31,949 bases of DNA from a virus: IMG/VR virus record IMGVR_UViG_3300022074_000214, positions 1 to 31,949 of that record; one strand, 5' to 3'. Positions 1 to 31,949 of the stretch are shown here, one piece after another; the stretch's first letter is position 1; each line of letters starts with the position of its first letter. Under the pieces are notes generated by a model. It worked only from the letters and a program-made list of their open reading frames with translations. It searched no databases and was not told where the DNA came from. A program made the position numbers and the translations under genes.

Positions 1-524
1 GTCAGTTTGGTGTAACTAAAGAGAATGGTCAGTACGTCATCTTTGACACATATGATTTTGAATCTGTAGATCAAAGCTACCTTGATTCCATTAAAGAATC
101 TCTTGGTACTAAAAACATCTTACCATTCGTTAGCAAACTCGGCGGTCAGTTGATGCCAGAGAACCCAGATGGCACTAGCCGCGAGGATGCATTAAAGGTA
201 CGCATACGCATACCGGATGAGCCACAAGTTGTTGATATGGACTTTGACAACGACATTGAGCCAACAGCATCTACGTTTGTATTTGAGGGGCCGATGACCA
301 ACAAGCGTAAGAAGTTGTGGGACACCTTCACTAGTATGTTTGTTACACCGGCAGAGGCTGGTCAGCTTGACAGGCTTGTTCCTCTTGGCCTGACCGGCAA
401 GCAAACAAGAGACTTTTATGAAAACTATACTAAAGAATTAACTAGAGATGGTGCTGTTCCTGCAATGGGTTCTGCTCAAGTACCGCTATCTCCTGACACT
501 GATACTAGCTTTTTGGATAATTAA
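1..524 (+). CDS. Partial hypothetical protein (C-terminal 173 residues)
   Basis: The frame is open from the left edge of the window, so the true start lies upstream. The TTG-ATG near 150 is internal and has no convincing ribosome binding site. The visible part is acidic at its end (it finishes with SFLDN) and has mixed alpha/beta character with no membrane segment. I do not recognise a family. It is followed two bases later by the next start (526), so it probably belongs to the same transcript as the small genes leading to the terminase. A structural or host-interaction role is possible, but nothing in the sequence proves it. Confidence 0.75.
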   Translation, partial: QFGVTKENGQYVIFDTYDFESVDQSYLDSIKESLGTKNILPFVSKLGGQLMPENPDGTSREDALKVRIRIPDEPQVVDMDFDNDIEPTASTFVFEGPMTNKRKKLWDTFTSMFVTPAEAGQLDRLVPLGLTGKQTRDFYENYTKELTRDGAVPAMGSAQVPLSPDTDTSFLDN

Positions 525-525
525 T

Positions 526-831
526 ATGTCAAGAACACCAGCATGGACAAGAAAAGCCGGAAAGAACCCTCAAGGTGGTCTCAACGCTGCCGGTCGCGCA
601 TCTTACAAAGGCGGAACCCTCAAAGCCCCAGTGAAGTCAGGGGACAACCCACGCCGCGCCAGCTTCCTAGCACGGATGGGAAAGATGAGGGGGCCGGAAC
701 GAGACAGCAAGGGTAGACCAACACGTTTGTTGTTATCCTTAAAAGCATGGGGTGCATCGTCCAAAGCTGATGCAGTTCGTAAGGCTAGGGCAATTACTAA
801 GCGTAACAAAGCAAAGAAAGCGAAAGCGTAA
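526..831 (+). CDS. Small basic protein, DUF6321-like
   Basis: This 101-residue protein is very rich in Lys, Arg and Gly. It opens with the pattern W-T-R-K-A-G-K-N-P and later has S-F-L-A-R-M-G-K-M and L-L-S-L-K-A-W-G. The pattern matches, from memory, a small domain of unknown function found in many marine phages (DUF6321); the name should be verified. The ATG at 526 sits two bases after the previous stop, and an earlier in-frame ATG at 448 lies inside the preceding gene and is rejected. The high positive charge suggests nucleic-acid binding, which is an inference only. The gene ends in a TAATG overlap with the next gene. Confidence 0.8.
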   Translation: MSRTPAWTRKAGKNPQGGLNAAGRASYKGGTLKAPVKSGDNPRRASFLARMGKMRGPERDSKGRPTRLLLSLKAWGASSKADAVRKARAITKRNKAKKAKA

Positions 832-1061
832 TGTGTTTGAGCATGGCAATTAAAGCAGGGGCTGCTTCGGGTATGTTTAAAAAAGCTGGTCAAATTTCGC
901 CAGCGCAAAACATCCCTACAACAAAAGCTGTAAATAAAGAACGTGAAAAGGTTGCTAAGAAAGCCGCCAAAAGAGTTCGTCCGCGCAACCTTCGCATGAG
1001 AGGTGGTGCTGGCAATCGCAGTATGTTTGGTAATCAGGAGAATAAAAATGCCAATGGGTAA
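831..1061 (+). CDS. Small basic hypothetical protein
   Basis: This 76-residue basic protein is Lys/Arg/Ala-rich in the middle and Gly/Arg/Asn-rich at the end. The motif R-P-R-N-L-R-M-R-G-G-A-G near residues 51-62 resembles the Arg/Gly tails of small marine-phage proteins. The ATG at 831 overlaps the previous stop; a second ATG at 843 is possible. There is no recognised domain, signal peptide or membrane segment. Its last codons overlap the next gene by 14 bases. Function unknown. Confidence 0.6.
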   Translation: MCLSMAIKAGAASGMFKKAGQISPAQNIPTTKAVNKEREKVAKKAAKRVRPRNLRMRGGAGNRSMFGNQENKNANG

Positions 1062-1182
1062 AGGAACATACGGCTCAAAGAAGGGTCGTCCACCAAAGAA
1101 GTCAATGCTTACTGCTGGGCAAAAGAAGCTGCCAGAAGCGTTGAAGAAAAAAATTATGAAGTCTAAAAAGAATGGCAGTTAA
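1048..1182 (+). CDS. 44-residue very basic protein
   Basis: This is a short gene starting MPMGKGTYGSKKGRPPKK and ending KSKKNGS, with about one third Lys/Arg. An AGGAG ribosome site lies about 8 bases before the ATG at 1048. It overlaps the previous gene by 14 bases and the next by 11, as expected in a packed phage operon. The GRP-like stretch (K-G-R-P-P-K-K) resembles an AT-hook-like minor-groove motif, but at this length that is only suggestive. Function unknown. Confidence 0.6.
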   Translation: MPMGKGTYGSKKGRPPKKSMLTAGQKKLPEALKKKIMKSKKNGS

Positions 1183-1339
1183 CGAAGCTGGTAACTATAC
1201 AAAGCCGGGAATGCGCAAGGCTTTGTTCAATCGCATAAAGGCTGGCGGCAAAGGCGGCAAGCCGGGTCAGTGGTCTGCGCGTAAGGCGCAGATGCTGGCT
1301 AAAGCCTATAAAGCTAAAGGTGGTGGATATACCTCATGA
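1172..1339 (+). CDS. 55-residue basic conserved phage protein
   Basis: The protein starts MAVNEAGNYTKPGMRK and carries G-G-K-G-G-K-P-G-Q-W-S-A-R-K-A-Q-M-L-A-K followed by a G-G-G-Y end. This pattern (K-P-G-Q-W-S-A-R-K) recurs in small proteins of marine phages as I remember them; I cannot assign a family name safely. It overlaps the preceding gene by 11 bases and ends in an ATGA overlap with the following gene, which supports translational coupling. Function unknown; charge and size suggest a nucleic-acid-associated or host-targeting peptide. Confidence 0.65.
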   Translation: MAVNEAGNYTKPGMRKALFNRIKAGGKGGKPGQWSARKAQMLAKAYKAKGGGYTS

Positions 1340-1581
1340 AGAAGCCGCAGAAGTCATTAGTCAACTGGACAAAGCAGAAGTGGCGCACTAAGTCAGGCAA
1401 GCCATCAACGCAAGGTTCTAAAGCTACTGGTGAACGGTATCTGCCTTCAGCTGCCATTAAAGCTATGAGTTCTAGCCAATATGCAGCAAGCAGCAAAAAG
1501 AAACGTGAAGACACAAAGAAGGGCAAACAGTTTTCAAGCCAGCCCAAGGCTGCAAGACGCATAGCTAAAAGGTTTAGATAA
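1336..1581 (+). CDS. Small basic protein, DUF5872-like
   Basis: This 81-residue protein contains K-S-L-V-N-W-T-K-Q-K-W-R-T, then G-E-R-Y-L-P-S-A-A-I-K-A-M and K-K-R-E-D-T-K-K-G-K-Q-F. The 'SL..W..QKW' start with a central 'RYLP' and a basic tail resembles the DUF5872 type of small phage protein (family name from memory, unverified). The start overlaps the previous stop (ATGA), and the stop overlaps the next start (TAATG). It is the fifth consecutive strongly basic small protein in this block. Function unknown. Confidence 0.7.
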   Translation: MKKPQKSLVNWTKQKWRTKSGKPSTQGSKATGERYLPSAAIKAMSSSQYAASSKKKREDTKKGKQFSSQPKAARRIAKRFR

Positions 1582-2012
1582 TGCTTGCCGAACTCGCAGC
1601 TGCTAATGCGGCCTTTGCTGTTATTAAGACAGCCATCCAAAATGGACGCGAGTTAGCATCTGTTGGCAGTGAGATAAGTAAGTTTGTCCACTCACAAGAA
1701 ACTATCCGACAAAAACAATTAAAGAAGAAGTCATCTATGTTTGGTGATGACTTTCAAGAGTTTATGGCTCTTGAAGAGTTGCGTAAGAAAGAAGCTGATC
1801 TTAGATCTTATATGCAGTTGTATGGTAGGCCGGGGCTGTATCAAGACTGGATTGAGTTCCAACGCAAAGCTAGGGTCGAGCGTCAGAATCAGCAGCTTGA
1901 AGCGCATCGCAAACAACAACAGCTTATAGAAAACATAATTATTGGCTCTGGTATAATAGGCATTATATTGTTAGTAATGTTTATTGGCTTTTTTATTTTT
2001 GAGGCAGCATGA
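1581..2012 (+). CDS. Hypothetical protein with C-terminal membrane anchor
   Basis: This 143-residue protein has an Ala-rich amphipathic N-terminus (residues 1-25), a charged, coiled-coil-like central part with many Gln, Lys and Glu (about 40-115), and one hydrophobic segment at about 117-140 (IIIGSGIIGIILLVMFIGFF) that reads as a C-terminal transmembrane helix. AAAGG precedes the ATG by about 8 bases. It sits between the small basic genes and terL. The layout would suit a membrane-anchored accessory factor; a holin role is possible but less likely, because a lysis cassette is present at 21368-22485. Function unknown. Confidence 0.7.
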   Translation: MLAELAAANAAFAVIKTAIQNGRELASVGSEISKFVHSQETIRQKQLKKKSSMFGDDFQEFMALEELRKKEADLRSYMQLYGRPGLYQDWIEFQRKARVERQNQQLEAHRKQQQLIENIIIGSGIIGIILLVMFIGFFIFEAA

Positions 2013-2203
2013 GTTTTTTACACACACTAAAGAAAGAAGAGCGTGACCTTCTTAGAAAAATAGTGAAGAAGGTACACCTTGCTCACCACCCAAAAGAATT
2101 TTGCACTGACCGCGAAGCAGACAAGGTTATATCTGTTATAGGGCCAGAGGTTGTTGAGCGTATGATTAAGTTTGGCAAGGATAACAAGGTTGACCAACTT
2201 TAA
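2009..2203 (+). CDS. 64-residue hypothetical protein upstream of terL
   Basis: This is a small helical, Lys/Glu/His-rich protein starting MSFLHTLKKEERDLLRK. A GAGG ribosome site precedes the ATG, which overlaps the previous stop (ATGA). Its 3' end overlaps the start of terL in another frame. There is no recognised domain. The position just before terL is where many phages keep terS, but no HTH of that type is evident here and a better terS candidate lies at 31402. Function unknown. Confidence 0.65.
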   Translation: MSFLHTLKKEERDLLRKIVKKVHLAHHPKEFCTDREADKVISVIGPEVVERMIKFGKDNKVDQL

Positions 2204-3710
2204 GTATAAGCCAGACGGTCAGGTACTGAAAGGCTTTATGAAGTCTGACGTATTCTTTCGTGGCCTTAGAGGGCCAGTAGGTTCTGGTAAGTCTGTATGT
2301 TGTTGTGTTGAAATCTTTCGCCGCGCACTTGAACAGAAAAAAGCGGAAGATGGAAAGCGTCACAGTCGCTGGGCTATTATCCGTAACACCAACCCACAGC
2401 TTAAAACTACAACCATTAAGACATGGCTTGACTGGTTTCCAGAAGAAGAGTGGGGCAAGTTCCTTTGGTCTGTGCCATACACACACCATATTAAAAGGGC
2501 TGACATCGATCTTGAAGTTATCTTCTTGGCATTAGATAGGCCAGAAGATGTTAAGAAGTTGTTGTCATTAGAACTTACAGGCATATGGATTAACGAGGCT
2601 AGGGAAATACCTAAGTCTATCATCGATGCTTGTACTATGCGTGTTGGTCGTTACCCTTCTATGAAAGATGGCGGCTGCACATGGACAGGTGTAATTGCAG
2701 ATACTAACGCTCCAGAGGAGGATCATTGGTGGCCGATAATGTCGGGCGAAGTGCCGATACCAGATCACATACCCAAAGACGAAGCAAAAATGTTGGTAAA
2801 GCCAGACAATTGGGAGTTCTACACTCAGCCAGCTGGCATGACGGAAGTCAAAGATCAGGAAGGCAACGTCAACGATTATATCCCAAACGAGAGTGCAGAA
2901 AATCAAAACAATATGAGGAAAGACTACTATCCGAATATCGTCAGGGGAAAGACGAAGAGTTGGATTGATGTCTATGTAATGAATCAGTTAGGTACTATCA
3001 AAGATGGCAAACCCGTTTATCCCATGTTTGTTACTGATACCCACGTCGCCAAGGAAGAAATCCCTGTGGCATCGGGTGTGCCTGTATATATTGGTGTTGA
3101 CTTTGGCCTTACTCCTGCTGCTGTAATAGGGCAGAAAGTGCGTGGACGTTGGCTAATCTTGCAAGAGATTGTAGCATTTGACATGGGCATTGTCAGGTTT
3201 AGTGAGGTGATGCGGCAAGAGATTTCATCACGTTATGGTGATTGCGAAATAAATATTATAGGCGATCCAGCTGGTGACTTCCGCGCACAAACTGATGAAT
3301 CGACACCGTTTCAGATACTGCGCGGCTGCGGCTTGAATGCAAGGCCAGCGCAATCAAATGATGTGTCGCTGCGTCTTGAATCTGTTAATGCACCATTGAA
3401 TAGAATGATTGAGGGTGCGTCTGGGTTTCTTGTTGACCCTCGGTGCCGTACTTTAATTAAAGGCTTTGAGGGTGGCTATCAATATAAACGTATGCAAGTA
3501 TCTGGTGAAAGGTTTGATGACAAGCCGGAGAAAAACCACTTCTCTCACATACATGATGCATTGCAGTATTTAATGATGGGTGCTGGTGAAGGTAGGAACA
3601 TATTGCGTAATGTTTCTGCAACTACTAAGCCATTCCAAGCTAAGACGGAGTTTGATGTGTTTAGCCGTAGGCCAAAGCCAAGAAGGCAGGGTTTGTGGTC
3701 AAGAATGTAA
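2172..3710 (+). CDS. terL: Terminase large subunit
   Basis: This is the packaging motor ATPase and nuclease, 512 residues. The Walker A motif is G-P-V-G-S-G-K-S (residues 34-41). A Walker-B-like hydrophobic strand ends in W-I-N-E-A, with E as the catalytic carboxylate. The RNase H-like nuclease domain shows Y-I-G-V-D-F-G-L-T, then I-I-G-D-P-A-G-D, and a late H-I-H-D-A-L-Q-Y, giving the three expected Asp residues. The first in-frame ATG is residue 23, inside conserved sequence, so translation probably begins at TTG 2172 or TTG 2190. Both lie within the preceding gene, and an AAGG lies upstream of TTG 2190. The protein translocates DNA into the prohead through the portal (4086-5627) and cuts concatemers. 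The DNA-recognition subunit is probably the gene at 31402. Confidence 0.95.
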   Translation: MARITRLTNFKYKPDGQVLKGFMKSDVFFRGLRGPVGSGKSVCCCVEIFRRALEQKKAEDGKRHSRWAIIRNTNPQLKTTTIKTWLDWFPEEEWGKFLWSVPYTHHIKRADIDLEVIFLALDRPEDVKKLLSLELTGIWINEAREIPKSIIDACTMRVGRYPSMKDGGCTWTGVIADTNAPEEDHWWPIMSGEVPIPDHIPKDEAKMLVKPDNWEFYTQPAGMTEVKDQEGNVNDYIPNESAENQNNMRKDYYPNIVRGKTKSWIDVYVMNQLGTIKDGKPVYPMFVTDTHVAKEEIPVASGVPVYIGVDFGLTPAAVIGQKVRGRWLILQEIVAFDMGIVRFSEVMRQEISSRYGDCEINIIGDPAGDFRAQTDESTPFQILRGCGLNARPAQSNDVSLRLESVNAPLNRMIEGASGFLVDPRCRTLIKGFEGGYQYKRMQVSGERFDDKPEKNHFSHIHDALQYLMMGAGEGRNILRNVSATTKPFQAKTEFDVFSRRPKPRRQGLWSRM

Positions 3711-3755
3711 ATATTCCATTATTCCTACCCCTAGGGATAAGTATATTGGAATATT
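3710..3755 (+). terminator. Hairpin overlapping the terL stop (possible terminator)
   Basis: AATATTCCA at 3710-3718 pairs with TGGAATATT at 3747-3755. Inside it, TATTCCTA (3720-3727) pairs with TAGGGATA (3732-3739) with one G-U pair around a CCCC loop. The last base of the terL stop codon is part of the left arm. There is no long T run after it, so it may attenuate or process RNA rather than terminate fully. Confidence 0.45.
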
Positions 3756-3758
3756 ATA

Positions 3759-3794
3759 TTGTGCGTTGCGTTGCAAACATGCATAGGGTTATTA
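3759..3794 (+). promoter_or_regulatory. Promoter-like region before the head operon
   Basis: This stretch lies between the terL hairpin and the 3814 start and begins with the 10-mer TTGTGCGTTG (3759-3768), which recurs before the fibre operon at 16871. One reading gives a -35 of TTGCGT (3766-3771) and a -10 of TTATTA (3789-3794) with a 17-base spacer; both are weak matches to the sigma70 consensus. The common GATTAGCATG at the start codon is also shared with the 16914 gene. The promoter role is inferred. Confidence 0.4.
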
Positions 3795-3813
3795 GGGCAT
3801 AAAGGAGATTAGC

Positions 3814-4086
3814 ATGTGTACCTCATCTGTTTTTAAGCCAGTTGTAAAACTTACTCGTGGCTTACTTGGCATTTCAAAGCCTCAAGCTCCCGGTGAATCT
3901 GAAGAAGCAAAAGCTGCGCGTGAAGAGCGTAAGCGTATGATGGCAGAGCAAGAAGAGACGCAAAAAGAAGAGCGTCAAAAAAGATTGCAAGATCAAGTTC
4001 GCAGACGCAAGCGTGGCGGCACAGGTCAGCGTTCCCTAATTACAGGTCAAGCTGGTGGTGTTGGCTATTTTGATGAGACAATATAA
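3814..4086 (+). CDS. Hypothetical head-region protein upstream of portal
   Basis: This 90-residue protein has three parts: a short N-terminus with a Cys (M-C-T-S-S-V-F-K-P), a highly charged Glu/Lys/Arg helix (about 30-68), and a Gly-rich end with R-R-K-R-G-G-T-G-Q-R-S-L-I-T-G. The basic GTGQRSLITG-type end is a recurring feature of the small gene placed just before the portal in marine podoviruses (recollection, not searched). AAAGGAGA precedes the ATG, and the stop overlaps the portal start (TAATG). It may assist portal assembly or remain in the head; no function is shown. Confidence 0.7.
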   Translation: MCTSSVFKPVVKLTRGLLGISKPQAPGESEEAKAAREERKRMMAEQEETQKEERQKRLQDQVRRRKRGGTGQRSLITGQAGGVGYFDETI

Positions 4087-5627
4087 TGGATACAGTTGCA
4101 CGGCGTATGCTGGAGCGGTTCGAAAAGTCTAAGCAGAACCGTGTACTTTTTGAATCATTGTTTGAAGAGTGTTATGAATACGCTCTTCCAATGCGACAGA
4201 GCTTCTTTTATGAAAGCCCCGGTCAACGCCGTGATGATAAAATCTTTGATGAGACTGCCGTTGTAGGTACACAAGAGTTTGCATCAAGATTGCAATCAGG
4301 TCTTGTTCCTAACTTTGCACGTTGGGCTGACCTCCTTGCTGGCAGTGAAGTGCCAGAACAAGAAGCTGATGATGTTAATAACAGCTTGGATCAGGTAACA
4401 GATTATGTATTTGAAATTATCCAGAACTCTAACTTTGGGCAAGAAGTTCATGAATCGTTTATGGACTTGGCTGTTGGCACAGGTATTCTTCTTGTGGAAG
4501 AAGGTGACGCAATTAATCCGGTTCGTTTCAATGCGATTCCATTACCGAGTGTATATCTTGATACAGGCCCGGATGATAAAATTGACCATGTATATAGACA
4601 GCGTTCTCTCAAGTATTCGGATTTGCCTGTGGCGTATCCAAAAGCGGTATTTCAAGAAAGAACCGCCAAAGCAATAGCCAACAATCCTGATGGCAAAGTA
4701 CAAATTGTTGAGATTGTTTGCCGAAACTATGAGAAGCGAAACGAAGATCGCTTTGACTTTTATGTAATTAACGTACCAGAACAAGAGACTATTGTTGTTG
4801 ATCAGTTCAAAGGTACTGGCGCAAACCCTTATGTTTGTTTCCGTTGGTCAAAAGCTAGTGGTGAAATTTATGGGCGTGGCCCACTCATCAATGCATTGTC
4901 TGCAATTAAGACAACTAACCTGACTATTGAGCTTGTGTTAGAGAATGCGCAAATGGCTATCTCTGGCATCTATCAAATGGATGATGATGGTATTATTAAC
5001 ACTGACACAATTAACCTTGTGCCGGGAACCATCATTCCTAAAGCTATGGGGTCGCAAGGTTTGCAGCCGATCAGGAATGCTGGCAACTTTGATGTTGCCC
5101 AGTTAGTTCTTGGGGATATGCGCAGTAACATCAAGCGAGCGTTGTATAACGATATGCTTGGCGACCCCAACAAAACACCCGCTAGCGCAACTGAAGTGGC
5201 AGAACGCATGGCTGACCTATCCAGACGGATTGGCTCTGCCTTTGGCAGACTGCAAGCAGAGATGGTGCAACCAATCTTGCAGCGGGTCGTTTACATATTG
5301 AAGAAGCAAGGTCGCATTGATTTACCTACAATCAATGGGCGTGAAGTAAAGGTTCGTTCTGTATCACCTCTTGCACAAGCGCAAGCTAATCAAGATATAT
5401 CATCTATATCTCGTTACTTGCAGCTGGTTGGTGGTACGTTTGGGCCAGAAATCCTTAACCTACTTGTAAGCTCAGAAGATGTTGCGGTGCATCTTGCTAA
5501 GAAGTTTGGTGTGCCTGATACGCTTGTACGCGATAAAGTAGATCGTGAAGAGTTGATAGCAGCTGCACAGCAAATGAGACAGCAACAAATGCAACAACAA
5601 CAGATGATGCAAGGACAGGATGTCTAA
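4086..5627 (+). CDS. Portal protein (head-to-tail connector, T7 gp8-like)
   Basis: This 513-residue protein matches the Head-tail connector family. The start has R-R-M-L-E-R-F-E-K and C-Y-E-Y-A-L-P-M-R, then F-D-E-T-A-V-V-G-T-Q-E-F-A-S-R-L-Q-S-G-L (about 55-74). The middle has the typical 'R-F-N-A-I-P-L-P-S-V-Y-L' and 'G-E-I-Y-G-R-G-P', and the end is a Gln/Met-rich tail. It forms the dodecameric ring at one capsid vertex through which DNA is pumped and to which the tail attaches. Length suits the T7 family (about 510-540). The gene overlaps both neighbours, giving a coupled head operon. Confidence 0.93.
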   Translation: MDTVARRMLERFEKSKQNRVLFESLFEECYEYALPMRQSFFYESPGQRRDDKIFDETAVVGTQEFASRLQSGLVPNFARWADLLAGSEVPEQEADDVNNSLDQVTDYVFEIIQNSNFGQEVHESFMDLAVGTGILLVEEGDAINPVRFNAIPLPSVYLDTGPDDKIDHVYRQRSLKYSDLPVAYPKAVFQERTAKAIANNPDGKVQIVEIVCRNYEKRNEDRFDFYVINVPEQETIVVDQFKGTGANPYVCFRWSKASGEIYGRGPLINALSAIKTTNLTIELVLENAQMAISGIYQMDDDGIINTDTINLVPGTIIPKAMGSQGLQPIRNAGNFDVAQLVLGDMRSNIKRALYNDMLGDPNKTPASATEVAERMADLSRRIGSAFGRLQAEMVQPILQRVVYILKKQGRIDLPTINGREVKVRSVSPLAQAQANQDISSISRYLQLVGGTFGPEILNLLVSSEDVAVHLAKKFGVPDTLVRDKVDREELIAAAQQMRQQQMQQQQMMQGQDV

Positions 5628-5886
5628 TCAATTAGGTATTGACAATTTTCCTCGTACTAAACAAAACGATGAAAAAATATCCAAAGATATAAGATCGTTG
5701 TTTCGCACTCCTAATGGACAGGAAGTGTTGAAGTATTTACGCTCTATCACCATCGAAGCAGTCACAGGGCCAGCAGCTTCTGATGCCGAGCTAAGGCATC
5801 TTGAGGGGCAGCGGTATTTAGTCGGCCTCATTGAGAGGCGTATTAAACATGCAGAAAAGGTAGAAAAGAATGGAACAAGCAGATAA
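5620..5886 (+). CDS. Bbp19-like small phage protein
   Basis: This 88-residue protein contains F-R-T-P-N-G-Q-E-V-L-K-Y-L near residues 27-40 and an 'L-E-G-Q-R-Y-L-V' motif near 64-72. That combination resembles the Bbp19 family of small proteins found between portal and scaffold in podoviruses (assigned from memory). It overlaps the portal by 8 bases and the scaffold by 17. The role in head assembly is unknown. Confidence 0.65.
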   Translation: MSNQLGIDNFPRTKQNDEKISKDIRSLFRTPNGQEVLKYLRSITIEAVTGPAASDAELRHLEGQRYLVGLIERRIKHAEKVEKNGTSR

Positions 5887-6571
5887 TGTGGAAGTAGCTG
5901 TGGCTACAGAAGCACCTGTGTCCGATCGACCAGAGTGGCTTCCTGAGAAATTTAAATCACCAGAAGATATGGCATCATCATATTCTGAGCTAGAATCAAA
6001 GCTAGGTCAGGGTGAAGATGCTCTTAGAGACAAGATTGTTTCTGAACTAGAACAAGAAGCATATTCAAATAGACCAGCTACAGCTGGTGACTATAACATT
6101 CCAGAAGCTGTTGACCCAGAGCTTGCAACCGATAATGCATTGTTTCAATGGTGGGCTAATCATGCATATGAAAATGGATATAGCCAAGAAGAGTTTGAAG
6201 ATGGCATTAGTCAGTATGCAGAAGCTCTTGAGGCTATGCAGCCTGATCTTGATGCTGAACGTCAGCTTCTTGGTGATAATGCTGATGCTCGTATTGAAGC
6301 TGTCGATCTCTGGTCTAAAAAGTTTTTCCCGGCAGAGTTTGAAGAAGTGATTGTTAGCATTGGTCAGTCAGCAAAAGGCATTGAGGCTTTAGAGTTTCTT
6401 ATGTCTCAAATGCAGGGATCATCTGTATCACCTGATGGTCAGCCTCTTGGTCGCACATCAGAATCTGATCTGCGTTCAATGATGCAAGACCCACGTTACT
6501 GGAACCCTGTCAAGAGAGATGCTGCATATGTCAAGCAAGTCGAAGAGGGTTTTTCCCAACTCTATCGGTAA
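5870..6571 (+). CDS. Capsid assembly scaffolding protein (T7 gp9-like)
   Basis: This 233-residue acidic, largely helical protein carries the characteristic start 'R-P-E-W-L-P-E-K-F-K-S-P-E-D-M-A-S-S-Y-S' (about 21-40), followed by a Glu-rich helix and a basic helical end (W-N-P-V-K-R-D-A-A-Y-V). Scaffolds of this type guide capsid protein into proheads and then leave. Gene order portal-scaffold-capsid supports the call. The ATG at 5870 lies 17 bases inside the previous gene, preceded by an A/G-rich AGAAAAG. Confidence 0.88.
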   Translation: MEQADNVEVAVATEAPVSDRPEWLPEKFKSPEDMASSYSELESKLGQGEDALRDKIVSELEQEAYSNRPATAGDYNIPEAVDPELATDNALFQWWANHAYENGYSQEEFEDGISQYAEALEAMQPDLDAERQLLGDNADARIEAVDLWSKKFFPAEFEEVIVSIGQSAKGIEALEFLMSQMQGSSVSPDGQPLGRTSESDLRSMMQDPRYWNPVKRDAAYVKQVEEGFSQLYR

Positions 6572-7073
6572 CATCTACCATAAGGCAGATGGCGTAGAAA
6601 TAGTGAAGGCAACCAGCGAACACGCTGGTTATCTTCAACATCGTCTTAGAACTACAGACATTCGTGAATGCATGATCTCTGGCGCATCGCCTTGGTCTGC
6701 TTTGCACTTGCCTCTCGCTGATAAGAGTGGTCAAACTTGGACTATTCTCATCAACGGAGAGCCAGCATGTATGTATGGTGTCTCAGGAATATCTGATGAA
6801 GATGATTTGTACAGCGCAGTTATATGGTTGCTTGGTAGTGATTTAATAGACAAAGAGTGGCGTAAGTTCCTTAGAGTTACTAAGCAAATTGTAGAACATC
6901 TCCAAACTCAATATGATATATTAGAAAATGTTGTACCAGCTGATCACAACAAAACAATTAAGTGGTTGGATTGGTTAGGTTTTATTTTTGCCCACAAACC
7001 TACAGTTATTAATGGCTTTAACTGTGTGCGTTTTGTGCGTTGCAATTACAACATAGAAGTGAGATTTGAATGA
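6528..7073 (+). CDS. GNAT-fold internal virion protein (T7 gp13-like)
   Basis: This 181-residue protein resembles the acetyltransferase-fold phage protein related to T7 internal virion protein A. Visible features are the start 'V-E-I-V-K-A-T-S-E-H-A-G-Y-L', the strand 'I-N-G-E-P-A-C-M-Y-G-V', and the 'L-E-N-V-V-P-A-D-H-N-K-T' plus 'W-L-D-W-L-G-F' end typical of GNAT proteins. I chose ATG 6528 because AGAGA lies about 8 bases upstream; ATG 6519 is also possible. Both starts lie inside the scaffold gene. Enzymatic activity is not implied; T7 members act structurally or are needed for infectious virions. The end of the gene contains the 10-mer TTGTGCGTTG (7034-7043). Confidence 0.75.
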   Translation: MSSKSKRVFPNSIGNIYHKADGVEIVKATSEHAGYLQHRLRTTDIRECMISGASPWSALHLPLADKSGQTWTILINGEPACMYGVSGISDEDDLYSAVIWLLGSDLIDKEWRKFLRVTKQIVEHLQTQYDILENVVPADHNKTIKWLDWLGFIFAHKPTVINGFNCVRFVRCNYNIEVRFE

Positions 7074-7177
7074 TATTACGGCCTGTTTTAATCTGACAGC
7101 CCCTTATGGGACAACTGGATGAGGAACGAAACGGACAACCGTTGGTGTAGTGTAACTTTTTATAAGGACTGAAAGAA
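7074..7177 (+). promoter_or_regulatory. Leader region of the capsid gene
   Basis: This 104-base gap precedes the major capsid gene. It contains a small inverted repeat ACGG-ACAA-CCGT and, near the end, GTGTAGTG followed by TATAAGG, which resembles the GTGTAGTG...TATGAT of the fibre promoter at 16882-16902. TATAAG could be a -10 element, but no clear -35 sits at 16-18 bases. A dedicated late capsid promoter is plausible and unproven. Confidence 0.35.
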
Positions 7178-7990
7178 ATGGCTAATACAATTGACCAAGC
7201 CTTTATCAAGCAGTTCGAGACTGAAGTTCACATGGCTTATCAGCGTATGGGTTCTAAACTCCGCAATACTGTTCGCACCGCTGGTAATGTTCGTGGTTCT
7301 GTTGTTCGCTTCCAGAAGATTGGTACTGGATCAGCAAACACTAAGTCTCGTAACGGCAACGTAACTCCAATGGAACTGGCGCATACTAACGTAGAAGCTA
7401 CTATGGCTGACTACTATGCACCAGAGTACATCGACAAGCTCGATGAGTTGAAGACCAACATCGATGAGCGTCAAGCTGTAGCACAATCAGCTGCTGCTGC
7501 TTTGGGTCGCAAAACCGATGACATTTTGTACACAGCTATGGACGCTGGTGCGAATGCAACTCAGATCAGCACAACTGGTGCGGCTCTGACTAAAGCTAAT
7601 CTGCTCACTCTTTTTGAAACATTTGGCACCGCCAATATTCCAGAAGATGGTCAGCGTTATCTTGCTATGCATCCAAAAGGATATGCAGACCTGTTCTTAA
7701 TTGATGAGTTTGCCTCATCAGATTATGTCGGTGAACAGAATCTGCCATTCGCTGGCGGCATGACAATGAAAGAGTTCTTGGGCTTCAAGATCTTCTCAAC
7801 ATCAGCAATCACTGCTGGTAAGAATATGGCTTACCATGCAACTGCTGTTGGTCTTGGCATCAATGCTGATGTTCAGACAGAGATCAATTATGTGCCTGAG
7901 AAAGCTGCTCACCTTGCAACTTCAATGATGTCAATGGGTGCTGTTGTTATTGACGACAACGGTGTCTATGAAGTCCTTGATAACAACTAA
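7178..7990 (+). CDS. Major capsid protein (Phage_capsid_2 type)
   Basis: This 270-residue protein begins MANTIDQAFIKQFETEVHM and continues with 'Y-Q-R-M-G-S-K-L-R-N-T-V-R', 'I-D-K-L-D-E-L-K-T-N-I-D-E-R-Q' and 'A-L-G-R-K-T-D-D-I-L'. These are hallmarks, as I know the family, of a compact HK97-fold capsid protein common in alphaproteobacterial and marine podoviruses. It is shorter than T7 gp10 (about 345), which fits that family. It follows scaffold and precedes a small putative decoration gene. A good AAGGACTGAAAGAA leader and a long non-coding gap before it suggest high expression. Confidence 0.9.
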   Translation: MANTIDQAFIKQFETEVHMAYQRMGSKLRNTVRTAGNVRGSVVRFQKIGTGSANTKSRNGNVTPMELAHTNVEATMADYYAPEYIDKLDELKTNIDERQAVAQSAAAALGRKTDDILYTAMDAGANATQISTTGAALTKANLLTLFETFGTANIPEDGQRYLAMHPKGYADLFLIDEFASSDYVGEQNLPFAGGMTMKEFLGFKIFSTSAITAGKNMAYHATAVGLGINADVQTEINYVPEKAAHLATSMMSMGAVVIDDNGVYEVLDNN

Positions 7991-8006
7991 GAAGGAGTAA
8001 GATAAA

Positions 8007-8276
8007 ATGGCATATTCAGCATCTGGTCTTACCCTAGTTGGTGGCTCTTCAGCTCAGCGTATGTGGATTTATACAACCGCTGATACTATTGCAGATGTAA
8101 ACACAGAAGATTATTTTATTGATGCAATCGATATGATTCGCAAAAATGATGTAATCACTGTTGTTTCATCAACAGGCGGCACACCTGTAGTGTCGCATGC
8201 TTATTGCAATCAAAGTGATGGTACTAACATCGATATTGTTAACGGTGTTGCAATCACAGCAACTGACTCTGACTAA
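8007..8276 (+). CDS. Small head-decoration-like hypothetical protein
   Basis: This 89-residue protein begins with a Ser/Gly-rich region (M-A-Y-S-A-S-G-L-T-L-V-G-G) and continues as mainly beta-type sequence rich in Thr, Val, Asp and Ile. It lies 17 bases after the capsid gene with a strong GAAGGAGTAAGAT leader and before a strong hairpin, so it is probably expressed at capsid level. That position suits a decoration or head-fibre protein, but no family match is claimed. Confidence 0.7.
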   Translation: MAYSASGLTLVGGSSAQRMWIYTTADTIADVNTEDYFIDAIDMIRKNDVITVVSSTGGTPVVSHAYCNQSDGTNIDIVNGVAITATDSD

Positions 8277-8282
8277 TAGGAG

Positions 8283-8302
8283 TGGGGGGCTTCGGCCCCC
8301 CA
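8283..8302 (+). terminator. GC-rich TTCG hairpin after the capsid genes
   Basis: TGGGGGGC (8283-8290) pairs perfectly with GCCCCCCA (8295-8302) around a TTCG tetraloop. No T run follows, so termination would be partial at best. The hairpin sits exactly between AGGAG (8278-8282) and the ATG at 8310, so it may instead bring the ribosome site close to the start codon. Confidence 0.8.
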
Positions 8303-8309
8303 TTACGCT

Positions 8310-8894
8310 ATGCCAACAGTAGCTAATTCAGATATTGATATTGCATCGCGCGGCCTGATCCTTATTGGAGCGGAGCCGATTACTTCGTTTACAGCATCAA
8401 GCACTGAAGCAACTGTTGCTAATGCTATATATGAAGATGTAATTCGCACGTTAATGTGTTCTAGCCGCTGGCGGTTTTCTACAAAGCAAGCAGAGTTAAA
8501 TTTGCTTACTAATGCGCCTACTGGTAGATATGATACTGCTCATCAGTTACCTTCAGATTTATTGATGCTTCATGCTATTACAGTTAATGATGCAATTATT
8601 GAGTACAATATTTATTCTGACAAAGTATTTAGCAACTCATCACAGAACGATGCATTGATTGCTGACTATACTTTTAGAGCATTGGAGCCTAGCTTTCCTT
8701 CTTACTTTACGCTTGCAGCTGAGTTTGCTCTTGGCGCATCATTTGCTTTATCAATAGCAAGAGATGAGCAGCTGTCAGCATTGCTTGAGCGTAAGGGTGC
8801 GGAACTGCTTCAGCAAGCAAAAACATTAGACAGTCAACAGCAAACAACACGCAAACTTGTTACATCGAGGTTTATTACTGAAAGGCGAAGTTAA
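8310..8894 (+). CDS. Tail tubular protein A (T7 gp11-like)
   Basis: This 194-residue protein forms the ring between portal and nozzle. The sequence shows the family start 'I-A-S-R-G-L-I-L-I-G-A-E-P-I-T-S-F', then 'C-S-S-R-W-R-F-S-T-K-Q-A-E-L', 'H-Q-L-P-S-D-L-L' and a closing helix 'L-A-A-E-F-A-L-G-A-S-F'. Length matches T7 gp11 (196). No ribosome site lies directly before the ATG; the only AGGAG is at 8278-8282 on the far side of a 20-base hairpin, giving an effective spacing of 7 bases if the hairpin folds. It ends in a TAATG overlap with the next gene. Confidence 0.92.
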   Translation: MPTVANSDIDIASRGLILIGAEPITSFTASSTEATVANAIYEDVIRTLMCSSRWRFSTKQAELNLLTNAPTGRYDTAHQLPSDLLMLHAITVNDAIIEYNIYSDKVFSNSSQNDALIADYTFRALEPSFPSYFTLAAEFALGASFALSIARDEQLSALLERKGAELLQQAKTLDSQQQTTRKLVTSRFITERRS

Positions 8895-11122
8895 TGGCGA
8901 GGATCAGAGTACCGCTAAACAACTTTGTTTTTGGTGAAATCAACCCTTCACTAACCAGCCGCATTGATTCAGCTGTATACAATCAAGCTGGGCAATCTGT
9001 TAAGAATGTGTTTATTAGAGCAGAGGGTGGCATTATTAATCGCCCCGGCAGCAAGCGGCTGTTTAACTTTACCCATACATATGATGATAGTCTGAAGCAA
9101 CAGATACGTCTTGAGCCATTTGTTTTCTCAAGTGATGAAAAGTATGTTGTTGCCTTTAGCTCTGGTCAGATAGATATATTCCGCATTAACCTAGATGGGT
9201 CATACAATTCTAAAGTAGCTACTTTAACACAGGATGTTGATAGCAATGCTTTGCCAATAGACAATACAAACCTTACTGAGTTTACATATGCGCAGCAGGG
9301 TGACTTTATGTTTATTGCGCATAATGACTTTATGCCGCTTGAGCTTGTAAGAACTAGCCTTACCTCATTTGAAGTTCGTGTGTTTGAGTTTGATACATCA
9401 GCTGATGGCAATCGTATTCTTCAGCCTTATTACAACTTTCAAGGTAGCGGTGTAACTATTTCACCTTCAGCTACAACTGGTAGTGGCATAACACTTACAA
9501 CAAGTTCTGCGTATTTTAATGCTGGTATGGTTGGGGCAAGTCTTTTGATTCACGATACTCAAGTTGATATTACAGCAGTTACCAATTCAACAACAGCAAC
9601 CGCTGATGTACAGGGTACTATTGAAAGACAGCTTGACTTTGATTCTTTGAATACAACTGAAGGCTCTGACAAAGTTCACGTTGTTATGCCTGATCACGGT
9701 TTGTCTGTTGGGGATAGCATTGTCATTAGTGATGCTGGTGCTTTGGGTGGCATCAATAATGGCAACATAAATGGCACAAGAACAATTACTAGAATATTGA
9801 ATGCTAATGAGTTTGACTATCAGGCTGGCGGTTCTGCTTCTTCTACAGCTACTGGCGGTGGCAACCCTATTATAAGCAGCACTGCTGCAACAACAGATTG
9901 GTATGAGCAATCATACAGTTCGTATCGTGGTTTCCCAGCTGCTATTACGTTTCACGAAAATCGTTTGTGGTTTGGCGGTACACCTTCACAGCCAAGTGGC
10001 ATTTGGGCATCAGCTTCTGGCGAGTTCTTTAACTTTGATGTTGGCGAAGGTGAAGACTTTGATGCCATTGATCTTGAAGTATCTGTAGGTGTTACTAATT
10101 TTATTAGGCATCTTGTATCTAACAGAGACTTGCAAGTGTTTTGTAACCAAGGTGAGTTTTATCTTCCAGCATTCCAAGATCAACCTATAACTGCATCTAT
10201 TGCAAAGGTATCTGAACAAACACCATTTGGAACTGGATATGTACGCCCATTGTCATTAGATGGTGGAACGTTATTTGTTCAAGCTACTGGCAGCGCAGTT
10301 AGAGAGTATATCTTTAATGATGGTGAAGGTGCTTATACCACAAACATGGTATCGATACTTTCATCACATCTTATATCAAATCCATTGCAGCTGACGTCTG
10401 TTAAGGGTGCGCTTGATCGTCCGGGTGCATATGCTTTCTTTCTTATGGACAACGGTGAGGTTGCTGTGTTCTACAGCATCCGTGCTGAGAAACGTGCTGG
10501 CTGGATGCGTTGGACTACCGAAGGTAGGTTCCATTCTGTATGTGCTGTAGATGAGCAACTGTTTACTGTGTCTGTTAGAGATGACGGATCAGGTACAAAT
10601 AAGCTATTCTTAGAGCAGCTTGATAAAGATTTAAACATGGACTTCAGTGATGATTTTACTGGTACTGCTGGTGTTTTCGATGTGTCTGCACATTTTTCTA
10701 ACGGTGCTGTTGTAGATGTTGTAGATGATACAGAGTATCTTGGATCATTTACTGTAGCTGGTGGTGAGGTTGATGTTAGTGCAGTTAAGCTATCAACGTC
10801 AGTTGAGATTGGTTATAAGTTTATTCCTGAGTTACAGACAATGCCAATTGATGGTCAGGTTCCGGGTGGGACTTTGACTGGCAGACCTCGTAAGATTACT
10901 AATGTTATTCTGGATATAAAAGATACGTTGAGTATATCTGTTAATGGTACGAACATGATCATTCGTAATGTTAGCTTTAATCCCGCGCAGCCGAGGGTTC
11001 CATTTACAGGTAAAAAAGAATTTAGGGTGTTGGGTTATAGTAAAGACCCAACTGTTACAATCTCACAGATAGCACCACTTGATATGCAATTAAATGGCAT
11101 GGTGGTAGAGGTGGCGTTTTAA
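8894..11122 (+). CDS. Tail tubular protein B (T7 gp12-like nozzle)
   Basis: This 742-residue protein is close in length to T7 gp12 (794). The start has N-N-F-V-F-G-E-I-N-P-S-L-T-S-R-I-D and 'A-E-G-G-I-I-N-R-P-G-S-K-R', the typical pattern of the nozzle protein. The centre includes 'S-Y-R-G-F-P-A-A-I-T-F-H-E-N-R-L-W-F-G-G', a strongly conserved part of the beta-propeller. It forms the tail nozzle to which fibres attach and works directly with the 8310 product. The start overlaps the previous stop, and the stop overlaps the next start. Confidence 0.94.
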   Translation: MARIRVPLNNFVFGEINPSLTSRIDSAVYNQAGQSVKNVFIRAEGGIINRPGSKRLFNFTHTYDDSLKQQIRLEPFVFSSDEKYVVAFSSGQIDIFRINLDGSYNSKVATLTQDVDSNALPIDNTNLTEFTYAQQGDFMFIAHNDFMPLELVRTSLTSFEVRVFEFDTSADGNRILQPYYNFQGSGVTISPSATTGSGITLTTSSAYFNAGMVGASLLIHDTQVDITAVTNSTTATADVQGTIERQLDFDSLNTTEGSDKVHVVMPDHGLSVGDSIVISDAGALGGINNGNINGTRTITRILNANEFDYQAGGSASSTATGGGNPIISSTAATTDWYEQSYSSYRGFPAAITFHENRLWFGGTPSQPSGIWASASGEFFNFDVGEGEDFDAIDLEVSVGVTNFIRHLVSNRDLQVFCNQGEFYLPAFQDQPITASIAKVSEQTPFGTGYVRPLSLDGGTLFVQATGSAVREYIFNDGEGAYTTNMVSILSSHLISNPLQLTSVKGALDRPGAYAFFLMDNGEVAVFYSIRAEKRAGWMRWTTEGRFHSVCAVDEQLFTVSVRDDGSGTNKLFLEQLDKDLNMDFSDDFTGTAGVFDVSAHFSNGAVVDVVDDTEYLGSFTVAGGEVDVSAVKLSTSVEIGYKFIPELQTMPIDGQVPGGTLTGRPRKITNVILDIKDTLSISVNGTNMIIRNVSFNPAQPRVPFTGKKEFRVLGYSKDPTVTISQIAPLDMQLNGMVVEVAF

Positions 11123-11577
11123 TGAGTGGATGGGCATATGCAGCTTTGGCACTTGGTACTGCAATAGACATAACTGGCGCACAGCAAGCAGCTGACGCAG
11201 AGCGTATTCGGCAAGAAGAAATTGCTAGACAAGCCAGAGCAAATAAAGAAATGGTTAAGTTGCAAGCTGAACTTCAGTCTACAGCTAGGTCAAAGGTATA
11301 CACATCATTCCTTAAAAACTCATCTGCTATTGCTGGCTTCAACAGGCGTGGTGATGACCGTTCATTAAAAGCAATTCAAAAAGCTGGTAGAGAAAAGGCA
11401 GGGCAAGAGCTTTCAGCAATACAGCTGCAAAGTTTATTTACCAGAGGAAGATATGAATCTCAGGCAAGGTTTGCGCAGCTTGAAGGACAGTGGGCAGCTG
11501 ATCAGGCTTTAATGTCTCAGATCTCTACTGTTGCCGGTAATGGTTATAAAGCATATCAAGTTTATAGTGGCAAATAA
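11122..11577 (+). CDS. Internal virion protein B (T7 gp14-like)
   Basis: This 151-residue protein starts with a hydrophobic Ala-rich segment (W-A-Y-A-A-L-A-L-G-T-A) and then forms a long Gln/Ala/Arg helix. The pattern 'A-I-A-G-F-N-R-R-G-D-D-R-S-L-K-A-I' is typical of the family. In T7 this protein leaves the head and forms part of the pore through the outer membrane. It is slightly shorter than T7 gp14 (196). Position directly after the nozzle gene and before the two large internal proteins fits the T7 order. Confidence 0.8.
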   Translation: MSGWAYAALALGTAIDITGAQQAADAERIRQEEIARQARANKEMVKLQAELQSTARSKVYTSFLKNSSAIAGFNRRGDDRSLKAIQKAGREKAGQELSAIQLQSLFTRGRYESQARFAQLEGQWAADQALMSQISTVAGNGYKAYQVYSGK

Positions 11578-11579
11578 TT

Positions 11580-13661
11580 ATGGCTAAAATTGAAGTATTA
11601 AAAGGCACGGAAACTACCATAGGCCCAATCGGTATTGTGTCTATGGGTAAAGGTGGTGTTGAAGCTGGTAGGGCTATGCAGAGTGCTGGCAAGCGTATCT
11701 TTGATGCTGCATTTGAATATGCTTATAATAAAGAAAAACAAAAGGGACAGGATGACGCTCGTCTTGCTGCTATTAGTGCAAGGGATGCAAACGGAAACCT
11801 AACATTCCCAGAGATTCCAAAGTCTCTTTCTCCTGTTGCTCAACAGTTTTATGAGCCTATTGCCAATAAGCGTTATCAAGATGCTTTGGTTCTTGATCTT
11901 GACGATCAGGCAAAGCGTTTGGCTAAAGTTCATGAACGAGACCCTGATGGTTTTGCTGAAGATTTTCAAACTTATTTAGATACAACCAAAGCGCAAGCTG
12001 GAAAGTTTGCTGGTTTTGTTGAATCAACTGGCGCAATTACTTCCAAGCAATATCAAACTAAACTGTTTATAGATCAGAAAGATCTTGAAGATAAAAACGC
12101 TGCACAGAATGCGGTTAATACTTTGTACAATGCTATCTCAGACATTGAACAGAGTGCTAGGTCTGGCGCAACTCTTTCTGCAAGGCTTTTGCTGACTAAC
12201 AAAATTGAAGAATTAAATGGCGTTATGGCAGAGCATGGCGACAGACTTGGCATGGCATTTTTGCCAGAGACTTCTAAAAAGTTACGCGCTTCTTTTATTA
12301 CTGGCGACATTATCAATATATCTAACAAGATGGAACAATCTCTTCCATCTGATGATCCAGATCAAAAACAATCAAATCTTTCTGCACATTTAAATTATAT
12401 GGCAATAGCCATTGAAAACAGAAGTCTTGATAGTATTCCAAAACAATTTAGGGATACGCTTGAGAAGGCTGGTTTAAGTCAGAAATATCTTAATGATGAT
12501 GTGTTTGCTGGCCTTCACGCTCAAATGGCGCGTGATGTTAGAACTCGTCAAGGTACAGTGCAAGAACAGTTTAATGCTGAAAGAGATAATATGCTTACCG
12601 GCGCAGCTATAAGTAGTATGTCTGCTGGAAATAATTTAAGTGTTGGCGAATCAGACAGGGTGTTTAATGCTATTGGAGTAAGATCATCTGTTGATCTTGA
12701 GAACAATCTTCGGATGATTATGACACCGCCAGAAAATGGTGCGCAGAGAGTTGCGTGGGATGCGCAGTTTGGTGCGGTGCATCATTTATTGTTTAACACA
12801 ACTGGTGAGATGCCTACTGTTGTTAAAGATTATTTGCAAAATGTTAGCACCATGACAGCAGACCAGCTGCCTATTGCTATTGCAATGTATCAACAAGCAA
12901 CACGTTTTAATCGCGGCACATATACAGAACAGTTAACTAGAGGGCTTAGTGACGAATCTGTCATAATGTATGAAACCTTAATTAATGTACAAGATGTTCT
13001 CGGCAATCAAGCCCTGCCTGAGTTTATGAATAGTTTTCGTTTAAAGGATAAAGCTACAGCTGATGAAGTTAAGGCTAATATACTTGGTAAGCTGGGTGAG
13101 AAAAAAGGCAGTGTTGATTCAGCTGTTAGAAAGTTTGTTACTGATAATATTTCTGATGATGCCAGCCCTTCTGAGATAACTTTTTACACACGTTTTGCAG
13201 ACGATCTTTTATTTTCAATGGATAAAGAAAGAGCTAGACGCATCTTAAAATCTGCTGGCGATACTGTGTTTAGAAAAAGTGATATTCTTCATCCAAGCAT
13301 TGGTCGTTCACGGTATACGCCAGAACGTGCATATACAGACGATATAACCATGGGTGATTTTAATGATGCAATCGATATGAAGTTAGGCTTGGTTGATTCT
13401 AATTTAAAGATTGGCGTCAATGCATTTCTTGTACCTGATATAAGAGAAGGTTCAGCTCTTCCTGTTTATACTTTTGTTGATGCTGACAAAAACATCATTA
13501 CTCATAACGGCAAGCCATTACAGGTTGGCAATCAGTATGTTGTTAATAAAATGGCTGAACGCAGAAACATTTCTGTTCAACAGCTGCGCAGAGATGCAGC
13601 ATCTGCAAGAGAATTGTTTGTTAAAAATCAATCAATATTTGATGAAGCATTTGCACCATGA
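11580..13661 (+). CDS. Internal virion protein C (T7 gp15-like)
   Basis: This 693-residue mostly helical protein is Gln, Ala, Asp and Lys rich with no membrane segment. It begins M-A-K-I-E-V-L-K-G and contains 'P-V-A-Q-Q-F-Y-E-P-I-A' near residue 83. T7 gp15 (747 residues) is an ejected core protein that forms the periplasmic part of the DNA channel. The call relies on gene order, size and composition more than on recognisable motifs. It overlaps the next gene by 4 bases. Confidence 0.8.
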   Translation: MAKIEVLKGTETTIGPIGIVSMGKGGVEAGRAMQSAGKRIFDAAFEYAYNKEKQKGQDDARLAAISARDANGNLTFPEIPKSLSPVAQQFYEPIANKRYQDALVLDLDDQAKRLAKVHERDPDGFAEDFQTYLDTTKAQAGKFAGFVESTGAITSKQYQTKLFIDQKDLEDKNAAQNAVNTLYNAISDIEQSARSGATLSARLLLTNKIEELNGVMAEHGDRLGMAFLPETSKKLRASFITGDIINISNKMEQSLPSDDPDQKQSNLSAHLNYMAIAIENRSLDSIPKQFRDTLEKAGLSQKYLNDDVFAGLHAQMARDVRTRQGTVQEQFNAERDNMLTGAAISSMSAGNNLSVGESDRVFNAIGVRSSVDLENNLRMIMTPPENGAQRVAWDAQFGAVHHLLFNTTGEMPTVVKDYLQNVSTMTADQLPIAIAMYQQATRFNRGTYTEQLTRGLSDESVIMYETLINVQDVLGNQALPEFMNSFRLKDKATADEVKANILGKLGEKKGSVDSAVRKFVTDNISDDASPSEITFYTRFADDLLFSMDKERARRILKSAGDTVFRKSDILHPSIGRSRYTPERAYTDDITMGDFNDAIDMKLGLVDSNLKIGVNAFLVPDIREGSALPVYTFVDADKNIITHNGKPLQVGNQYVVNKMAERRNISVQQLRRDAASARELFVKNQSIFDEAFAP

Positions 13662-16600
13662 TGGATATTGGACGCAGAGATTTTTTTGTACCGATCCCAG
13701 CAGCTATAAGTGAAGAAACTCCTGTTAGTTGGTGGGAAGGTTATAAAGCTAATGTGGCATACAACAACATGCCGCTTATTGAACGTGTCGAAGAAGAGCG
13801 TTTGTTTGGTAGCGTAGACATTGACCCTGAGTTTGATGTTGCTTCGAATATATCTGAAGAGCTTCTTCCTTATTACGATGATCTTGTTAGAGCAAAGAAT
13901 GCTCAACATCTTGCATACCTTGAAGAACGTGCATTTACTGCAATCGAGCGTAGGCGTGTAGCAGCCGAGGCTGGTATCACAGCACAGTTGGCTGGTGGCA
14001 TCACTGATCCACTTGCTCTTGCTTCGTTGATACCCGGATTTCAGTTTATTAAAGCTGGTCAGACCTTCGGTCAGGCGGTGATAAGGGGTGCTGGCGCAGG
14101 TCTGGCCTTTGGTTTAGCTTCAGAAGCTAGACGCGCACCTTTTGCTGTGGCTGATGAGCCATATGAAGCTGCTAGCAACATTGTTATGTCAACAGCATTG
14201 TCGGCTGGTTTCGGTGGATTAATGAGGGCAGCACCCTACACCAAGCCATTCTTTCAAAGCACCGCCTCTAAGATGGGTAGGTTGTACCGTGGCGAGAAGT
14301 TTAAGCATGTTTGGGCTGATGACGCCACTAATCTTGATGATGGCTATACAGCAGGTTCTGGCGGCGATTTTGACACCACTCAAGTAAACTGGATGGGCAG
14401 TCCATCGCAACGTGCTATGCAGCGTGGCGATTTACCTGATGAAGTAAAACAATATTATGCATCGCTTTCGTATAATGGTGCTGTATCTACTCAAGGCGCA
14501 AGACAGGGCAGAGCGTTTCAGTCTGTAGCACAGGAGGCGCAAACATTTATTGGTCAGTTTGAACGTGTTAATCAAACAATGCGCGATCTTCATTCGCAAC
14601 AAGTTCGCGGAATTGCAAAAGCTGCTAGAGTTGGAACTATCTACAATCCAATGAGTGGCTTTGATGATTGGGCAAGTGACACTATTCGTAGATACATTTT
14701 ATCTAACTCAACTGATCCAAGGTTAAGTAGGCTTGGCAAAGATGGAATGACTGATCAACAAAAAGAAGCTGGTGTGCTTCTTGGTGATTTGTTTAAATCA
14801 TTTTCTGATGACATGCATTATACCGGGCTTGTTAAGAACAACGAGCGTTTAGGCAAGATTATAACAAAGAATCAGGCTGATTTAGATAAAGTTACACAGA
14901 AGCTAGCTGATCTTGAAGACAGTATAAAGAAAGGTCGCGGTGCCACCAAAAAGCAATCAGCTTTTCGTGATGCGTTAGACAATCGGCAAAATACATTGCG
15001 TGATCGTATTGACTTTTACGAATCACAAATTGACAAGCCTCTCCGTTCAAACTTTGTGTTTCCTATATTCTATGACAAGGGCAAGCTAGCTCTTGATGAG
15101 CCACGGTTTGCTCTTACCAACATATTTGCTGATGATTACAAGATGCAGCGTCTAGCCAATGGAGAAGATGCTGATGACTTCCTTGCATTTTCTGATGCTG
15201 AACGTACTTTGTCTCGTATCATGCAAGAAGATGGTGAGGAGATGGAAAACATTCTGCGCAGCGCAGACAAAGCTGGCAGAGCCAAACATCTTAAACAACG
15301 TAAAACCAACATCGATGTTGCCAAAGTTGTTGATTACATTCATGCAGATATGGAAGCCCTTTACACATACATAGATCGTATGGGTCGCCAGATTTCTTTT
15401 GCTAATAAGTTTGGTGGCAGAAACATTGATGAAGTATTGGAAGATTTAGATGACGCTTTGATGCGGTCTGGCAAAAACCCAAAAGAACGCAGCCGTTTAC
15501 TTGCTGACTTCTATGGTGATTATGAGCGTGTGATGGGTACGCTTCAGCGCAGCCCGGATCGTTGGGACAATCAAGCTGCTAAAGCTGCTAAGGCTTGGAC
15601 AGGATGGACATTTCTTCCTCTAGCTGGTGTATCTGCTATTACTGATACAGGGTCTATTGTTATGGCTCATGGCATGAAGGATGTTATTGCAGCTGGCATG
15701 GCTGCAACTGACACCGCATTTACTGGCAAAGTAATAAGGGAGGCTCAGTTTAGTGGTGAGTTGTTTGACCTTGCTAAAAATGTTTACGCCAGAGAAATGC
15801 TCAATGACACAGCAAGAAAGGTTAAGCCTAACCTTAATGAACGTGTTATTCAGCGCGGCAATCAGATTATGTACACGGCAAATTTGCTTGCCCCTATTAC
15901 TTTTGGTGGCAAAACATTAGATCAGTTTGTTACAAATAATAAATTTATTAAGCTATCTCGTCAGTGGGCTGACGGAAAGATTTCATTGTTTGACCGTGAG
16001 TATCTTGCACGGTATGGCATTGATGAAGATATGGCTAAGTTTATAGCCAAAGCACCTACCGAAAAGCATGACAGGTTTGACTTTGAGTTTGCTAATACTG
16101 ATGCATGGGATCAATCTACCCCAGCTGCAAGAGAAGTATTGCGTAAGTATCAAGCTGCACTTGCTTCACATGCAAACAATACAATTGTTATGGGACAAAC
16201 ATTTGACAAGCCATTGATCGTTGATGGCGTTGCATACATTCGTGATAATCCATTCTTTCAAGCTGTTCGTAAAAGGTTTCCTTCACAGTTTCCTATTGAG
16301 GAGCGGCTGCGCACAGGCAATGAAAACATGGTGCGCATTGAAAGCGGCTTAATGACGTTGCCGTTTACTTTTATGAACTTTGCTTTTGGTGCAAACAATA
16401 AGATACTTGGTGCTATTCGTGATCCTAACAGACGCTATAGATTGCAAGGTATTGCTGCTTTAATTGGTTTGTCTTATTTATCGCTGTCAATGAAGAAGCC
16501 TGATTATTGGTTTGAGAAACGTGACAATCCTGAAATTATAGCTCGTATCATTGATCATTCTGGTGTGCTTGGTATTTACTCTGATCTTGCATATACAGGT

Positions 16601-16870
16601 TTAAATATTGCTGGAAACCTTGGTGTCGATACTCCAATACCTCCAAAATTTGTTAGCCCTAATAAAGATGAGCGTATGATGGATGCGTTTATTGAGCCAT
16701 TTGGCGCACCAGCTGCATTAGCTGTTGAGTATGGTAGGGCATTAAGAGATTTTACAAATGGTGATGTATCTGATGGTGCTGATCGATTGAAGTATGCATT
16801 ACCATTTATTGGCTTGCCCATAATTCGTGATGATATGCGCGAGTTTGTTGGCAGTGTTGGACGTAATTGA
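13658..16870 (+). CDS. Large internal virion protein (T7 gp16-like)
   Basis: At 1070 residues this is the largest protein in the window and ends the internal virion set. T7 gp16 (1318 residues) spans the inner membrane and has an N-terminal transglycosylase. Here the N-terminus (W-W-E-G-Y-K-A-N-V-A-Y near residue 24) has no recognisable lytic transglycosylase motif, in keeping with the shorter length. Hydrophobic or Gly/Ala-rich segments occur near 110-150 and 640-680, and the charged stretch near 400-450 has coiled-coil character. ATG 13658 or 13661 may be used. No dedicated cell-wall hydrolase is therefore visible in the internal core. Confidence 0.82.
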   Translation: MMDIGRRDFFVPIPAAISEETPVSWWEGYKANVAYNNMPLIERVEEERLFGSVDIDPEFDVASNISEELLPYYDDLVRAKNAQHLAYLEERAFTAIERRRVAAEAGITAQLAGGITDPLALASLIPGFQFIKAGQTFGQAVIRGAGAGLAFGLASEARRAPFAVADEPYEAASNIVMSTALSAGFGGLMRAAPYTKPFFQSTASKMGRLYRGEKFKHVWADDATNLDDGYTAGSGGDFDTTQVNWMGSPSQRAMQRGDLPDEVKQYYASLSYNGAVSTQGARQGRAFQSVAQEAQTFIGQFERVNQTMRDLHSQQVRGIAKAARVGTIYNPMSGFDDWASDTIRRYILSNSTDPRLSRLGKDGMTDQQKEAGVLLGDLFKSFSDDMHYTGLVKNNERLGKIITKNQADLDKVTQKLADLEDSIKKGRGATKKQSAFRDALDNRQNTLRDRIDFYESQIDKPLRSNFVFPIFYDKGKLALDEPRFALTNIFADDYKMQRLANGEDADDFLAFSDAERTLSRIMQEDGEEMENILRSADKAGRAKHLKQRKTNIDVAKVVDYIHADMEALYTYIDRMGRQISFANKFGGRNIDEVLEDLDDALMRSGKNPKERSRLLADFYGDYERVMGTLQRSPDRWDNQAAKAAKAWTGWTFLPLAGVSAITDTGSIVMAHGMKDVIAAGMAATDTAFTGKVIREAQFSGELFDLAKNVYAREMLNDTARKVKPNLNERVIQRGNQIMYTANLLAPITFGGKTLDQFVTNNKFIKLSRQWADGKISLFDREYLARYGIDEDMAKFIAKAPTEKHDRFDFEFANTDAWDQSTPAAREVLRKYQAALASHANNTIVMGQTFDKPLIVDGVAYIRDNPFFQAVRKRFPSQFPIEERLRTGNENMVRIESGLMTLPFTFMNFAFGANNKILGAIRDPNRRYRLQGIAALIGLSYLSLSMKKPDYWFEKRDNPEIIARIIDHSGVLGIYSDLAYTGLNIAGNLGVDTPIPPKFVSPNKDERMMDAFIEPFGAPAALAVEYGRALRDFTNGDVSDGADRLKYALPFIGLPIIRDDMREFVGSVGRN

Positions 16871-16902
16871 TTGTGCGTTGTGTAGTGCATTATTGCTATG
16901 AT
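16871..16902 (+). promoter_or_regulatory. Putative promoter of the tail-fibre operon
   Basis: The 43-base gap before 16914 contains TTGTGCGTTG (16871-16880) and an extended -10 TGC-TATGAT (16894-16902). TTGTGC could be the -35, but the spacer would be 20 bases, so the extended -10 probably dominates. AGGGG just before the ATG gives the ribosome site. The same 10-mer and GATTAGCATG occur before the 3814 operon. Confidence 0.55.
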
Positions 16903-16913
16903 AGGGGATTAGC

Positions 16914-17687
16914 ATGACTATTAATTTAAGTGATAACAACCCTCGTATATCGTACACTGTCGCGGCTGGCGTTACTCAGTCTGCGTTTGTTGTGCCGTTT
17001 GAGTTCTTTGAGGATGAAGACCTTAACGTATATGTTGATGAAACTCTTCAAACATTAACAACGAAATACACAACTGCTGATGATTCTGGCAATACCATTG
17101 CACACACATCAGGCACGACTGGTTATATTCACTTTACATCAGGTAATGAAGTTACTGGCATATCTGGTGGCAGCAAGGTTGTTATAACACGCGATGTTGA
17201 GCTTGAGCGTGTAACTGACTTCCCAACATCTGGCCCATTTGATGTCGCCACTTTAAATACAGAGCTTGATAAGTTTATAGCAATTGCAGCTGACCTTGAT
17301 GACGCTGTAGGTCGTACTATTCGTTTGACAGATTACGATACAACTGGTGCTTTAAATCTTGAGTTGCCATCTGCATCTGATAGAGCTGGAAAATTCCTAT
17401 CATTTGACGCAAGTGGCACGCCAATTGTTGCTTCATCTTCTGGTGACTACAAAGGTGCTTGGTCGGCTGGCGTTGCTTATGCTGTAGGAGACACAGTTAC
17501 AGACACAACAACAAACAATGTGTATCGGGTTAGTGCGGCTCACACATCTGCTGGTGTGTTGCCATTAGATACAAATGTAAATTCATCTAATTATGTTTTG
17601 TTCATTGATGTTGCCACATTGCAAACATCATTGATTGAAAGTGTGGCGGCTGATACCGCTACAGCATTGGCAATAGCGTTAGGATAA
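16914..17687 (+). CDS. Tail fibre adaptor with T7-fibre N-terminal domain
   Basis: In this 257-residue protein, residues 1-130 carry the T7 gp17 N-terminal (nozzle-binding) pattern: 'I-S-Y-T-V-A-A-G-V-T-Q-S-A-F-V-V-P-F-E-F-F', then 'I-T-R-D-V-E-L-E-R-V-T-D-F' and 'D-V-A-T-L-N-T-E-L-D-K'. A second domain near 185-225 has W-S-A-G-V-A-Y-A-V-G-D-T-V and N-N-V-Y-R-V-S-A-A-H, like small carbohydrate-binding modules. It has no long fibre shaft, so it probably anchors the separate receptor-binding proteins encoded just downstream. Confidence 0.85.
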   Translation: MTINLSDNNPRISYTVAAGVTQSAFVVPFEFFEDEDLNVYVDETLQTLTTKYTTADDSGNTIAHTSGTTGYIHFTSGNEVTGISGGSKVVITRDVELERVTDFPTSGPFDVATLNTELDKFIAIAADLDDAVGRTIRLTDYDTTGALNLELPSASDRAGKFLSFDASGTPIVASSSGDYKGAWSAGVAYAVGDTVTDTTTNNVYRVSAAHTSAGVLPLDTNVNSSNYVLFIDVATLQTSLIESVAADTATALAIALG

Positions 17688-17691
17688 GGAA

Positions 17692-18042
17692 ATGGCTAAC
17701 ACCTTCAAACTAAAAACTAATGGGTCTATGCCAGCCGCCGCTGGTACGCCCGATGCTTTATATACGGTTCAACCGTCAACAACGTCGGTTATTATTGGCT
17801 TGACGCTAGCAAACAACGACGCCGTCAGCATCACGGTTGATGTAAAGATTGTGTCAACGACTGTTGATACTGAAACAAATGAGACTGTGTTTGTTATTAA
17901 AGGCGCACCCATTGCTGGCGGCGGGTCGCTGGAATTGATGGCCGGTAACAAATACATCTTACAAACTGGCGACATCTTGCAGATTGACAGTGACACATCT
18001 GCAAAAGTTGACGCAACACTGAGCATTATGGAGATCACCTGA
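17692..18042 (+). CDS. Small beta-rich tail protein
   Basis: This 116-residue Thr/Ser/Ile/Val-rich protein has no signal peptide; it starts MANTFKLKTNGSMP and contains 'S-V-I-I-G-L-T-L-A-N-N-D' and 'L-M-A-G-N-K-Y-I-L-Q-T-G-D-I-L'. The latter is typical of small jelly-roll tail or fibre proteins in marine phages (from memory). It lies between the adaptor and the first MPYLGN-type fibre and overlaps that gene. It is probably a virion component; the exact role is unknown. Confidence 0.68.
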   Translation: MANTFKLKTNGSMPAAAGTPDALYTVQPSTTSVIIGLTLANNDAVSITVDVKIVSTTVDTETNETVFVIKGAPIAGGGSLELMAGNKYILQTGDILQIDSDTSAKVDATLSIMEIT

Positions 18043-18908
18043 TGCCGTATTTAGGTAACGCACCATCAGCCGCCTTTCAGTCTGTTGCCTATCAGGATTT
18101 GACAGGCGGCACTGGCACTAGCTTTACACTCAGCCACGCTGTTTCATCAGCGCAAGAGTTAGAAATTTTCGTAAATAACGTGCGTCAGGAACCAACTGTG
18201 GCCTATACGGTTGCTGGTACTGCGCTAACTATGACTGGCACGATTGCGGCAACAGATGATTTCTATGTTGTGTTTCAAGGCAAGGCCGTTGGTAGTGTTA
18301 GCCATCCAACGACATCGCCACTGGCAGCAACGACTGGCAACTTTACTGGCAATGTCACATCTAGCGGCACGGTAACAGCCACATCATTCAGCGGTGATGG
18401 GTCAGCATTGACTGGTGTGTCGGCTGGTAAGGTTTTGCAAGTAAAATCAATCAATAAAACTGACACACAAAGTCTATCTAGTTTAACATTCCAAGATATT
18501 ACAGGATTGGCACTTAGCATAACCCCATCATCAACATCTAGTTATATTCTAGCTTTTGGTACAATACACATTGGTAGCTCAAGTTCTGGTGATTTTGGGT
18601 ACATAAGATTAGAAAGGGATATTGGTGGCACACAAACAAATCTTGTTGGTGATACTGATGGCGCAAGAGTGTTTTGTACCACAGCATTTAATTATAATGT
18701 TCAAAATGCCAGTGCTTTGACCCCAGCAAACTTTCATTATTACGATTCGCCAGTCACAACATCTCAAATAGATTACAAACTTACATTTCGCAGTGGCTCT
18801 GGTGCTTACGCTGTTTATATAAATAGGACGCATACAGACAGAGCATCAACTAACTACGACTGGCGAACCGTTTCTAATCTTACACTTATGGAAATAGAAG
18901 GGCCGTAA
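18042..18908 (+). CDS. Tail fibre / receptor-binding protein 1 (MPYLGN type)
   Basis: This 288-residue protein starts with MPYLGNAPS, an anchor motif also found in the 19884 gene. The next region (about 25-90) has the pattern F-V-N-N-V-R-Q-E-P. A joint 'S-G-D-G-S-A-L-T-G-V' follows at about 120-130, and then a beta-sandwich-like C-terminal domain with 'S-I-T-P-S-S-T-S-S-Y-I' and 'Y-I-N-R-T-H'. The end L-T-L-M-E-I-E-G-P matches the C-termini of the 20790 and, more loosely, the 19884 products. It probably binds the host surface. Confidence 0.8.
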   Translation: MPYLGNAPSAAFQSVAYQDLTGGTGTSFTLSHAVSSAQELEIFVNNVRQEPTVAYTVAGTALTMTGTIAATDDFYVVFQGKAVGSVSHPTTSPLAATTGNFTGNVTSSGTVTATSFSGDGSALTGVSAGKVLQVKSINKTDTQSLSSLTFQDITGLALSITPSSTSSYILAFGTIHIGSSSSGDFGYIRLERDIGGTQTNLVGDTDGARVFCTTAFNYNVQNASALTPANFHYYDSPVTTSQIDYKLTFRSGSGAYAVYINRTHTDRASTNYDWRTVSNLTLMEIEGP

Positions 18909-18910
18909 AA

Positions 18911-19240
18911 ATGCAACACGAGGCAATATACTCACTGCATTCAAATGTTGTTACAATTAACGGTAGCGGTTCTGACGCTGTTGCCAAGGATGCTGATGGC
19001 AACGTTGTATCTTGGGATTCCTCTGCGGTGGCAACTAAGGAAGCTGAGTTGCTAGCGGCTTTTAATCTGGATGAATTACGCACAGAGCGTAACCGTCTTA
19101 TTGCAGAGACTGACTGGTGGGATATGTCTGATACGCCAACAATGACTGAGGCTCAGACTACATATCGTCAGGCATTGCGTGATATTACTGATAGCTATTC
19201 AACATTGGACGATGTGGTATGGCCTACAAAGCCGGAGTAA
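18911..19240 (+). CDS. Tail fibre assembly chaperone (Phage_tail_APC-like)
   Basis: This 109-residue protein has a C-terminal half that carries 'L-R-T-E-R-N-R-L-I-A-E-T-D-W-W', then 'Y-R-Q-A-L-R-D-I-T-D' and 'W-P-T-K-P-E' at the end, the pattern of the tail assembly chaperone family PF16778. The N-terminal half reads as short beta sequence that may contact the fibre. It is placed between two receptor-binding genes, as expected for a helper of fibre folding. It starts two bases after the 18042 gene. Confidence 0.82.
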   Translation: MQHEAIYSLHSNVVTINGSGSDAVAKDADGNVVSWDSSAVATKEAELLAAFNLDELRTERNRLIAETDWWDMSDTPTMTEAQTTYRQALRDITDSYSTLDDVVWPTKPE

Positions 19241-19243
19241 GAT

Positions 19244-19873
19244 ATGGCACTTTCAAAGCTAAGGTCTGAAAGCATAGACTTAACTGATGACTATGCGTTT
19301 ACTGGTACTGTCACTGGTGCTGGGTCTAACAGCGGTTTCAAGTTTATCAAGAAGTTAACAATCAGCAGCACAAGCGGTTCGTTTGATGCGACTGGTTTGT
19401 TTAGCGCAGACTACAATCATTACAAGTTGATTTGGGAAATTGATAATTCTGTCGACGATGTAAACACTAACTTTGGTTTGATTAAAGCGTCTGATGGCAC
19501 TCTAGATACAGGTGCCAATATTGATTATGCGTCACATGGTATTGACCCTGATGGATCAGGTAGAAATTATTATGCTAACAACAAACCATATTTCCAAGTT
19601 GAGTCGGCTGACGATGCAAACGTACATAAGCACTTTATGGAAATGAATGTCTTCGACCCATTCAACGCTGAAAAGACAAACTTTGCTGGATTTGGTGTTT
19701 ACACAATTAATGCCAATAGTGACACAGTATCATACAACTTTGCGGCAATGTCTCAGGTTACAACAAGTTACTCAGGGATAAACATATACGCTTCTACAGC
19801 CATTGGCGGCGCAGTGAACACATCGAATGTAATCACTGGCAGAGTTATGGTTTATGGAATAGCGGAAAGTTAA
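19244..19873 (+). CDS. Tail fibre / receptor-binding protein 2 (MAL-KLR type)
   Basis: This 209-residue protein begins MALSKLRSESIDL, a short anchor followed by 'F-T-G-T-V-T-G-A-G' and a compact beta-rich domain (about 33-205) with 'H-Y-K-L-I-W-E-I-D' and 'I-T-G-R-V-M-V-Y-G'. The anchor resembles that of the 20790 gene (MALIRLNNQSL), while the C-terminal domain differs. This suits a mix-and-match receptor-binding array. It lies three bases after the chaperone gene. Confidence 0.75.
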   Translation: MALSKLRSESIDLTDDYAFTGTVTGAGSNSGFKFIKKLTISSTSGSFDATGLFSADYNHYKLIWEIDNSVDDVNTNFGLIKASDGTLDTGANIDYASHGIDPDGSGRNYYANNKPYFQVESADDANVHKHFMEMNVFDPFNAEKTNFAGFGVYTINANSDTVSYNFAAMSQVTTSYSGINIYASTAIGGAVNTSNVITGRVMVYGIAES

Positions 19874-19883
19874 GGAGAGGCAG

Positions 19884-20777
19884 ATGCCCTATCTTGGAAA
19901 TCAACCAACAAGCGGCGGCTATCACAAGCTAGATAACCTGACTGCATCTGCGACTGATACCTACGCGTTAACGCTTGGCGGCTCTGCTTACTATCCCGCA
20001 ACAGCAAATCAGCTTATGGTTTCCTTGAACGGTGTTATCCAAGCCCCGCAAGATAGCTTCACTATTAGCGGCAGTAACATTGTATTTGCCAGCGCATTGT
20101 CGGCTAGTGATAGTATTGATTTCATCATGTCGTTTGGTGATGTGTACGGCATTGGCACTCCGGCTGATGGCACGATTACAAACGCTAAGATACAGTCAAT
20201 GGCGGCGTCTAAACTGACTGGTGCATTGCCAGCCATTGATGGTTCTGCTTTGACTGGTGTAGGCAGTAATGTAAAAGAACAACTTGTGATGCTTTGCGAT
20301 GGCGAAGATTACACAGTATCAAGTGGAACTTATACAGCAGCAAATGTGACTGTAAAGCAAGACATGACTACTACTTATGCCGATATAACTGGCTCAAGCA
20401 TATCGTATACACCGCCAAGCGGCACAGTTTGTGTACTTTATGAGTTTATATTTGCATATGTTTTCATAGACGACCACGCGATAAGCCATTTCAGACTTTA
20501 TATCGATAGTGATGAAGTCACTGACCAAAGGCAAACTATTGCCTGTCAAAGTAGGCCGCAATGGCAACAAAGCCTTAGATACATAATACCGATTGGCGGT
20601 ACTGGAAGCACAGCAACAGGTAGACAATCCACTTGGACAACAGCCAAAACACTAAAAATACAAGGCCGTGATTACGGTGGCAGCAATGATGCTGAACTTC
20701 ATACCGCTGATCATTGGGATGGAACTTCGTTTAGTGGTGTAATCAAACCAAAACTTTTAATTACGGCACTGGGCTAG
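19884..20777 (+). CDS. Tail fibre / receptor-binding protein 3 (MPYLGN type)
   Basis: In this 297-residue protein, the start MPYLGNQPTSGG, the domain with 'L-M-V-S-L-N-G-V-I-Q-A-P-Q-D-S-F' (about 45-60), the 'I-T-N-A-K-I-Q-S-M-A-A-S-K' element and the joint 'D-G-S-A-L-T-G-V-G-S-N' mirror the 18042 protein. The C-terminal domain (about 130-297) is different in detail. AGGAGAGG precedes the ATG. The two MPYLGN genes look like diverged duplicates with a conserved N-terminus and variable tip, as expected for host-range proteins. Confidence 0.8.
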   Translation: MPYLGNQPTSGGYHKLDNLTASATDTYALTLGGSAYYPATANQLMVSLNGVIQAPQDSFTISGSNIVFASALSASDSIDFIMSFGDVYGIGTPADGTITNAKIQSMAASKLTGALPAIDGSALTGVGSNVKEQLVMLCDGEDYTVSSGTYTAANVTVKQDMTTTYADITGSSISYTPPSGTVCVLYEFIFAYVFIDDHAISHFRLYIDSDEVTDQRQTIACQSRPQWQQSLRYIIPIGGTGSTATGRQSTWTTAKTLKIQGRDYGGSNDAELHTADHWDGTSFSGVIKPKLLITALG

Positions 20778-20789
20778 GAGACTGATATA

Positions 20790-21368
20790 ATGGCACTAAT
20801 AAGATTAAACAATCAGTCCCTAACGAATGTTACTGCATTGCCTTTTGATGCTGGTAAGATATTGCAAATTGAACAACACGTTGAGGATGGTCAAACCAGC
20901 TTTACAAACCAGACATCAGCAAGGGCAAGCCGATTATTACTTGCGGCAAATGCGGCAGATAGCACATCTCATGTAAGCGTGACAATCACGCCACAATCAT
21001 CAAGTAATAAAATCATACTGATGGGTCATGTTTTCTATGAGCCAACTACAGCGAACCATGAATATTTATGGGCTTTTCATAGAGATAGTACATTGCTAGG
21101 TGCGCCAGCAAGCGGCAATAGAGGTCGAGGCATAGCGTCAACTGCAAACAATTATCAAGCCGCCGCTGATAATGATAGCACACCTGAGAGCAGGTCATTC
21201 CAATTTGTTGACAGCCCTAGTTCTACAAGTGCGATTACTTATTGTATTTCTTATAACACTAGCTCAACAAGTGGTACTTTACACTTGAACAGGACAGTAA
21301 GTAATGCGGATGCGGCGGCATATGAATTAGGAGTATCATCTATTATTGCAATGGAAATATCTGGCTGA
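20790..21368 (+). CDS. Tail fibre / receptor-binding protein 4 (MAL-RL type)
   Basis: This 192-residue protein starts MALIRLNNQSL and then joins directly to a domain with 'A-G-K-I-L-Q-I', 'V-T-I-T-P-Q-S-S-S-N-K-I' and the end 'H-L-N-R-T-V-S' plus 'I-I-A-M-E-I-S-G'. This is the same C-terminal domain plan as in the 18042 protein (A-G-K-V-L-Q-V, I-T-P-S-S-T-S-S, I-N-R-T-H, L-M-E-I-E-G-P). So one tip domain is linked to two different anchors in this phage. It overlaps the next start. Confidence 0.78.
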   Translation: MALIRLNNQSLTNVTALPFDAGKILQIEQHVEDGQTSFTNQTSARASRLLLAANAADSTSHVSVTITPQSSSNKIILMGHVFYEPTTANHEYLWAFHRDSTLLGAPASGNRGRGIASTANNYQAAADNDSTPESRSFQFVDSPSSTSAITYCISYNTSSTSGTLHLNRTVSNADAAAYELGVSSIIAMEISG

Positions 21369-21535
21369 TGAACGAGGAAAACAAAGTTATCGTTGACGTT
21401 GCGGCTGGCACAGGCACCGTAGCTGCTTGGCTTGAAATGGCACCAGATGCGGTGGCTTTGGTAACTGGCTTGTGGGTTTTGATACGGATATGGGAAACCG
21501 ACACCGTTAAGAGGTTGCTTGGTAGAGATGTTTAA
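21368..21535 (+). CDS. Small holin-like membrane protein
   Basis: This 55-residue protein starts at an ATG that overlaps the previous stop (TGATG). It has one clear hydrophobic helix from about residue 18 to 41 (ending L-V-T-G-L-W-V-L-I-R) followed by a charged end (E-T-D-T-V-K-R-L-L-G-R). Size, single helix and position at the head of the lysis genes fit a small holin or a holin regulator. No family is claimed. The second holin candidate at 21728 is more convincing. Confidence 0.65.
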   Translation: MNEENKVIVDVAAGTGTVAAWLEMAPDAVALVTGLWVLIRIWETDTVKRLLGRDV

Positions 21536-21731
21536 GGCAATCGTATTAGCGTGTAGCGTGATTGTGCCACAAGATTGCTGGGAGTATCACGACACAAGAG
21601 GCCCATATCAAGACAGGGAACAATGCGTTAGTCGTGCGTATGAGATGGGTAATAATATAGCTCAGATACATGAGGGCAAGATTATGCCTCGGTCTTACAA
21701 GTGTAAAATATTAAAAGGCACACAGTTATGA
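21528..21731 (+). CDS. Small secreted-type Cys-containing protein
   Basis: This 67-residue protein starts M-F-K-A-I-V-L-A-C-S-V-I-V, which reads as a short export signal, followed by a polar part with Cys at about 20, 36 and 61 (D-C-W, Q-C-V, K-C-K). A pair of disulphides in the periplasm is possible. The ATG at 21528 is preferred over TTG 21519. It lies between the two holin-like genes, so a lysis role (for example a spanin-like or envelope factor) can be suspected, but no spanin pattern is evident. Confidence 0.6.
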   Translation: MFKAIVLACSVIVPQDCWEYHDTRGPYQDREQCVSRAYEMGNNIAQIHEGKIMPRSYKCKILKGTQL

Positions 21732-22072
21732 TCCTTCCAATAGTAAATGCGGTGGCTGGAATTGCTGGTTCGTGGGTTGAATCTAAGATTGAGACACAAA
21801 AGGCAAAGACGGAAGTTGCCAAAAAGGTGGCGGCTGGTGAAATGGAATGGAACCAGACTATGGCTGCTGCAAGCTCCTCATCGTGGAAAGATGAATGGCT
21901 CACCATCCTTGTCAGCATCCCCCTCATCCTCGCCTTTACAGGACATGAAGACATAGTTCAGCGTGGCTTTGCTGCACTTGACAGTATGCCAGATTTCTAT
22001 AAGACTGCTGTCGGTGTTGTATTTGCAGCATCTTTTGGTGTTCAACAGCTGACAAAGATGTTTAAGAAATGA
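21728..22072 (+). CDS. Holin, three-TM gene-transfer-agent type
   Basis: This 114-residue protein has an amphipathic N-terminus, a Lys-rich stretch (about 18-37), then 'W-K-D-E-W-L-T-I-L-V-S-I-P-L-I-L-A-F' (about 53-70) and a second helix with 'A-V-G-V-V-F-A-A-S-F-G' near the end. This is the pattern of the holin family PF11351 known from gene transfer agents and many alphaproteobacterial phages. It would open the inner membrane to let out the lysozyme encoded next. It overlaps both neighbours by 4 bases. Confidence 0.85.
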   Translation: MILPIVNAVAGIAGSWVESKIETQKAKTEVAKKVAAGEMEWNQTMAAASSSSWKDEWLTILVSIPLILAFTGHEDIVQRGFAALDSMPDFYKTAVGVVFAASFGVQQLTKMFKK

Positions 22073-22485
22073 TTGATGAACTTACTTCCCTGATTGCTCG
22101 TCATGAGGGGAAGGTGCTTACAATGTATACTGATACAGTTGGAGTGCCTACTATTGGATACGGTCATAACCTTAATGAACCAATCTCTGAAGCAGCTGCG
22201 CTTCAAATATTATCTGATGACGTTGCGGTTGCAGTCAACGAACTCGATGATCGAATGGATTGGTGGCGTGACTTACCACACCCTGCACAGCTTGTCTTAG
22301 CATCGATGGTGTTTAACCTTGGCTGGCCTAGATTCTCACGTTTTAAGAAAATGATTGCAGCTTTAGAAGATCGTGATTACGATCAGGCAGCGGCAGAGAT
22401 GGAAGATTCTCTTTGGTTTCAGCAAATCAAGTCTCGCGGTGATGAACTGAAACAGCTTATGTTGGAATGCAATGACGCTTTGTGA
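22069..22485 (+). CDS. Endolysin, T4-type lysozyme (GH24)
   Basis: This 138-residue muramidase has the T4 lysozyme catalytic set visible: Glu13 (R-H-E-G-K), Asp22 (Y-T-D-T) and Thr28 (P-T-I-G-Y-G-H). The spacings of 9 and 15 residues from the Glu match T4 Glu11/Asp20/Thr26. The second half includes 'M-V-F-N-L-G-W-P-R-F-S-R-F', typical of the family. No signal peptide is visible, so release should need the holin upstream. It overlaps the holin by 4 bases and the next gene by 14. Confidence 0.95.
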   Translation: MIDELTSLIARHEGKVLTMYTDTVGVPTIGYGHNLNEPISEAAALQILSDDVAVAVNELDDRMDWWRDLPHPAQLVLASMVFNLGWPRFSRFKKMIAALEDRDYDQAAAEMEDSLWFQQIKSRGDELKQLMLECNDAL

Positions 22486-23503
22486 TACACAAATAAGAGA
22501 AGCAGTTAAACTTTATGAAGAGCATGGAACATTCAAAGCCGCTAGTGAAGCTAGCGGTATTCCTTTAAATACTCTTCATAACCGTTACATTAAAGCTAAT
22601 CAGCTTGAAGAGAATAGACCTCTTGATCATCCGGCATACGAACTTACGCCGCTGCCGCATGATGATATACCAGTTGATCAGATAGTTGATCAGCTGCACG
22701 GCAGATTTAAGAAGCGCAAAGCCAACAAAGAAGCAAAGAAATGGATACCGATTAAGATGAAATCGGATGAACCCATTGGCTTGCTGTGGATGGGCGACCC
22801 TCACATCGATGATAACTATTGCGACTGGGATTCATTACGCTCACACCTGGCTTTAATTCAGTCTACACCGGGCATGTTTGGTTGTAACCTAGGTGACTAC
22901 CAGAATAACTGGGTAGGCCGCCTAGGACGCTTGTACGGCGAACAAGACACATCTCATAAAACGGCATGGCGTTTGGTTGAGTGGTTAATTCAAGAGATGA
23001 ACCCGCTTATTCTCATTGGCGGCAATCATGACATGTGGTCTGGTGCTAGTGATCCCCTTAAATGGCTTGCTAGCCCTCATGCCATCCTTGAGGATTGGGA
23101 AGCTCGTGTTGAGTTGCAGTTTCCTAACGGCAGAAACTGTCGCATCCATGCCGCGCACGACATGCCGGGCCACTCCCAATGGAATGCTCTTCATGCTCAG
23201 AATAAGATGGCGCGATTCAAGAGCAATGCTTCGCTGTATATCAGTGGACACAAGCACAACTGGGCGTTGGGTCAGATCGAACTGGTGGAAGAGGAAACCA
23301 CAACTTGGCTTGCTCGTGCCAGAGGATACAAATACCACGACACCTATGCGTTCACCAAAGGATTTGAACAGCAGAAGTTTGGGCAAGCTATCCTTCAAGT
23401 CATTGACCCTCATAACACTAGTCCTGTTTCATGGGTACAATGTTTTGCTGATCCTCATGATGGCGCAGACTACCTTCAATATCGCAGATCGCTTCGTAAG
23501 TAA
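22472..23503 (+). CDS. HTH domain plus metallophosphoesterase
   Basis: This 343-residue protein starts with an HTH-like segment (about 8-45: A-V-K-L-Y-E-E-H-G-T-F-K-A-A-S) of the type used in DNA recognition. After a basic linker comes a calcineurin-like phosphoesterase: 'M-G-D-P-H-I-D' (about 106-112), 'L-G-D-Y', 'G-G-N-H-D-M-W' , 'H-A-A-H-D' and 'S-G-H-K-H-N-W', the metal ligands in the expected order. The substrate could be a nucleic acid end or a nucleotide; the family is diverse. It is unusual for this gene to follow the lysozyme. Its 3' end overlaps a minus-strand gene by 86 bases. Confidence 0.9.
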   Translation: MTLCDTQIREAVKLYEEHGTFKAASEASGIPLNTLHNRYIKANQLEENRPLDHPAYELTPLPHDDIPVDQIVDQLHGRFKKRKANKEAKKWIPIKMKSDEPIGLLWMGDPHIDDNYCDWDSLRSHLALIQSTPGMFGCNLGDYQNNWVGRLGRLYGEQDTSHKTAWRLVEWLIQEMNPLILIGGNHDMWSGASDPLKWLASPHAILEDWEARVELQFPNGRNCRIHAAHDMPGHSQWNALHAQNKMARFKSNASLYISGHKHNWALGQIELVEEETTTWLARARGYKYHDTYAFTKGFEQQKFGQAILQVIDPHNTSPVSWVQCFADPHDGADYLQYRRSLRK

Positions 23504-23735
23504 TAGCAGAATAGCCAGCTATATCTAGCCAGCTGTCAGCTGATCTGTCAGTCTTCATTCTTGCTATCTTTAGCAGCATCATCATAATGCCTACATCCTG
23601 TACGCTGAACCCTGTGCCTTTGTATTCTGACCATAGGTTGGCAATGTTCTGTAAGTTGTATGATGCGCTGCCGTAGTTGTCTCCACGGTTGACGACTATC
23701 TCTTGCACTTTTTCAAGGAATTGTTTTTTATTCAT
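23418..23735 (-). CDS. DUF6378-like conserved phage protein
   Basis: This 105-residue protein starts M-N-K-K-Q-F-L-E-K-V and has 'V-N-R-G-D-N-Y-G-S-A', 'D-V-G-I-M-M-M-L-L-K-I-A-R' and 'D-S-W-L-D-I-A-G-Y-S-A-I'. That pattern is typical of a small helical phage family I know as DUF6378 (name from memory). It probably belongs to the all-alpha NTP-pyrophosphatase-like fold group, though this is uncertain. ATG 23735 is chosen because AGGA lies upstream and it overlaps the previous gene. It is the last gene of the minus-strand block and its end runs antisense into the 22472 gene. Confidence 0.8.
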   Translation of the reverse strand: MNKKQFLEKVQEIVVNRGDNYGSASYNLQNIANLWSEYKGTGFSVQDVGIMMMLLKIARMKTDRSADSWLDIAGYSAITYEAICDIEGSLRHHEDQQNIVPMKQD

Positions 23736-23955
23736 AGCTTTGCCATCCTGTATGTACTGTTGTTGCTTTTGGATAATAGCGTTGATGATCCTCATCAACT
23801 ACATCATCAGCAAATGCGTCAGGTTCAAACATCTCAGACCATTTGGCTTGGCTTTTTAGTGCTTGTTCTTTCTGGTAGCTTTCATGAAAGTTACGCAGCA
23901 TTCTGCCTTTGTCAGACAGGTCTTCATCTTTTGTTTTGAATCGTGTAAGTCCCAT
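23728..23955 (-). CDS. Small hypothetical protein
   Basis: This 75-residue charged protein starts M-G-L-T-R-F-K-T-K-D. GGAGG lies 6 bases before the ATG at 23955, which decides against an upstream in-frame ATG at 23967. The middle is helical (S-Y-Q-K-E-Q-A-L-K-S-Q-A-K) and the end acidic then aromatic. It overlaps the DUF6378-like gene by 8 bases. A hairpin (23974-24000) lies just upstream and may reduce its expression relative to the recombination genes. No family recognised. Confidence 0.7.
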   Translation of the reverse strand: MGLTRFKTKDEDLSDKGRMLRNFHESYQKEQALKSQAKWSEMFEPDAFADDVVDEDHQRYYPKATTVHTGWQSYE

Positions 23956-23973
23956 AGATACCTCCATAGAAAA

Positions 23974-24000
23974 GGGAAGGGCAGTTAGCCTACCCTTCCC
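23974..24000 (-). terminator. Hairpin after the SSB-like gene
   Basis: GGGAAGGG (23974-23981) pairs with CCCTTCCC (23993-24000). Read on the minus strand the stem is followed by TTTTCT, so it is a reasonable factor-independent terminator for the 25699-24022 operon. It ends only a few bases before the GGAGG of the 23955 gene, so readthrough is needed to express the last two genes unless another promoter exists. Confidence 0.65.
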
Positions 24001-24021
24001 TGATATTAATTGAAAGTGTTT

Positions 24022-24411
24022 TTAGAAGGGGATAGTGTCATCCAGACTTTGGCTGACAGCTGGGCTAGGTGCAGCTGCTTGCGGTGAGCCACCCTGCTTT
24101 GCTTCGCGCTTGAGTGACAGATACTTTGTACCCTTCTCTGATTCTGATCTCCATGCTGCTAGGCGCATATCGCCATCCATTGGGCCAGAGTATGCTGGCT
24201 GCTTGTTGGCGTCTGTTGCATCTTCATTCATGTACAGTACACCCACACGCTGATACACAACAAAGACATCGCGTCCCTGTTTGTCTGTGTCTGTGACAAG
24301 GGCAAGAGACTTCTTGCCTTCACCATCGAAGTCTAGACTGCCTGTTAATAGCAAGCGTTGTTGCTCCATTGGGGGGAATACAGCCCCCCGGTTTGTGTTA
24401 TCGTAATCCAC
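24022..24411 (-). CDS. SSB-like protein with acidic DDTIPF tail
   Basis: This 129-residue protein begins with GTG at 24411, giving M-D-Y-D-N-T-N-R-G-A-V-F, a conserved start for a DUF736-like/OB-type family (from memory). An 'L-A-A-W-R-S-E-S-E-K-G-T-K-Y-L-S-L-K' strand pair comes later. A Pro/Ala/Ser-rich linker leads to the end D-D-T-I-P-F, which copies the acidic Phe-ended tail of bacterial SSB used to recruit repair partners. It follows ERF with a TAGTG overlap. It probably binds ssDNA during recombination and replication; the fold call is tentative, the tail is clear. Confidence 0.75.
   Translation of the reverse strand: MDYDNTNRGAVFPPMEQQRLLLTGSLDFDGEGKKSLALVTDTDKQGRDVFVVYQRVGVLYMNEDATDANKQPAYSGPMDGDMRLAAWRSESEKGTKYLSLKREAKQGGSPQAAAPSPAVSQSLDDTIPF
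24371..24389 (-). other. G6/C6 hairpin inside early codons of the SSB-like gene
   Basis: GGGGGG (24371-24376) and CCCCCC (24384-24389) can form a 6-bp stem with a 7-base loop, at codons 8-14 of the 24411 gene and just before an internal ATG. Such a stem in the ribosome footprint may lower or couple translation from the GTG start. Effect inferred. Confidence 0.5.
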
Positions 24412-24884
24412 TAAAATGCCTCCTTGTTGGCTGTGGGTTTAACATGCACGACTGTGCTGCGAGAACCTTTTGATGCCTCGTTTGCATCATCATCTTCTGA
24501 TGGCAAGCCGAGTGCAGATTGTAGGCCGTACCGTTTGGCATATGTAATGCCGCTACCCATCTTCTGTGGGTCAGTTGGGTCTTTGGAACGGATAGGTGTG
24601 CGTGATACACGCTGCTCACCAGATGGCGCGTGTATCAGCACAGTGCGTACAAACGTCATACCAGTGTCACCATTGAACTCAAAGTCAATCTCTTGAGTGA
24701 AGCAGATACCAAACTGTGTGGCTTGTGTGGCTGCTTCAATCACTGCTTCTAATGAAGCATAGTTGTTTTTGAAGTGTGGGTTCTTCGAATCTTTGCTGGC
24801 TTTAATTGCCAGCTTTTGGAACTCAAGCAATGCTTGAGCCAGATTCTGTGGGGCTGCGGATGCAGCTTTAGGTTGTTGTGCCAT
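24411..24884 (-). CDS. erf: ERF-family single-strand annealing protein
   Basis: This 157-residue protein shows the ERF family pattern: 'N-P-H-F-K-N-N-Y-A-S-L-E-A-V-I-E-A', 'G-I-C-F-T-Q', 'H-A-P-S-G-E', 'D-P-Q-K-M-G-S-G-I-T-Y-A-K-R-Y-G-L' and the acidic 'E-D-D-D-A-N'. It anneals complementary ssDNA in phage recombination, working with the exonuclease upstream and the SSB-like protein downstream. ATG 24884 is preferred since GAGGT lies at proper distance; ATG 24890 is too close to it. It starts three bases after the exonuclease stop. Confidence 0.92.
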   Translation of the reverse strand: MAQQPKAASAAPQNLAQALLEFQKLAIKASKDSKNPHFKNNYASLEAVIEAATQATQFGICFTQEIDFEFNGDTGMTFVRTVLIHAPSGEQRVSRTPIRSKDPTDPQKMGSGITYAKRYGLQSALGLPSEDDDANEASKGSRSTVVHVKPTANKEAF

Positions 24885-24886
24885 GA

Positions 24887-25699
24887 TCATACCTCATTTG
24901 CTTCTGGCTTGATTGTAATGCGACAAGCACCGCGCTTGTCACGCTTGATAGTTAGTAGGTCACAGAACACTTCACGTTCATCATCCATGATTAGTGACTT
25001 TAATTCTTTCTTACATGTTTCATGCTCTTTGGCTTTGGCTACAGTCATTACATAGTCATGTGCCAGTGACATGAAGTGGTTGTCGTTGTTAGCATCTCTG
25101 GCTTTGAGGCCATCGATCTTGACCTTTGACCAGTCAATCTTCCATGTGTCTACATCATAACTAGGCTCGGTCTTGCTAGTGACTAACTGCCAGAACTCCT
25201 GACAACGCTTGACAACTACATCAAAGTAGTCTTGGTCAAACTCGATACGAGCATACTCAATCTCATTGCCAAAGATTACTGTAAGGTATGCGCTGTCAAT
25301 CTTAGACAGTGCCATGTACAGCTGCACCTGTGGCATGTATGTGTCCAGCATGTCGGATATCGATCTGTTGCTGCTGGTGTGCTTGGCTTCGATGATTGAT
25401 GTGAGGCCATCTTCCGAGACAGCAATGCCATCGACTGTACCTTTGAATGGTACACCATGTATCACTTCTCTGAACTCATGCTGCGTCATAACCTCTGACC
25501 CATCAACACCACCATGTCCTGTATCCTGACAGAACCATGCAATGTTGAACGCCTCAGTGTATGTACCCAGCCTGACCTTGAAGATGTGATCAAGCTCTAC
25601 AGGCTGCTGCTTGCCCATCTTGACCATCCACAATTCGTGCCAGTCTCCACGCATAATGCTGTAAAGATCTGAGCCTCCGATAAATCCTACTCTATTCAT
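24887..25699 (-). CDS. YqaJ-like recombination exonuclease (PD-(D/E)XK)
   Basis: This 270-residue protein starts with M-N-R-V-G-F-I-G-G-S-D-L and 'H-E-L-W-M-V-K-M-G', the classical start of YqaJ/lambda-exo nucleases. The catalytic set is 'G-T-V-D-G' with 'I-I-E-A-K-H-T' (the D and ExK), followed by 'Y-M-P-Q-V-Q-L-Y-M-A' (Q motif). It resects dsDNA ends to give ssDNA for ERF. GGAGGTACT precedes the ATG. Just upstream lies a region with two inverted repeats and an operator-like site, so this gene heads its own operon. Confidence 0.9.
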   Translation of the reverse strand: MNRVGFIGGSDLYSIMRGDWHELWMVKMGKQQPVELDHIFKVRLGTYTEAFNIAWFCQDTGHGGVDGSEVMTQHEFREVIHGVPFKGTVDGIAVSEDGLTSIIEAKHTSSNRSISDMLDTYMPQVQLYMALSKIDSAYLTVIFGNEIEYARIEFDQDYFDVVVKRCQEFWQLVTSKTEPSYDVDTWKIDWSKVKIDGLKARDANNDNHFMSLAHDYVMTVAKAKEHETCKKELKSLIMDDEREVFCDLLTIKRDKRGACRITIKPEANEV

Positions 25700-25717
25700 A
25701 GTACCTCCTATGTCTAT

Positions 25718-25763
25718 GGTGGTGTGACTTCGCGGTGAATATTTTGGATGTAGTCACACCACC
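25718..25763 (-). promoter_or_regulatory. 12-bp inverted repeat in the exonuclease leader
   Basis: GGTGGTGTGACT (25718-25729) and AGTCACACCACC (25752-25763) are perfect complements separated by 22 bases. On the minus strand this forms a hairpin about 20 bases before the exonuclease ATG. It could be a repressor site or an RNA stem controlling translation. Confidence 0.75.
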
Positions 25764-25817
25764 TATCGACCAGACAAGCCGTCACAAGTTACACCCAAAA
25801 TATGCTGCATTGTTGCA
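25739..25817 (-). promoter_or_regulatory. Operator and promoter-like region of the recombination operon
   Basis: A second inverted repeat pairs 25739-25752 with 25790-25803 (13 of 14 bases). Next to it, on the minus strand, TGCAACAATGCA (25806-25817) is followed by CATATT (25799-25804), in the same arrangement as the TATAAT promoter at 29577. No good -35 is visible, so the promoter may need activation or be weak. Confidence 0.5.
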
Positions 25818-25841
25818 CACAAATTTATGTATTGCAAACAG

Positions 25842-26141
25842 TTATCGAAACCTTGAATGTGCTACGATCTTTTTGATTAGGCCATCCACATCGATGGGCT
25901 GGCCTAATCTTTCTTTTCTAGTGACGAAGTATTGCAATGATGCGATGGCTGGCTTGCTTCGATCATGACGCCAATGAGATAATTTCGTGGCATCGGCAAT
26001 GAAACTATCCACAGTATAACCCAGAGCAAGCAGCTTAGAAGCAAGATGTTCCTGACGCATGTCATAACGAAATCCTTTGCCCCAAATACTATTCACTAGC
26101 TCTTGATACTTTAAGCATAGTTCACGTTCATTATTGTCCAT
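25842..26141 (-). CDS. Hypothetical protein
   Basis: This 99-residue soluble, basic, helical protein contains M-D-N-N-E-R-E-L-C-L-K at the start and 'W-R-H-D-R-S-K-P-A-I-A-S-L-Q-Y-F-V' in the centre. That stretch somewhat resembles C-terminal parts of replication accessory proteins, but no family is claimed. It overlaps the wHTH gene by 11 bases and ends before the operator region of the exonuclease operon, so it shares the 26500 promoter. It has a weak ribosome site, so coupled translation is likely. Confidence 0.7.
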   Translation of the reverse strand: MDNNERELCLKYQELVNSIWGKGFRYDMRQEHLASKLLALGYTVDSFIADATKLSHWRHDRSKPAIASLQYFVTRKERLGQPIDVDGLIKKIVAHSRFR

Positions 26142-26448
26142 TGTAGTTTATCTTTGACCACATCACCAGCTGCTGTCTGCCAGACTTGCCTTTGCGTTTT
26201 GTTCCATCAACAATTACAAGCCCCTTTTCTTTCAGCTGTTTGTATCTTGCTGTTACTGTGCTGTACCTAATGTGTGGCATGTGGTCTAAAACATCATCAG
26301 ATATGCAACCATTTGGAAACATATTGATTGCTTGCAACACTTTCTTTTCCATTCGTGTAACGTCAAGCTGCTCGGCAGCTGCGTGACTTGTAGATGGATC
26401 GTCATTGCGCACTAATTTGTATGCTGGTGTTTCAAATAGATTATTCAT
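26131..26448 (-). CDS. Winged-helix DNA-binding protein
   Basis: This 105-residue protein starts M-N-N-L-F-E-T-P-A-Y-K-L, with TAAGGAGG five to eight bases upstream of ATG 26448. That decides against the longer frame from 26604. The start includes 'N-D-D-P-S-T-S-H-A-A-A-E'. The core (about 35-85) has 'I-S-D-D-V-L-D-H-M', 'S-T-V-T-A-R-Y-K-Q-L-K-E-K-G-L-V' and a basic wing 'K-R-K-G-K-S-G-R-Q-Q'. It is probably a regulator or a replication-linked DNA binder. A strong promoter with two palindromes lies directly upstream. Confidence 0.8.
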   Translation of the reverse strand: MNNLFETPAYKLVRNDDPSTSHAAAEQLDVTRMEKKVLQAINMFPNGCISDDVLDHMPHIRYSTVTARYKQLKEKGLVIVDGTKRKGKSGRQQLVMWSKINYNGQ

Positions 26449-26466
26449 GCAAACCTCCTTACTTGT

Positions 26467-26508
26467 TGCATATATGCAGTATACATATCCTGTTGACAAA
26501 TTCAACAG
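26467..26508 (-). promoter_or_regulatory. Promoter with two palindromic operators
   Basis: On the minus strand, -35 TTGAAT (26500-26505) and -10 TATACT (26478-26483) are 16 bases apart, near consensus. CTGTTGA-N5-TCAACAG (26490-26508) is a perfect 7+7 palindrome covering the -35, and TGCATATATGCA (26467-26478) is a perfect 12-base palindrome just after the -10. Two repressors, or one repressor and one more factor, could act here. Confidence 0.75.
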
Positions 26509-26581
26509 CTTCTGTCCATCATGATTCCGAGGCAATGTGTGTGGCCTCGTCATCATGAAGTACCTCAGTTGGCTGGATCGT

Positions 26582-26917
26582 TTACCTCCCTGCGATCCAG
26601 CCAATTATTTTTGCAGCTAATGGATTGCTGGCTTCGATACATATAAAGTTAGGGCCAGACTTTTGCTTCAGCAAATATATATCTGCTGGCTGTTCATTGT
26701 GCGTTGTGGTTAGGAAACTAAACCCACGCCCTTTTGCTTGATACTTAGATTCAGCAATTAAAACTCCGGCAGGGGTTTCGATCTGGATGTCTCCGGCAAA
26801 CTTGCCACCCAGCTGTCCCGAGAGAGGCTGCCTTTCCGCTTTGGCCCCGCGAGTTTCGAGCCACTTGACCCACCATCTTTCGTGGTAGCTTCCTTTACTG
26901 CGCTGAGATGTTCCCAT
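26582..26917 (-). CDS. Holliday junction resolvase-like nuclease (PD-(D/E)XK)
   Basis: This 111-residue protein starts M-G-T-S-Q-R-S-K-G-S with GGAGA about 10 bases before. The motifs 'E-R-W-W-V-K-W-L-E-T-R-G', 'E-R-Q-P-L-S-G-Q-L-G-G-K-F-A-G-D-I-Q' and 'V-L-I-A-E-S-K-Y-Q' give the E, D and ExK residues in the order seen in Hjc-type resolvases and related small nucleases. It may resolve branched DNA before packaging, fitting with the exonuclease-ERF cassette. The first 160 bases overlap the upstream zinc-ribbon-like gene in another frame. Confidence 0.72.
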   Translation of the reverse strand: MGTSQRSKGSYHERWWVKWLETRGAKAERQPLSGQLGGKFAGDIQIETPAGVLIAESKYQAKGRGFSFLTTTHNEQPADIYLLKQKSGPNFICIEASNPLAAKIIGWIAGR

Positions 26918-27060
26918 CCATGCTTCTCCATACAATCAAGACACCAAGTATTGTTGTTGCCAGTAATAACAAACCAATTGGTTGTGATATTGCAGTGACC
27001 ACAAGTTGCTGCGTATCCAATTCTATTTCTTTTTGATTTCGATCTTTGCTTCGAGGGCAT
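26758..27060 (-). CDS. Zinc-ribbon-like small protein
   Basis: This 100-residue protein starts M-P-S-K-Q-R-S-K-S-K-R-N-R, has C-G-H-C (about 20-23) and C-L-D-C (about 40-43) separated by 16 residues, which suits a single zinc ribbon, and then 'H-G-W-E-H-L'. The last half is low-complexity basic sequence that lies antiparallel in coding sense to nothing but overlaps the nuclease gene in another frame, so its length may be partly accidental. A -1 shift would join the two frames, but no slippery heptamer is evident. Confidence 0.5.
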   Translation of the reverse strand: MPSKQRSKSKRNRIGYAATCGHCNITTNWFVITGNNNTWCLDCMEKHGWEHLSAVKEATTKDGGSSGSKLAGPKRKGSLSRDSWVASLPETSRSKPLPEF

Positions 27061-27268
27061 CTAACCAACATATAAGTAAGAAGTTTGAGGGAACACGCTT
27101 GTATTGTTCCCACTTGTGTACGAGTGATGAGGCGCAGCCGATGCGATCAGCTAGCTCTTCTTGTGACCAGCCACGATCATTGCGCAATGAGACTAATCCG
27201 CAGACTACTGAGTGCCAGCTGTTACTAATCTCTTTGGGTTTGCTGTAATGCGTAAACTCTGATCGCAT
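27023..27268 (-). CDS. HTH (XRE-type) regulator
   Basis: This 81-residue protein has a clear HTH of the Cro/CI class in residues 25-60: 'L-R-N-D-R-G-W-S-Q-E-E-L-A-D-R-I-G-C-A-S-S-L-V-H-K-W-E'. It lies in a block of small regulators and overlaps the 27422 gene by 44 bases. AAGG lies 8 bases before the ATG. It could be a Cro-like partner of the neighbouring small DNA-binding protein. No dimerisation or cleavage domain is present. Confidence 0.82.
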   Translation of the reverse strand: MRSEFTHYSKPKEISNSWHSVVCGLVSLRNDRGWSQEELADRIGCASSLVHKWEQYKRVPSNFLLICWLDALEAKIEIKKK

Positions 27269-27422
27269 TCATAACCTTCTTGGCTGTTGACAAACGTAAA
27301 TCGCCACCAGCTAACGTCCTATAGTAAGTGCTAGTAGGTACGTTAGCCAGTCGAAACGCTTTGAGAATTGATAGGTTGCAGTCAGATGCAGCTGCAATAA
27401 GTTGATCCATATATGTTTTCAT
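27225..27422 (-). CDS. Small repressor-like HTH protein, perhaps leaderless
   Basis: This 65-residue protein contains 'I-L-K-A-F-R-L-A-N-V-P-T-S-T-Y-Y-R-T-L' and 'L-R-L-S-T-A-K-K-V-M-N-A-I', the spacing of a lambda-repressor-type HTH followed by a helix. The first base of the ATG (27422) lies seven bases beyond a -10-like TAACGT, with no ribosome site, so the transcript might start at or beside the start codon. It is the best candidate for the regulator of the TGCAT-type sites. Family not proven. Confidence 0.68.
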   Translation of the reverse strand: MKTYMDQLIAAASDCNLSILKAFRLANVPTSTYYRTLAGGDLRLSTAKKVMNAIRVYALQQTQRD

Positions 27423-27428
27423 GCATGG

Positions 27429-27458
27429 ACGTTACTGCATGTTTGCTACATCTGACAA
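27429..27458 (-). promoter_or_regulatory. Promoter-like region of the small repressor
   Basis: On the minus strand, TTGTCA (27453-27458) and TAACGT (27429-27434) are 18 bases apart. Between them lies AGCAAACATGCA (27436-27447), a relative of the TGCATTTATGCA site at 29584. The -10 is poor, so the promoter may be weak or self-regulated. Confidence 0.45.
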
Positions 27459-27465
27459 GAGGTAT

Positions 27466-27747
27466 TTATTCTTCTTTGTTTAAGTGAAACAAATTAGTCA
27501 CTGCTGCTGCGCCATCTATTAGCTTGTGCATCTGGTCTACTGTCACTGTATTAGCACCATAGTGTTGCAGGTCTTCACCTATATCGTTTGATGCTTTGAC
27601 TAATTCATCCACAGCCTCAAGCATTGATGGGTATTTGTTTTCGATTGAGAATAAAAGTGCTGACCTAACAGCCGCTTCTTTTTCTCTTTCTTTTTCATAG
27701 TATTCTATACGTTCTTCATGCGTCATTTCATGTAGTTCTTTTGCCAT
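27466..27747 (-). CDS. Hypothetical helical protein
   Basis: This 93-residue protein is Glu/Lys-rich at its start (M-A-K-E-L-H-E-M-T-H-E-E-R) and mainly helical, with 'L-L-F-S-I-E-N-K-Y-P-S-M-L' and 'M-H-K-L-I-D-G-A-A-A-V'. The ATG at 27747 overlaps the DnaA-like gene stop (TAATG), and GGACGG lies upstream. An earlier in-frame ATG at 27810 lies inside that gene and is rejected. No known domain. It may be translationally coupled to the DnaA-like protein. Confidence 0.7.
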   Translation of the reverse strand: MAKELHEMTHEERIEYYEKEREKEAAVRSALLFSIENKYPSMLEAVDELVKASNDIGEDLQHYGANTVTVDQMHKLIDGAAAVTNLFHLNKEE

Positions 27748-28067
27748 TACTTTACCGTCCCTTCTGGCAGTCCTAAGTATGTTACTGTTTTGTGCAGCTG
27801 ATTGCTCCATTGTGAATCAAGAAACCTATGCTTGGTTTTTTTATAGCCATGCATAACAGTTGAGTGATCCTTGTTGATGAACCTACCAATCTCACTGTAA
27901 CTCTTGTCGCAACACTTAGTCGCTATCCAATAGTAGATAAATCTAGCGTCTACTATTCTCCGCTCCCGGCGGTTAGACATAAGCTCGTGTGTTTCTACAT
28001 CATTCATGTAGCAAACAGCATCAACCACTTGCCGCAGCCGGGGAAACTTTGGTTTAGATTGATCCAT
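27747..28067 (-). CDS. DnaA domain IV-like DNA-binding protein
   Basis: This 106-residue protein has a core 'R-E-R-R-I-V-D-A-R-F-I-Y-Y-W-I' then 'S-Y-S-E-I-G-R-F-I-N-K-D-H-S-T-V-M-H-G-Y-K-K', matching the C-terminal DNA-binding domain of DnaA (the DHSTV signature), with no AAA+ ATPase part. ATG 28067 is chosen because GAGGTG lies 6 bases upstream and it forms a TGATG overlap. Such stand-alone domains might mark an origin, compete with host DnaA, or act as repressors. No perfect DnaA box was found in the window. Confidence 0.9.
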   Translation of the reverse strand: MDQSKPKFPRLRQVVDAVCYMNDVETHELMSNRRERRIVDARFIYYWIATKCCDKSYSEIGRFINKDHSTVMHGYKKTKHRFLDSQWSNQLHKTVTYLGLPEGTVK

Positions 28068-28285
28068 CACACACCTCGCAGTATCACTGCCCATGCTTCA
28101 TGTATCTTGGCACCATCATTATCTTTATGTCGTGCATACTGTGAAACGATTGGCCCAATGGTTGCGCATGCCTCTGCCCAAGTCATCATCTGTTGAGTTG
28201 GTGCAGTGCGGCTGTCGAACTCAAACACATTCACACCATTGGCTGAGTATGTGTGGTCGAATACATCATCGAATCGTGGTGTCAT
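28067..28285 (-). CDS. Small hypothetical protein
   Basis: This 72-residue protein starts M-T-P-R-F-D-D-V-F-D-H-T-Y with GGAGGG about 8 bases upstream, so 28285 is preferred to ATG 28297. The second half is helical ('W-A-E-A-C-A-T-I-G-P-I-V-S-Q-Y'). It overlaps both neighbours by a few bases. No family recognised; its place in the early block next to the DnaA-like gene suggests a replication or takeover role, not shown by sequence. Confidence 0.7.
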   Translation of the reverse strand: MTPRFDDVFDHTYSANGVNVFEFDSRTAPTQQMMTWAEACATIGPIVSQYARHKDNDGAKIHEAWAVILRGV

Positions 28286-28500
28286 GATACCCTCCATACA
28301 CGATAGCCGCCATCTCTTTGTGCGCGTATTGCACCTTTGCCAAGCGCATGCCTTCTTGCAATAGAGTTGCTAAGTGCGACAGCATCTTTTAATGTGTCAA
28401 CGAATACTGAATCGCCCTCTTGCATTGCTTCTATAGTTTCAGAAAATTTTCCGCAACGACCCCTTTTCTCTTGGAGTGGAATATTCTTTTCGATCTTCAT
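28282..28500 (-). CDS. Small conserved phage protein
   Basis: This 72-residue protein starts M-K-I-E-K-N-I-P-L-Q-E-K-R-G-R and contains 'M-Q-E-G-D-S-V-F-V-D-T' and the end 'G-G-Y-R-V-W-R-V'. This pattern (ExGDSxFV ... YRVWR) is frequent in small proteins of early phage operons as I recall them, with unknown function. GGAGGT and a TAATG overlap support ATG 28500. The size and beta-alpha pattern suggest a compact DNA mimic or binding protein, but that is speculation. Confidence 0.75.
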   Translation of the reverse strand: MKIEKNIPLQEKRGRCGKFSETIEAMQEGDSVFVDTLKDAVALSNSIARRHALGKGAIRAQRDGGYRVWRVS

Positions 28501-28736
28501 TACGCTACCTCCTTGCCATCAATCATAGCCTGATGATCTTCATGTGGTGTGACGTGCTTATCTTCCCATGCTGTAACAGCACGGTCGAGGAACATTTCAC
28601 GCTTGAAGTTTGGATTGGTTTGGTCGAGATGGTCAGCCATCCGATCGATGTCGGATGGATGTCCCATCAGTGGGCCAAAGAAATCAGCAACGAACTCGAA
28701 GTGCTGCCGTGTGAATCGTGGATATTTGTCAGCCAT
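28500..28736 (-). CDS. Small conserved phage protein
   Basis: This 78-residue protein starts M-A-D-K-Y-P-R-F-T-R-Q-H-F-E-F-V-A with AAGGAGG upstream, deciding for ATG 28736 rather than the much longer frame from 28880. The centre has 'H-P-S-D-I-D-R-M-A-D-H-L' and 'N-P-N-F-K-R-E-M-F'. The 'YPRFT..HFEF.A' start recurs in small phage proteins of unknown function. It stops in a TAATG overlap with the next gene. Confidence 0.75.
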   Translation of the reverse strand: MADKYPRFTRQHFEFVADFFGPLMGHPSDIDRMADHLDQTNPNFKREMFLDRAVTAWEDKHVTPHEDHQAMIDGKEVA

Positions 28737-28746
28737 TAGTACCTCC

Positions 28747-28932
28747 TTATATGTAGTTTGGCTCATCGTCATAGACTTCACCGAAGTCTGACCATTCTTG
28801 TTCCCAGTCAGGTTGACGCTCGTCTTGAGCGTCAGCCTCTTTGTTGTAGCATTCGCACTCGCCGCTGCGCACCTCGGCATAGCCGCAGTTCATTTCGCAG
28901 TCAGCTTCAACGATTGGTGGTGGCGTCATCAT
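28747..28932 (-). CDS. Small Cys-rich acidic protein
   Basis: This 61-residue protein has four Cys in its first half (D-C-E-M-N-C-G and G-E-C-E-C), which could hold a metal, then an acidic, Trp-containing end (Q-E-W-S-D-F-G-E-V-Y-D-D-E). GGAGAGGT precedes two adjacent ATG codons (28932 and 28929). The acidic tail gives it a strong net negative charge, so a DNA-mimic or zinc-binding role is possible. No family recognised. It overlaps the stop of the 29093 gene. Confidence 0.6.
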   Translation of the reverse strand: MMTPPPIVEADCEMNCGYAEVRSGECECYNKEADAQDERQPDWEQEWSDFGEVYDDEPNYI

Positions 28933-29093
28933 ACCTCTCCTATGTCATAGATATCTATGTCATGCAGTTCTACATTACGATCTTCGATACCAACATTCGC
29001 TATTGCAATATCTCTAGCTTCTTCTTCTGTGTCAGCTTTAACTTGCATTCGTGTGCTTGATGTTAGTGTAAGTATTACATCGAATTGTTTCAT
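28929..29093 (-). CDS. DpnD/PcfM-like small protein
   Basis: This 54-residue gene starts M-K-Q-F-D-V-I-L-T-L-T. It has a short strand-helix-strand plan with 'V-K-A-D-T-E-E-E-A-R-D-I-A' in the middle, a common 'VxAxxxEEA' pattern of the DpnD/PcfM-like group, and an acidic end with D-I-D-I-Y-D. The ATG overlaps the stop of the 29554 gene (ATGA), and its own stop overlaps the next start. Function unknown. Confidence 0.68.
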   Translation of the reverse strand: MKQFDVILTLTSSTRMQVKADTEEEARDIAIANVGIEDRNVELHDIDIYDIGEV

Positions 29094-29554
29094 GCCAATG
29101 CCTCATGATGTTTCCATACGAATGGGCGATAGTCTTCCATATACCCATCAGGTGATGGTATGTCGGCTGCCTTAGAGAATGCAGTCATAATCTGTACATT
29201 GAATCGACTGCCAATGATGCGTATGTCATTGCGAACAGTTTCGATGTCAGTCTTGACATCAACTGTGTCACCATCTGGATTGCCGCCAAGCAGCAGCCCA
29301 CGCCCAGCCAGTGGTAGTGGGTAGTTCTTATGCATCCAGAAGTATTGATCATCGACAGAGTACAGGCCTTCATCATCGATATATACATGATCATCAATGA
29401 AGTCGTAGTCATCGACATGATAGAGACGGACGACATCAAACGCACTGCAATGATCGCCAATGGTGGGTGAGATGTCCTTCCAGCTGCCGCTAAAATCTAT
29501 TTCAGTAACAGCTGATTGACCTGTGACGGTCGGGTCTATTAGATATGCTTTCAT
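29090..29554 (-). CDS. DUF3846-like acidic phage protein
   Basis: This 154-residue protein starts M-K-A-Y-L-I-D-P-T-V and contains a very acidic Tyr/Asp-rich stretch (about 42-70), then 'P-L-P-L-A-G-R-G-L-L-L-G-G' and 'D-G-D-T-V-D'. The 'LAGRGLLLG' part resembles the DUF3846 type of early phage protein (from memory). The high acidity could suit a DNA-mimic or inhibitor, but this is an inference. GGAGG precedes the ATG. It is the first gene after the TATAAT promoter at 29577. Confidence 0.72.
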   Translation of the reverse strand: MKAYLIDPTVTGQSAVTEIDFSGSWKDISPTIGDHCSAFDVVRLYHVDDYDFIDDHVYIDDEGLYSVDDQYFWMHKNYPLPLAGRGLLLGGNPDGDTVDVKTDIETVRNDIRIIGSRFNVQIMTAFSKAADIPSPDGYMEDYRPFVWKHHEALA

Positions 29555-29576
29555 TTATAGTACCTCCTTGTGAACT

Positions 29577-29604
29577 ATTATACTGCATTTATGCAACTAA
29601 ACAA
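29577..29604 (-). promoter_or_regulatory. Strong sigma70-type promoter with internal operator
   Basis: On the minus strand, -35 TTGTTT (29599-29604) and perfect -10 TATAAT (29577-29582) are 16 bases apart. The spacer holds TGCATAAATGCA (29584-29595), near-palindromic, in the same place relative to the -10 as related sites upstream of two other operons. It should drive 29554 to about 27466 and be repressible. Confidence 0.8.
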
Positions 29605-29627
29605 GTCACATTATTCACAATTGCTTG

Positions 29628-30044
29628 CTAGTAAATAAACTTTCTATGCTTTGGCCTAGCAGCAAGAGTAAATCCGTATTTGCTATGGAATGTCAGTTTG
29701 CTTTTGTCTTCTCTTCCATCGCCAGTTTCATACCAGTATTTTCTGTCGGCACTGCCAACTGGTTGACTACGCAGTCGAAGCAAACCATTCTTTCGCTGCT
29801 GTCTTTTTTCTAGTTCGTGTTGCTTTTTCTCTTCTTCTTGCTTCATCATTTGAAACTTGTGATGATTGCTCCATGCTTGTGAGAAATACTTTGCAACCCA
29901 GTCAGCGAATTGATCAGCATCCATTTCTAAATGCTGATAATACTTGTCCATAATAGACAACGCTTCACTGTGTATTGTTGTGCGTTGTTTAGTGTCTTCT
30001 TGCAATTCTCTTCTTGCTCTATTGGGATTGTTTTTTTCACCCAT
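29628..30044 (-). CDS. Basic hypothetical protein
   Basis: This 138-residue protein starts M-G-E-K-N-N-P-N-R-A-R-R-E, with AAGGGGG 6 bases upstream, which decides for ATG 30044 over 30068. It has a long Lys/Gln/Glu helix in the centre (about 68-92) and a basic, aromatic C-terminus (K-Y-W-Y-E-T-G-D-G). No family recognised. A copy of TTGTGCGTTG lies inside it on the opposite strand (29978-29987). It ends before the 29577 promoter, so it belongs to the first minus-strand operon with 30055. Confidence 0.7.
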   Translation of the reverse strand: MGEKNNPNRARRELQEDTKQRTTIHSEALSIMDKYYQHLEMDADQFADWVAKYFSQAWSNHHKFQMMKQEEEKKQHELEKRQQRKNGLLRLRSQPVGSADRKYWYETGDGREDKSKLTFHSKYGFTLAARPKHRKFIY

Positions 30045-30054
30045 AGCAACCCCC

Positions 30055-30162
30055 TTACAAAGTTCCATCTTTGTGAGATTTATATATTTCCCACGCTACA
30101 CACGACCAGCTGACTATCATCAGCAGCATCGATAGATAAAATACGATTCCGAATAGTGACAT
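30055..30162 (-). CDS. 35-residue membrane peptide
   Basis: This short gene reads M-S-L-F-G-I-V-F-Y-L-S-M-L-L-M-I-V-S-W-S and ends in a basic K-S-H-K-D-G-T-L. It is essentially one transmembrane helix with a polar tail. AAGGAG lies just before the ATG, and a 10-bp hairpin lies before that. Single-helix peptides in early operons often affect membrane proteins, but no specific role can be inferred. The stop lies 10 bases before the next start. Confidence 0.62.
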   Translation of the reverse strand: MSLFGIVFYLSMLLMIVSWSCVAWEIYKSHKDGTL

Positions 30163-30371
30163 GATTTACTCCTTGTGAAGCGGGGCTGGCAGTGGTAATG
30201 CCAGCCCCTAGCGGTACGCGTCCAAATCTAAGGAAGTTGATTGGACATTTGATTTAGTTTGGTCACAGTCCTTTCTTTGTCTGTTGATGAAATGATTTGA
30301 AACGGTCGAAGTTCCTCACCAATAGTTACAGTTTAGTCAACCCCGGAGGGGACACAACGAGCCATAAAAAA
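30163..30371 (-). promoter_or_regulatory. Leader region of the 30162 gene with hairpin 30182-30208
   Basis: About 200 bases without a gene. GGGGCTGGCA (30182-30191) pairs perfectly with TGCCAGCCCC (30199-30208), a 10-bp stem with a 7-base loop, close to the ribosome site. CCAAATCTAA (30222-30231) and TTTAGTTTGG (30254-30263) form a looser inverted repeat. TTGACT occurs on the minus strand near 30340 but has no good -10. Confidence 0.55.
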
Positions 30372-30402
30372 GGCACGCTGAGAGGGAGAAGCTCAGCGTG
30401 CC
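30366..30402 (-). terminator. Rho-independent terminator, minus strand
   Basis: GGCACGCTGAG (30372-30382) pairs with CTCAGCGTGCC (30392-30402), an 11-bp perfect stem with a 9-base loop. On the minus strand it is followed by TTTTTT (30366-30371). It ends transcription from the 31025 gene before the early block. Confidence 0.93.
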
Positions 30403-30563
30403 AGTGGGGAGGAAAGTGTTGAGATCGGGGTGAGGCAGATTCCAAGAGGCGCAGCCGCCTGGAATCTGCCGAGCAGTTTCATATACAGCGTATATGCTGT
30501 GTCACCACATGCTCAGGTGGCAACGTAGTGTTAGCCCAGCCCCGAAGGGCTGGGCAGCAGCTG
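30403..30563. other. Structured intergenic region with two strong hairpins
   Basis: No gene is seen. GGCAGATTCCA (30434-30444) pairs with TGGAATCTGCC (30460-30470), 11 bp, with an inner GGCG/CGCC stem. GCCCAGCCC (30534-30542) pairs with GGGCTGGGC (30547-30555) around CGAA. A near-palindrome CAGC-GTATAT-GCTG lies around 30487-30500. The second hairpin directly follows the 30564 stop on the minus strand and may protect the mRNA end; the whole could also be a small RNA. Confidence 0.6.
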
Positions 30564-31025
30564 CTATGCAGCTGCGTATTTCTTCATCAACTCAGCTTTG
30601 CGCTTGGCATCAACTGATGATTGCTGCGGCTTGTTCTTCGGTGTGAAGGTATCGCCGGTGATGTCTTTGAACGTCTGCTTGTTCAGTGTGACATACTGTT
30701 GAAGCATCTCGATCTCGACCTCGATGTTCGTGATGCGTTCATCGATGCGGTCTAGCGCAATGTCATCGTAGTGCATTGCGCCTCGCACTGCGCCATACTT
30801 GGCGCAGATGGCGAGTGTGCCATCGCTCGGTGCTTCGTTAGCACCCGCGATGGTGATCGCATCGTCGACCAGCTGGTCACGGTCTTTGGTCTTTTGTGTG
30901 AGCAGCCATTCGGCTTGCTCAACTGCTTTGCGCAGTAGATTTTGAGTGATATAGATAGAACCTCTGTGACAGTCAGGAAAGACGCTGCTGAAAGCTGAAG
31001 TGAAGTGGTTAGTAGTCTTGCTCAT
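30564..31025 (-). CDS. Hypothetical helical protein
   Basis: This 153-residue protein starts M-S-K-T-T-N-H-F-T-S-A-F with AAGGAGG 9 bases upstream, so ATG 31025 is chosen over 31079. The centre has 'I-D-E-R-I-T-N-I-E-V-E-I-E-M-L-Q' (coiled-coil-like) and the end is Lys/Ala-rich. It is GC-rich compared with most of the window. It is followed by two hairpins and a terminator, so it is a single-gene transcription unit. No family recognised. Confidence 0.75.
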   Translation of the reverse strand: MSKTTNHFTSAFSSVFPDCHRGSIYITQNLLRKAVEQAEWLLTQKTKDRDQLVDDAITIAGANEAPSDGTLAICAKYGAVRGAMHYDDIALDRIDERITNIEVEIEMLQQYVTLNKQTFKDITGDTFTPKNKPQQSSVDAKRKAELMKKYAAA

Positions 31026-31057
31026 GATAAGCCTCCTTGTTGAGCTTGAGGGGATAA

Positions 31058-31201
31058 GCCCCCTCGGTAGATAGACCAATGCCGTGCAGCGGGGCGAGGA
31101 TCAAACCTCCTCACGGTTGGCGAAGCCAAGTGGTGCGGAGGACGGTTTGACAGCGCAGCGTCCACGCAACGAAGTGCGGCATGCAGGCTATCCGAGGGGG
31201 C
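31058..31201. ncRNA. Branched structured element (possible RNA or packaging signal)
   Basis: A closing helix pairs 31058-31067 with 31192-31201 (10 bp), 31071-31074 with 31188-31191, and 31079-31084 with 31177-31182. Inside are three hairpins: 31096-31100/31108-31112, TTGGC-GAA-GCCAA (31117-31129) and GGACG/CGTCC (31140-31144/31159-31163). The symmetry is clear in the DNA; whether it acts as RNA or as a protein-binding DNA site is unknown. Confidence 0.5.
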
Positions 31202-31248
31202 GTTCCCATCAAGCGGAGGAGGCGGTTCATGCAAGACGGATAACCACG

Positions 31249-31330
31249 CACACTCAGCGCATCAGCAAGTCTTTGCTGACACAGTGGTTCCTTGTGAGTG
31301 CTTTGTGAGAGACTTGCTGTGCGCAGTGTG
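31249..31330. repeat. Long bulged inverted repeat upstream of terS
   Basis: The right arm 31310-31330 pairs over 21 bases with CACACT (31249-31254), GCGCA (31257-31261) and CAGCAAGTCT (31263-31272), leaving only bulges CA and T. The 37-base loop is unpaired or weakly paired. It ends two bases before the TTGACA promoter of terS. Confidence 0.8.
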
Positions 31331-31332
31331 AG

Positions 31333-31362
31333 TTGACAACGAGTATTTGCGTGTGGCATAAG
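31333..31362 (+). promoter_or_regulatory. Promoter of the terS-like gene
   Basis: A perfect -35 TTGACA (31333-31338) is followed after 18 bases by CATAAG (31357-31362), four of six matches to the -10. Two runs of eight G (31362-31369 and 31375-31382) follow, so the mRNA would begin in or next to G8. Confidence 0.6.
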
Positions 31363-31401
31363 GGGGGGGACACAGGGGGGGGTTTGTGCAAGAGGTTGAG
31401 G

Positions 31402-31773
31402 ATGAGTAATCAGCTAGTCGTAACCGACAAACAAGCGCGGCTTGTGGATACCCTCGTAGCAACTGGCTGTAGTATCAAAGACGCCGCGCATGAAGCCGGT
31501 TATGCTAGCGGTGAGAGTGGTAGAGTGACAGCCAGCAAGACTTTGCGGCTGCCTCATGTGCAAGCGTATATGATGCAGAGAGTTGCAGAAACGCTCGGTC
31601 TGAATGCTACGACAGCCGCTGCGCGTCTCGTGCAGCTTGCTCAAGGGGCTAAGAGTGAGTATGTGCAGCTGGAAGCGAGCAAAGACATCCTCGACCGTGC
31701 TGGTTTCAAAGCCCCTGAGCGACACATGCACCTCCACGCTGGCGACATATCGGTGAGCATTGACCTGAGCTAG
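31402..31773 (+). CDS. terS: Terminase small subunit-like protein
   Basis: This 123-residue protein has an N-terminus 'V-T-D-K-Q-A-R-L-V-D-T-L-V-A-T-G' and 'I-K-D-A-A-H-E-A-G-Y' that forms an HTH of the terminase small subunit kind. After that come 'H-V-Q-A-Y-M-M-Q-R-V-A' and 'A-K-S-E-Y-V-Q-L-E-A-S-K-D-I-L-D-R-A-G', the helical oligomerisation part known in this group. The ATG at 31402 has AGAGG six bases before. It recognises packaging sites and recruits TerL (2172-3710). It lies in GC-rich, highly structured DNA, as expected of a packaging region. Confidence 0.85.
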   Translation: MSNQLVVTDKQARLVDTLVATGCSIKDAAHEAGYASGESGRVTASKTLRLPHVQAYMMQRVAETLGLNATTAAARLVQLAQGAKSEYVQLEASKDILDRAGFKAPERHMHLHAGDISVSIDLS

Positions 31774-31949
31774 TGCGTGGTGGTGCGCATAGCGGCGTGT
31801 GGACGTGCAACCCTAGCAGCGCAATGCGCTGCGCGTGTTGCAACCCACACAGGTTATATGTGTGTGTAGCCCTGCGATCCTAGATCGCGTCGGCTACACG
31901 GAGACTGGCGAATATATGCGTGGCAATTCGGTGCGGCATGGTGGTGGCT
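31774..31949 (+). other. Non-coding GC-rich end with hairpins
   Basis: No gene is recognised. TGCAAC (31806-31811) pairs with GTTGCA (31837-31842) around an inner GCAGCG/CGCTGC stem (31816-31821/31827-31832). GTGTAGCC (31864-31871) pairs with GGCTACAC (31892-31899) around GCGATC/GATCGC (31874-31879/31883-31888). CACACA and TGTGTG also pair nearby. It may be part of the packaging site; the window ends within it. Confidence 0.6.

Follow-up and report, generated by a model that had tools for sequence, protein, structure and literature searches.

Predicted Cro-type operators and a candidate repressor in an uncultured marine podovirus

The window analysed here, 31,949 nt of viral DNA, carries a set of short palindromes in intergenic gaps, most of them beside promoter-like hexamers of minus-strand genes. 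One of these genes encodes a 65-aa Cro-like protein, which we propose as their reader. The features are as follows.

24887-25699, minus: RecE-like (YqaJ) exonuclease, proposed regulated gene (PHROG 434, E = 9.5e-30; Pfam YqaJ)
26131-26448, minus: winged-helix-like protein, proposed regulated gene (weak MarR/Penicillinase_R matches below cut-off)
27023-27268, minus: XRE-family HTH protein, 81 aa, second gene of the cro operon, 44-nt overlap with cro
27225-27422, minus: Cro-like HTH protein, 65 aa, proposed operator-binding repressor
29090-29554, minus: first gene of the early operon, no family match
3772-3783: exact site TGCAAACATGCA, in the gap separating terL from gene 3814 (plus strand)
16886-16897: imperfect site TGCATTATTGCT, one mismatch, between genes 13658-16870 and 16914-17687 (plus strand)
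25806-25817: predicted operator TGCATTGTTGCA, intergenic, preceding the RecE-like exonuclease/Erf/SSB operon
25799-25804, minus: -10-like hexamer CATATT, one base downstream of the 25806 site
26467-26478: predicted operator TGCATATATGCA, intergenic, preceding gene 26131-26448
26478-26505, minus: core promoter of the 26131 gene (-35 TTGAAT at 26500-26505, -10 TATACT at 26478-26483)
27436-27447: imperfect predicted operator TGCATGTTTGCT, one mismatch, in the promoter of the Cro-like gene
27429-27458, minus: promoter of the Cro-like gene (-35 TTGTCA at 27453-27458, -10 TAACGT at 27429-27434)
29584-29595: predicted operator TGCATTTATGCA, intergenic and conserved, preceding the early operon
29577-29582, minus: -10 hexamer TATAAT, one base downstream of the 29584 site

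Form and placement of the sites

The four sites before minus-strand genes, first listed in a first-pass annotation, are all present and intergenic under an explicit gene model, and the hexamers CATATT, TATACT, TAACGT and TATAAT lie beside them as that annotation described. Its wording of the motif needs revision: the palindrome is real, but its invariant core is TGCA-N4-TGCA rather than TGCAT-N3-TGCA, the fifth base being variable (for example TGCAATAATGCA in many relatives), and the extended palindrome reads TACTGCAT-NN-ATGCAGTA (18 bp). Nor are the sites confined to gaps before minus-strand genes, as had been claimed, since late plus-strand junctions carry an exact copy at 3772 and a copy with one mismatch at 16886.

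A search of the whole window gives a divided answer. With one mismatch allowed, 19 matches are found against 25 expected, which is no enrichment, and we therefore used the exact spacing as the test. All four exact copies with spacing 8 (3772, 25806, 26467 and 29584) are intergenic, in a window of which 7.4% is intergenic DNA; 0.15 copies would be expected there, and a count of four was reached in none of 3000 Markov simulations.

The palindromes overlap core promoters. At 26467, TATACT overlaps the upstream edge of the site, and in the promoter of the Cro-like gene the site lies within the 18-nt spacer, with TAACGT one base downstream, followed by six bases and then the ATG at 27422. This promoter is thus predicted to be leaderless, with its operator between -35 and -10.

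Conservation across related viral loci

Does the motif outlast the divergence of its surroundings? Among 26 non-redundant related viral loci, TGCA-N4-TGCA occurs 117 times against 12.8 expected; the enrichment is limited to the N4 spacing, with other palindromes near expectation, and operator-less relatives hold 2 sites against 2.1 expected. Outside ORFs of at least 80 codons lie 64% of the N4 sites, as against 8-22% for other spacings or for TGCA alone. At orthologous promoters the sites persist as the flanks diverge, and a -10-like hexamer is enriched exactly one base past the site, where the apparent start of the -10 comes in part from the operator's own outer GTA.

Individual promoters follow this pattern. 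The 25806 site is kept as TGCAAYAATGCA at the orthologous promoter of all relatives having the region, to about 72% DNA identity, and the place of its hexamer relative to the operator is conserved through the variants CATATT, CATGTT and TATGTT. The 26467 site, TGCATAYATGCA in relatives, is the longest invariant block of its promoter; TATAC and TGCATAYATGCA are contiguous and invariant in six aligned promoters, and the -35 is TTGAT-like in relatives. At 27436, where the window has a mismatch, four relatives (L016, L018, L019 and L030) carry a perfect TGCATAGATGCA at the same position, and the pattern TTG....NGCA-N4-TGCA-G-TAnnnT-N6-ATG is kept in three clades and in held-out loci. The 29584 site is doubled in register (TGCA-N4-TGCA-N4-TGCA) in L009, L010 and L013, and its hexamer recurs as TGCA-G-TATAAT in L005, L006 and L008 and as TGCA-GC-TATACT in L015 and L019. 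The plus-strand sites vary more. G002 has the 3772 site and G007 has it as TGCATTAATGCA; in G001 and G003 it is degenerate, and G005 lacks it, a patchiness that makes it weaker evidence; the counterparts of 16886 are TGCATTGTTGCT in G001 and G002 and the exact TGCATTAGTGCA and TGCATTACTGCA in G003 and G007.

Conservation in relatives thus strongly supports the earlier suggestion that one operator family is common to early, regulatory and recombination promoters. A literature search returned no match to a TGCA-N4-TGCA operator, and an Rfam search of 23500-31949 gave nothing credible.

The Cro-like protein as candidate repressor

An AlphaFold2 model of the 27225 product (pLDDT 92) has helices at residues 4-14, 19-25, 30-37 and 44-64, the second and third forming an HTH, as in small lambda-repressor-like HTH proteins. 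The nearest solved structures found by Foldseek are HipB, 434 Cro (TM 0.64) and SinR, none with E < 0.001, which is below the usual significance; Pfam finds no match for the product, and its likeness to Cro is one of fold only. In the recognition-helix region, P29, S31, T32, Y34 and R35 are invariant down to 37% identity, and the recognition helix itself reads PTSTYYR. Searched against 50,697 phage records, the Cro-like protein of this podovirus family is unmatched.

The putative repressor's own promoter carries an operator, with one mismatch in the window itself. Across the Cro-like family (37-100% identity) the own promoter has a site in nearly every case, mostly 13 nt before the ATG. Of 31 distinct additional Cro promoters, gathered by protein similarity after the pattern had already been noted, 24 have an exact site precisely 13 nt upstream of the start codon; the distant exceptions L221, L224, L227, L229 and L240 have a degenerate site at a different distance. 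An HMM of the Cro-like protein matches every family locus covering the region and none of the seven operator-less loci, a co-occurrence that is phylogenetically non-independent. The 27225 product is likely the binder of the sites.

The overlapping 27023 gene offers the leading competitor, since its 81-aa product could be the operator-binding repressor, alone or with the 65-aa protein. It has a recognisable XRE HTH (Pfam HTH_31/HTH_3), and every operator-bearing locus that covers it encodes it together with the Cro-like protein. We nevertheless consider this role unlikely: homologues of the 27023 product occur in five of the seven operator-less loci (the cultured phage Hodr and four others), the gene has no operator of its own, and its conserved part, the HTH plus a distinctive C-terminal segment, is the same in operator-bearing and operator-free groups. 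The site in the self-promoter and the presence of 27023 homologues in site-free phages are what single out the 27225 product. The DnaA domain IV protein and the winged-helix protein were also considered as binders and rejected, as both are missing from many operator-bearing loci, an absence that counts for less in partial loci.

From the computed sites, with their conservation, promoter register and co-occurrence with the Cro-like gene, and from how CI and integrase are distributed, we infer a scheme of binding, repression and timing that we hold with good confidence: the sites would be operators of a Cro-type regulon. The 27225 protein would bind as a dimer to TACTGCAT-NN-ATGCAGTA overlapping core promoters, its expected target being DNA with TACTGCATNNATGCAGTA, and occupancy would block RNA polymerase. 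Its own operon (27436), the early operon (29584), the recombination operon (25806) and the 26131 gene (26467) would fire early after infection and be turned down as the protein accumulates. Because its own operator is imperfect in the window, the Cro-like gene would shut itself off last.

Temperate kin and other readings of the sites

Why should a supposedly lytic podovirus have a promoter-embedded common operator, which the first-pass annotation had found unexpected? The operators are indeed shared, but the surprise has an answer in sister lineages that combine the same operators and Cro-like gene with a CI-like repressor and an integrase. A tyrosine integrase (PF00589) occurs in G003, G004 and 11 more contigs, one of these integrases having a tRNA-Gly fragment alongside (in L101), a candidate attP. 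In integrase-bearing lineages a CI-like repressor gene (in L103, L108, L041, L084, L117 and others) diverges from cro, with operators in the CI-Cro interval; there CI may be the main ligand of the sites. In the window's clade CI and integrase are missing and Cro and the operators are kept: searches found no CI-like homologue in the window and neither PF00589 nor the serine integrase domain PF00239 in G000, G001, G002, G005 and G006. G007, a 58.6-kb contig, was considered as a provirus and rejected, because the assembly had joined two related phages head to tail.

The phage thus seems to retain the control circuit of an ancestor capable of dormancy but not the lysogeny genes themselves, the circuit presumably inherited from temperate phages. 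Whether this marine clade moved from temperate to lytic life by losing CI and integrase, with a selectively maintained Cro-only regulon as a stand-alone early-to-late timer, we judge an evenly balanced question; if true, these phages would use it to brake their early and recombination promoters, and perhaps the late ones, with the operator network still in place. We regard as improbable that it is instead temperate without an integrase, for example as a prophage maintained like a plasmid, with immunity supplied by the 65-aa protein alone. A DnaA domain IV protein encoded at 27747-28094, a DnaA-box-like TTATTCACA near 29612 and the persistence of operators without CI would suit such a life, yet we recognised no genes for partition or plasmid replication, and no relatives of the Cro-like protein were found in 84,980 bacterial and archaeal genomes.

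The sites might also be something other than operators. A role as activator sites, or as extended promoter elements recognised by a factor of phage or host origin, would fit their position at -25 to -14 in three promoters, the fixed one-base gap to the -10 and the weak -35 boxes at 25806 and 29584. This seems quite improbable to us: at 26467 and in several kin promoters the site overlaps -10/+1, which does not fit a single activator position, a -35 TTG is conserved in the cro promoter, and the CI-Cro interval holds sites too, a usual place for operators. Alternatively, the phage might exploit a host regulator that recognises TGCA half-sites, and dispersed promoter sites could then report host state, but the sites track the phage Cro-like gene and not host-related genes, and phages with homologous exonucleases and structural genes that lack the Cro-like gene have no sites; we give this very little credence. 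Chance recurrence of a short palindrome, consistent with the lack of enrichment of one-mismatch matches in the window as a whole, is opposed by the enrichment, intergenic placement, promoter register and conservation, the last of which already refutes it, and is hardly credible.

Among known systems, lambdoid Cro/CI circuits (lambda, 434) come closest, sharing a small HTH Cro, palindromic operators over core promoters and a putative autoregulation; the kin also share with them a CI-like gene diverging from cro and operators between the two genes. The present system differs in its 12-18 bp sites, which stand singly or in pairs, dispersed over four to eight promoters, where the lambdoid phages have OR/OL triplets, and the window's clade has neither CI nor integrase; the predicted leaderless gene here is cro, whereas in lambda it is cI, transcribed from PRM. 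Like gp71 of mycobacteriophage L5, one phage repressor would serve many dispersed sites, but the L5 stoperators are asymmetric and mostly act on elongation, whereas the sites here are palindromic and promoter-overlapping and do not show an asymmetric, one-orientation arrangement. Some virulent Streptococcus thermophilus phages carry lysogeny-module remnants (Sfi19 versus Sfi21) and likewise retain a Cro-type gene after loss of integrase and CI; they belong to another phage group, and in the present case the full set of operators survives and is conserved. Judged by the portal protein (62% identity), the nearest relative in culture is Pelagibacter phage EXVC031P Hodr (OQ414635), which has a homologous exonuclease (36%) but no TGCA-N4-TGCA site, no Cro-like gene and no integrase.

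For an uncultured marine podovirus family this amounts to a complete, testable predicted repressor-operator network. As CI+Int+ and CI-Int- lineages share the same operators, the operator code, here PTSTYYR against TGCA half-sites, and a temperate-to-lytic transition could be studied side by side, and the signature of operator plus leaderless cro lets temperate kin be recognised in metagenomes. A host search with the major capsid protein in genomes matched only phage-like contigs of MAGs, mostly filed under alphaproteobacteria, with one gammaproteobacterial, one euryarchaeal and one Opitutae bin besides.

Operator-like sites in the window and its relatives

The four minus-strand promoter sites singled out by the first-pass annotation lie at the coordinates it assigned, each in intergenic DNA. 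Exact TGCA-N4-TGCA palindromes (spacing 8) occur four times in the window (3772, 25806, 26467 and 29584), all four between genes in a window that is 7.4% intergenic; simulations of the intergenic DNA gave a mean of 0.15 exact sites and reached four in 0 of 3000 trials. The 27436 site has one mismatch to the motif, and a count that tolerates one mismatch shows no excess over the whole window. Because TGCA pairs at spacing 9 (five) are as common as those at spacing 8, the window by itself could not decide the question; its relatives do.

About 100 distinct related viral contigs were fetched using the RecE-like exonuclease, the DnaA-like protein and the 65-aa Cro-like protein as queries. Across 26 operator-bearing loci, filtered at 90% identity and totalling 284 kb, there are 117 copies of the motif where TGCA frequency predicts 12.8; in the same loci, other TGCA spacings from 0 to 24 yield 5-36 each, and other four-base palindromes at the motif's spacing are near expectation. 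In seven exonuclease-bearing loci from further afield, one of them that of the cultured Pelagibacter phage EXVC031P (Hodr), the motif count is 2 (2.1 expected). Nor is the motif equally common within genes: about 64% of family sites fall outside ORFs of at least 80 codons, against 8-22% for controls. In clades with 72-80% identity to the window, few blocks of the orthologous promoters stay unchanged, and the operator is one of them, with its four central bases and flanks varying; the consensus, averaged over both strands, is TACTGCAT-NN-ATGCAGTA. The proposal of one operator family is therefore borne out, by the excess in relatives' loci and by invariance at orthologous promoters. Given the sequence of the sites, their conservation and their co-occurrence with the Cro-like gene, they are most likely operators of a Cro-type repressor regulon that came down from temperate relatives; binding, repression and timing are predictions.

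The annotation had placed three sites directly upstream of a -10-like hexamer and the fourth directly downstream of one. At the 25806, 27436 and 29584 promoters the hexamer indeed begins one base past the site, so that the operator occupies -25 to -14; at 26467 the site instead overlaps the end of the -10. Across the family, 31% of oriented sites are followed after one base by a hexamer matching TATAAT at four or more of its six positions, whereas other offsets give 2-15%; the operator's outer GTA accounts for part of this signal.

A candidate ligand and the cro promoter

What might bind these sites? The 65-aa product of the cro-like gene (cro below; 27225-27422, minus strand) has a predicted helix-turn-helix structure (pLDDT 92) whose nearest structures are HipB, 434 Cro and SinR, with no Foldseek match at E<0.001; a Pfam search with the window's protein gave no match. 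Five residues at or near the recognition helix (30-37), namely P29, S31, T32, Y34 and R35, do not vary among 18 relatives with identities as low as 37%, which fits an invariant half-site. Its HMM matches all operator-bearing loci covering the region and 0 of 7 operator-less loci, and homologues of the 81-aa XRE protein (27023-27268, minus strand) are present in 5 of those 7. Since the former tracks the operators and the latter do not, the 65-aa protein is the best candidate ligand; this co-occurrence is strong evidence, but non-independent as the loci are related. The two genes overlap by 44 nt (27225-27268), an arrangement preserved in distant relatives.

The cro promoter reads TTG...-NGCA-N4-TGCA-G-TAnnnT-N6-ATG in three clades, a layout that predicts a start at or adjoining the A of the ATG. 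It leaves no Shine-Dalgarno sequence, and the cro mRNA is predicted to be leaderless. The pattern was first noticed in early-fetched relatives; among 31 distinct cro promoters from later loci, retrieved by protein similarity alone, 26 carry the exact site, which lies exactly 13 nt before the ATG in 24 of the 31.

Temperate kin

No integrase was found in the window or in the related contigs G001, G002, G005 and G006, all records of 32-35 kb. G003, G004 and 11 further contigs, which share the operators and the Cro-like gene, do carry a tyrosine integrase of ~320 aa. In these integrase-bearing lineages a divergently encoded CI-like repressor gene (HTH plus weak S24/UmuD-like C-terminal matches) adjoins cro, and the gap between the two genes contains one or two operators. 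In the related locus L101, a 47-bp segment shortly downstream of the integrase gene (7590-7637) matches the 3' part of tRNA-Gly(GCC), with 1-3 mismatches to three MAG genomes, one MAG copy being called tRNA-Gly by ARAGORN; it is a candidate attP.

An exonuclease tree, unrooted and with some long branches, groups the window's clade, which lacks CI and integrase, with lineages carrying both, and the distribution of the pair takes three changes on it; the simplest reading is that the window's clade lost both genes. The window is a nearly whole genome: judged against the related locus L024, the gap from one end to the other amounts to just a few hundred bases, and the expected place of CI beside cro is contiguous sequence. 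We rejected G007, a 58,582-base IMG/VR contig (L138-L140), as a provirus: its repeats are 91-94% identical, and it is an assembly product of two related phages head to tail.

Late-gene junctions and other elements

Contrary to the annotation, the sites are not confined to gaps before minus-strand genes: the exact 3772 site and the 16886 near-site are at junctions between late genes on the plus strand, in both cases a few bases past a conserved element with three copies:

3759-3768, plus strand: element TTGTGCGTTG, after terL
7033-7042, plus strand: element TTGTGCGTTG, before the major capsid gene
16871-16880, plus strand: element TTGTGCGTTG, before gene 16914

The element, which probably serves as a late promoter or as an activator box, recurs in G001, G002, G003, G005 and G007 and is absent from Hodr. 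At places equivalent to 3772 and 16886, G003 and G007 carry sites that are either exact or one mismatch away; the terL junction in G001 and G005 has none. Repressor control may, with weaker support, extend to late promoters.

The window has further elements. Downstream of the 25806 promoter, the leader of the exonuclease gene (25700-25805, minus strand) folds into a conserved RNA structure that includes a pseudoknot, in which UUUUGGGUG pairs with the loop CAYCCAAAA. Across 11 sequences, 100% of the cells of its 26 pairs are paired (slid controls, 40-51%), with two-sided changes at 6 pairs; an Rfam search gave no match, and the RNA may control translation of recE. Upstream of the 26467 operator (26484-26560, minus strand) lie an inverted repeat, GTTGA-N5-TCAAC (ATTGA-N5-TCAAT in the related locus L016), and a TCATGA-hairpin-TCATGA block that is retained in relatives though its sequence varies. 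A 12-bp inverted repeat at the end of the RusA-like gene, TTGGCTGGATCG...CGATCCAGCCAA (26569-26604), is possibly a terminator. The window also encodes a DnaA domain IV protein (PF08299; 27747-28094) that is without the ATPase domain, and a DnaA-box-like TTATTCACA lies at 29612-29620, ~20 bp upstream of the 29584 operator.
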